Source: Bolinopsis microptera
Taxonomy: Eukaryota; Ctenophora; Tentaculata; Lobata; Bolinopsidae
DNA length: 60,000 nucleotides
Assembly: GCF_026151205.1 (NCBI RefSeq)
Contig: NC_087078.1
Span: 5,785,675-5,845,674, forward strand
Direction of reading: 5' to 3'
Shown here piece after piece: positions 1-60,000 of the stretch. The position numbers were made by a program, and so were the translations under genes. The number at the start of each line of letters is the position of its first letter. The first letter of the stretch is position 1. The notes under the pieces are model-generated. The model had not been told where the DNA came from. It worked only from the letters and a program-made list of their open reading frames with translations, and searched no databases.

Positions 1-60
1 ACTAAAAAATTTAAAAATCCCAGTATGTACTGGCGTTTAGTACTTCAAAAAGGAAAACGG

Positions 61-930
61 CTAGGTATAGTCTTTAGAACCGAACACGTGATCATCTTGT
101 TGTGCGAGGGAAGGAGCAGCACTCTGTACTGAAGCTATTGAACTGTAATAGAGAGGTTGTGAGACACTGTACCTGTCCGGGGCCAGCTGTCTGAACATCT
201 GTGTAGCGACAGGCTGCACGTGTGTAGTAACAGGCTGCACGTGAGAGTTGTTGGAATGTGGCGTCACGTGATTCAGCTTACCCCGATCTGCCGGCAGGAG
301 ACCCGTGATGTTGTTGTTCTGATTGTTGTTAGAGATCTGATTGTTGATGGCCTGTAGATGTCTCCCTGTGTTGTTACTGCTGTTGTTACTGCTGTTGTTA
401 CTACTGTTGTTAGGATGAGTTTGGTTCATTGCCTGCACTAGGCTCTGAGTCACGGAGTGAGTTAGGCTCGCTGTGGAACTGAACTGGGAAGTAATGAGGG
501 CGCTGATCTGATTCTCAGCCAGGGTACCCAAGTTCCCTGGCCTCACTTGGAGTGGTCTCTGTACAGTAGGTAGTTTCCCCGACATAGTAGCTTCCTTCTC
601 TGACCCCGGTAACCCTGGTGACCCCGGCGACCCCGATAACCCCGGTAACCCAGCCTTGAAACGTCCACCATTGTTCCGACTTCTCCTCAGCGCATGTTGG
701 CGTCGTGATTCGTGCAGGTACTTTTGCCGACTCTTGGGTATTTTACCCTGTGCTTCTAGCCGGGCCCGCTGTTGTCGCCGCTTCATGATACGGTGATACT
801 GCTTAGCGTTCACGTATAACGGCTGCTCGGCTGTATCAACACTGGGCACTATGTTACTCTCCGGAGCGGTAATATTGTGCGCTATATTTTGCAGAAATGA
901 CATGGGCTGTGGTCTGTGAATGGTTGCCAT
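61..930 (-). CDS. NFYA: Nuclear transcription factor Y subunit alpha (CBF-B/HAP2), coding exon
   Basis: NF-YA is the sequence-specific subunit of the trimeric CCAAT-box factor NF-Y; it joins the NF-YB/NF-YC histone-fold dimer in the nucleus. The predicted 289-residue protein carries the conserved core at about residues 36-91: the subunit-contact helix beginning PLYVNAKQYHRIMKRR, a GKIPKSRQKYLHESR linker, and the DNA-contact end RRQHALRRSRNNGGRF. The start is put at the ATG at 928-930 because the reading frame upstream (to 1158) is low-complexity and a strong splice acceptor (pyrimidine tract ending CTACAG, about 981-999) lies between; the 5' leader is probably in another exon. Stop TAG at 61-63. 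After the core comes a short collagen-like run of Gly-X-Y triplets (residues about 94-109), then Ser/Asn/Gln-rich sequence with NNSSNNSSNN repeats, in place of the N-terminal Gln-rich domain of the vertebrate protein. An additional upstream coding exon cannot be excluded. Confidence 0.93.
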   Translation of the reverse strand: MATIHRPQPMSFLQNIAHNITAPESNIVPSVDTAEQPLYVNAKQYHRIMKRRQQRARLEAQGKIPKSRQKYLHESRRQHALRRSRNNGGRFKAGLPGLSGSPGSPGLPGSEKEATMSGKLPTVQRPLQVRPGNLGTLAENQISALITSQFSSTASLTHSVTQSLVQAMNQTHPNNSSNNSSNNSSNNTGRHLQAINNQISNNNQNNNITGLLPADRGKLNHVTPHSNNSHVQPVTTHVQPVATQMFRQLAPDRYSVSQPLYYSSIASVQSAAPSLAQQDDHVFGSKDYT

Positions 931-1923
931 ACCTGCAACAGATTGAGTTACTGTTTGGGTTTTTGTGCTAAAACTTAGAACTGTAGAAGAAGAAAGAAAC
1001 AATTTAAATTGAGAGTAATAAATATTGAAACTTACAGACAAAGGTAAACGAAAATAAACATTAGTAGGATTAGACGTGTGGTTGTCATGTTTTTTTAAAC
1101 AACTAAACCAGAAATGTTTTCTTGGGTAAATTTCTATTGATCCCGTTTGATGCGACAAGGGAACGGCTCTTATCAGGAAAGGAATTATTCAACGTTTCAA
1201 TGTGACAACATCGTATTCATGATGTTGTATTTTTTGTTATATAGTAGTGTTGAAAGTATTAAAACCAATAGAAAAATCAATAGAAATTTACCCAAGAAAA
1301 CATTTTAACTATGCGACTCATAAATAATATTCCAATCCGGATTTAACAACTAAACCAGACCTACAGTGTGTCATTCAGATTGGAGATTATAGTAAAAATA
1401 AGCATAGAAATATTTAGTTAGTTCAAGGTTTAGAGTCAACAGAAACGCAACTTATAAAATCAATTCGAGAGCAACAGTTGTGACATCAATGCAATCAAAT
1501 CTAATCAATACAATATAATATCTGGTAAACTAAGCCGGTAAGTTTTTAGGTAGTCCTTGATAGCACCTCATTACACCCAATTACCTCATTACACCCAATT
1601 ACCTTCCCAATAATGAGGGACGGTAATACCTTACACGCACACCTTCTTAATGAGCCCACGTGACAGACACATGAGCCTTAGGGCTAGACATTAAAATCTC
1701 ATATCTCTATAATATCATACATAGTATAATATAGCCCTACGTCTAATACTAAACTCTTAGATTCTCAAATACCATGCTAATAGAGACGAGCTAATATTCA
1801 ACTATTGCAACCCTGAAATTGAATTTTGAAGCCATCAAATAGTAGAAATAACGAAGGTTTCCTTTCAAAATAATGAAGTAGTGACTGTAGTAAGCTCCGT
1901 ACTTTACCAAACCAACAACAGAT

Positions 1924-2020
1924 ATACATTGTAGATTGTACATTATACATTGTACATTTTACATTCTACATTCTACATTGTATAATATACATTATACATT
2001 GTACATTTTACATTTTACAA
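1924..2020. repeat. TACATT-type short tandem repeat
   Basis: Roughly 97 bases of alternating TACATTGTACATT, TACATTTTACATT and TACATTCTACATT blocks; the period is 6-7 bases and the repeats are imperfect. No coding potential. Confidence 0.8.
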
Positions 2021-3640
2021 TATCAACATAAAACCCTCAGTTGTTGGAGAAAGTTCCAGAATCTCGGCCGATTATTGACTTGTACGTGTGCTACAGTGCT
2101 CTGTGGGTCTCTGACTCAATACCTGCCCTTCCTCTGTCAGCTCCTACTAGAACTGTTCTCCAGCAAACCATGACACAGATATTAGACCAGGTATAAGATC
2201 ATAATAATATGAATCTGCACATGCAAGAATGGGCTAGGTAGTTTTTGATAAATAAACGGAAAAAACTATCCCATTTCTTCACGAATTGCCAGATCATCAA
2301 AATTCTTTTTTCACAAACTATAAATTGGGTTGCCTGATTGGGCAAATTAGTTTTCCACACCAAACTTTGCCCACCCATTTATAGAACGTGACCAAAATCT
2401 CCTTTTTAAAAGCAGGGTGATATGAGCTAAGTTACTTGGCCCAACTTATTTCCAATAAACTGATTTGGTCTACGTAACCTGGCCCACCCATTTATAGAAC
2501 ATTCTGTGGGATAGGTAGACCAAAATCTCCTTTATAAAACTATAAAAGCGTGTTCATTTCGTGGGCTATGTTAGCTATCCCATTCGTGACCTGCATATCT
2601 TAGGTGGAAGTCGAGATCCATGTTATATATTTTAAAGTCACTATTGTGACGGTACATTAGAACTAGACAGAAACAAAGTGTGAAGGGCCTGAACGGAACC
2701 CCTCGGTTTCAGTTCCTTGTTTAACACTGCCGTACAGCAAGGACATTCGCCGGGTATATATAGCCCGTTATTGCATTCCACAAAAAAAACTGATTTTACA
2801 AAAACATGCTAAAATTTACTTCAAATTTCACATGCAGATGCGCCTATGGATCCTAATGACTTCTATCCACAGAATAAAAAATGGGCCAACTAATTGGCCC
2901 ATTGTTGCATGTGTAGGTTCATATGTTAGACCAGGTATTATATCATATATTAGACCAGATATCAGATGATAATAATATGATAGACCAGATTTAAGGTCAC
3001 GGAAATATACCATGTAATAATGTAATTATATATCATGGCGTTGTATTGAACTCTTATACAACTTTAAATTTTAAAGGGAGGGGGGTGACACATCCCCTCA
3101 CGTCTGTCTATGTCCGCTTGTCTCATAGAATTAAAAAAAGACAGGACAGGATAGGACAGGCCACAGGGCTTAGGCGGACATTGGCGGACATAGGCGGACA
3201 TTAGCGGACTAAAGTGGGCAGCAAAATTTTGTTAAATTTTGTTAAATTTTGTTAAATCTTCTTAAATTTTGTTAAATTTTTTAGGATAATAATTAAGACA
3301 CCCACCCCCTTTTGTCGGCATTTTTGGTACTAACTGTTGAGAAATCACGGTACTAACTGTGTCTTGGTATATAAAATAAGGTACCCACCCATAAATTGCT
3401 TTAAACAGCTCATTAAACATTGGGAAAGGGGCAAATTATACCCACTATTTAGTAGGGTTTTTTTTCAATGTAGTCGAATTAGATAGAAAGTTACAAAAAC
3501 AGGAAAAAAATTCAAAAAAACCCCAAAAAAACCTCAAACCCCATCCCCAAAATTGAAATTTGAGGTAAAATGAGCTAACTGTTTTTCTGGAAAATATACC
3601 ATGTACTAACTGTGTTTTGGAAGAAAATAATGGCCCACCC

Positions 3641-3728
3641 CCCCAGGCCCTAACGTCACGTACGGTATTGACTGTATGATCCCCCGGCCCCCAGGCCCTA
3701 ACGTCACGTACGGTATTGACTGTATGAT
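3641..3728. repeat. 48-bp tandem duplication containing CGTCACGTACGG
   Basis: Two near-identical 40-base blocks (3641-3680 and 3689-3728) begin CCCCAGGCCCTAACGTCACG and end GGTATTGACTGTATGAT. They are separated by a short C/G-rich spacer. Confidence 0.8.
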
Positions 3729-4128
3729 TCCCCCCGCCCCGCTTTAGAGACACTCCCCTTCGATCAAAAGGTGTTAGAGTAGTATTCAAGTGGAATTAAA
3801 ACCAATATAGTTTAAAGATAAAAATGATTTCTAAATACAGAACTAGAAGGGATATTATTTTATCACAGCTTTATTAACGTAAGAAACATTCAGGCGTGTT
3901 TTGTGAACAACAACAATATAATGGAGTGGGTTTTGTACGAGGAAAGTGCTATGTGTTGGACCCGAAATCACACCAACGAGGTAACTTTAATTTAGAATTT
4001 AATTTAGTTGAACTTTATTAGTTAATTAATTAATTAAGCAGTATGATCTTGTTTTGATAAAAACGCTTAGTATCTGGCAGGGTAGTGCGACTAGTTATGA
4101 TGGGTACAAGTTTGCTATAATTTAAAAG

Positions 4129-4733
4129 CTTGATAGGGCTGAAAACGAATGCAATAAATCTAATACCTCATCTCATTCTAGCAAACTTATAATATGACTC
4201 TACGAAAACAAATTTTCAATGTTCTATAATTGATAAGTATTTAACATTTAAAGTTTTGCATTATCTAAAATAATAAACTATTTGATAAAATATGATAAAT
4301 TATTTTATCAATAATGTGTTTTTTTTTTTTTTTTTTTTAAATTTTTATTTACAGTAGTTTTTTTTTAAATTTTTATATTTTTAAAATTTAAATGTTGGGG
4401 CTCCCACTTTACCTCCCTATTGGGAGGCTACGTCCGTCATTATTGACTAACGTCTATTGGGGTCCCTCTGGTGTAGGTGTCAGTAGGTTTGGGTCACTTG
4501 GCATGGGCTAGTGATCCCGCCCCTCCAGAGGATAAAAGCCTCAATAATGTGTTGTTGTTGTTGCGCCTTCTGCTAACATCCAACATTCGTAGCCACATTT
4601 CTGGAAGACGTATTTCTCGATTTTTTTGCACTTTTTCAAGTCTTTCTCACTCAATTCTGCAACTGGATAAGAACAAAATGTCAGTGTCAAATAGTTTCTT
4701 AAGTTCACATTATAACTGGAATAGCCCCCCCCC
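4129..4733 (+). repeat. Dispersed repeat family X, copy 1 (interrupted by a SINE)
   Basis: 4129-4320 matches 8019-8195 (shared GATAGGGCTG, AATACCTCAT, AACGTTTTGCATTA-like blocks) and 4541-4733 matches about 15295-15490 (shared CAACATTCGTAG, TTTGCACTTTTTCAAG, AAAATGTCAGTGTCAA, GTTTCTTAAGTT). The two halves are split only by the SINE at 4321-4540. The right end runs into a poly-C tract in both copies. I do not recognise the family; it has no evident coding sequence. Confidence 0.8.
4321..4540 (-). mobile_element. SINE-like retroposon with 13-bp target-site duplication
   Basis: The 220-bp insert is flanked by perfect copies of TCAATAATGTGTT (4308-4320 and 4541-4553). Read on the minus strand it starts GAGGCTTTTATCCTCTGGAG, has a GC-balanced body and ends in an A-rich tail (the poly-T at 4321-4338 on the plus strand). 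That structure, with no ORF, fits a LINE-mobilised SINE inserted in minus orientation. I see no clear tRNA A/B box pair, so the head class is open. Confidence 0.8.
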
Positions 4734-5262
4734 CCCCCCTGTCCGTAGATACCCACATTATAACTAGAATCCCCCCCCGTCCGTAGATACCCACATTATA
4801 ACTAGAATCCCCCCGTCCGTAGATACCCACATTATAACTAGAATTCCCCCCCCCCGTCCGTAGATACCCACATTATAACTAGAATCCCCCCCCCCCCCCG
4901 TCCGTAGATACCCACATTATAACTAGAATAGCCCCCCGTCCGTAGATACCCACATTATAACTAGAATCCCCCCCCCCGTCCGTAGATACCCACATTATAA
5001 CTAGAATCCCCCCCGTCCGTAGATACCCACATTATAACTAGAATCCCCCCGTCCATAGATACCCACATTATAACTAGAATAGCCCCCCCCCCGTCCGTAG
5101 AAACCCACATTATAACTAGAATAGCCCCCCCCCCCCCCCCCCGTACGTAGATACCCACATTATAACTAGAATCCCCCCCCCCGTCCGTAGATACCCACAT
5201 TATAACTAGAATCCCCCCCCCCCCCGTCCGTAGATACCCACATTATAACTAGAATCCCCCCC
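4725..5262. repeat. Poly-C minisatellite, about 13 units of 35-48 bp
   Basis: Each unit is a variable C-run (6 to about 20 C) followed by GTCCGTAGATACCCACATTA and TAACTAGAAT. The constant part is recognisable in the 3' end of repeat family X (CACATTATAACTGGAATAG at about 4707-4725), so the array arose by amplifying that terminus. C-run length varies from unit to unit; assembled lengths are unreliable here. The open frames in it are repeat artefacts. Confidence 0.9.
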
Positions 5263-5804
5263 CCCATGGAAGGGTATACGGACCTTTTAACTCATCCCCC
5301 TCATTCCTGACTGTACAGTGTACGTACTCCTATTAAGTATAATTGCAGTTATAATTCAAATTAATTTAATGTCTTAAAAATGTTTAATTCGACTTTAGCA
5401 TTCACTGGCACCAAAATCATGGTTTAACAAGAATTGCGCCCGTTGTTTCGTTTTGGCGGATGCTAGATTTCCATTCCACATTTACTATAAATTTAAGTAT
5501 AAGCTCCAATCAGCTCACTTTAATCTTTATGATAATAATATTGATAAATTATGCATTAAATACGGGAAACACTTGAAATTTTTATTCAGTTCAATTGCCG
5601 TAGAACTTAACTTGTATCTGTAATTCAAGAAATTGTAAGCAAAGGTAAACTATACTCGTGTACACATCAATAGTCAATACACTACACGTGCCACGTACAA
5701 ATTTGGCTTATATAACCTAATATTATACATTACAATTACATCGTATACATTAAAACACAGTTGCGCCGCGCATTCATAGATCACAGGCTATCTATACATC
5801 ACAT
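5263..5804. other. AT-rich stretch, no feature seen
   Basis: I find no coding exon, RNA gene or clear repeat here. The last nine bases supply the left target duplication of the adjacent hAT-type element. Confidence 0.5.
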
Positions 5805-6858
5805 CAGTGATCGACCGGGATCCCGGCCCCGGATACGGCCGGGATTTGTGTTTTTTCCCCGGTCCCGGCCCCGGCAAAACAATTTTCAAAATCCCGGCCC
5901 CGGCCCCGGCCAGAGGCCCCCAATCCCGGCCCCGGCTTTTTGTCAATTTTTGCCGGGATTTTGCCGGGATTTCTCGTATTTTCTGCCTCAATTTAAACCG
6001 ATAGATTATCAGAATTTATTTTGATTTTTAGACTTAAATTAAACACAAATTTTTCGGTAACATGAGATCGAGTGAAAAATATAAATACGCGGACTTGACA
6101 TCATTCCAGTTTGATATTCAGAAAATTTCAACTTTGAATTTACAAAGAATGTAAAACATTAATGTTGAATTAAAAAGTTCGAGGTTGATTAAAAAGTTCG
6201 AGTAAAGTCATGTGTTCGTGTACCGTTTTCTTTCATATAACTAGTACAAACGTCAAACAATTTAGTTCAGGAGCAAAAAACAGTAGAGAGTGAGGCCGAC
6301 TCAATGCAGATGATGATGATAGTCATCAGATCACAGATGACTACTCGTTTCCGGTGTCAGCTTCAGTGTCCGAAATATCTATGTCCGGCTACAAGAAAGC
6401 CTTTCTGACTTAATAATATAATAATAATAGGATTATGGCCACATGGCCATCTCGACAAAACTTGAAACCCAACTGCACTCTACGCTATTGCAGTTCGCAC
6501 AATATTATCAAAAGATTAATTATTTTAAGGACGTTAAGGACTTACATTTAACTATTAAAGAGAAATAATCGTTCCTCATCCTTTAAACATTGTGTAGCTG
6601 CCTTCTAGGTTGACCTTGAAGCTAGCTCACATTGATACGAGTTTCCGGAAACTTTCAAAAATTTTCAAAATTAGATTTAAAAAATCCCGGCCCCGGCCCC
6701 GGCCCCGGCCCCGGCCCCGGCCCCGGCATATTTTAGCCAATCCCGGCCCCGGCCCCGGCCTTGGCAACATTTCAAAATCCCGGTTAATCCCGGCCCCGGC
6801 TGATTCAACTTGGTCCCGGCCCCGGCCCCGGCTAAATTTCGTCCCCGGTCGATCCCTG
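5805..6858. mobile_element. hAT-type non-autonomous element 1 with (GGCCCC)n-rich ends
   Basis: The left end CAGTGATCGACCGGGATC and right end (reverse complement CAGGGATCGACCGGGGAC) form imperfect terminal inverted repeats starting CAG, as in hAT transposons. A perfect 8-bp target duplication, CATCACAT, flanks it (5797-5804 and 6859-6866), the hAT length. Both ends carry runs of CCCGGCCCCGGC. The interior (6283-6412) holds an acidic or Ser-rich open stretch ending in TAA that could be a transposase tail, but there is no intact transposase. The Arg-Pro-rich open frames inside it are repeat artefacts. Confidence 0.88.
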
Positions 6859-8018
6859 CATCACATCTCCCCAACCAATCCTCGCGCGCGCAACTTTTTC
6901 GTTGCATGGTAACGGACGGAAGTAAGTAAGAAACACGACATAATATACTTGACCCACCTACCACAATCTCCAAAATCCACGTTGTTCTGCAAAAACCTCC
7001 ATTCGTAACCTTTCACTAAATTGCCTTTTTACAAAAGGGTGAAATGGAAAAAGTTGCATACATACCTGCCAATTTTACAACAATAGAAAAAATAAGGTAA
7101 AAAACGGACACCATTTTTTTCAGAAAAATTTCGTACTTTAGGACGGCACCTTCTGGAACCTATCGCCAGCTCCAGAGCTAACATCAATATGATTAGAACG
7201 AAAAACAAACTTATCGTACTCAACTCTCAGGCCGTACTCAAAACGTTAAAAAAAAGGAAAAGTTGAAGTGTAATACTAAATAGTAACACTAAATAGTAAA
7301 TGAGATGGTTTAAGTATAGTTGTGGTCAGTTTACTACCGCCCTCATCAGATAAAAGTTCACGTGTGGCAGTGCAATGTTTTCATATTCTAGCTCAAACTT
7401 AGCTCTCCTTCAAAGTTTTGGTTTTGTACCGGTAAATTCTTTGTTTATAAGTCTCACTTCTTTGTGTTTTCGGAGTCAATCGAGACTTTTCCTCATCGCA
7501 TCATGACCAATATCACTAGGTGCTATACGGCTACTAGGGTCTAGGGAGGAGTTTTTTGGCATATCGCCACTATTGTGCGCCAACTAATTATATCCATCCA
7601 TTGGTCTCGAATCCGATGTGATGAGGGCTAATCTACACTAGCTTCAAAAGTATGAGCTGAAAGATCGAACAATTGTCGTCAAATTGAACCCTCGTCGCCA
7701 GACTGACGATAATAATGAACTTTCTAGATACAATGTAATGATATAGTAATTATATATAATTATTAAATAAAGGAGCTGAGAAGAGATGAGAGCGTAAGTA
7801 TGAGCGTGCTAAATCACTTTACACAGAAACTTTGTCTAAAAGGGCCCAGCTTTGGAAGTTGAAACCAACTCGGGTCGACGTTATTTTTAACGCCGATTCC
7901 GAGTCCCCAACAGTCAAACTTGAGCTGTAAGTGGAGTATCAGCTGTTAGTGATGCACCGCCAAGTTTTCCTGTTAAATTTCAAAATTTTTATCATCAATT
8001 AAAAAAATAAAATAAACA
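6859..8018. other. Non-coding stretch, no feature seen
   Basis: The right hAT target duplication is at 6859-6866. The rest is unstructured AT-rich sequence with only short chance open frames. Confidence 0.5.
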
Positions 8019-8195
8019 CTTGATAGGGCTGCGAACGGATGCACTAAATATAATACCTCATTAATCTAATAATCCCACTTTTGCAAACTTATGATAATAT
8101 AATGATTCTAAGAAATCACAATTTAAATTCTAAGAAATATAAATGTTCTTTAATAACTAAGTAATTAACATATTTTAACGTTTTGCATTATATTA

Positions 8196-8761
8196 CCTTA
8201 CGAGATATAATTAAATGGTACGAAAGTCGGTTAGTCGGTGGTTTTTCGAAAAAAAAACACCATATTTTCGGACTATTTAGGTCACCGTCATTATTTTCCC
8301 CAAATTACGTATTTTCCTTAATTATGACTTTATCGATTTACTATCAATGTAGTAGTTATAAATATGATTCATCAAACAAATGAACACTAGTTATAGTGTT
8401 CGATGGGACTGATGGGCGGTTGGGGTCCGGGACCTCCTTAAAATTTTGATCATGAGTCCTAGTTTGTTGGTCAACTGCTATGTCAGAATCGAGTTTCACA
8501 AAAATTTCAGGCTGGACCCCCCTCCCACATTAAGTTGAGGCTAACTTTCAAAGGCTCCGGAGAAATCATTCACAAGATGAAAGAACTTATCAGAGAAGAT
8601 TTTTGCATCTAATTTTTTTCAAATATTGGTTGTTATTTTTGTAAAATAAGGAGATATAGATGGAAAAAATCCCCAAGTACCATGATTTAATTTGGGGTAT
8701 TTTCGTTCTCAAATTATTTAGGTCACCGGAATCATGTCGAACATAAATATGTCTCGTAAGG
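8196..8761. mobile_element. 566-bp inverted-repeat element (MITE) with CCTTACGAGA ends
   Basis: The termini CCTTACGAGA (8196-8205) and TCTCGTAAGG (8752-8761) are inverted and flanked by TA on both sides. ATTTAGGTCACCG occurs near each end in the same orientation (about 8274 and 8716). There is no transposase. A Tc1/mariner-like TA target is plausible, but a longer TATA-type duplication cannot be excluded. Confidence 0.7.
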
Positions 8762-9419
8762 TATATAAAATAATTGGCCCCACAAGTAGGAAGTAAAATA
8801 AGGACCTCTGTTCAAATCAAAATAGATTCAAAATAGTCGGACAACTCAAAATAATAACAAAATCTGATTGGCAGTCACGCTGCACGTGACTGCCCGCACG
8901 TGACTGTGCGCGTCCAATGGACGTAATGAAGGAAATTTGTTATGGTTATCGCAGGAGAGATCACGTTTAGAGTGCGTCTCTCTGATTAGCCCACGTCACT
9001 GCACACGTGACTGTGCAGAGCCAATAGGGTGCTATGTAACTTGTGTAAGGTGTGTACGCTAGGTGCGTGTAAGGGACATCTAATTTACTATTAAACACAG
9101 CTGGCCGGCAGAGAATTGAAAATATAAGGATTTTTTATGGATGAAAATCGAAGCGAAAACCTTGTAACCCTATGTTTTCGAGTACGCTGAACAAGATTAA
9201 ACTGGTTATAATTATCATACTCAAGGGCAAATTGCTTTAAAATGTACTTGAATGTCATAGATGCTATTATACGCTTTAACCGGCTTATCGAGTGGCACCA
9301 GTCTCTCTCGCCACTATAGTTCTCAGCTTAATTATTATCGGGCTCAGCTCGTGAAGGAAAGATCTCGAGCTCAGAAGACGAATACCCTTTTCCCAAATAT
9401 TTGCTAACATTAACGAATA

Positions 9420-11063
9420 TTTGGGATTAAGGAACTATCTCACTAGACTTGAGATTTTAAACTGTCTCAAAAAATTGAAGAACCACAAAAGTGCTGGGAT
9501 TAACGAAATCTCTTATGAGCAGTTAAAGTATGGGGCAAGTGGTCTTGTGGATAGGATGGAGAAATTGTTCTCAAAAGTTTGGAATTCAGAAGCAGTGCCT
9601 GACGACTGGTTGAAAGGCATCGTGATAATTGTACCAAAGAAGGGTGATACCTCTCATTGCTCCTATAATAGGGGGATCACTCTAAGATCTACAGTATCTA
9701 AACTGTATCAAATCATCATATTACAACGCATGAGTGACGGTTTAGAAAGTTTGCTACGAGACAATCAGTGTGGGTTTAGAAAGAACAGATCATGCATTGA
9801 TCAGATTTATTTACTCCGCACTATTATACATAACTGCATTGAATATAATCTCCCCCTGTATGTAAATTTTGTGGACTTCAAGGCAGCTTTTGATTCTATC
9901 GACAGGAATTATATTTGGAAAGCTTTCAGTCATTATGGCCTGCCATGTAAATACATTCGAATAATACAGGCATTCTTTAATGGAACTGTCAGTGCTTCTA
10001 GACACAATGGTGAACTATGAGAATGGTTTGAAGTAAGTTCAGGCAGTGGCCAAGGAGACATTCAGGGTCCCCCACTTTTTAATGTCTGCCTCAATGTGGC
10101 TGCTGAGAGAACAGAAAGCAACAAAGTGGTGTCCCACGGAGCGGTTCTTCAAAGATCTATCGGTCCGCTTGTTGATGATATCACTGTGTTAGATACAGAC
10201 TATGCAGATGACATGGCTGCACTGGATAACAGCGAGGAAGGTCTTCAAGAAAAAACTGACCTTTTGTGTATGTATGGTGCCCAGGGAGGTATCAGATTCA
10301 ATGGTAAAAAAGACTGAGGCTATGGTCATTGGTAAAGCAACCTTTCAACGGCCATACACGAAAGAAGCCACAGTGAACATCACTGTTGAAGACACGCCAG
10401 TGCAGCAAGTTAGTGATTTTACGTACTTATAGGTACAATTATCTCCAGTGACGGTACTATCGACCATGAGCTGTCAGCTAGGATTCAGAAAGCTTCCGGA
10501 GCCTTCAATCAACTGAGTAATATATGGAAAAACCGCAACATCCAGTCTTATACAAAGATCAGGATTTATAAGGCAGCAGTTTTGACAATATTGTTATATG
10601 GAAGTGAGGTTTGGAACACAACCAAAAAGCAGCTACATCGCTTTGAGGTGTTCCATCAGCGTTGCTTGAGGAGAATACTTAGGATAAGATGGCTCGATCG
10701 GGTTAGAAACACTGAAGTGCTGGAGCGTGCAAAGATAAATCCAGTAGCGACGTTCATAGGAGCAAACCGCCTGCGGTGGTTTGGCCATGTCACCAGAATG
10801 CCAGGCACTAGGCTTCCTAAGTACATGCTTAACTGGACCCCAGCGCATGGGAGAAGATCTAGGGGCCGTCCAAGAAAGAACTGGAGGAAATGTTTGCTGG
10901 AAGATGCTGCAGCGTTTACAGGAAACACAGACATAGACCTAGAAGGAGCGAGCGAGATGGCTAGTGACCGAAAACTTTGGAGGGAGATGATACGTCACAA
11001 ACGGGAGTTCATTGGTGCAGGCCACTCGAATGATTGAGGAGACCTAATCAAGTACAAGTAAGT
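9420..11063 (+). mobile_element. RTE-like LINE, 5'-truncated, reverse transcriptase broken
   Basis: The fingers/palm region (9421-10018) contains KNHKSAGINEIS, YNRGITL and VDFKAAFDSIDR, the RT motifs; YADDM of the catalytic core is at about 10199-10213. The C-terminal end (10582-11034) has LLYGSEVW, CLRRILRIRW, RLRWFGHVTRM and GRRSRGRPRKNW, typical of RTE-type LINEs. One in-frame TGA (about 10018) and frameshifts near 10315 and 10430 inactivate it; the apurinic endonuclease half is missing. ATTAACGAATA is duplicated at 9409-9419 and 11064-11074, and the insert ends in an AAGT-rich tail, so it inserted by target-primed reverse transcription into the left inverted repeat of the surrounding element. 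Confidence 0.85.
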
Positions 11064-11203
11064 ATTAACGAATACGTATATTAACCAACCTGGAGGGGAT
11101 ACTTAAAACATATAAGTGATACGAAAGATTGTATTAGCAGGAGCTTTCAAAATACTTGTGTAAATCGTTTTCAACTGGGGATGATGTTTTGAAGGGTGAT
11201 TAT

Positions 11204-11462
11204 CAGTGGTCGACCGGGATCGAAATTTAGTCCCGGCCGGGACCGGGATCGAAATGAAAACCCGGCCGGGACCGGGATTAGCCTCATCCCGGCCGGGACC
11301 GCGGGACCGGGATTTTTCCAATATTTCTCAATCTCAGTTAAAATGAAACAGTGTTATATGTTAAATAAAATCTTCCAGAACAAACTGAGGTATGTCAAGT
11401 TAAAATTGACAGTAAGTAGTAGTAACTACTCTATCTCTCTCTAATCTCTATCTCTCTATCTT

Positions 11463-11525
<63 letters not shown>

Positions 11526-12021
11526 TTATCTCTGAGATAGAGAGCGCGAAATCAATGTGGACATAGTTATTTCATCAGATGAAGAAGCTGATGAGGGCGA
11601 GGCCCCTGACTCTTGAGTATTTCTAAGTTTGTTCGGACTTCAGCTTTCTTCTAACATTTTGTAATTTGTTACTCATGAAGTGAACAGTTGAACATATAAT
11701 TAATTTTGAACATTAAAAAATTTGCCAACTACCATTGATCAAAATTCATAGAATTTTGATCATGTACCATAAACATTTCACATAAGACTTGGAAGTTGAA
11801 TTTTCAATAAACTTTTGGCGACGAGAAAGTGAAATGATCTAACTATTAAGAAGCACTGTAGAGCACTGTTGTAGTAAAACTTTTCGGAAAATGTTCACAG
11901 GTTCGCGAAATTCGGGCTCAAATATACGCTCAAAAACCGACTTTATTTTGGAAAAATCCCGGCTAAAAACAAAATCCCGGCCGGGACCGGGACAATATCG
12001 CCAAATCCCGGTCGAGCTCTG
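11204..12021. mobile_element. hAT-type non-autonomous element 2
   Basis: Ends CAGTGGTCGACCGGGAT and, inverted, CAGAGCTCGACCGGGAT are flanked by a perfect 8-bp duplication GTGATTAT (11196-11203 and 12022-12029). It is related to the element at 5805-6858 by its TCGACCGGG termini and CCCGGCCGGGACCGGG runs, but the interior differs. It contains a CTCTAT microsatellite (about 11428-11535). Just after it, a short frame (about 11542-11616) encodes VDIVISSDEEADEGEAPDS then TGA, probably the last codons of the parent transposase or another captured gene end. Confidence 0.88.
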
Positions 12022-12149
12022 GTGATTATATATGATGTAGTGGTGTCAATGATGAGTGGTGTGTGACGTGAAAGGGTGGAGTGGTGAGGGTGGAAAAAGT
12101 GTTCAGATTACATTATAATAACATTAAAAAACTAGGCTTGTGAGATAGA

Positions 12150-13925
12150 TGAAAAGGAAATGCCAGATGGCCTGGTCTTGAGGGATGAAGCGATCTTGGG
12201 AAGGATGGGGTCCCATAGTGAGCTACATTAAGGGACACGATCAGTACGGTTCATGGAGGGTTGTCTTATCTGGATAGCAGCATGTTCTGTCAGGTCAAGT
12301 AGAGATCGTGTGGTGAGTGATTTAAGGACTTCTATGTTGTTCCAGGAGATGGAATGTCCGGTGGTTACGGCATGATGGGCGGGGGCGGATTTGATCCTGT
12401 CTGTGGTTTCGTCGAAGGCATTGTTGAGTCTGTAGCATCTTTCGTGTTCTTTCATTCGTTGGATGAGGGGTCTGTAGGTCTGTCCAGTGTACTTGGAGGG
12501 ACATTGTGAGCAGGATATCTCGTAGATGGTGTTGGGGGTGAGTTGAGTGGGAGGGTGTGGTCTTCGTCTTGGTGAGAAGGTTGCGGAGAGTAGTGGCTGA
12601 TGAGTGGGTCACTTTGATGTCGTGTTGTCCGAGTATCTTGGAGATGGGTTTGGAGAGTGAGGGATGGAAAGGAAGGGAAACGCTGATTGCGTGATCTCTG
12701 GTCTGTCAGTAGAATGAGGCTAAGGATTGATGTCGGGGAGGGTTGGTGAACTTGCGGGGAACTTCGTCCTTGATGGTGGTGATGCGGAGGGGTGGGAAGC
12801 CGTTCTGAAGGCAAACGTGTCTGACAGTCTTTAGTTCGTCTTCGAGGTGTTGAGGTGAACAGATGTTGTAAGCTCTTCTGGTGAGGGATCGGATGACGGC
12901 GTTCTTGGAGGAGTTTGTGGTGCAGGACGAATACTTGGTGTAGAGGTTGGTGTGGGTGGGTTTTCTGTAGACTGAGGTGGACTTGTCAGGGTGGATGAGG
13001 ACGTCGAGGAAAGGTATGGTTCCGTCAGATGAAGGGTGTTCTTGAGTGAATTTGAGGTCTTCGGTGAGCGAGTTGAGGAAAGTGAGGAAGAATTCTGCGT
13101 GCTGTTTGTCTCTGAAGGATCCGAGGCCATCGTCAACGAAGTGGGCGTAGGTATGAGGAGGGTCGGGACATGAGGAGAGGGCTAAGGATTCTATTTCTGC
13201 GAGACGTATTTCAGCTAGTTCTACGATGAGGGGGGAGCCCATGGTGCCACCTTCGTCTTAGAAGTAAAAGGAGCCGTTGAATTCTAGGTAGGAGTTGTCG
13301 AGGCAAAAGTTGATGAGCGATCCTATGGTGGTGGTGGTGAGGTTGGAGGGGAGGAAAGTGGGTTTTTGTTCGTAGGATGTGATGACTGTTTTACGGGCCA
13401 GGCGCATGTCACAGGACATGCGCTCTTAACGTCTAGAGAGGAGTGATAGGAGTATGAGGGGTTGAGGGAGGAGTCGAATCGGTGCTTGAAGTCTGAGGAG
13501 TCTTTAAGGCGTAGGGAATTCTGAGCTAGGGGTTTGAGGACTGTGGCAAGGACTTTGTGGAGCGCTTGAAGGGGAGTGTTGTAAAAACTAACTACGCGGG
13601 ACGGATGGGTGCGCCAGGTTTATGGATCTTAGGTTGTCCGTAGAGTTGAGGCCATCTAGGGTGAAGGTTCTGCATCTTGTTGAGTTGGTCTGTGGTGATA
13701 TGTTTTGTCATTGTGAAGTTTCTTGAGGACTTAGTGCAGTTTGGAGGTGACGGATTGTGTTAGGTCTTTGTTCAAAAGGGTGTAGCTACCTGATGTCAAG
13801 TGTTCATTAACTTTATTTATGTATTGTTCGTGGGTTAACACCACAGTGGCGTTGCCCTTATCGGCTGGGAGAAATTTTAATTCAGATTCCTTAGATTTTA
13901 ATGATTTTATGTTTTGCTACTGACT
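12150..13925 (-). mobile_element. Penelope-like retroelement relic (RT plus GIY-YIG endonuclease)
   Basis: Read on the minus strand from 13925: a conserved ADKGNATVVLTHEQY block (about 13820-13870), then the RT core with MGSPLIVELAEI and FVDDGLGSF (about 13130-13242), the thumb-like FLDVLIHPDKSTSVYRKPT (about 12955-13015), and a C-terminal GIY-YIG-type endonuclease with TIYEISCSQCP and KYTGQTYRPLIQRMKEH (about 12450-12535). This domain order is diagnostic of Penelope-like elements, which use telomerase-like RTs. Several frameshifts separate the segments, so the copy is dead. Its ends and any target duplication are not resolved. Confidence 0.85.
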
Positions 13926-15538
13926 TCCAGCATTAGATGCAAACGAAGACCGGTATTCAGTTATCAAAAATGTATCCACTTATATCCAAGGAAACATATA
14001 CATCATACATGAACGCCTAAATTATAAAAAACTTAACTTAAAGGTTTTTGTCAAACTGCTATATTATTAGATTGTTACAAACGAACAGGAATTTCTCTTG
14101 TATAAACGGCAAACCCACCTATTACTCTCATAGTTTCCATTCTGTAATGAAAGCGTGGTCCCTAGGGAGTTGGTATGATGCATGATAGACGCTCCTTACA
14201 CACACGGCACTGCATTGGCTCTGCACAGTCACGTTTGCAGTGATGTGCGCTAACAGGAGCGTCAACCAATCTGTAAGTAGCCCTAACACAGTCATATGAT
14301 AATAATTAGTTCATCATAAAACCTCTATGAATAAAACTGTGGACTAGAAATACCGCTTATACTGCTTATACTATAATAGAAGTCCCGATACAATCTTTGG
14401 TAGTCCTTTTTGATATTGGTTAATATACGTATTCGTTAATGTTAGCAAATAATTGGGAAAAGGGTTTTCGTCCTCTGAACTCGAGATCTTTCCTTCACGA
14501 GCCCGATAATAATTAAGCTGAGAACTATATTGGCGAGAGAGACTGGTGCCACTCGATAAGCCGGTTAAAGCGTATAATAGCATCTATGACATTCAAGTAC
14601 ATTTTAAAGCAATTTGCCCTTGAGTATGATAATTATAACCAGTTTAATCTTTTTCAGCGTACTCGAAAATATAGGGTTACAAGGTTTTCGCTTCGATTTT
14701 CATCCATAAAAAATCCTTATATTTTCAATTCTCTGCCGGCCAGCTGTGTTTAATAGTAAATTAGATGTCCCTTACACGCACCTAGCGTACACACCTTACA
14801 CAAGTTACATAGCACCCTATTGGCTCTGCACAGTCACGTGTGCAGTGACGTGGGCTAATCAGAGAGACGCACTCTAAACGTGATCTCTCCTGCGATAACC
14901 ATAACAAATTTCCTTCATTACGTCCATTGGACGCGCACAGTCACGTGCGGGCAGTCACGTGCAGCGTGACTGCCAATCATATTTGTTATTATTTTGAGTT
15001 GTCCGACTATTTTGAATCTATTTTGATTTGAACAGAGGTCCTTATTTTACTTCCTACTTGTGGGGCCAATAAACTATTTTGATGATTGGGAACTGGGTTT
15101 TACTACCCCAGTTAATGTTTACTAAAATAGATATTGAACAGCAATTTAATAAGATAAAAATCGTACCAGCGTACTTTAAAATCTGTATAATTCATGAAAT
15201 TAAAAGTAGCTATGACCATTATATTTAGAGTTAAATATATTGTTTATATTCCCCATATATATATATATAAAATATGTAAGCTATTTGCATCAGTAATCTT
15301 TGTGGTCTTCTGCTCAGATTCAACATTCGTAGTCACATATCTTCAGGAGGATTTTCTCGAATTGTTTGCACTTTTTCAAGTTTTTAAAAACTAATTGTGC
15401 TTTCTGAGGTTCTGCTGCAGCTGGATGAAAATAAAATGTCAGTGTCAATTGGTTTCTTAAGTTTGCATGAAAGCTGGATTGGCGCCCCCCCCCCCCCAAA
15501 TAAGTTGATTAGGTTCGGCCACTATACGGCCACGATTA

Positions 15539-15855
15539 CAGGGTGTTTCGAGACTCGTGTCCAAATTTAGAATTAAAATTTTTAATTTTATGAAGGATCA
15601 AAATTAGGGAGGATAAAAAGTTAAAAATTGACATGGTAAAACGTGCAATAGACAATATGCTTCCGGGGGTTCAAAACCTTCTATGCAGAAAGGGGGCTTG
15701 GTTCGAAAAATTGTTAAAATATTAGATTTATTTTTGTTATGTGTTTTAAAATGTAATAATTTGTCTACAATTTAAAACAAAAATTATACCGTTTGTCTCA
15801 TTTGTTAGATTTTGAAAGCCATTCAAAATTTGGACACGAGTCTTGAAACACCCTG
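15539..15855. mobile_element. Mariner-type MITE, 317 bp
   Basis: Terminal inverted repeats of about 30 bp begin CAGGGTGTTTCGAGACTCGT on the left and mirror it on the right (15826-15855), with TA flanking each end (15537-15538, 15856-15857). The CAGGGTG terminus and TA duplication fit Tc1/mariner. There is no coding sequence. Confidence 0.88.
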
Positions 15856-15894
15856 TAGGCCACTTTACAGCAAATGATGACGCGGATCCTAATT

Positions 15895-15965
15895 CCTAGC
15901 CCTCTACCCTCGACCTTCTCAGCCTCCTGGCCCTCTACCCTCTAACCTCAGCATCCTACCCTCCA
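15895..15965. repeat. Outlying copies of the CCCTCTACCCTC minisatellite
   Basis: Two units of the CCCTCTACCCTC-TCAGCCTCCTGG repeat are found here, about 1.3 kb from the main array at 17250-17853, on the other side of the exon at 16042-16353. Confidence 0.75.
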
Positions 15966-16041
15966 AATAAATATTTATTCATAAAAAATTCCCTAAAACT
16001 ATTAGACTATAGGTAAGATTTCTAGCAATGATTGGACTCAC

Positions 16042-19000
16042 CATCAAACTTTATTTTGTAAACTTGGTTTGCCCATGGGCCTCCTTGGCCATCATGACGA
16101 CAAGCATTCGACTCTCCATATTTATTATAGGTCTGACCCGCATCTGTTGCACTTGCACACTGACCTCCATGCTGTATAGCAAATACTTTGTATCCAAAGG
16201 ACAAGGCTGCTCTGAGGCACTTTATATACGCATCAGTTCTTGATCCGTAAGAATCTTTGAGTATAGGGTGCTCCCCTTCAATTAGCTGTATAGCTCTGTT
16301 TCCTGTATCTTTCCAGCAGCCGAGGTCTTCTATGACCATTTTAGAATCCGAGCCTGAAGAGTTTTTTTGTTTAATGTTTTTTGCCTTACAAATATATGGG
16401 GCCTCGATACAGCTTTTTAAAGAAGTGTGGCATGTTGTTTCGCCCCTAAAAGGTTTTAATAAATGCTCAGCATTTGAATTATTATATTTAAATCAATAAC
16501 TTAGTGGTATTTAGTAGGCTATCCATTATCAATATGAAATACTAATAGTTTATCTAGATAAAGAGATAACAATTGAGGTTTTATCTAGATAAAACCGATA
16601 AAAAGATAGTTTTTTGCTTAAGGTAAAAGCCAAAACGTTTTCCCAAATTTCACTAGTACTAATTGGCGACTGTTATCACTGTTTACCAGTAAACTTGGTA
16701 CAGCACCATTTCCTTCCTTCTGAAAATATTAGAGCACTAGTTTCCTTCTCCTGACAATAGGAGTGAACATTCTCCAGAAAACAGTAAAAGAGTAAAGCAA
16801 CAGAGTTTTCGTCTCCTAAGAACAGTAGAGGATCGGTGACTCGTTTCTTTTTCCTATGGAAAATTTGGAGCAACAGATCTGTAATTCTCCTGAGGAGAAT
16901 GTATCCAGAACACTTCTTAATTGACTGCCATGCCAGTATTCCTGACTCGTGTTAACAGTAACATGCTGGTGCACGTTTCCAGAGTGGTTGTAAGCTAAAA
17001 TGCTAGCACCCTCCTCAAGATAACAATGTCAATAGCCAAAAGACGTTTGGGACTGCTTCTTGGATTACTTGTGAACAGGGAGAAGCAAAACCACTACAAT
17101 TTCCTTAAAATTTTACTGTATTACTTTCGGTAATTTCTTGTGAAGTTTTATACCGATACAAATATATTTAATCTAGATAAACAGATAACTTTTATTATCG
17201 AATTATCGGAGATAATTTTCGGTTACGATTATCGGAGTGGAGAGCGTACGCTCTACCCTCTACCCTCAACCTTTTCAGCCTCCTGGCCCTCTACCCATCA
17301 GCCTCCTGGCCCTCTACCCTCAACCCCTCAGCCTCCTGGCCCTCTACCCTCAACCCCTCATCCTCCTGGCCCTCTACCCCTCAGCCTCCTGGCCATCTAC
17401 CCTCAACCTTCTCAGCCTCCTGGCCCTCTGGCCTCTACCCATCAGCCTCCTGGCCCTCTACCCTCAACCCCTCAGCCTCCTGGCCCTCTACCCTCAACCT
17501 CCTCAGCCTCCTGGCCCTCTACCCCTCAGCCTCCTGGCCCTCTACCCTCAACCCCTCAGCCTCCTGGCCCTCTACCCATCAGCCTCCTGGCCCTCTACCC
17601 TCAACCCCTCAGCCTCCTGGCCCTCTACCCTCAACCCCTCAGCCTCCTGGCCCTCTACCCCTTAGCCTCCTGGCTCTCCAACCTTAACCTTCTCAGCCTC
17701 CTGGCCCTCTACCCCTCAGCCTCTCGGCCCTCTACCCTGAACCCCTCAGCCTCCTGGCCTTCTACTCCTCAGCCTCCTGGCCATGTACCCTCAACCCCTC
17801 AGCCTCCTGGCCCTCTACCCTCTACCCCTCAGCCTCCTGGCCCTCTACCCCCTCTACAAAGTCACACTCAACTGCAAACCTCGTATCTCCAATGGCAATG
17901 CCGTCTGACAGGTTCTAGTAGGGCATTTTGTGTACTGGTCTTCCTGGCAGCACATACTGTCTCTCTGAATCACACTGCCGTCACACTTGGTACCATAGGG
18001 AGCGAAGAGCTTCTCCTTGTTCGATTTACAACAGTAATGTCCGTCGAAGAATGCGTTGGGATGGGAATCAGGACATTCTGAAATATAAACGGCGAATATC
18101 AAATGTACAGGGTGGGCCAAAAGTCAGTACCCATACGTTGGCCTTAATAGCTCCGCCGTGTTTTATATTTGAGAGCTGTTGCTTTGCAGATTGCATACTG
18201 TACTTACTGGTTCGAGGATTCCGTCGTCAAAATTTGAAAATTCGAATATTTTAGACCACGCCCATTCAATATTAAAACACCTATATTGTTTTCTCTGAAC
18301 ATGCTGAACGCCTAATTTTTTCAGAGACGGTAGATTATCAAATGTTACATATGATCTGAAAACATGAGGCAAAACGGATTAGAAATGACGAAGTTATCAA
18401 GCATTTTCTGTATCTCGTTAACAAAATTGACTGGGTGATTATGGGACACCGTGACACGACACCTTAATTGAGCACTCTTAACAATTCCCATAATGTTTAA
18501 CGGGGTAGTTAACGGGGTCACCTTATCACGTGATTAGGTAATCCAATCACCTGATCACACGTAATGAATAAACTCGTTATGCTTCATATCTCGGTCATCT
18601 GAGAAGCTACAGTTTTAATTCTTTCAGGACAAACGTAATTCGAATGGCCAAACACAATTTAATAACATTAAGCTTGATCCAACTATCCAAACTATCAAAT
18701 AAATGTGAAAATGAACCTCCATTTGAAAAAAATGAACGCGAATATTTTTCGAGTTGACAAATTCCTCGAACCAGTGGTGGTACTAAGTCATATCAGAAGG
18801 AAGTATTTAAATTGGGCACTCAGTGACTGAGCTATAAAGGCCAACGTATGGGTACTGACTTTTGGCCCACCCTGTATGAATATATTATGTAGTTCTACGA
18901 CAATAAACGTGCAGAGAATTTCTATAACATCATCTGTGATCTGACTCAACATTCCCACATAGCAGCCTTGTAGCCTTTTCCTAAACATGAACTGGTTGGA

Positions 19001-19918
19001 CAATTTGCGAGCATAGGATCTAGTTATGAGAACGGTGCTTATATCTAAAATTTCTTTGACAAAATCAAAAATCACCAACCTGGCTGAGGTCCTCGGTTAC
19101 TCTGACAGGTTCCACTGGGGCAAGAAGTGTACTGGTCTCCTGCACAGCACAAACTGTCTCTCTGAATCACACTGCCGTCACACTTGCTACCTTGAGGAGT
19201 GTTTACCTTCTCCTTGTTTGTTTGACAACAGTAATCTCCGTTGTAGTAGACGTTGGGATGGGAAGCAGGACATTGAGGTTCTGTAATATCAGTTCAGTAG
19301 TAATTACACTTTTCAATACGTTGCTCGCTTATCAGTTACTTATCGTTAAATCGTTGATAAGACTGGCTTGTTTAACCGGTGCCGTGGTATGATGTATAAA
19401 TGGGAGAAATACAAGAATTATAGGCTTGATGAAGTGGTAGATGATGGAGCTGAATGGATCCGGGATACTCTCAGGCTTGCTAAAGTAGAACATGTTAACG
19501 TGTGTACAGTTCAGAGCTTCAATGGTTAACGAGAAATCTCCAGGGAAGTCATGTCTAGGAGTCTTGATGCTGCATTAAAAATTATGTATAGTCATAGCTG
19601 TAAATATAAGAAAATAAAAATGTAGAACATGTAACTGCGAAAATTAGATAAACCAATATTTTATGAAACTGACGAATTTTATAGCTTAATCTGTCATTCT
19701 TTAAACTCACCATCATCTGTCTCATCACAATTGGACTTGTAGCCCTTTGCCAGGCATCCTTCATACTTTTTAGTCATCTTTTGGCATTTTTTCTGTGCTT
19801 TTTTCTGTGCTTTTTTCTGTGCTTTAACTATTTTGCGGTAGTTCCTTCCTTCATAATTACTTTCTTCAGTCAAAGTAATGAGTACCAGAACGATCACAAC
19901 TAAGAAATACACTTTCAT
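16042..19918 (-). CDS. Secreted cysteine-rich modular protein (phase-1 exons), partial
   Basis: Exon 1 (19918 to about 19711) encodes a signal peptide, MKVYFLVVIVLVLITLTEE, then a Lys-rich stretch with three KAQK repeats and ends at a GTGAGT donor. Exons 19280-19080 and 18077 to about 17900 each encode a 7-8 Cys module with CPxSHPN, YCC, KEK, GxKCDGSVIQRDSxCC and DQYTxCP. Exon 16353-16042 encodes a module containing LGCWKDTGNRAI, GYKVFAIQHGGQCAS and GGPWANQVYKI, a domain I know from cnidarian and mollusc secreted proteins, and ends at a GTGAGT donor. All recognised junctions are phase 1, so the modules splice in frame. The donor of the 18077 exon is tentative (GAG|GTTTGC); without it the frame stops at 17854. 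Later exons are not seen, so the 3' end is missing, degraded or unrecognised. Function unknown. Confidence 0.7.
16354..17249. other. Intron-like stretch with TATCTAGATAAA-type repeats
   Basis: This lies between two exons of the minus-strand secreted gene. TCTAGATAAA occurs near 16555, 16585 and 17173, and ATTATCGG-type repeats occur at 17196-17236, suggesting an old DNA-transposon relic. I could not define its ends. Confidence 0.4.
17250..17853. repeat. CCCTCTACCCTCAACCCCTC minisatellite, about 21 units
   Basis: Alternating 21- and 30-bp units share TCAGCCTCCTGG and CCCTCTACCC. The array starts immediately past the exon ending near 17856 of the minus-strand secreted gene. Because both unit lengths are multiples of three, long Pro/Ser/Leu open frames cross it on the plus strand; these are not genes. 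Confidence 0.92.
18108..18874. mobile_element. Mariner-type MITE, 767 bp, in an intron
   Basis: Inverted repeats of about 45 bp begin CAGGGTGGGCCAAAAGTCAG and are mirrored at 18830-18874, flanked by TA (18106-18107 and 18875-18876). It lies in the intron between the two cysteine modules of the secreted gene. No transposase is evident. Confidence 0.9.
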
Positions 19919-20084
19919 CTTCCTACGTCGCGTGTTTGAGTAATAAGTAGCAATGAAATTATAGGTTTACAGCCCTAAATTATCTTAATAAACTGCTACC
20001 CAATCTGGATCTCTGGATGATATGGAAAAGTTGTTTTGATATTATACCTATCAAACTGAATATGATATTTAACTCCAGTGTCCA

Positions 20085-20640
20085 AGAAAAGAGAAATAAA
20101 AGCAGTAAATTATAGAAGTATAGATCTCACTGACTTCCCATTATGTCATCAAGATATTTGAAAGAATTCTTCGAAAAATGTAATCCTGTACTTTGAATCT
20201 AATAAAATGATAACAGATACATGGCTTTAGAATCTAAAGTTTAGATCTGGCAGAAGCTCCTTGAACACTTGGAGAGTATCTCCCAAAACCTCCGGGAAAA
20301 TAAAGAAACAGATGTCGTACATCTGAACTATGGAAAAGTATTCGACAGGGTTGAACACGAAATTCTGCTTGCCAAGGTAAAGAAACGTGAGACAAAAGAA
20401 AACTTACTGAAATGGCTCGGTGACGTCTCTGTGAAAAATGTAGATTCCAAACAGTCCTTGTTAATGGAAAACGGCCATTCCTAGCTAGCGTCCTAAGTGG
20501 TGTCCATCAGCCATCAAAACTCAGTACTGGGACCTCTTCTGTTCCTTTGTTTATATCAACGACTTAGTTAACACCATCCAGCAATCTCAAGTCAGTAGTT
20601 TTACTGACGAGACAAAGATTTCCAGAGCCATAATGAAAAT
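20085..20640 (+). pseudogene. CR1/jockey-like LINE reverse transcriptase relic
   Basis: Broken frames resemble the classic RT block order: NYRSIDLTDFP with a degraded helper helix (20110-20180), GRSSLNTW (about 20250), DVVHLNYGKVFDRVEHEILL (20302-20361), VLGPLLF-like and YINDLVNTI (20525-20585), and SFTDETKI (20599-20622) in place of the YADD-type core. Frameshifts and stops break it repeatedly; no ends or target duplication are found. Confidence 0.7.
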
Positions 20641-20655
20641 ATTTCAGATAAAGGA

Positions 20656-21737
20656 GTGTAACGCTAGTCTAATCTCACTACTTCAGATAAAATAGTGTAA
20701 CGCAAGTCTAATCTCACTACTTTAGATAAAAGAGTGTAACGCAAGTCTAATCTCACTACTTTAGATAAAAGAGTGTAACGCAAGTCTAATCTCACTACTT
20801 CAGATAAAAGAGTGTAACGCAAGTCTAATCTCACTACTTCAGATAAAAGAGTGTAACGCAAGTCTAATCTCACTACTTCAGATAAAAGAGTGTAACGCAA
20901 GTCTAATCTCACTACTTCAGATAAAAGAGTGTAATGCAAGTCTAATCTCACTACTTTAGATAAAAGAGTGTAACGCAAGTCTAATCTCACTACTTTAGAT
21001 AAAAGAGTGTAACGCAAGTCTAATCTCACTACTTTAGATAAAAGAGTGTAACGCAAGTCTAATCTCACTACTTTAGATAAAAGAGTGTAACGCAAGTCTA
21101 ATCTCACTACTTTAGATAAAAGAGTGTAACGCAAGTCTAATCTCACTACTTTAGATAAAAGAGTGTAACGCACGTCTAATCTCACTACTTTAGATAAAAG
21201 AGTGTAACGCAAGTCTAATCTCACTACTTTAGATAAAAGAGTGTAACGCAAGTCTAATCTCACTACTTTAGATAAAAGAGTGTAACGCAAGTCTAATCTC
21301 ACTACTTTAGATAAAAGAGTGTAACGCAAGTCTAATCTCACTACTTTAGATAAAAGAGTGTAACGCAAGTCTAATCTCACTACTTTAGATAAAAGAGTGT
21401 AACGCAAGTCTAATCTCACTACTTTAGATAAAAGAGTGTAACGCAAGTCTAATCTCACAACTTCAGATAAAAGAGTGTAGCGCAAGTCTAATCTCACAAC
21501 TTCAGATAAAAGAGTGTAGCGCAAGTCTAATCTCACAACTTCAGATAAAAGAGTGTAACGCAAGTCTAATCTCACTACTTCAGATAAAAGAGTGTAACGC
21601 AAGTCTAATCTCACTACTTCAGATAAAAGAGTGTAACGCAAGTCTAATCTCACTACTTCAGATAAAAGAGTGTAACGCAAGTCTAATCTCACTACTTCAG
21701 ATAAAAGAGTGTAACGCAAGTCTAATCTCACTGAACC
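20656..21737. repeat. 39-bp minisatellite, about 27 units, spanning a splice acceptor
   Basis: The unit contains AAGTCTAATCTCACTACTT, then CAG or TAG, then ATAAAAGAGTGTAACGC. TCTAATCTCACTACTTCAG is a textbook 3' splice site, and the last complete unit supplies the acceptor for the exon at 21701-21891. Outer units carry CTTCAG, most inner units CTTTAG; some have CACAACTTCAG. The 13-codon period opens several frames; the 376-codon minus-strand frame is an artefact. Confidence 0.93.
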
Positions 21738-24700
21738 TCTACCTACGGACCTTATACCACGACCTCCAAGTGACCCTCCCTCCTGACACGGCACACCAGG
21801 TGCTAATAGAGGTCCTGGAGAAGTCTCTTAGTTATGTGACTAGTAGATACTTAGCTGCCAGACCCAGCAAGACCAATAATAAACTTTACCTGTGAGTATA
21901 TTTGTGTGATTCTAGTGTAACTCTAGTGACGTAATTTTACCTGTGAGTATATTTGTGTGATTCTAGTGTAACTCTAGTGACGTAATTTTAAATGACTTCA
22001 AAGAATGCTAACACGATGCTAACACACTGCTAACAATGCTAACTTTATAAATGTTGATGTGATTTAACTCTCCCAGGTATGATATAACAGCGATTGTTAT
22101 GATTTACTCAACGTTTGTCTGGTTGCTCACGGGTAAAGATGTTACACAGGTAGTAGACATATTTTATGACATTTCGCCTAGTTCCTTTCCATTGACGAAA
22201 TGTTATAGCTTGCTATATACAGCTTGCTAGTGATATCATTTAAGAGATGGAATTCTTCAAAGCAGCAAGATAATTTACCCACAGCTTGGTTGTTACTTAA
22301 TGTTACAGTATACAGTAGAGTAATTAGTACAGTATAGTAACTAGTAATGAGTTATTAATTAGTAATTAGTATAGTATAGTAACTAACTACTTTCTGTTTC
22401 ACTTATTTGGAGAAAGAAACTGGACCACATGTTTCCAGACAAGTTAACTTATTTACCCATCCTCAGATGACAGAACCAAGGGAAGGACCACTGATAGTCA
22501 TCTACTCGGACCTGAACCGCCTCCTCGCGGCTATGTCAGTCATCACCTCCCCACTTCAAGCAGTAGTGGACACTATGAAACTGTTTCAAGACAAGGTCTA
22601 CTTAAACTCGCACCATCTCGCACGGCCAGGTTGGTTACTACTACAGGTTAGGTACACTCTTCCATTCTAACGCGATTCTAGTTATAATGGATCAATATAA
22701 GTTGAATAACTTACTACTTTATTAAATTGTACTTATTCTCCTTGATCCCCCAGAAAGTGACGGTACAGGAAGCGGAGCGTGCGACTCTGCCCCCGTCCTC
22801 CCCCACAGCCACACCGCTGCCCCCTCCTCCACTCCTGTATCCTGGCTGCCCTCTATCTGGATATCTAGCCTCTTTACTATTGATAACCTGGACACTACTC
22901 TTATTTACTTGCTCAGGTTTTTGTTGTTTATACACACTCTCATTTACTTGCTCAGGTTTGTGTTGTTTATACACACTCTCATTTACTTGCTCAGGTTTGT
23001 GTTGTTTATACACACTCTCATTTACTTGCTCAGGTTTGTGTTGTTTATACACACTCTCATTTACTTGCTCAGGTTTGTGTTGTTTATACACACTCTCATT
23101 TACTTGCTCAGGTTTGTGTTGTTTGTACACACTCTCATTTACTTGCTCAGGTTTGTGTTGTTTGTACACACTCTCATTTACTTGCTCAGGTTTGTGTTGT
23201 TTGTACACACTCTCATTTACTTGCTCAGGTTTGTGTTGTTTATACACACTCTCATTTACTTGCTCAGGTTTGTGTTGTTTATACACACTCTCATTTACTT
23301 GCTCAGGTTTATGTTGTTTATACACACTCTTATTTACTTGCTCAGGTTTGTGTTGTTTATACACACTCTCATTTACTTGCTCCTGGGTTTGTGTTGTTTA
23401 TACACACTCTTATTTACTTGCTCAGGTTTGTGTTGTTTATACACACTCTCATTTACTTGCTCAGGTTTGTGTTGTTTATACACACTCTCATTTACTTGCT
23501 CAGGTTTGTGTTGTTTATACACACTCTCATTTACTTGCTCAGGTTTGTGTTGTTTATACACACTCTCATTTACTTGCTCAGGTTTGTGTTGTTTATACAC
23601 ACTCTCATTTACTTGCTCAGGTTTGTGTTGTTTATACACACTCTCATTTACTTGCTCAGGTTTGTGTTGTTTATACACACTCTCATTTACTTGCTCAGGT
23701 TTGTGTTGTTTATACACACTCTTATTTACTTGCTCAGGTTTGTGTTGTTTATACACACTCTCATTTACTTGCTCAGGTTTGTGTTGTTTATACACACTCT
23801 CATTTACTTGCTCAGGTTTGTGTTGTTTATACACACTCTCATTTACTTGCTCAGGTTTGTGTTGTTTATACACACTCTCATTTACACACTCGCGTTTCAC
23901 ATGAACAACGCTACAACTAAACTTAATCTTTACAAAAAATAACGTTGTTTCCTGTACATTATGTGTGACCCTCTAATGCCTCTATGAGTCTATGTTGTCT
24001 CAGATGTTTTAACCAGAAGAATCCAGCTCACAAAGATCTGCTAATGACCGCTATTTCTAACGGAGCTAGGATACCCCAACAAATACAACTGTATCACAAC
24101 AGGGAGACTAGTCGCTTTGATTACAGTGAGTTAATGAGACTATCTTAACCATAATGAGTTACAATTAGTGGTGTTAGTTAGTAGATAGTAATATGTAACG
24201 TTAGAACTAGTTACAATAATAATTAATTAGTAAAATGTAACAATGTTTTAAAATATTTCACCTAGTAACAAGTTAAACTCCTGTAAAAAGTGAGGACTTT
24301 CAAATCAATTATAAAGACTTAAAGACATACCGTCAATTAGCAATTTAGTAATATTTAAATGAGTAACAAGTAATGTTAATTAGCAATTTAGCAATATTTA
24401 AATGAGTAACAAGTAATATAAATTAGCAATTCAGTAATATTTAAATGAGTAACGAGTAATGTTAATTAACAATTTAGTAATATTTAAATGAGTAACAAAG
24501 TAACAAGTAATGTTAATTAGCAATTTAGTAATTTAAATAATGTTAATCAGTAAAAGTAACAAGTTCACCTCCTGTAGACACAGTAGTCCTGACCCTCTCC
24601 CGCCTGTTAGCAAGCTGCAAGTACGACACCACCTCCTGGGCCACATTTATCCTCTCCACCTTCATACCTAACGAGATCTGGAACTGTGTTAGTAAACCCA

Positions 24701-27700
24701 ACTTCAAGTTCAGTAGGCCAGGCGAGAGTGAGGACCTTTGGCAGGTGATTGATGCTGAGTTACCTTGACAACCTTGTAATTGTGAAACTTTTGATGAGAC
24801 AAACTTGATAATATGTTTTAACTTTATTAAGATACCTAAAACCAACAAAGATGTAACGAAAAATAAAACTTACTTTTCTGCCAGGATTGTATAGGAGAGG
24901 TGCTGTTCCCTGCCCTGGAACCTATCCTGTATGAGGTGTTGAACCTTGTGGTACACCGCACCAAGATAATGCCCTCAACTGAGGAGGAAGTGGCAATTGA
25001 GGAGCTACCCTGCTCCTGTAGGATAAACCGCTTCTCTACTCCAAGTTAGTACTTAGTGCTCCTGTAGGATAAACCGCTTCTCTACTCCAAGTTAGTACTT
25101 AGTGCTCCTGTAGGATAAACCGCTGCTCTACTCCAAGTTAGTACTTAGTGCTCCTGTAGGATAAACTGCTGCTCTACTCCAAGTTAGTACTTAGTGCTCC
25201 TGTAGGATAAACCGCTGCTCTACTCCAAGTTAGTACTTAGTGCTCCTGTAGGATAAACCGCTGCTCTACTCCAAGTTAGTACTTAGTGCTCCTGTAGGAT
25301 AAACCGCTTCTCTACTCCAAGTTAGTACTTAGTGCTCCTGTAGGATAAACCGCTTCTCTACTCCAAGTTAGTACTTAGTGCCCCTGTAGGATAAACCGCT
25401 GCTCTACTCCAAATTAGTACTTAGTGCCCCTGTAGGATAAACTGCTTCTCTACTCCAAGTTAGTACTTAGTGCCCCTGTAGGATAAACCGCTTCTCTACT
25501 CCAAGTTAGTACTTAGTGCCCGGCCCCTGTAGGATAAACCGCTGCTCTACTCCAAATTAGTACTTAGTGCTCCTGTAGGATAAACCGCTTCTCTACTCGA
25601 AGTTAGTACTTAGTGCTCCTGTAGGATAAACCGCTTCTCTACTCCAAGTTAGTACTTAGTGCCACTGTAGCCTGTAGGATAAACCGCTTCTCTACTTCAA
25701 GTTAGTACTTAGTGCCCCTGTAGGATAAACCGCTTCTCTACTCCAAGGTAGAACTTAGTGCCTCTGTAGGATAAACCGCTTCTCTACTCCAAGTTAGTAC
25801 TTAGTGCCCCTGTAGGATAAACCGCTTCTCTACTCCAAGTTAGTACTTAGTGCTCCTGTAGGATAAACCGCTTCTCTACTCCAAGTTAGTACTTAGTGCC
25901 CCTGTAGGATAAACCGCTTCTCTACTCCAAGTTAGTACTTAGTGCCCCTGTAGGATAAACCGCTTCTCTACTCCAAGTTAGTACTTAGTGCCCCTGTAGG
26001 ATAAACCGCTTCTCTACTCCAAGTTAGTACTTAGTGCTCCTGTAGCATAAACAGTGTTACACAATGTTTAACTGCTCTCAGCAATTTCAAAGTTCAAATT
26101 TGCTTAGGGCCATAAAAGGCATGGCTCTTATCAATCGATATAAATAGCACAACAATTGCTGTGTACTATGAAGCAAGTATATTTTTAAACTTGTAAACTT
26201 GTAAACTTGTAAACTTGTAAACTTGTAAACTTGTAAACTTGTAAACTTGTAAACTTGTAAACTTGTAAAATTGTAAACTTGTAAAATTGTAAAGTTGTAA
26301 AATTGTAAAATTGTAAGGTGTATTGTGTACTAAAGTTATTGTTGTCAGGTTTGAAGGTGGTACTCCACGAGTCACTATCAGCAATATTCACACACCTTAG
26401 TCTGGTAGCTCCCTCTATCAGAACCACAGTTGTCAAGCTGACCAGGATGCTGTGTTTTAGAGCAAAACTCAAGGAAGATTCTGAAATACCTGTTCTCAAA
26501 CTTGTGAGTCTGTTATTCTATAAATGAACAAATAAATAAATAATTAAATAACTTAAGTTATTTACTTTCCGTCAATAATTGTATAATAGAAATACCCGAG
26601 AGTCTCCCCAATATTTTATTACTACGCCCAGTTTTAATTATCCTCTCTTTTAACAGTTCCTGGCGTTTTTCCTGAAGAGACTGTTTATGAATCCGAATGA
26701 AATCTGCCGGAAGTTTCACGCTGTAACAAGAGACTCTGTATCTAAAAACCGAAAATATTCATCAAAACTACCATTTGTTGATATTCCTGAAGAAAGTTTA
26801 TCCATCTTGAGAAAAGTAGGGGATATAAGTCGACTTATCGTGATGAAAGATGTTCTGAGTAAGTATTTATTTGTCTGATCAAGTAAAAGAATATTGCATT
26901 CGTAAGATATTCAGTGATTGCACATGCCTCATACGTGTATTGATTACTTAAATTATTACATTTGACCTGATATAATTAATTAATCGTTGTTAGATGTTAT
27001 AACGCTACCTACTGGAGCTGAGAAATATTTTGAGGAAGAGAACCAACTAGTTGATCACTCTTTAACCTCTCTCCACGACCAACTTACTCTTACTCTTAAT
27101 CTATCCAGGTATTTAAATATTTTATTATCTAATGCTGTGCTTCTCACCATTTAACATTTATGAACAGATTTTACACCCAATTTCGCAGTAATTACAATTG
27201 ACGAGGGTTTTCTTGGTGTTAAGTATGTCTACATACTGAACCTTTTCATAGAAGGAACCAATATTTTCAGTTCGTTGAATTCTGTGCAGCTGGATTACGA
27301 TCTGGAGTACATCAGTGGCACATACCCCGAAATATTCAATAATTTTCATCTAATGATGGACGAAATTACTGTAGGTTTTTTCTAATGATATCGCCCGAAT
27401 TCTTAATTCATACCTGCATTAAATTTCCAGAACACTGTAGCTCTGGGCCTAGCATGATCATAATACAATACGTCATGGAAATTGTCAAGATTGGAACAGC
27501 TCCTTGAGTGACCGCAAATGATAAACTTTCAAAAAGGTCTTCTCAAAAAGCAAGACGTAGCGCGCGTTCGAAATATTTCTTTGTTCTAAGCGCCAAGCTA
27601 AGATTGTGTTTGCGCGCGCGCGCTATATGATATATTTTATTATGTTATTATATTATATATATATATTATTATATATAGCAGGCAGATAGATAGCGAGCAC

Positions 27701-28531
27701 TGGATTTTGGCGAATAATGTACTCATATGATATATCATGTTCTCGGCTTCAGAATATCTTTTAGTTGTAAAGTAATATTATATAGTCCGTTGTAGTCTGG
27801 ACTAAACTTTTGATCCTGAAAGCTTTTCTCTAGCTAATATATTGTGCTACTCGCTACTGGATCGCAGAAGTTTGAAGTGTTATTTCTCCCAGGACATAAT
27901 TTCCAACGACTTTTCTTCAATACTAAAGACTGTCAAACTACTTCCAATTAACCAGCTTAATCCCTTGGACGAATACAAATCTTTCGGTACGTATAAAAAT
28001 ATTGGAATGATGAAGATATTTACTTTTCTTGATGCAAAGTTCAAACTTTTTCCAAAAGATAACTTCGAGATCGTCGTTTTTAACTGAAGTGTCGTGAAAC
28101 TGCTTAACATGTAAACTAATGAGTATTATTTGACCAGGTTGCTTCTCGTTAGACGATGTGAGCTACAAGGAGTGGAACCACGAGAGGTTATCAGAGTATT
28201 ACACTACTGATTTGTTTGTCCACTTCCTACCCCATAGGTATGTTCATGCTTGACAGAGGAATTTCACTTTTGTGGACAGAGTGATCACAGTGTAATTTCT
28301 TTATTTTAACCTTTTTTAAAGCGAAGTGGAATGGGCGTGGACAGATGCCTGCATTAACTTTATGATAAGTTTGAGACTGATAAATTCGCGGTCCACCACT
28401 TTCAAAGAGTTGTTGTTTTGATGATAGTTTTCTTCAGGTGGGAGCTAGCAGATGAGGGAACGATTCCAGAGGAAATTTCTGAGTTGGTGGATATCGTTCG
28501 AGCTTTTCTGTCTAAACATACGCATACGTAG
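21701..28531 (+). CDS. Unidentified multi-exon protein, at least 14 exons, 5' end not seen
   Basis: Recognised exons: A 21701-21891, B 22077-22149, C 22467-22646, D 22754-22916, E 24004-24125, F 24578-24744, G 24885-25044, H 26349-26503, I 26657-26858, J 26994-27108, K 27271-27374, L 27834-27986, M 28138-28237, N 28438-28531 (stop TAG). All have GT-AG borders; phases agree for A-B-C-D and E through N. D to E does not agree: the CAG|GT donor of D leaves phase 1 while E needs phase 2 (or phase 0 if its acceptor is the AACCAG at about 24014). The product is about 590 residues, mostly helical with Leu-rich segments, without signal peptide or motif I recognise. Blocks include VIYSDLNRLLAAMSVITSPL, ATFILSTFIPNEIWNCV, GESEDLWQ and LHESLSAIFTHLSLVAPSIR. 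A KIAA0825/DUF4495-type protein is only a suspicion to test. Upstream lies a LINE relic and an opposite-strand gene, so 5' exons are missing, distant or lost. Confidence 0.7.
21885..21988 (+). repeat. 51-bp tandem duplication of a splice donor
   Basis: Two copies of a block starting TTTACCTGTGAGTATATTTG (21885 and 21936). The first contains the last exonic bases and the GTGAGT donor of exon A; the second carries an intact copy of that donor in the intron. Reading past the first donor meets an in-frame TGA, so the downstream copy would truncate the protein. Confidence 0.9.
22909..23890. repeat. 39-bp minisatellite, about 25 units, spanning a splice donor
   Basis: The unit is CATTTACTTGCTCAG, GTTTGTGTTGTTTATACACA, CTCT. 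CAG|GTTTGT is a good 5' splice site, so every unit copies the exon D border. Exon D's frame stays open through the whole array (to about 23918) as SFTCSGLCCLYTL repeats. One 41-bp unit at about 23380 (GCTCCTGGGTTTG) changes frame, after which the donors fall in phase 0. Minus-strand KQHKPEQVNESVY frames are shadows. Confidence 0.93.
24330..24545. repeat. Intronic tandem repeat, about 4 units of 55-60 bp
   Basis: Units share GTTAATTAGCAATTTAGTAA and ATATTTAAATGAGTAACAAG with small gaps. The array ends about 30 bp before the acceptor of exon F, so it abuts but does not include that splice site. Confidence 0.8.
25010..26046. repeat. 46-bp minisatellite, about 22 units, spanning a splice donor
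   Basis: The unit is GCTCCTGTAGGATAAACCGC, TTCTCTACTCCAA, GTTAGTACTTAGT. The first unit contains the last 35 bases of exon G and its CAA|GTTAGT donor, so each unit repeats an exon end plus a donor. Unlike the 39-bp arrays, 46 is not a multiple of three and reading through the first donor meets an in-frame TAG, so only the first donor preserves the protein. Units vary at TTC/TGC and GCTCC/GCCCC. Confidence 0.93.
26183..26320. repeat. 10-bp CTTGTAAA-type tandem repeat in an intron
   Basis: CTTGTAAA recurs about 14 times, decaying to AATTGTAAA at the right end, shortly before the acceptor of exon H (26349). Confidence 0.9.
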
Positions 28532-29218
28532 TAGCTCTGGTAGACTAGGCTGAAACAAACGTGTCAGCTCTGGTAGACTAGGCTGAATTATGATTGATTA
28601 ATATTATTATTTTTTGTTTGATATTAGTATTTGAATTGCTGTAAATGTTTGTTAATCTTATAAATAACTATTATTTTCTTCGCAACCATTAATTCTTCTG
28701 GGTTGTTAACTAAAATACTTAATTTTTAATTTTACAGGTTTGGATTTTAAATAAGCATCAGTCATACATTTATTTTTGCTAATGAAGTTGCAAAACTATT
28801 TACATTAACGATTTCATTGGTTGATGGTTCAGGTTTTATTCAATTAATTTTTTTAACGATCAGTCGCCATTTAGAGGATCAGAAATTTGTTATGTTTTGA
28901 ATAATTCATGATTTTTACATTGTGCTTTTAAATGTTAAATGCTCGATCGTATTATCATAAATTCAATGTTTATGCATAAATTACTTTTACAGTAGCTGCC
29001 ATTTAATTCTTAAATACATATTATTTTTGCTAATATCTACTTTTACTGCGCTCTTTCAATTTGACAATATGCATTTTTAAGTGAAAAAAAAAATGCATTT
29101 TTAAGAGATGTGCCCCAATCAAAAAATTATCTTCAGTGATTTGTTTCTATCTAAAAAAGTAGATCATGGCTAAGTTTTAAAGTGCACTTTATTTTTATAA
29201 CGCACTTATCATGTTCAG
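28532..29218. other. Intergenic or leader region between two plus-strand genes
   Basis: A doubled CAGCTCTGGTAGACTAGGCT block lies just after the stop (28532-28590). The rest is AT-rich with no exon seen. Any 5' leader exon of the next gene should be here; a strong acceptor (ATCATGTTCAG) closes the region at 29218. Confidence 0.5.
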
Positions 29219-29226
29219 ATGATGTC

Positions 29227-30566
29227 ATGAGCAACTCCCAAACGTTTGATAACCAGAGCTTTGACTACCAGGAACCTCACAGCTCCAACAGCAGGAAGAG
29301 GTCCCTACCTTCTTCCCACCATGACAACTTGTTCGCTAAAGCACACAGGGCGAGTGAGGAGGCAGGGCTGGTTCCGTTAGAGCACAGTCCAGGTTTTAAG
29401 GTTTTGCCTAGTCGGGAGTTTGATAAAATAAAGGAAGCACAAAACATGGGATATCATAAGAAGTCGTGTACTTATCAGAGTCACCGAACCAAGCAGGTTA
29501 CTTGTTATTAATTATTAACTTGCGATTATTATGACGTCATAGTATGATTTTCTGTTTGTTAAATCACGTTTAATTTCACTTAAAGTTATCTCCATACTTT
29601 TCACTCTTATAGCAATATATCATAAGTAATGTAAATATCTCTCAGGGGTCTCACAAGAAACTTTGCTACTATTCCTCCGCTCACGAGCGGGTAACAGCCC
29701 GCCGTCTCTTAGACTCTCGCATTAATGTGACCGACTTCGAACGCTCTATCAGAAGCCAGTTCTCCGACCTATGCTGTTATAATTATGCGGAGATTATCGC
29801 TGCTTGTTACCCGGCGATGGATTACCGCAAAAGGTGGATTGTTCTGGAAGAAAACGGTTCTGGTCAGAGGTTTATTCAACATAGGAGTTTAACAGAGGAC
29901 ACGAAAGCGAACATTAAAATGTCCTTATCAAGGTCTGACAGTTGCACTGGTGTTAAGAATAAACTGATTAGGAATAGAGTTATACCAACTATCCGTCATC
30001 TTTCCATGTACGACGTTCTCATGTCTGTTTACGGTGGAGAATTTTATCGGAAGAACAATTTAGTCAGACAATGTGGTCCGATATCTGATCTAGCAGATCG
30101 GATGATAGAACTTTATAGGTGCCGGGAGAAAGCCCTGATATCCCCCATAACCAGCATTATAAGTCAACAAGACTGCAGATTAACAATGGAGCAGAAGTAT
30201 GCTGTTATCGGGGTCCTCCATCAGGCCACCAATGTAGACAGCATCAGGAAGCAGCTAGCTCGGATGTTTCCCGAGTCTTTCTCTCCTCGCTCAACTATTG
30301 ACATTTTAGCTGCTACATTTGGGAGTTACAAACAAGTCTGTATAGAAACTAAGTCCAGGGAGGAGGACCCGAGTGAAAGGACTATTATCCTTGGAGAGAA
30401 ATTCTCCTGTCAATCAGTGTTTAAAGCTTTGGAAGATCAGCGCAATCAGGAAACAGGTAAAGATATCAAGAAAGGAAAGAAAAAGAAAGGATGGAAACCG
30501 CAAAGGAAATTAAAAGGCCAGATTATACCCATGTCTTTTTCTAAAGGTAAAGGGAACCTTGTTTGA
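29227..30566 (+). CDS. Unidentified 396-residue protein, two coding exons
   Basis: Exon 1 runs from the ATG at 29227 to 29496 (CAG|GTTACT donor); exon 2 from 29646 (TCTCAG acceptor) to the TGA at 30564-30566; both phase 0. An acceptor at 29218 suggests a non-coding exon upstream; an out-of-frame ATGATGTCATGA overlaps the start and could act as a small upstream frame if transcribed. Residues 1-60 are Ser-rich and probably disordered. The central part has CTYQSHRTKQGSHKKLCYYS, YAEIIAACYPAMDYRKRWIV and SMYDVLMSVYGGEFYRKNN and looks folded. The C-terminus is strongly basic (KKGKKKKGWKPQRKLKG), suggesting nuclear or RNA-associated location. I do not recognise the family and assign no function. Confidence 0.75.
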
Positions 30567-31127
30567 TTATCTCACACACTACTCTAGTAGCAGGGAGGGG
30601 TGAATATACAACACACGCATGTTAATTCAGATGTGCATATTTGATGGAATTGGGTTGCAAGGAACACTGCTGAAGATGAGTGATCCTAAGGAAGACTGAA
30701 TTTAGACCAGAGGTGAACACACCGCGGCATAATTGTTACAATGGTCATTAAATGCACCTTGTTCTAGGGTGTTTTGACATTATTTAAGTGTTGGATGGTG
30801 GGAAAATTTGGGTCATATTCCCGTGATATCGTCATCTTTTATTTTGAGAATATTTATTGCAATAATTTATAGACAATTTTACTGTCGCACTTTATAATTT
30901 TTTTGTTTTGATTTTATGTGATGTTAATTAATTATTTTATAGCTAATTTTCTAATTCGCCGGAGGACTCCAATTTTAAACTCATTTTCTCAGCTCAAGTA
31001 ATCAATTGAATCCTGAAATGTAATATTTGTCACACAGTTTCTTAGGTTCGCATAACCACAACTCCCCCAACGAATAGTACATGACGTAATAACCATGTAG
31101 AAACCATGAGAGCAGGGTGCCGCTATT
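30567..31127. other. Intergenic region before rabenosyn-5
   Basis: This carries the 3' end of the preceding gene and the presumed rabenosyn promoter. No repeats or exons recognised. The rabenosyn start ATG follows a short leader at 31128. Confidence 0.5.
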
Positions 31128-34100
31128 ATGGAAGGGTTTATCTGCCCCGAGTGCAAGGAGTCATTTCAGACAGCAGGACTTCTCGAGGGGCACTTTAGCA
31201 CCCACTTTGAAGGTCCTTCCATCAAATGTAGGGTATTTAGAAGCTTAGAGGTTATTTTATTAACGTTTTAGGAATTATGAATCTGAATTAACGATGTTCA
31301 TTTACTTACCTTTGATCTATACTCGTATAGCACTATATAATTCACATATTACAGTAATACCCCAATACAATTTACCGCGGAGTTTGTGAGAAAGGAAAAA
31401 TCCGCGGTAAATCGAGGTTTTGATTGTTTACATTATGTTAAGCCCTATTTGGGGGAAGGGGATGGTCGCAGTAAATTGGGGTGCGGTAAATCGGGGTTTT
31501 ACTGTATGTACTTTGTCTCTAAAAATAAGAGGTAATTGCCAATAACCAACTAACATATCTCTCAGCAATCTTCAGCAAAGCTAAAGACTACACACTAAGC
31601 TGGATAGTAAATGAGGAGGAAGGAACACCATCAGTAGGTCCCGGATCTAGTGGCTCTGGTTCTTCTACCCCCAACTTTACACATGAACACAGGCAGCCAT
31701 ACAATGAGGAGCAGTTCATCGGTATAGACATTTACTCATTTTCTTATATCCTGTTTAAATCCTGTTTAAATCCTGTTTATATCCTGTTTAAATCCTGTTT
31801 ATATTATGTTTACATCCTGTCTATATTCTGTTTAAATCCTGTTTATATCCTGTTTATATCCTATTTATATCCTGTTTATATCCTGTTTATATTCTGTTTA
31901 TATCCTGTTTATATTCTGTTTATATTCTGTTTATATCCTGTTTATATCCTGTTTATATGTTCCCTCAGGAAGATTTACCAACCTGACGAAGGTATTCAAA
32001 GCAGTCAGACCAAAACGTATCAGTCACTCTCAAAAGGAAGCGAATAAGCTTCATCTCCGTCTGGACAAGCTGGTCTGTGCTTTACTCACTGAGATTAGGG
32101 CGGGGAAAAAGAATTTGAAAGGTATGAATCCCACAATAAAGACATGCTTTTTTATTCTCTTGATTGTTTACAGTGCCACCATATTTGTTTGACACATGAC
32201 AGTAATTCTAGGTTTTTATTGGTTAATGCGCTAACTTTGCAGAGGTAGAGAAGAGTGTGATACCGTGGAATGATGACAGTGATGTGTGTGTAAGCTGCGG
32301 AGAGATATTGAGTGTCTTACAGCTGGCTAGAAAACATCACTGTAGACTTTGTACTGGAATTCTCTGTTCTAATTGTAGTCGGGTCAGTGCTCCTTCTTCA
32401 AATTTTATTATTATCATTAAATTTAATTTGTTAAATTTTAGTTTCATGCACATAATCTGTGTTAGTTTGTTAAACTTTCGGAGATCGGCAAAGTTGAATT
32501 AACTGATAAGATTTCATTCTAGCTCGTAACATTCAAACCTCACACTTGACCCTAGTTTGTACCATTAAGTTTCACCCTACAGTTTGTACCATTAAGTTTC
32601 ACCCTACAGTTTGTACCATTAAGTTTCACCCTAGTTTGTACCACTAAGTTTCACCCTACAGTTTGTGCCGCTACAAGAAGCGGTAGAAGCGGTAGAGAGA
32701 CCGGAGCCGGAGTGGTTGGAGGGGTTCGTGCACGATCTAAGGCTCTGTGACAAGTGTCAGAACGTAATTATCAGGTGAGACTGCATTTGTAGAATATACA
32801 AGATATGAAGCTGATAATTTAACGGTGGAGCAAACAATACAGCTTTGGGTTTTTATATTTGTTTTATTCCCAGTGCTAAGGAGGAGATAAAAACCAAGAA
32901 CTCCGATCACACAATGGAGGAGAATTACAGGAAACTGTTGGAGGCAAGAGAAAAGTGCAACAGTCTGGTTGATGTTTATACCCGTATATCTTATTCGCTG
33001 AGGTGGGATTCTTATACCGATAACTGATACCATGTCTACCTACACAAGAGAGAATATAAAATAGAAACATGTATTAGAAACCTAAACTAGTCGGCGCTAA
33101 TGTAAATATGGTTTTTAAACCGCCGTGTTTAGGTTCAGCCGAAATAGATTTTAAGCTAATGTTTTTTTTTGTAATACATTGATGTAAAATTTATTTGAAT
33201 TTTGAAATTAAAAAAAATGAAACTTGCTGTGTAAGGTAACGTTTCAGACTGACTTAACATTTGAATATTTGGTTTCCTCAGGAATGGAGACGCTACCTAT
33301 ACCCTTGATGAAGGAAACGTTAAAAGAGTCGAGCTTATCAAGCAGTTTAAAATTGTGGACACTTTTAGGTTTGTTAATTTTTATATTCTTTACTATCTAG
33401 TATCTACCACGATATAATGGTCAGTGTTTGATAGTAAATATTTTCATGTCAGCTTGCTAGTACCGATTAAAACTTGCCAGATGACGTTAGACAGCATAGA
33501 TTTGTATTTTATTCTGCCTTTTCAATATTAATCTTCGTACAATGTAGCACTAGTATCACCCAACAGTAGCACTGATCTAAACAGATCATATTCAGTGAGC
33601 GTATAGCGGGAATAAGAACAAGCTCTCCAACACAACTAAAAGTACAAACCAATGTAAGAACTGCTACAAGATCATATCTACAAGATAACCTGCCAACTAC
33701 TGCTCCTCTTCCTGAACTAAAGGAGATCAGTGAGATACAGGTACACTGTACAGTACATCCCCCATTTACCGCAAATCTTGGATATTTCTGTACTTAGTAA
33801 ATTTTAATATATTGTTAAATTGTGGTAAATAGTTTAATTTGTGTCTTGGTAGATACTTTTTAAGTGTAACGTTTTGAAACTTCAAATAGGCTAACCTTTG
33901 TTGAAGTTCCTGTACTTTGTTCAGGAGCAATGAGCTCAAATGTCAATAAGGTCTAATAGTAACCATGGTAACCAATAGTAACGATCATTTTGTCCCACAG
34001 AAACGGCGATTAGAAGATAGCAGAGCCGCGATACAAGTTCAAAAACAAGAGGCTCTCAGAACTCAAAATCCATCACCTCCGACGGTTTGTTTCATTATTT

Positions 34101-35295
34101 TATCAACTTGATATCAATTAACAGCCTATTTGTCCGGCCTATATTTATAAATATGTAACTAATTGTATGAATATTATACTAATTATTCTAATTATTGGTG
34201 TAATCTCAGGAAAATGTCGTATCCCCGTTTACTGTCGTAGAACCCCAACCCAGAGACGGCTGGAGCACCAAGTCCAAGAGAACAGAGATATCACGTGACA
34301 TTGCTCGCGAAAAGGCGCGCGAGAAAGTGCGGGAAGGAGAGGGAGGAGCGGGGTGGACCGGGGAGGCGGTGCAGCCTAAAACACGGGCCACCCTCTGTTG
34401 GAGCAGAAGGAGATACTGAGAGGGTATCTGAGGCAGGTGGGTGTTCATTTATTGATATTTGTTAGGTTAACTTGTTTATTGTACTGTGTAAGTATTGGTG
34501 AACTAAAAAACTTACTGCTTTGATTAAACATTTCCTAGATAGATGAATAAATAAATCACGTTTGGATTGGATAGGTGTACATCTTTTGTGTTTATTTTAT
34601 TTTAATGATTCAAGAAGAAATACAAATTATTCAATATTTTTCTGTGATCTACAAATACCTATTGTCAATTGGTAAATAATAATTAAACGTTACTGTTAAA
34701 AATTTTCAAATGAATTCCACACTCCACAATACACAATTAGGGAAATTTAGGAAACCATTTAAATGGTTTCCTAAATTTCCCTAATTGTGTATTGTGGAGT
34801 GTATAAATGCATTTATAATCAGTTAAAATATATATTAGAACTGTCTTAGAACATGTATAAATTGATTCGCACGGTAATTTTATTCGAGTGATCGATCACT
34901 CAAAATACCATTGAAATAAACATAACAGTGTAAAATAGTGTAAAAATGTGTACCTTTTTTACTACACTTTTTACTACACCAAACACAAAAAGTAAGTGGC
35001 GTACTCACTAGTCACTGTAATTTTGTTACCATACACAGAAAAAACCTTTTTGTCATTAAATATAAATCATTTAATAAATCATTTAAATATTACAACGTAT
35101 TATGCTGGTGGACCATTGAATCCACATTGAATCCAGATTATACTAGAACTTACAGCTAATTAAATTCTGTTATTATGGATATGGTGTTATTTTCAGGCTC
35201 AGCGTGATAATCGACAAGAAGAGATAGATACCTTAAAACAGAACCTTCACATGATCCTGGATGAGATCAGATTACTGGGTTTGGAGGACACGTGA
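31128..35295 (+). CDS. RBSN: Rabenosyn-5 (FYVE-domain Rab effector of early endosomes)
   Basis: Rabenosyn-5 binds PI(3)P and endosomal Rabs (Rab5, Rab4) and works with VPS45 in early-endosome fusion and recycling. Exons: 31128-31227, 31566-31721, 31969-32121, 32243-32382, 32662-32774, 32874-33002, 33282-33368, 33596-33740, 34001-34084, 34210-34436, 35197-35295; borders are GT-AG and phases agree throughout. Domains in order: N-terminal C2H2 finger (GFICPECKESF..H..H, exon 1); a helical stretch (exon 3); FYVE finger with VIPWNDDSDVCVSCGE, ARKHHCRLCTG and CSNC (exon 4) and CDKC (exon 5); coiled coil (exons 6-9); and a Rab-binding helical hairpin (HPLLEQ..LRQ then AQRDNRQEEIDTLKQNLHMI, exons 10-11). 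The exon 10 frame is off by one after about 34378: the upstream frame stops at 34418 while the HPLLEQ segment is in another frame. This is a one-base indel in an A-run, or a sequence error. The protein is about 400 residues, shorter than the 784-residue human form. Confidence 0.9.
31352..31504. mobile_element. Pogo/Tigger-type MITE, 153 bp, in rabenosyn intron 1
   Basis: The ends CAGTAATACCCC and GGGGTTTTACTG, with internal ATTTACCGC and GCGGTAAAT blocks, form terminal inverted repeats; TA flanks both ends (31350-31351, 31505-31506). The sequence resembles known Tigger termini. Confidence 0.85.
31738..31958. repeat. 12-bp CCTGTTTATATT-type tandem repeat in rabenosyn intron 2
   Basis: About 18 copies of TCCTGTTTATAT with CTGTTTAAA and TTCTGTTTATA variants fill the intron up to ten bases before the exon 3 acceptor (TTCCCTCAG at 31968). 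Confidence 0.92.
32556..32661. repeat. 27-bp minisatellite of a splice acceptor in rabenosyn intron 4
   Basis: Four units of TTTGTACCATTAAGTTTC, ACCCTACAG; the third is 25 bp (CCCTAG). The last CCCTACAG is the acceptor of exon 5, whose first bases TTTGTGCC are the start of the unit. Use of the CCCTAG acceptor at about 32635 would add nine in-frame residues (FVPLSFTLQ). Units further upstream are out of frame because of the 25-bp unit. Confidence 0.9.
34719..34802. repeat. Perfect 84-bp palindrome in rabenosyn intron 10
   Basis: 34719-34760 is followed without any spacer by its exact reverse complement, 34761-34802 (42-bp arms, centre CCATTTAAATGG, ends ACACTCCACA and TGTGGAGTGT). No mismatch is seen. 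Confidence 0.95.
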
Positions 35296-35323
35296 TATAC
35301 AAATCAGAAGGTACCCCCTACAA

Positions 35324-35572
35324 GTCACATGGTCAAGTCACGTGGTCAAGTATCGTGGTCAAGTCACGTGGTCAAGTCACGTGGTCAAGTCACGTGGTCA
35401 AGTCACGTAGTCAAGTCACGTGGTCAAGTCACGTGGTCAAGTCACGTGGTCAAGTCACGTGGTCAAGTCACGTGGTCAAGTCACGTGGTCAAGTCACTTG
35501 GTCAAGTCACGTGGTCAAGTCACGTGGTCAAGTCGCGTGGTCAAGTCACGTGGTCAAGTCACTTGGTCAATT
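35324..35572. repeat. 12-bp tandem array GTCACGTGGTCAA, about 21 units, 3' of rabenosyn
   Basis: The unit is CACGTGGTCAAGT; most units contain the E-box CACGTG. A few read CACTTG, CACGTA or CGCGTG. It starts about 30 bp after the rabenosyn stop and so is probably in its 3' untranslated region. The Ser/Val/Lys open frames across it are artefacts of the 12-bp period. Confidence 0.93.
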
Positions 35573-35575
35573 TGC

Positions 35576-38500
35576 AAGTATAACTATTTCATAATTCAAA
35601 TGGCGAGGGCATGAACATGACGAAAAATACTCTAATTTTGATCCAAGATATTTAATTAATTCTGATTAAGATTGATTATGGATTACTATTGAGACAATTT
35701 TATATGATTTGCAGCTTGTTTAATTTCAAATGACATGTTCATGTAAACTACAACTGAAATTTTAAAGATAAGTAAAGTAAGTAATGCTAAAAATGTATAA
35801 CTTTAACTTGTCCTTAAAATTTGTGTGATGACCAGACATGGTTCCATTATGGAAATATGCAAAGGACGCACGGTCAAATACCTACGTAATATAATTATAG
35901 TTTGCCAGTCTACCGCTAATACTAATTTATGCTAATATACTAAATCAGCTAGCCTTATCGAATGCTAGGAATAGTACGGTTATTTTCGGAACTGTTTTTA
36001 GTTTTTAGTTATGATGCTAAGTGTAAATTATACGCTCTGACGACGTAAGTTCAGATCAAATTGACCCAGTAATAATGGTGATATGTTAAAGCTTTAAAGA
36101 GTAAGCTGTTTGTCTGACTTTTGAACAATTGATTATTTGATAATGATATACATAGTTTCACTTTTCTTGAATTGGTGAAAAAGTAATTGACTTCGAGAAC
36201 TAATGCACGATTGTCGTAAAAATTCGGGCTACGAAACTAGCCCATTAACGTGCACGTTGTCGCTACTTTTAAATGATTGCTAGCCAATAAAACACTATTC
36301 CCAACAGAAACAATTACCAATTACCAATAATCTTCCAAATTAATTATCTGCTCAAATCGTGAGAGGAAGCTGATAATAGTTATACCGTGTAGGTACACTC
36401 TTTAATCTGAACGATACGTGATACTATATGCTTATATGCTACTGGTAAAACAACACACCCACACATACAGTGTACACACTCTCGCCCTCGGGTGCAAGGG
36501 TTGCTTTCGGGCTGATACATAGTACTTCGGAATAAAGGCGAGTTAGTGTCCAATCAGCTGAGGTTTATGGAACTGTGTAGTGCTGCTTAATTTATCACAA
36601 TTGTAAATGGGAAAAGCGAGTGACCGATTTCATTCTCGGTATCATTTTGCATTTGAGGACGGTTATTCAAATTGACATCATTTCCTTTTGTTTGGGAAAG
36701 GGAGACATTGGCAACGGTGCAATCTATTCTACCCAATTATGGGGTTTGGTAAAATACTATAATATTAATAATACTATAATAGCTGCTAATCTGATCAACT
36801 AATTTCACGAGCACTTTTCCTTTCTTGTATAATTTTATCTGCAGTCTGTTGGTGTGTAAATTTTAATTGTTAACCTGAAGAGGTAAGTCTACTGCTTCAG
36901 GGCAGACGTAGTAGTAGACACTGCTGTTAATTTAGCTAGTATTAAATTACGGGTATTGAAGTCTCGCAGCACACAGTTCCCCACAATAAAGTGTTAATTG
37001 AGCCGCTGGGTCCTGTAGAAGCTAGATATTTGTTGGTTTGATATTTACAGGATATATATATATATATAAGTATATAGGATGGTTGCCATGAAAGTCACGT
37101 GTCAAGCCCTTAGCCCAGCGCCCTGCACCCACCCAGATATCAACATAGCCTAGTAAAAAGGAGTTTCAGACACCCTGGCTATAAAGCTATAACTCTACAC
37201 ACCTCACTAGAGATGGTTTGTACTCTGTGCCCACGTGTGCGCGTCACAGCTAATACAGCTCCAGTAACCACACAGTCTGTCACCAGGACTCCAACCTGCA
37301 CTACAACCCAACAACCTGGTGAAGTTTACCAGTAAAACATCAACGGAGTGTCAGAGAGAGAGTGTGTTAACGCGTCGGAGCAGTTAAAAACATAGCTCTT
37401 CATGCGTGACGGTCAGCTCCTCATGCGCTGCGTGCACGTGGGCGTGCTGCTCCGTGTTGTGGGCATGACTGGACCAGCCAGCATTTGAGTCACGGTCCCT
37501 CGCCAGCCTAGTGAGATCTAAGTCTCTCTGCACCTGCTCTCTTCCTTCCAATCCCACTCTTGAAATCTAATCCGATACTATCATGAAATCTCGTGATGGG
37601 TACATGGTAACCAGGGCAACATCACGTGGTAGTTCTGCCGCGCGCGTGCAGCCCACGTGGTAATCACGTGCCCCATATTGTTGGTATGAGTACGATAAGG
37701 AGTTGCACGGAGTCACGAGGCACATTGTGGCTCCGAGTAAGCAAGCACAGACCTCCGCACTGCGACTACATTACAGCCCAACACTTTTACCAAGTCGTCA
37801 TGACACGCGGGGCTTCAGATCATTGATTATTGGTCAGTTCCCACAACGCAACTCTCTGAGTGGTCGTCAGGTACTTGCAACCCTTCTCGTCTATCAATAC
37901 CCTAACCGTCTGCCTGTTATCCAGCTTGTTATCCAACTTGTTATCCAGCTTATATGGACGTGTCTGCTGTTCAGCTTTGTCCTACTCGTCCTACTTTATA
38001 TCCTACTCATCCTACTCTGCCCAGCTTATCTGTTCTGTAGAGTCTATCCCCGGCCAGATACAACTTCACAGGTTCTGAGTTCTGTTCTGTTAATTGTTGA
38101 GTATGTTTCTAATTAGCTGAACAGGTATGAAGCCGTACTTTGAATGCTTGTTCAATTGTTTGCAGAATACGTTCAAACTTGATTCAGCTTGGTCAGCTGG
38201 AATTTATGGTTTTTGTTATGTTTTTGTAGTTGTGGAAAGAAGGTTTGATCACTGTGTGTTGAAACTGGTATAGCCCTGATCCTTGTTCTTTGTTCCACTG
38301 GTACCAGTTTATATTCTTCAGTTTAGAATAATTTCCATTGCTATTTTACAGTGCTGTCCAGTGTCCTTTAAACTTTTAAAGCCATTCCCCGTGTGCTTTA
38401 CAGCTATAGTCCGAAGCTGATCCCCCACTGAAAGCAAACAAAGTCGCTTTAAATTTACGAAAAGTTTCATCGAACTAAAGCGCTGGCTAGGGAACAAAAA

Positions 38501-39760
38501 CATATCTACTCCAGTTTTACCAACTATAATTCACCAATTAGTCAGAGCCCAATCATTTCAATTTGCTGTAGAGTTATCTATAAGTCTATAAGTATAACCG
38601 CCTTTGTTCGCTTACATTTAGCAAATACAAGCCAAGCATGCTAATCCTCGTCAATTGGGCATATTATATTTATAATTATATGATCATATCACAATACCTC
38701 AATACTTCAATACCACCAGTTTTGTGAATTATAATACCAAGATAACCATATTCGACAATAATGCTAATAATCTCTCTTTGATGAGGCTAGGAGGTGTTAA
38801 TATTACAATGTTCGATGATTAGATTATTAATGACTAATTAATATATTATGTAAGGGTGGAGGGTCCTATCCTACTGAAATTCAATAGTCCAATTATTGAC
38901 ATCGTTTCAATGTAACGAAGTCTCATTTACCTTTTTATTCCTGACGATAATCATATTTGTAGCGATGTTAAGCATTTGTCATTAGTTGCTGTTTCGTCAG
39001 CTCATTTCTGACTAATTTTTTTACATTGACAGTGATTTGTATTAGTATTTTTGTTTCAGAGTTAGCAAAAAAAATATCCAGTTAAGGCATATTGCAATCT
39101 AATTTTATCGTTAAGTGGATTCCAGAGTATGTTTATAGTTTTTAGTTCAGCCTCTTTTTATACCCTATACTAGCATTACTTTTAATATAATATATAACTA
39201 TAAGTAATACTGGTATATATACATTATACCAGTATTACTTCATTAATCATTAGTCCATTGGATACTTCTTACTTTACTTCACTTGATCCCGATGTGTTAC
39301 CGTTAACTGACGACAACTTTCCGCATATTCACATATTCTCGCATATTCACACATATTCTCGCATGTTCTCACATGTTCTTATTGTGTATCTCTCCGAGAC
39401 AAAGTACTAAAGTAAACAGTTCCATAAAGTTCAAAATAACCAAAATATCCTATCCTGTCAGTAGAAATCAATAATAATGAATCATAATATATAAGTATAT
39501 TCAGAAACCATCTAGTTATTATTAAATCAAAGTTCTAAACAAGGGATAGTTAAAAAACAACGCCCAAGTCTAATCTTTCCCTAAAACGAAAACTAAAAAT
39601 CAAAAACTTCGTTGCAATTCCCGCCAATATCTCTAATTGTCATACGCTAAATTACGGAGATAATGCAGGTCAAAGATATTATTCAAATAAATATTTCTTT
39701 TACATAAATCATGCACAATCAGCGAGAATAGATTGCTTTGAGGTCTTCCTCTTCTCCCTG
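35576..39760. other. Gene-poor region, no gene recognised
   Basis: AT-rich to about 37070 with an AT dinucleotide run (37051-37070). 37080-37720 is richer in GC and CACGTG; a 40-codon frame from the ATG at 37212 is too short to support. 37900-38030 is a Leu/Val/Ile-rich open frame caused by TTATCCAGCTTG and CTCCTACT-type short repeats. The remainder shows no exon, RNA gene or element I can defend. Confidence 0.45.
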
Positions 39761-39885
39761 GACTCTACGGCGTAAGACTCTAAGGCGTGAGACTCTAACC
39801 CTAACCCTAACCCTAACCCTATCCAAAACCCAAACCCTAACCCGCCGTAGAGTCTCACGCCGTAGAGTCTTACGCAGTAGAGTCC
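39761..39885. repeat. Interstitial telomeric repeat flanked by inverted repeats
   Basis: CTAACCCTAACCCTAACCCT (39795-39822) plus a degenerate CCAAACCCTAACCC (39830-39843) lies between GACTCTACGGCGTAAGACTC and AGGCGTGAGACTC blocks on the left and GCCGTAGAGTCTCACGCCGT and AGAGTCTTACGCAGTAGAGTC on the right, which are inverted copies of each other. The motif equals the metazoan telomere repeat TTAGGG on the minus strand. Confidence 0.9.
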
Positions 39886-41089
39886 GGACCCCTACTACTA
39901 CTAATACTACGTTCGGTAATATGGTCAACTTTAAAACTGTTAAACACGCTCTTAGCAGCTGCTGTCTGCAGGCAGTTTTAACTGCCCTTTGCTTTAACAG
40001 CTGTCACTAAGTTAGTTGTCACACATCCGGGCACTCCATAACTTTGTCTCAGTCACACATCCGGGCACTCCATAACTTTGTCTCTGTCACTCATCCACTG
40101 TTATCATTACTGTGACAATTACACCGTACATAGTGTGAAACTAATGGAAGCTTTTTAATCCAAGTTTATTGAACCTTATTGAACCTTATTGGCTCAAGAT
40201 AAGGCTTTTTGTTCATAATATTGCCATGTGGAATCGGGGATCACGATTTAAAACATCATTCCGTCCAATAAAAATTAAAAAATTAGAAGTAATGAAATAA
40301 TGTTTTATTTCTTCTGGCTACCCGGGCCCAGATTCCTAAAGTAACTTTGTGGCTTCTGGTACGTAACTTAAAGAATTTTCATTGTGTTATGTATTTGGAG
40401 ATTAACATATAATGTTGTGTTTGATATTAGAAATATTACTTATCCATACATAATAACAATACATAATGCATAGTTCTATAGAATCTACGTGTATTCGAGA
40501 ATAATGTAGATAACACTAATATTACTAATATTACTAATATTTCTAATGTTACCGTGATGAGGTAACCTCTTATACGGCGTAATGGATACCAGACAATCCT
40601 TACTTAACAAGACAGTCGGACTCACTAATTTAATAAGACTAATAATCACCTGACCAACGATGAAAGTAAAGTAACTGGATACCATAGTACTATAAGGCGC
40701 CATCACCAGTAAAATACGATTTGCGGTGATCAGGCACATAGTGCCGACTAACGAGGCCACATATGGTGCCGACTAAACTGAGGCACAGCAATTGTCAGCG
40801 ATATATAAGGGCGTGAGCGAGAGAGGTTTTTTAGAGAATAGCTCTAATCTTAAGGAGATCATGCAAAGCATTTATTTCACACAATGTTCGAAATTTCTAA
40901 AAGATAAAAATCTCTTCTTATGTTCCGTATTTTCTGAAGTAGAACGTCTGCAGCCGATCGCACGTCTGTTTCCACATACAGGAAGTGAATTGTCTATAGG
41001 TACCGATATCGACTCATAGCATTGTCAGAAGTTGAACGCTTGTTTGAGTGTGACGAGTCCATGATCTCACTAATCGCAAGTCACAGCTG
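39886..41089. other. Non-coding region with a short tandem repeat
   Basis: A 36-bp block (CACACATCCGGGCACTCCAT, AACTTTGTCTC) is present twice at about 40021-40089. TAATATTAC triplets occur around 40512-40545. No gene seen. Confidence 0.5.
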
Positions 41090-43180
41090 TCCTACTGTAA
41101 GTCACTAGTGATAACAGCTTATAGATTACACATCATTAGTTAATTCATGTACAAATTTATTTAAGCTACAAATTCAGAATGTTGGTGTTGGTTGTGCAGT
41201 TGTTCTTTATATGGCATCACGGTTTCAGTAGCAGCAGCTGAGCAGCTACTCCTATGCATCACGGGTAATTATCAGTGTCTCATACTTATCTATACTAATG
41301 CGTCTGACAGACCGTTATTTAGCTCACTGCTGTCTGGAAACGGCAAACTAACTTGCACAGTCGATAGGTATCTACGCTTATAGGTACTATGACGCATGTT
41401 TAACTGTCCACTTCCTCTTCTTATAACTAAGTGTAGTATCGGGTACATCTATGGATTCGCACTCAACAACTCAAAGCCAACCCATAATCTGATCTCAGCA
41501 GGATTGGTGAACTGCTTTACGCTTGTTACATTGAAGATTTGCGTCAAATCAAATTTTGACGCTTGAACTCCAATAAAATTTGTAAGTCTATAGAAAAGAC
41601 CGTGGAACTGCGAGTCAAGTATTGCTGTTCTGACAGTTCCATCACTCACATGCTAGATTCTACACTTACTGACCTGAGGCATACGTAGTTTACTGAGACC
41701 ATAAGTGGTACAATCAAGCTTTGTATACAATCATTGTCATCTAACTTTGACCTATTAAATCCAAGGAAGTTTAACTTCTAAAGATAAGGGTCAACTTAAC
41801 ATATACTATCGCTCATAAATAATTGCTGTTTGAAGCGCGGTTAAGCGTAATTTATAAGTTAATCATTCGCGTTAACTGAAGCAATTAAATAATTATAGTT
41901 ATTAGTAAGCTGCATATATTATGTTTTATATTCATACTCGGCTACTCGCGTGCAGCCATATTCCTGAAACCGTCAAGCGGAATTTGTGTAAGGAGTTTAG
42001 AGTGAATTAGCTTAACGCATTCTTTAACAGATATTTAATAAAGTTTGTTAATTATGAAACGTAACATGTTTTTATCGTTAGTTTTTATCTTTAATGAATT
42101 ATTATATATCTTATACATATAGTCACTGTACATGTACGTATACGACACTACGTTTATACGACATCTGGTAATCACAATAATTTTAAAGTCATCACATCTA
42201 AAACTATCTCTACTCACTCTTAGATAATAATAACAATATGCATTTACGTGTCAGTGAGGTTAACACGGCCTATCTGTGTACTGGCTGAATGTGTTCTTTT
42301 ACCAGCATATCTACAAGTGAAAAGTCTTTACTAATGTTAATTAAACAGTTGTCTCCTTTTAATAGACCCTTTTATTAACCCGCTCCGGTCCTCCGAAAAC
42401 CACTACAACACCGCTCGTGAACTATGTAGACATGTTACGAGTAGTTGACTACACCGACTTATGTCATCTATTATTTGGTCTGCCTTTACTCGCACTCGTT
42501 TAACTCATATTATGTGCTATTTTGCTATTGCAGCTGATTCACTCGCCATCAAGTGACCATTAATTTGAGCTATTTCCACCGATTAATGTTCCAACTTATT
42601 AAACTACAAGGCAGCTGAGCCGGGACTACAATACTGTTTTGCTGAAATAACTTTAAAGGGCTGTAGAGTCAGTGGAGCGTTTCATGGTGATGATCATGTG
42701 AGCGTTTATCGCCATGGCTAGGATGTACCGACTCACATGTGCACACAATGCCAGCTATTCCAGCACTCAATTCGTGATTTTAACTAACATATTAACTACG
42801 ACGCTCAGCATAAAGATATAGCACCATGCTCTGCCGGACTGTTAGTCAGACCTACTGTCCGCAGTTTACTCTTAGTATTAGTATTCGTCCCTTCCACTGC
42901 AGTTTCAGACAGAATTACGATAATTGTTGTTTATTGATTATAAAGATAATAGCAAGTGCTGACATATCGTCCCTTTCGCTTGACGGTTCGCGACACAAAT
43001 TGCATTTCATTGGTTGACCAGTTCCCTTAAATAACGAACTTTGTCCACTCGCACACGAGCACCACGTACATACGTCACTTAACGTGAACGCTTATACTTT
43101 CACAGATCAAAGACAATTGAGTTGTCACCATACAGGAACCCGGTAACCCCCTCCCCCCCCCTAAATATGATAAGCAGCGT
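41090..43180. repeat. Diverged tandem duplication, copy A
   Basis: Colinear with 43180-45640 throughout: for example CAGAATGTTGGTGTTGGTTG (41176) against 43300, ATTTTGCTATTGCAGCTGATT (42518) against 44846, AGCACCATGCTCTGCCGG (42821) against 45202, and CACAGATCAAAGACAATTG (43101) against 45541. Relative to copy B it lacks single bases every few nucleotides and is about 15% shorter. Open frames are not conserved between copies, so no gene is called. Confidence 0.85.
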
Positions 43181-45640
43181 CACAACATGTAATCCACTAG
43201 TAAAGTGTATGGTAGTGAGTCGTAGTTCCTGTATAGATTAACTACAATCACTTATTTACATTCATGTGACACATATTTATATTTAGAGCTACAAAGTCAG
43301 AATGTCTGGTGTTGGTTGTGCAGTTAGTTCTTTATATGGGCATCACGTGTTTCAGTTAGTCAGCAGCTTGAGCAGCTAGCTCCTTATATGGGCATCACGT
43401 GGTATTATCAGTTTGTCTCACTTACATTATCTTATTATATGTCAGTCTGACATTGAGTCTCGTTATTTTCAGTGCTCAGCTGCTGTCTGGTATCGTGACA
43501 AAAGCACTTTGCTACAGTGAATAGGTATTAGCTTATTAGGTACTATGACAGCCATGATTTTATACTTTGTCCATCTTTCCTCTTTCTTATAATATAAGTG
43601 ATATAGTGATCGAGGTACGATCTTATACGAGATTCGCCCTCAAGCCAACTCAAGCCAACCCGATAATCTGATCTACAGAGGATTGGGTGAACTTGTCGTG
43701 TTCGGTTGTTGAACAGTTGAAATGATTTTGCGTCAGAATTTCAAATTCTGACGCATTTGTAACTCAATAAAATATTTGTAAAGGTCTGATAGAAAAAGAC
43801 CGTGTGAAACCGTGCGAGTGCAAGATATTGCTGTTCTGACAGTTCCATCACATTCACAGTGCTAGATCTCTAGCACTTACTGACCCTGAGGCATACTGTT
43901 AGTTGTTACTGAGATCCATAAAGTTGAGTTCAATTCAAAGTTGTATACAGATCATTGTCATCTGAACTGTTGCCTGGAATTACAATCCAAGGAAGTTTAA
44001 CTTTAAAGACTAAAGTGGATACAACTTAACATATCACTATCAGCTCATTAAATAATTGTGTTTTAACGCGCGTTAAGCGTAAGTTTATTAAGTTAATCAT
44101 CGCGTTAACTGAAGCAAATTAATATATTCTTATAGTTATTAGTTATAGCTGCTATTACTTATAGTTAATAATCATACCGGCTGTGCGTGCAGACCATATT
44201 CTTCTGAACCGTTGCAAGCCTGGAATTTTGTAAGGGAGTTTAGAGTGAATATAGCTTAACGCATTCTTTAACAGATTATTAAATAATAAAGTTTTTAATT
44301 AAGTAAACGTAACAGTGTTTTTATGCGTTAAGTTTATTATCTTTAACTGAATTATTATATTCTTATAGAGTTATAGTCAGCTGTACATGGTACTGGTAGT
44401 ACGACACTACGTGGTAGTACGACACCTGGAATACAATAAGTTTTAAAAGTCCATCTCAAGTCTTAAACACCTAGTCTCTAGTCTCACTGTCTTATAGATT
44501 AATAAATAAACAGATATGACAGTTTTACAGTGTCAGTAGTTAACCAGCGGCCAGTAATTCTGTGTACTGGCTGCATGTTGTTCTTTGTAGCCAGCATATC
44601 TGACAAAGTGGTGAAAAGTTTTATAAATGTTAATTTAAAACAGTTTTCCCTCTGTTTAACTTGACCCCTTGTTATTAACCCGCCTCTTGGTTCTCTCCCG
44701 AAAACCACTACAACACCGCTCGTGAACTATCTGTAACCATGGTTACGAGGTTATTGACTACAACTCCTGACTTTATGTCAGTCCCTTATTTATTTTTGTG
44801 TCCTGCTCTTTACTCCGCACTCGTTTTAACTCATAATTTATGTGCTATTTTGCTATTGCAGCTGATTTCTCTCGTCCCTCAAGGACCCATTAATTTGGAG
44901 CTATTTTCCACCGTTTATTTCTCCTAACTTAATTAAACTTACAAGGCAGCTGAGACTGGGTGACTACCAGACTACTGTTTTGCTGAAACTACATCTGTTA
45001 ACAGGCTGTAGAGTCATGTGTGAGCGTTGTCATGGTGAACTGAGTCATGTGTGAGCGTTGTCATGCGCCATGCGCCAGGAGCTGGTATCCGCACGCACAC
45101 ATATGTGCAACACAATTGGCAGCTAACGCCAGACACTGCAATTCTGTGATTTTAACTCAACAATTAACTAACGTACGCGCTGGTCAGCAGTAAGAGATAT
45201 GTAGCACCATGCTCTGGGCCGGGGACTGTTAGAATGTGCAGGGACCAGTACTGTCCACAGTTTACTCTTAGTCCTATTAGTATTCGTCCCTTCTCACTGC
45301 TGTTTTAAGACAAGTAATTAGCGATTAAATTGTTGTTTATTGATTATTAAAGTATTAAATAGCAAGTAGCTGACATATCGTCCCTTTGTTCGCTTTGACG
45401 GTTCGCTGTACACTAAATATTTGACATTTTCATTGGTTGACCAGTTCCCCCTTAAATTAACGAAACATTCTGTCCCAACTCCCACACGAGTGCACCACAT
45501 TACAACAGCTCACTTTAACCGTGAACGCTTACTTACTTTTCACAGATCAAAGACAATTGTAGTTGTCACCATTACAGGAACCCGGTAAACCCCCCCCCCC
45601 CCCCCCCCCTAAAATATCGCAATAAAGCTAGCGACCATCA
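43181..45640. repeat. Diverged tandem duplication, copy B
   Basis: This is the longer partner of copy A. The junction motif TAATCC(C)ACTAGTAAA occurs at the A/B border (about 43171) and the end of B (about 45645), and a weaker version at the start of A, showing a head-to-tail arrangement. It holds an intact 27-bp hairpin at 43729-43755 that is damaged in copy A, and a long C-run at about 45588-45609 (shorter in A). No coding function found. Confidence 0.85.
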
Positions 45641-47157
45641 TTAATCCCACTAGTAAAAGTGTTGTGGGTAGGTGAGGTCGTGAGTTTGCTGTATATTTTA
45701 ACTTTACAGATTTGCTTACTATAATTATACTGATATTAAATATACAGATAATCACTTTATTTTTAGTCTTGCTCAGAATCAGATAGGCCCAGGTCAGCCC
45801 GAGTGCAAAGTGATTCACCTGCGAACTTGGTAGTAAGTTTTGCTTTTGTAACCTCCAAACAGCTTGAGAAACAGCTTTATATTCTTGTAGAATCCTGCTC
45901 AATTCTACCTCGTTTGAAAGGATCCTGGAGATGTGACAGGCGATAGTTAAATGTTAATTCGGCTGAAAAAGGCGAATATTTGTAGTTTGTGCTGATTCGG
46001 GTACTTGTATAGAAGAAAGTCTCGGAAAACCTTTAAACGTGGCAGCTAGTTCTGCTTTTGTAAGATCGTGACAAACACTAACAGCTCCACAGTCTTGCAG
46101 ATTCTTGCTCACTTTTAGTATCTTTTGAAAGCCCCGACAGTGACTAGTTTGGGTTGATTAGGGTGGGTATTTGTATACCTCAGGAATCTCTCGAACCTGG
46201 CATTTGATTCTGATTTTGTCAGATTACCAGATTCCGGCAGAATTCTTTGACTCTACCACATGGCACCCACATGGCACCCACATGGCACCAGAATATTAGA
46301 GCTCTGTCATACGTTTGAGTAACTGAAGCTGCGATCGTTTTCATCTTTTTGATAAACTTTAGAATCATGAAATTGTACTCATCTGAGTAGGTCAACTTGA
46401 GTCGGTCAACTTGAGTCGCATCAGTTGAACCGTATGCGATTCATTTTAATTCGAACAGTTTTTATTAAATTACAAGTTATTGCGAATTTGTAAAACAGCA
46501 ATTTTCCTGCTTTAATAATCATTGTGAGCAGCAATAAAAATAATGTGTTCTATAATCCCTTGCTTATCCGTGAGTTTTTGCCATTGTTTGAGTTACAACG
46601 CCACTTAACTCAACGATTTGTATTAAATTGGCGCTCATTTGGCTTCGTATTGTCTATTGATAATTGAAGATCCGAGCCTTTGTAGTGATATTCACTTGCA
46701 TTCCAGCTTTAATTATCTCCTTTCCGGCGCATTAACTTTATCATTTCACAAACAGTGGTCCAATAATTAAGGGTATGTTTGACGCTACATGGTTCACAAA
46801 CTCCATTAATTTTATCTTCTCCGTGAATTTGTTGCTTCTCATTTTGTTTGTAGTCTTGTTATTTCTATCACTTTTACTCCTACACTTTCTTCCACATCAC
46901 CTGTGAACCATCATTTACATCATTTACCGTCAGTCAACAAAATGAACAGGTCAGTTTAATATTTAACATACTCTACACCTTATCTAAACGTAATCCACAC
47001 ATTATAAGATGATAGTAGTCTTTATCAGTACACACATCAGAGGGGGAATCATATCACAACACAACTTTTAACATTGGAGGCAAAGAATTTTCCTCGAACA
47101 TCATTACTATAATCGCTACATATATAAACTTAATATTAATCTATATTATAACACACA
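45641..47157. other. Non-coding region with weak repeats
   Basis: 45830-46230 looks like two or three highly diverged units sharing TTTTGCTTTTGTAA and TATTTGTA segments. CACATGGCACC is tripled at 46257-46289, and GGTCAACTTGAGTC doubled at 46389-46416. No gene recognised. Confidence 0.4.
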
Positions 47158-47292
47158 TAACCCCGGCATGCGCAGGGATTATATTTCAATTTTTCCCGCG
47201 ACGCGCGGGAAAAGTTTATAATAATTTCGAGTGCGAAGCACGAGGGATTATTATGAGAATAACCCCGACGTGCTTTAGCACGAGGGGTTATT
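47158..47292. repeat. Three tandem hairpin units
   Basis: Three neighbouring inverted repeats: ATAACCCCGGCATGCGCAGG..TTAT (47158), ATAATTTCGAGTGCGAAGCA..ATTAT (47220) and AATAACCCCGACGTGCT with AGCACGAGGGGTTATT (47258-47292). A CCCGCGACGCGCGGG palindrome lies between the first two. The last is almost perfect with a 2-base loop. Confidence 0.7.
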
Positions 47293-47325
47293 TTAATATA
47301 ACTTAAGCGTGCCGGTGTTATGTGT

Positions 47326-48083
47326 TATAAACCCCTCCGGGTTAGTGCTAGGACCAACAAATTTGACATTTTACTCTTAAATATAGCTATATGAGATCAT
47401 TATGGAAAATATGAAATGGAATTGGGGACTACCAAATAAATACAACTAAGGTACTATGACTTTTGAAATTGGCGTTATATCTAAACATTATTCCTCAGTC
47501 AGAACGTTGAATGAATATGAATATCGATAAGGGGCGTCGAGTTAAGCCTGGCAAGCGATAAAAGCTAATAATGATATCGTGTCATGAAGTTTATCAAAGT
47601 AGACGACTATAATACATGGCTTATATCAAACACGACAAAATTAACCGAACCGGACAAAATCAAATGTAACCGTCGAGACAAGTTTTGGAACTGGTCCAAT
47701 TAATGTAAGAGTTTAAGTAATGTAAGCAGTGTGCTGGAGTTTTGCCAGCGCCTGCAATTAGACCGATACGTAGATCGAGTGTATTTATAGTTCTTACGTT
47801 AAGCCATAGGTCACGTGACATTTTTTACCAATGCGCGTCGTAGTAGTTAGTCACGTGATACACGTCATCAAAACACGTGACAGTACGCGGTTGAAATTCT
47901 CATCGAATGTCAAAACAAAACAAATCTTGTTGAGCCAAATTAGCGGGGCGGGATTATAAAAGCTGTGCCGGGGTTATTTATTCAGCGGGAAAAAACTAAC
48001 AGCGGGAGCCGGGATTATCAGAATCTATTTAGCGGGAGCCGGGATTATCAGAATCTTATTCTATCCCGGAGGGGTTTATAAAG
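47326..48083. mobile_element. Inverted-repeat element of about 750 bp, TTATAAACCCCTCCGGG ends
   Basis: TTATAAACCCCTCCGGG at 47326-47342 is mirrored by CCCGGAGGGGTTTATAA at 48065-48081. A block AGCGGGAGCCGGGATTATCA is doubled at 48001-48050. No transposase. The target duplication is unclear (TATA or TTATA). Confidence 0.65.
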
Positions 48084-49534
48084 TAATGCAAGTTAGTACG
48101 GATAATAATATTAATGAAAATACGGAGCCTGCAAATTGTAAGGAAAATCTCTAAAATCTAAGAGGGGCCTTTTCAATGGTCTGCAACTTCCCTCAAAGCA
48201 GATTCTTTACTTGTGGAGTATAGGGAACGTTGTTTTGCAAACTTCACGCCTTTTTGACAAAAATCCAATCCTTATGCAGAATGCTACCCTTCCCAGCGGC
48301 CAGCGTTCGTTCGAAGAAAAAAAACGACCAGCGTTCGTTCGATAATCTATCGAGGGCGCCAAAACAAAGTAGCAATCTAGCAAGAGAGCTCGACATATTG
48401 TGACGATACTGTCCATGACTATGCAAGCATTATTACATTACCGTCTATAATATGGTCACGTCATCCTAACGTACTACTAACTGTCGCCCTTTGATCCTCA
48501 GAGCCGAATCTTGGCACAAGCAAGCACCGTCGTCACTTTCAGGGTGGTTTCGTGAGCTCTGCCCTTAACGTGACCATTTTAAGAGCAATGTTAGATACGC
48601 GAATAAAGCTTTTTGTTAGGAGTTGTGTGTTTAGTATGAAATATTACCAGGGATACCATTAATGTCCGCCATCTGATTTTCATATTTCATTTTTTAGTAA
48701 ATAATTTATATCTCTTTTGCTCTGTGTTACTTTGGTGAGTGCTGATTAAGTGATTAGTGTTACACAGCACATTGTAGTCATGTGTTTTTAAGTATCACCC
48801 TGCTCAATTTACGTCATCTTGATCTAGTTTTTAAAAAGATAATACTTATTTATTGGTTTTTGTGAACCTAATAGCTTAATAGAGTGTCAGATGTAATAGT
48901 TCATAATACTGATGGGTAGTGTTATAGAGTTATATGTAGTGTTGTTATACAGTGTTATAGGACGCAGTGTTGACACCCACTCTGCACCGCATAACCATGG
49001 TAACATACCATGGTACCTGATAACTATGGTTACACCATGCATACTGAATACCGACTGGGATTTTGATTATCTCCAAATCTGTTATCTGTGCTACTCATTC
49101 CTGCTCATATCGCATTACTCTTCCGGGATATTCACCAATATCGGGCCATCTTCAATGAAGATATTGGGTATTTAAGAAATTTGGTCCAGTAAAACTGCAA
49201 ATTATCCGAGAAATATTCGATGGTTTGGTACCTATAAACTTCGTTTTGTAATTGTGTTTGATTCTGTTTTGTGAAATCTCCTCGCGAAAAGACAAAAGAT
49301 CATGTGTGCAATGTATTCGAACAATGCACAATGTGCATTGTTCGAATACATTGCACATGCACCAAAACGTGGGGGTGGTTGCCGTGGTTATTACTTATTT
49401 CGTAAAAGTTTTCGTACAACAAATTATGCATGGGTAGAAGGGTTGGGTTTCCACCAATTGTGAAATGTAAGTGATGACATGTTGTATGACATTAGTATTA
49501 TTGTTATTTTACATATTTTCCCCGCTAGGTAAAG
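48084..49534. other. Upstream region of the AIG1-family gene
   Basis: CCAGCGTTCGTTCGA is doubled at about 48300 and 48328. ACCATGGTAAC-type repeats occur at 48993-49035. A palindrome is annotated at 49305-49357. A pyrimidine-rich acceptor (TTTTCCCCGCTAG) sits five bases before the start codon, so a leader exon probably lies upstream, not identified. Confidence 0.5.
49305..49357. repeat. Perfect 53-bp palindrome, 26-bp arms
   Basis: TGTGCAATGTATTCGAACAA..TGCACA (49305-49330) is followed by one base and its exact reverse complement (49332-49357). It lies about 180 bp upstream of the AIG1-family start codon. Confidence 0.95.
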
Positions 49535-50972
49535 ATGCGTGAGAAATGGTTTTACAACTCCATGTTTTTGTACCATGTGTTTGTGGTATGGTACCGGTTC
49601 CAGTTTCCAATGGTCAGCGATGAGGACAGGACTTTTGCTGGTCAGTAACTACTTTATTGTGTGTTTTTAAAAGTATAGCCTCACTTTGTTAACAACCCTA
49701 AAACAGGAAACGCTCATATTTTTAAAGACTCTGCGATTTTTGTTTAGCTCATGTTTTTCGGCAAGTCTTATGTTTTACAATGTTGAACTGACCAACTTCA
49801 CTTCATATGTTCACTTTTTGATAGTAAGATATTTTGTTGGCACACCCATTATGTCACACGACACCTGTCACTAACACATTTTGTACCCCAAACATGACCA
49901 CATAATAACATGATCAGACAGAAGTGTGACACTTGACTACTATTGTGACACGTGACTACTATTGTGACACGTGACTACTATTGTGACACGTGACTAATGG
50001 CCGGGGTCCAAGTCCATGGAAACCTGTGAAGTTCCAAAGACTGTCAAGTGCTGGATTATTTGGTAACAAATAAGCCAGCACTGAGCACAGCTGTCATGAA
50101 AACAAATAAGCCAGCACAGTTGTCATGATAACAAATAAGCCAGCACAGTAGTTGCAGAGTTGCTATGACAACGATTAGTATATTACTTTTCACACGCTCA
50201 CTGTGAGACAACAGGGCCATGTTATGGGACCAGTTTGAGCTGAGAAGTGTGCCTAACATAACTGACAAGCTACAACTTTAGCTTTGTTCAGTTAGTTTTA
50301 GGTTTCAAGACACGGTACCTCTGAATTAATGCTAACAGAACATTCAACATACTATTAAAATATTAACATGATTAAAATGAGCCTGTTTTATTGTTATTTA
50401 ACACTTGTTTCACCTCTTCAGGAAGGTGGAAGTTTCTAACTCACTGGAACGCCATGTTACAGATAGCCTACTACACGTGTTGTGGGCTCCTTGTCAACTC
50501 CAACCTACTGGACAAGTGGGAGCCTGTCCGGGACCAAGCCTTCCACATCGTCATCCTGCCTCTCAGCGTGTTTGTGAGTCTCATGTTCTGGGGTCTCTAC
50601 ATCTACGACAGAGACCTGGTGTTCCCAGCCCACCTGGACAAGGTGGTAACACCTTTCTTTAACCATCAGAAACACAGCGCTGTGGTTCTCTGGACCTTCC
50701 TTGAGGCGGCTATAGTACACCACAACAAACCCGGACACTTAGAGGGACATTTTATAGCAGGACTGTTCTGTGCTACATATCTAGCAGTGGTGTTATGGGT
50801 CCATGCAGCGGGGGGAGTGTGGGCTTATCCTGTGCTGGGACTCATGAGCTGGGCGGGTAAGGCCCTGTTTTCTGGTGTTAGTATTTTAGTGTACCTGGCA
50901 TTTTATAGGGTGGGTCTTGTTTTTAGTGAGCTGTTACATGACCCGCCTTTTTCTATTTCCAAGTTGGATTAA
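49535..50972 (+). CDS. AIG1/ADTRP-family transmembrane hydrolase
   Basis: Family members AIG1 and ADTRP are multi-pass membrane threonine hydrolases that cleave fatty-acid esters of hydroxy fatty acids. Exon 1 (49535-49640) and exon 2 (50422-50972) join in phase 1 to give 218 residues, close to the 230-245 of vertebrate forms. Expected catalytic residues are present: Thr42 in GRWKFLTHWN and His117 in PFFNHQKHS. Hydrophobic segments at about 10-22, 46-60, 76-95, 120-135, 146-163 and 184-203 fit five or six membrane passes; WVHAAGGVWAYPVLG near residue 161 is also family-typical. The start ATG at 49535 is the first in frame after an acceptor-like site. AATAAA at 51131 should end the transcript. 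I cannot tell whether it is orthologous to AIG1, ADTRP or neither, so no symbol is given. Confidence 0.9.
49927..50160. repeat. Two short tandem repeats in the AIG1-family intron
   Basis: GTGACACGTGACTACTATT (20-bp period, about four units, 49927-49995) and ACAAATAAGCCAGCACAG with GTTGTCATGA (about 32-40 bp, three units, 50067-50150). Confidence 0.85.
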
Positions 50973-51130
50973 CTTTGGAGAGAGTTTAGGTGTTTATTTA
51001 ACTTTATTATAAATTACTTGTTTTTGAGTTGCGTTATTTCGAGATTTAGTTTACTTTTTTTGTACTTTTACTATTCTGGACTGTTTGATAATGATAGTTA
51101 GTACTCTTTTATCTGTGACACAATCATGTC

Positions 51131-51136
51131 AATAAA
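51131..51136 (+). terminator. Polyadenylation signal AATAAA of the AIG1-family gene
   Basis: AATAAA lies about 160 bp after the stop codon and is followed by an AT- and T-rich stretch. Confidence 0.65.
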
Positions 51137-51546
51137 GAAGACAATTTATTTTCCGTTCTACTGAAAGCGCTTCAAGTTTTTGTGAAAATGATCATTCAGA
51201 AATTGTCTCACATATCTGGGTCTTCAGCAGGAACTGCCCAGTGCGCCGGGACTCAGCTGTTTAGGGTTTAGAAACACATTATGGAAAAGAAGATACTAGA
51301 ATGCCTGAATAGTACAGCTTGAGCTTTATCTCTAGCCCCACACTTGGCAAAGGCTACCTTCGGTGGTTCATGTCAACGACGATATACATTCTACCATACC
51401 AACCATCTCGATTATATAGAATTCGAAAACCGGGATATCTTCCGAGCGAGGGATATGGCCGACCTACCTTCATTCATCGAGCGTACTAAATCACTCTACA
51501 GTCGATCTTCGAGATTGTTCTAAAAGGAAGTTAGTCTAATTTCTCG
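51137..51546. other. Short intergenic stretch, nothing recognised
   Basis: No exon or repeat I can support between the polyadenylation signal and the telomere-like repeats. Confidence 0.4.
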
Positions 51547-51628
51547 TTAGGGTTAGGGTTTCAGCATATGCTTTTGTTAAGGATTGGGTTAGGGTTAGGG
51601 TTGGGATCAGATAAGAGGGTTAGGGTTT
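51547..51628. repeat. Interstitial TTAGGG repeats, plus-strand orientation
   Basis: Three short blocks: TTAGGGTTAGGGTT (51547-51560), GGGTTAGGGTTAGGGTTGGG (51586-51605) and GGGTTAGGGTTT (51616-51627). The orientation is opposite to the block at 39.8 kb. Confidence 0.85.
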
Positions 51629-52097
51629 CGAATAGTCGTTCAGGACCAGCTAGAGAACTGGTTAAAAAAGTCACGTGACAGTCGAGTGTAGAGTGAATAA
51701 TTATCATCCCATTTTAATGTCCGTTCAACATATTTATAAAGCAATGAAAGGCATTAGTTTGGTCAAATCAAACGGAACATATGCTATCAGACTTTCAAGT
51801 GATTCAACTGACTATGGCAGGGTTAAAACAGTTTTAACGCTAGCAACGATCCCCTTTTACATAGTTCCACTAAAATGATAATTTAAGATTAAATATGTAT
51901 ACTGTATAGTGATAGGTAGATAAAGTAAAAATGTAATAAAACGGTAGGGATAAAGTATACTAAGTAAACGTAGTCGACACGTCATAAAACGAACTGACCC
52001 AAACTACAATTACTCCCACGTAATTTCCCGCGTAATTCTAAAACTCCGATTTGCGATTTGCGCCGCTGCAAAGTAATTATAAAACTAAATTCAATAC

Positions 52098-52706
52098 GTG
52101 CGACAAATATTTCGCAACATTAGAAAAGGATGCTATAGGTCAAGCTATGGCATTAATATATTTCCACACCCAATACCAAACTTATTCTTTAGCCCATGCC
52201 TCTTTACCACTGATAAGTATATTTTACTAAGACGGTCCCGTCTAAAACCCAACTCAATTAAATCATCAGTAAACTTAAAAACCTTATCAAAAAAAGCAAC
52301 AACGTTATTACAGATCCTAGAATATCTCACAACCTGTGAACAGTACGTGCCATATAATACACTACTAGCTTGATTACTCATCAAAGGTTGAAACTTGACC
52401 ACTTTAAAACCAAACTTATCCCTTTTATCATAAACTCTACAAGAAAACTTCCCCTCGCTATTTATCGAAATATCAAGATCTAATACATTGGCGGCACTAT
52501 CTACTTCATTTTCCTTATTAAGAGTAAGAGAGTCTGGATATATTAACTTAAAATATTCCTCTAAGTAACCATCAGAGTTAAGGGTAGTAATATCATCTAT
52601 AAGTCTAAATGTATTATTTAACTTCTTTACAATATAGTATCTACTTTTATACGTACTATCTAGGAAACTGTTCTCAAAATACCAAAGTGTTAAGTTAGCA
52701 ATATAT
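52098..52706 (-). pseudogene. Reverse transcriptase fragment of an unclassified retroelement
   Basis: A single minus-strand frame of about 195 codons. It contains RLIDDITTLNSDGYLEEYF (catalytic DD region), IYPDSLTLN, NVLDLDISI, CRVYDKRDKFGF and YGTYCSQVVRYSRICNNVVA. This block order matches RT proteins common in cnidarian and mollusc genomes whose element class I cannot name with certainty (Penelope-like is possible). The N-terminal half is damaged by a frame break near 52700. Confidence 0.7.
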
Positions 52707-52713
52707 CACATAA

Positions 52714-53794
52714 TGTCCGTTCAAATAAGGTCCGATAAGGTAAATCATCTTTAATACACCATAAACTGTTCGTGCAAAATCTAAAAATAAAGTTCGGACG
52801 AATACTATATTACAGTCCGCCCTAAAGAATGCATTTATTCACTATTTCATTGCATATATTATCAATATCCTCGATAACTCGATTTGTGCTAGGGTAAAGA
52901 CAATAATGAACGATCCCGTCCTATCTGTACCATTCTTCGTAGCTTAGCTTTGCTTATATCGTTATGATCGTACGATTTTTGATTGAATAAAGATTACTTT
53001 CATTATAATTGGGGGATTTCAATACCAATTGGGCGCAACTGTCGTATCTGATCAAGCAGTTTTTTAATTGGTTTTGATTCGTCATCTTCCCATGGTTGCT
53101 AGATATAGATTGGGTGCAACTGTCTGGCAGCCAAAGTCTTCTGGCTCTGCCAAGTAATCTTAATTCGAGGTTCTATTTCTAGAATTACAGTTCTAATTTT
53201 CTATAGTATTAGTGCCCTAGATAAGATCTCGAGGCAGCTGTAATAACAAAAGGGCTAGCCAGTGCAGTATATATATATATAACCATTTATATGACCACTT
53301 GATGAAAAATCGAGGGAATGACACGCATTATCATACGATGGGAAAATCTATGCAGCCGACTGAAAAACAGAACATGGGGTCATCCTGAAGTGGGAACCAA
53401 ACCACTGAGGTATTATAGGAAATGAGCTAAATCAAACTGCGGTCAACAGATCTCAATACAGGGATTACAGACCAATATCCAGCGAGGCAGCGAAGTCAAT
53501 TATAGTTATAATTATAAAGTGGGGTCAGTGGTCAAACGACAATCTGGTCCGAATCCAGTGCCGAATTATTTTAGGTCCGGTATTCTATTTCTTGGTACAT
53601 ATCATAATTTCATGGCATGAATGTATTAAAAGTTTGAAGTTAAATTTTAATCTTCACATTTTGGCGCCAATGAAAAATTGTTGGAGTTTTCACAAATCAT
53701 ACATTAGTTTAAGTTATTTACTAATCATTCCTAGCTAAATTAACTGAGTGCTTTTGAGTATTTTATCGGACCCGGGACCTTATTTGGACGGACA
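52714..53794. mobile_element. Inverted-repeat element, TGTCCGTTCAAATAAGGTCC ends (possible)
   Basis: TGTCCGTTCAAATAAGGTCC at 52714 is mirrored (with CCGGGT inserted) by GGACCTTATTTGGACGGACA ending about 53794. A second, outer pair TTAATGTCCGTTCA (51714-51727) and TGAACGGACATTAA (53816-53829) could be TTAA target sites with TGTCCGTTCA ends, and two further GAACGGACAT copies sit at 53800-53820. The left copy might instead be coding sequence of the adjacent RT relic. Confidence 0.45.
53370..53540 (+). pseudogene. Possible RNase H-like tail of a LINE
   Basis: The frame VILKWEPNH, stop, GIIGNELNQTAVNRS recalls the W-x-P-x-H-x-GI-x-GNE-x-AD signature of LINE RNase H domains, with the H-to-GI position broken by a stop. 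Short and weak; no other LINE motif adjoins it. Confidence 0.35.
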
Positions 53795-54004
53795 TTACAT
53801 GAACGGACATAATTATGAACGGACATTAATATGAACGCTCGAAGGCATTCAAAACCATCAAAAATCCGAATTTTTTTCAATTTTTTGACGTTTTTTAAAT
53901 TTCAGCAAATGATTTTTAAATCCATTTTTAAACAGTAAGTAAGAAAAGCAGTCATTAAGCAGTAAAAATGTTAGAATATGTGTACATGATCAGTGTCTAA
54001 TATC

Positions 54005-54490
54005 ACATATCATCTTCATCAAATGGGTTTTCGTGCATGAAATAGTCCATGCTTAAACAAGCATCAGTGATTTCTAGCTTTATGGAACCCTTTTTTTTTA
54101 ATCAAACTACCCCGGTCCTGCATTTCAGTGTTAACTTTTACAAGCCATTTGGCGTGAAGTGGTTTATCTTAGACAACTTTAGGTTAAACTTAACATCACG
54201 TGGAGCTTTCCTAGCACTGTTTCATTACCTCCCCTCAGTAATATGAACTATAACAACGTCGGACAATGTCCTTGGCAACACGATTTACCGTAGCTGTCGT
54301 AATATCTAGAGGCTGGAACAAGTTTGTCATGTTGGCGGGGACTAGCTCATGAACTATGTTGTTGAGTGCCATAATTTCGTTGACTTTTTCCGCCAAGTGA
54401 CCCTTGAAAACATCATATTCTAGTAAAGTTTTCTGTGCCTCCGGCAGACCAAGGATAACCTTTCCGTCGTTAATTTACGGCACAATAAAG
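54005..54490 (-). pseudogene. Pogo/Tigger-type DDE transposase relic (DDE_1)
   Basis: Minus-strand reading gives EYDVFKGHLAEKVNEIMA, NNIVHELVPANMTNLFQPLD and, after a stop and frameshift, KPLHAKWLVKVNTEM. NNI..VPANMT..FQPLD is a hallmark of the DDE_1 transposases of the pogo/Tigger group, near the third catalytic Asp. Only the C-terminal part remains. Confidence 0.75.
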
Positions 54491-54845
54491 TTTTCATAGT
54501 TGTCATATTCTGGACAAAAAGTTCGAAATGGAATTGAAATACTTTTGAAAATTTTTTTTTGAAATATGCTACTACTACTAGTACTGGCCTGGCCCATTAA
54601 CTTTAAGAGAGATGCCCAATTAAGTAAATCATTTTCCATTTTTTACGTGTTTCTGGACACAAAGTGAGTCATTTTGCATTTTGTGACAAATACTATTAGT
54701 ATTACTATGTTGCTTATGAGTCTTTTAGGACCTTTCTATACTATTTGATAGTCCAATAGGCATAGCCCATTTGTGAGTATTGTCATTGTTCGCTCGGTAA
54801 TGTGTAGACTGTCATAGTTAGGAACGCCCACTATCTCGCCATATA

Positions 54846-55943
54846 CCCAAAGTTGGTTCGTGCGCACTAAACGCACTTTTAAATCCGAACGCACTTAACG
54901 CACGAACAATAAAAAACGCACTTTTAAATCTGTTTCTAACTATAGGAGGTGCACGATAAAAATAAACTTGCTCGGATTTAAAAAATTTTTGTACCAGTGT
55001 TTTCTAGAGACCGTGAGAATTTTCACAATACCAAATTTGGCATACTGCATACCTTCTTGGAAAGATTAGCGAATTTCGCCTAAGTGCCATATTTGATGGT
55101 GCGCGGCTTTTGGAGCAAAAGTAGCTGTAAAAGTCGCGTAATTTGACCAAATTCGTCCAAATTTGACCATTTTTGTCGTATTATTCGTTGACGGATGTTA
55201 CTCGTCTAAGTTTCTTCGAAGTAGCGCGCGCCGGGCCAGATCATTAACAATGGTCAAATTATTCGGATTTATCTTCAGTTCCTTAAATGAGATCATTCTG
55301 AAAATTGGCGACGACCTTCCAATAGGGCTTTTACAACTGTCCGAAAAATTTGGTGGATATCGGAGTTGATATAGTGATCAAAATGGGGCAAAATACGCTG
55401 CTTTTAGCTGTAACATAATGTCTGTTAATTGGATATGCTTTACATTTTTCGGACACTTTCCTTGTAAATCTATGAGTAAGCTTACCAATTTTTGTTGCAA
55501 TTGGAGGTCGGGAAGGATACTCAATATTTATTTGTTTGAAGAAAATTGTGCTGGCCGAAATTAGCGCTAAAAAACCATCCTACAGTCGGCACGCGCGGCT
55601 CACTGTCGATGGCGCACTACCTACTAACTAATCTGTAATCATTGCGCTGCGTGGGCTTGCCAGAATACTACTGCACGTGTGTGAACTAAAGTCTAAAACT
55701 ACGCCGCGCAATGGATCGTGTTCAGCTGATCACTTCTCTTTGACGGTCTCTTTGTATCGCACTGTCTGGCGAGCTCCTGCGTTTGCAGTCATAAAAAGTT
55801 TTTAATTTTTTCCAAAAAAAACCTCGTAATGTAAAGGCAGACGCACGTAACGCACTTTGCCGCACTGTACTTAAACGCACGATAAAATCTTCACGAACTA
55901 AAGTCACTTTTCCTGTAAAAGTAACGCACGAACCAACTATGGT
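54846..55943. mobile_element. 1.1-kb inverted-repeat element with AACGCACTT subterminal repeats
   Basis: The ends CCCAAAGTTGGTTCGTGCG and (inverted) ACCATAGTTGGTTCGTGCG are flanked by TATA on both sides (54842-54845, 55944-55947). Both subterminal zones carry repeated AACGCACTT/AACGCACG motifs. No transposase seen; superfamily unknown. Confidence 0.75.
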
Positions 55944-56014
55944 TATACCAGTTAGTTTACTAAGACCAGTTTACAACAACTTTCTATACATGATTCATTT
56001 TGTGACGGCTGACA

Positions 56015-58175
56015 GACGACTCCACCACGCAAAGACTTTTCCTTGGCAAGGGTCTGAGAATCAGTCTAGCTAAACAGTTCTCCTCAAAATCAAAACAGTT
56101 GGCAGAGAACATTGCAGCTATGGCCAGGAAACTGTGCACCAAACATGTTATCCCAGAGCATTTGGAAGCTTACACAGCTTGCCGATTAATACCCCTTGAT
56201 AAGAAACCTGGAGTGAGACCTGTGGGGATAGGGGAGGTGCTAAGAAGCATTATTGGCAAAGCAATATCAAGAGTTCTTCAATCTGATATGGTTGGAGCAA
56301 CGGCTCCCATCCAAGTATGCGCTGGGCTATCAGGTGGAGTAGAGGCTGCTGTTCATGGCCTAAGGAGAATATTCAATGATGATGAAACTGAAGCAATTAT
56401 CTTAGTAGATGCAGATAATGCATTCAACAGACTTAACCGAACCGCAGCCCTACACAACATACAATTTATCTGCCCAGAGATTGCTACTTACCTCATAAAC
56501 ACATACAGGAATCCAGCAAGACTCTTTATCTCCAACTCAGACAAGGAACTGCTAAGTGAAGAAGGGGTAACCCAGGGAGATAATTGTGCAATGGGAAAAT
56601 ACTCTTGCTCCCTTATGCCTCTAGTTCAAACTGTTGCACAATCAACTTCTGATGCAAGCAAAGTGAAACAGGTATGGTATGCAGACGATGCAGCTCATGG
56701 AGGGGGAAAACTAGAAGAGGTTCTGAGATGATGGGAAAAACTTAATGAAACCGGGCCACTGTTTGGCTATTATCCCAAGCCAGCCAAAACATGGCTCATT
56801 GTTAAACCACACTGTAAAGAAAAAGCAGAAAAAATGTTTCCAGATTTACAAATATCAGAGGTTGGACACAGATATCTTGGATCATTCATTGGAACTGAGG
56901 AGGGGACAAAAACGTTTTTAGATAGTAAAGTTGATGAATGGATTAACGATATCGAAGATCTGGCAGATATTGCCAAGAAGGAACCTCAGGCAGCTTATTC
57001 TGCGTTCAACTATGGGCTATCTAAAAGATGGAATTATGTATGTCGAACAACACCTGGTATCAGTCAACACCTCAGGAGACTAGAATACAAAATTCAAGAA
57101 TCCTTTATACCAGCAATATTGGACAGGTCGTTTGGAACCGACCAAACCAGTAGAAAACTCTTTGCATTACCAGTCAAAGAAGGGGGTCTTGGTATATACG
57201 ATCTCAGTTTGATGTCTGATCTAGAGTACGAGTATTCCTGCAAAGTAACATTAGATCTTACAGAAGCAATATACAACCAGCACCAAGATTTTTTTGATGA
57301 TCAGGAAAAACTAGAAGAGATCAAGACTGAAATCCGAAAATCAAGGGAAGAGTTTTTCAAGGAGAGAAAAGAAGAGGTTACAAATGACCTGAATGAATCC
57401 CAGAAATTGCAATTAGATCTTACATCAGAGAAAGGGGCAAGTTCCTGGCTTTCGTCACTCCCGCTCAAATCATTCGGATTCTGTCTCAACAAGCAAGAAT
57501 TCAATGATGCCCTAGCCCTAAGGTACAACTTTGGGAAACTCAATTAACCACTCATTAATATGCAAAAGGGGTGGATATGTATCTCTTCGCCACAACTCAT
57601 TGAGGGATGTGATAGCAGAGCTTTTAGAAACTGCTGGCTGTAAAGATGTTACCACTGAACCTCTCCTCATTCCTGTCAACGGGAGAGAACTTCCTGCAGG
57701 GGCCAACAAAGCAGATGGAGCTAGATTAGATGTTAGTGCTAGGAGTGTATGGAACCCATTGGAAAGGGCATTTTTAGATGTAAGAGTATTTCATGCTCAA
57801 GCTCCTTCCAATAAGGCTCTAGGATCTCCAACCACTATGTACAATAGCCACGAGAGACAGAAAAAGAATTTATACAATAAAAGGATCATTGTAGAAGCGA
57901 TTGTAGAAGTGGAACATGGGACGTTTACACCGATAGTCCTATCAACCACTGGGGGTATGGGAAGGGAAGCTAATAAGTTCTTCAAGAAATTAGCGGAAAA
58001 ACTTTCTAGGAAATCAGGCCAACGATATAGTGAGGCAATGACATTTATTAGGAAGAGAGTAAGATTTGACCTTTTGAGAACAACAGTCATAGCTCTTAGA
58101 GGAGAGAGAGGGTTAAAAAGTAGTAGTGCAGTAAAAATAGAAGAATTAGATATAAATTTGGAGCCAGTTCTTTAA
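56015..58175 (+). mobile_element. Non-LTR retroelement with RT and C-terminal nuclease-like domain, inactivated
   Basis: The RT domain (56015-56730) contains CRLIPLDKKPGVRPVGIGEV, VDADNAFNRLNR (catalytic block A), EEGVTQGDNCAMGKYS and WYADDA (catalytic block C). A connection domain follows (56732-57546; GHRYLGSFIG, FALPVKEGGLGIYDLS). The C-terminal domain (57555-58174) has CKRGGYVSLRHNSLRD, GARLDVSARSVW and LERAFLDVRVFHAQAPS, whose spaced Asp residues suggest a PD-(D/E)XK-like endonuclease as in R2/CRE-type elements. An in-frame TGA (about 56729) and a frameshift with probable loss of a zinc-finger segment (about 57540) make it non-functional. Similar proteins are abundant in cnidarians; clade not certain. 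Confidence 0.8.
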
Positions 58176-60000
58176 ACTGGCTTACTTAAAGGGTGTTTAT
58201 AAATTTTATGTAGTTCTCTATTGCATTTATATTGAATTTTTATATAGGGTAATTGTTATATTGTATGTGTATATTGTTTGAAATTCGTCTAGCTAAACTT
58301 TAAAGCCTGTCAAACGACAACGGTCCGAATCGTCGCTATCAGCTCTAGAGCTCATTTCTTCGGTCTGTACTTTTAGCATTTTTATGCGGCTGTAGTGGCA
58401 GAATCTCGGTCATCTCTACGCGGAATCTGTGTCAAGTTGAGTTCCTAATTCGTATCTTGTTAAAATTTTAGCGAAAAGGATTCGGTAGTTTTCCATTTTT
58501 CATTAAACCAATTTTATAACTTAGTTATGTTGCAATATTGTATTCGCGATGTGCTTTCACTTTCTATGAGATAACTATATGTATAACACCTGTGCGGTAT
58601 TATCATTGTACTGTCCTATTTATTGGCTTGATAATTGTGTAAGCCAGATTCAGGCTCTTGTAGACTCCCCGATCCCCTCTCTCTTTTGCACAAATGTAGT
58701 ATTGTCAACTAGAATATATATTCCAATTTGGACGAGCACGAGTTTCAGTTTGAGTTTCAGTTAGATGTTTGTAATTTCGTCAATAGATTTGATTAATTTC
58801 GTTTTTACCCTTTACTGTAGTAGTAGTTATTGTCTGTACAAGCTCTTAAACGAAATGATCGCCTAATTAATCTTCGTCGTCCAGTTTAGTTGGCTGTCTC
58901 TGAAAAATCCTGGCGAGGTTACAATAAATAAAATGTAACTGTCCCATTAGTGACCAGGTGGGAGAGTGTCTGGAGATAATAACCCCGCTACCCCGTTACC
59001 CCGCTATACCCCGCTACCCCCGCTACCCCCCCCCCCCCCCCGCTACCGCGCTATCCGGCCGCTACCACGCTACCGGCACCGAGTCATTACTTTATATTTT
59101 GGAAGAATTAGAGCAAATATTTCCAATAATGGGTTTATATCTCCGCTTCCCTAAAACTGGTACATGCACTTATATCCGGCTCTACTTTAGGTACTTCGTC
59201 TGAAAATGTAGGATTGTAACTTATAAAATACTTACATTAAGCCTATAATAGATGTGGATTACAAGCGTTACAAGCGTTACAAGCGTTAGGTACATAATAC
59301 AAAATGTGCATCACCTCTTTCCTCTGCTGAGCGGATACTTACTATTAACTTATTAAAGTAAACAAATGTACCTACTACCTCACCTCCCCATGAGAATCCA
59401 CATCAGATATAGATTTAGTTTAGTATTGACTTTTATCAGTATCACATTATTATACATTTTGAATATTTACTGTGTACCCAAGCTTCCTGAATATTGTGCA
59501 TAAAGAGTTTCTTTTTACTGTTACGTTGCCGGCATTGCAAACTAAATATCAAACCGCTAACGTTAATACATTTAGTCGTCATGTTCAAATTAGATACTTG
59601 TTGTTTCTATTGCGCAGAGCACAGAGACTATGCAGTATTAGTAACCCTCCCAGTCCCATACGAACCCCCCCCCCCCCCTCCCATGCGACCCCAACCACAA
59701 GTTTCTTAAAATGTTTGTCGCTTATTAAATATCTTGCGGCTAACAAGCTTTCTAACATCTACATTTAAAGTACATTTAAAGTACATTTGGAGTACATTTA
59801 GAGTACATCTACACTTATAGAGTAACATATAAATTCGCAGCTTCTCAATAATCCAAAACTTCTTTATTAGGCCTAATCTGGATAAGAGGTACATTTATCA
59901 TCTAGTAGTAGTAACCATATAGTAACCTGCATACTCTACGTACTCTGCCTACTCTGCCTATATAAATATCACTAACAATTCCAATCATGTCATTATAGTT
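58176..60000. other. 3' flank of the retroelement and low-complexity sequence
   Basis: 58176-58300 is the likely retroelement 3' tail. 58978-59072 is a run of CCCCGCTACC-type repeats with a 17-base C-run. ACAAGCGTT is tripled at 59260-59288, a C-run lies at 59666-59679, and AGTACATTTA-type units recur five times at 59761-59812. No gene or exon recognised; long assembled C-runs are unreliable. Confidence 0.5.

Follow-up and report, generated by a model that had tools for sequence, protein, structure and literature searches.

Minisatellite arrays containing splice sites in a KIAA0825-like gene of the ctenophore Bolinopsis microptera, and their frequency at a sample of other splice junctions

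Results

Structure of the KIAA0825-like gene

The window, i.e. the whole stretch of 60,000 nucleotides analysed here, contains a KIAA0825-like gene for which eight exons (A-H) were modelled, with phases agreeing at 7 of 7 introns and 397 joined codons without a stop (Table 1). The joined protein matched DUF4495 (PF14906), the domain of KIAA0825, with E = 2.3e-21 over profile positions 114-247 of 319 (residues 4-134, encoded by exons A-C); an earlier joining of the exons gave E = 1.7e-21. It was the single reported DUF4495 match in the genome. The Pfam match being limited to residues 4-134, exons D-H were supported by phase, open frame and splice consensus. Neither DUF4495 profile positions 1-113 nor any exon upstream of A was found on the plus strand between 901 and 20700 and, because this upstream exon was not found, the acceptor of exon A is the least secure of the gene's array splice sites.

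Table 1. Exons, splice sites and tandem arrays in the window. Positions are those of the window; vertical bars mark splice borders.
Feature	Position	Strand	Evidence and remarks
39-bp minisatellite over exon A acceptor (array A)	20646..21732	+	TRF, exon model; 27.9 copies, 98% matches
Exon A acceptor CTTCAG|ATAAAAG	21700/21701		32 exon bases in array
Exon A, KIAA0825-like	21701..21891	+	DUF4495 E 4.3e-11, profile 114-171; phases
51-bp tandem duplication over exon A donor	21885..21990	+	TRF; 2.1 copies, 100% matches
Exon A donor TTTACCT|GTGAGT	21891/21892		Twice in 51-bp duplication; 7 exon bases in array
Exon B	22077..22149	+	Phase, DUF4495 continuity
Exon C	22467..22629	+	DUF4495 profile 210-259 (E 0.03 alone), joined match, phase
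Exon D	22754..22916	+	Phase, open frame; ends with the 25 exon bases of the 39-bp unit
39-bp minisatellite over exon D donor (array D)	22892..23885	+	TRF; 25.4 copies, 98% matches
Exon D donor GCTCAG|GTTTTT	22916/22917		25 exon bases in array
Exon E	24004..24125	+	Phase
43-bp array, wholly intronic, between exons E and F	24335..24503	+	TRF; 3.9 copies
Exon F	24578..24744	+	Phase
Exon G	24885..25044	+	Phase; ends with the 34 exon bases of the 46-bp unit
46-bp minisatellite over exon G donor (array G)	25011..26052	+	TRF; 22.4 copies, 94% matches
Exon G donor CTCCAA|GTTAGT	25044/25045		34 exon bases in array; 46 not a multiple of 3
8-bp array, intronic	26186..26316	+	TRF; 16.4 copies
Exon H	26349..26502	+	Exon model; acceptor in phase, donor guessed
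27-bp array, probably over rabenosyn acceptor (CACCCTACAG|TTTGT)	32554..32666	+	TRF, FYVE completion; 4.3 copies

Anatomy of the arrays

Four tandem arrays in this gene each contain a splice site together with 7-34 exon bases, which confirms the original prediction that arrays lie on several exon-intron junctions of one gene: TRF and the exon model placed a splice site inside all four. Exon A is flanked on both sides, its first 32 bases belonging to the last unit of the 39-bp array and its last 7 to the 51-bp duplication, whereas exons D and G each end within the first unit of their array. The last units of array A read CTTCAG|ATAAAAGAG, and among its 27 scorable units TTCAG occurred in 12 and TTTAG in 15, with the seven exon-adjacent units all reading CAG. 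In a genome search that skipped very common words and was made with array A only, its unit was confined to its own locus, which indicates that the array arose in place. Within array D, CTCAGGTTT (AG|GT) was counted 24 times. The wholly intronic 43-bp array (24335-24503) is a counter-example inside the same gene, as it contains no splice border.

Units were near-identical (7, 4 and 10 differences in 19, 20 and 13 aligned units), and an assessment of constraint on the splice-site copies through within-array variation was dropped, these differences being too few. The second donor copy of exon A, if used, reads into an immediate stop. As array D has no stop in any of the three forward frames and exon A can be extended upstream through seven array units without a stop, part of the array sequence may enter the mRNA. 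Non-array intron was retained beside the arrays (86-296 bp where measured; 86 bp between exons A and B, 118 bp between D and E), so the introns seem to be older than the arrays they contain. The two-copy cases (21885-21990, with 106 bases for 2 x 51, and L022, L065 and the doubtful L017 in the genome sample below) had 1-4 shared bases beyond whole copies and were in this respect like ordinary short duplications.

A fifth case had been predicted in rabenosyn, where the 27-bp units carry CACCCTACAG|TTTGT and a FYVE domain is complete once the following exon is added, at E = 4.9e-12 when the array-coded FVPLQ is included and 1.5e-12 when it is left out. On these grounds rabenosyn likely holds a further border array, with the splice border at or near the array, although its exact place is unproven.

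Chance expectation within the gene

Array-free intron lengths, derived by hand from TRF and the exon model, were 124-327 bp. Placed at random in introns of this length, a 43-bp unit spanned a border in about 36% of placements, and the chance probability of at least three junction arrays among four was 0.13 (0.057 for four among five). The argument that random minisatellite birth would rarely hit junctions is therefore weak here, short introns accounting for much of the border-hitting. The border argument therefore needs the genome. When the 13 long-unit arrays of the genome sample were shuffled over its 518 junctions, the probability that any gene reached four was 0.0026; four arrays in one gene are thus unusual against this sample, but the gene had been chosen for being striking. 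Clustering of arrays in the same gene within the sample was not significant (2 pairs vs 1.0 expected, P = 0.25).

Composition of the genome sample

The assembly comprises 264.65 Mb in 232 contigs, thirteen of which (15-26 Mb each) hold 258.07 Mb (97.5%). It contains at least 59 matches to berovin, with 81-91% identity, as expected of a luminous ctenophore. Exons were located by Pfam matches and fetched with their flanks, and junctions were called by frame and splice consensus, without RNA. The resulting sample, chosen by homology, pooled 518 junctions from 118 genes located elsewhere than in the window. Sample 1 (myosin, kinesin and TCP1; 185 exon matches, 303 junctions) was exploratory; sample 2 drew on dynein AAA_6, SNF2 and Pkinase, with 184 junctions from 133 of the 135 exon matches selected, and sample 3 had 31 junctions, from 23 exon matches of UCH and 2 of Pkinase, the latter being the two omitted from sample 2 by a region limit. 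The matches used were 73 of 73 for myosin, 87 of 89 for kinesin, 25 of 29 for TCP1, 58 of 60 for AAA_6, 29 of 34 for SNF2, 48 of 136 for Pkinase and 27 of 39 for UCH, with 4 of the 27 UCH exons not fetched. The dropped matches were picked by eye and were mainly whole-domain matches, including also partial, merged and near-duplicate ones for Pkinase, TCP1 and UCH. AMP-binding (14 matches) was left out because most of its strong matches covered the domain within one exon.

Two array classes were named in advance for the confirmation, a broad class (period of at least 20, score of at least 60) and a long-unit class (period of at least 25, score of at least 100). The test applied to sample 1 compared first array edges at -35..0 with those at 36-280 bp inside introns. 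In the pooled analysis, 'spanning' refers to arrays starting at any exon depth, a definition wider than the -35..0 bin and picked after the result of sample 2 was known. The strict set, established by the author's own reading of the loci, holds 10 of the 13 long-unit cases plus the 13-bp array of L039; at L060, the real acceptor may lie in the next unit.

Frequency of arrays at sampled splice junctions

Within sample 1, 14 splice sites (8 of 145 donors and 6 of 158 acceptors) lay inside broad-class arrays, and at 60-300 bp inside introns the same arrays covered 5-8 of 144-145 on the donor side and 7-12 of 156-158 on the acceptor side. Counting first edges, 13 border vs 17 interior edges were obtained for the broad class (ratio 3.9, P = 4.5e-4) and 10 vs 7 for the long-unit class (ratio 7.7, P = 6e-5). 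The ratio was 5.9 at period 20 and score 100 (P = 2.3e-4), 2.5 at period 15 and score 50 (P = 0.008) and 1.8 at period 10 and score 50 (P = 0.053). With the test fixed beforehand, sample 2 gave no event in the -35..0 bin vs 3 and 1 interior edges, and the excess was not confirmed. The two spanning arrays of sample 2 had their start further into the exon, at -51 in L115 (convincing) and at -48 in L091 (doubtful), while sample 3 had no spanning array and one interior array among its 31 junctions.

After pooling, the long-unit class had 13 spanning arrays (10 strict) vs 8 interior edges in 87.7 kb, a ratio of 6.9 or 4.6 (strict 5.3 or 3.5) at 40 or 60 bp of exposure per junction, with P from 1.9e-5 to 0.008 and gene-bootstrap lower bounds of 1.8-3.6. 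The broad class had 16 spanning arrays (10 strict) vs 20 interior in 85 kb, with ratios of 3.3 or 2.2 (strict 2.1 or 1.4) and P from 6e-4 to 0.27 (strict 0.05-0.27). Larger end margins changed the pooled ratios little. Judging from their location and unit length, L036, L065 and L114, which supply three of the 8 interior edges, look like the far ends of border-starting arrays. The signal came mostly from sample 1 and depended on the array class. The proposal that splice borders are favoured, together with the genome-wide enrichment expected from it, thus found partial support in this homology-chosen sample, from the pooled long-unit counts (13 vs 8 edges, ratio 3.5-6.9) but not from the confirmation sample (0 vs 3 and 0 vs 1); resting on post-hoc pooling, the border preference of long units is suggestive, not proved.

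Long-unit arrays contained about one in forty sampled junctions (13 of 518, 10 strict), and the overall share of sampled splice sites inside minisatellites was about 2-3% (10-16 of 518). Broad-class cases were found at 9 of 143 kinesin, 5 of 121 myosin and 2 of 87 dynein junctions, and none among those of TCP1 (39 junctions), SNF2 (42), Pkinase (56) and UCH (30). GC content was 0.40 at junctions and 0.35 in introns.

Border arrays in other genes

Arrays on splice borders were also present in other genes, namely kinesins, myosins and a dynein. The long-unit class comprised 8 donors and 5 acceptors, and unit length was 26-62 bp in 9 of the 10 strict cases outside the window, the tenth (L048) being given as 65-153 by TRF; only 5 of 13 unit lengths were multiples of 3. 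One kinesin (C12) carried both a donor array of 33 bp in at least 51 copies, running to the end of the fetched piece, and an acceptor array of 26 bp in at least 92 copies, reaching within 2 bases of the end of the fetched piece; an array edge in this gene was 98 bp from the next acceptor. Other examples were a myosin (C2; 40 bp x 22), a second kinesin (C2; 49 bp x 7) and a dynein donor array of about 62-bp units with 51-53 exon bases. The exon parts of several sampled units encode what we take to be conserved motor-protein residues, for which reason the borders of L037 (donor and acceptor), L023, L057, L065, L051 and L048 were taken as secure.

Two further candidates were rejected. Long open frames beside myosin exons were dropped as coding arrays, since TRF mostly found no matching array, and the kinesin pair L041/L042 (introns of 102 vs 1048 bp) was dropped as a before/after case, the extra DNA being an insert with inverted 11-bp repeats. 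AG|GT showed no significant excess at array junctions (7 of 11 vs 223 of 501, P = 0.17).

Discussion

Comparison with known systems

Repeats over exon-intron borders have been described in amphioxus under the name of 'mirages', with units of 10-72 bp in Adh3 and 150-160 bp in the globins BflGb6 and BflGb9, haplotype differences, and RT-PCR results suggesting regular splicing past the repeats (PMC3087553); PGBD5 and TnC are further lancelet cases (PMC3902484). As reported there, each unit in the KIAA0825-like gene takes in the border together with some exon sequence, and the splice site recurs several times on the donor or the acceptor side. The amphioxus genes are apparently spliced normally; in the KIAA0825-like gene, reading phase and protein continuity are consistent with this. 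The unit lengths of 39, 51, 39 and 46 bp fall within the reported 10-160 bp. The differences from the amphioxus cases, described with 2-7 copies, lie in the ctenophore host, in arrays of up to at least 92 copies and in a frequency taken over 518 junctions. Literature searches found no report of ctenophore border minisatellites, which is not proof of their absence in print.

Minisatellites at gene borders are also reported in human, as internal tandem repeats at the exon-intron borders of paralogs in segmental duplications (PMC2812944) and as a FAM20C VNTR (PMC5941971). According to these accounts, the human repeats are variable and partly create new introns and alternative transcripts, whereas the ctenophore arrays appear to lengthen existing introns. 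Intron gain by tandem genomic duplication (Rogers model), described for potato RdRp (PMC4974935), likewise starts from a duplication carrying splice signals; unlike in that model as described, the intron here is not made of a duplicated exon segment, and non-array intron remains. Across 31 plants and green algae, a genome-wide excess of tandem repeats towards intron ends has been reported, with dinucleotides abundant in algae (PMC3887541). It concerns units of 1-50 bp, and border- and exon-containing units are not mentioned in the available text of that survey; with this excess on record, it is harder to present the question of enrichment as unexplored.

Dual-specific AG|GT sites offer another comparison. 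Introns of this kind are reported to be enriched in tandem-repeat genes, among them polyubiquitin UBC (PMC10809524), and array D likewise repeats an AG|GT that fits both donor and acceptor. The UBC units as described are whole coding modules, whereas the ctenophore array junctions show no significant AG|GT bias; the dual pattern fits the sequence of array D and is absent in arrays A and G and in 4 of the 11 strict outside junctions. Stepwise or dual use of the splice sites in array D is possible.

Origin and persistence of the arrays

The arrays are probably splice-border minisatellites of the amphioxus mirage kind, in which a border is duplicated, growth takes place on the intron side and the exon-adjacent site is used. 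A tandem duplication of about 25-65 bp would cross an exon-intron border by chance and, as the anatomy of the units shows, the new copy carries exon bases and a second splice site. Unequal exchange or slippage may then have multiplied the unit, as the near-identity of the units suggests. The array would extend into the intron, the copy next to the intact exon remaining the working splice site, and the other copies would be removed with the intron, to which reading phase and protein continuity point. Introns of about 100-300 bp would in this way expand to 1-2.5 kb, and an array would persist since the exon-adjacent splice site works and the surplus goes with the intron. That unit lengths are not tuned to the frame is expected if the copies are spliced out. 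Beyond this, the sample suggests that long-unit arrays are several-fold over-represented at borders, whether through favoured birth or better retention.

Pure tolerance is a rival explanation. Duplications might fall uniformly along genes with no preference for borders, those at borders being as harmless as intronic ones and short introns making hits common, an explanation that we regard as quite possible, if somewhat short of an even prospect. It agrees with the spanning chance of about 0.36 per array in this gene (P = 0.13 for at least three of four), with an array coverage per position that is similar at the splice site and in the intron interior, with the failed confirmation on sample 2 and with the broad class in the strict set (ratio 1.4-2.1, P 0.27-0.05). 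It fits less well with the pooled long-unit edges, where the ratios and their bootstrap lower bounds of 1.8-3.6 stay above a uniform expectation and three of the 8 interior edges may themselves belong to junction arrays. Those edges would be better accounted for if borders were favoured, either as duplication hot spots (e.g. through co-transcriptional nicks or R-loops) or because anchored arrays persist longer, as would the sample 1 ratios of 3.9 and 7.7, the stability of the pooled ratios to end margins and the concentration of 1-50 bp units towards intron ends reported for plants and green algae (PMC3887541). We hold this reading only tentatively: sample 1 was exploratory and its ratio drops to 2.5 and 1.8 with shorter periods, samples 2 and 3 gave no event in the -35..0 bin, families differ (9 cases in kinesin, 5 in myosin and 2 in dynein, none in TCP1, SNF2, Pkinase and UCH), and GC content differs between junctions and introns. 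In a stronger version, which we consider less likely than not, splice borders of this ctenophore lineage would be true hot spots at which long-unit minisatellites arise or survive several times more often than in adjacent intron sequence, and array growth there would be a main cause of longer introns and of spare splice sites, without connection to the amphioxus lineage.

The arrays could instead be coding or alternatively spliced, giving variable 13-residue repeats (arrays A and D) or stepwise removal through dual AG|GT sites. The 39-bp units preserve the frame, array D can be read through in every forward frame, its donor has an acceptor score reached by about one in 142 AG|GT donors outside arrays, and dual-specific sites are reported to be enriched in human tandem-repeat genes (PMC10809524). 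This is nevertheless unlikely, as the 46-bp units would shift the frame, the 51-bp unit would introduce a stop, the AG|GT excess lacks significance (P = 0.17) and only 5 of 13 units are multiples of 3. Very improbable is an origin from transposons or assembly artefacts. An open frame just upstream of array A (20245-20484) resembles reverse transcriptase, although Pfam did not recognise one there; against such an origin, the units hold exon bases of the gene itself, the genome search gave no copy of array A elsewhere, and independent cases occur in other genes.

Significance

The kind of array that the mirage interpretation invokes is already known from amphioxus; what is new is the ctenophore host and the estimate of frequency, the earlier reports cited here having dealt with lancelet genes one at a time and with isolated cases in humans (PMC3087553, PMC3902484, PMC2812944, PMC5941971). 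Their occurrence at about 2-3% of the sampled ctenophore splice sites suggests that mirages are not a lancelet quirk. They can be counted, which makes them suitable for asking whether tandem duplication is drawn to splice borders, and they offer natural tests of how the spliceosome chooses among dozens of identical splice sites. They also illustrate a route by which short introns may become introns of kilobase length.

5' part of the KIAA0825-like gene and reverse transcriptase traces

DUF4495 positions 1-113 were not found upstream of exon A, the first modelled exon of the KIAA0825-like gene, on the plus strand of window positions 901-20700; its 5' half is either absent, located far away or diverged too strongly. 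Within this search area, on the side towards exon A, an apparent minus-strand gene with its start near 19918 was read by eye. In addition to the RVT_1 match, a second reverse transcriptase-like open frame (20245-20484) was recognised by eye only and had no Pfam match.

Coordinates of the additional features in the window and in the sampled ctenophore assembly (G000)
Feature	Location	Strand	Details
Reverse transcriptase match (RVT_1)	window 9631-10311	+	E 1.3e-18
Minisatellite	window 17256-17850		adjoins apparent exon of minus-strand secreted-protein gene (by eye)
12-bp repeat, 3.2 copies	window 19787-19825		near start of minus-strand gene
13-bp array, 21.7 copies seen	L039 (kinesin exon locus), C12:14833832	minus	GTGAGGTTAATTA repeated
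930-bp kinesin intron insert	L042 (kinesin exon locus, C13), about 1071-2003
Berovin-like photoprotein copies	C5:17012652-17026413		others on C13, C1, C3, C2

Tandem copies and repeat arrays

Matches to berovin-like photoproteins in the assembly numbered at least 59. Many of them were arranged in tandem, and C5 carried 15 copies spaced by about 939 bp. At the kinesin loci, the first base of the 13-bp array fell exactly at the donor in L039. The intron insert of L042, absent from a nearly identical second kinesin copy, carried inverted 11-bp repeat arrays at its two ends. Within the window, the 12-bp repeat appeared by eye to encode KKAQ repeats, and the minisatellite may be coding or may represent one more border array, i.e. 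a minisatellite whose unit spans an exon-intron junction.
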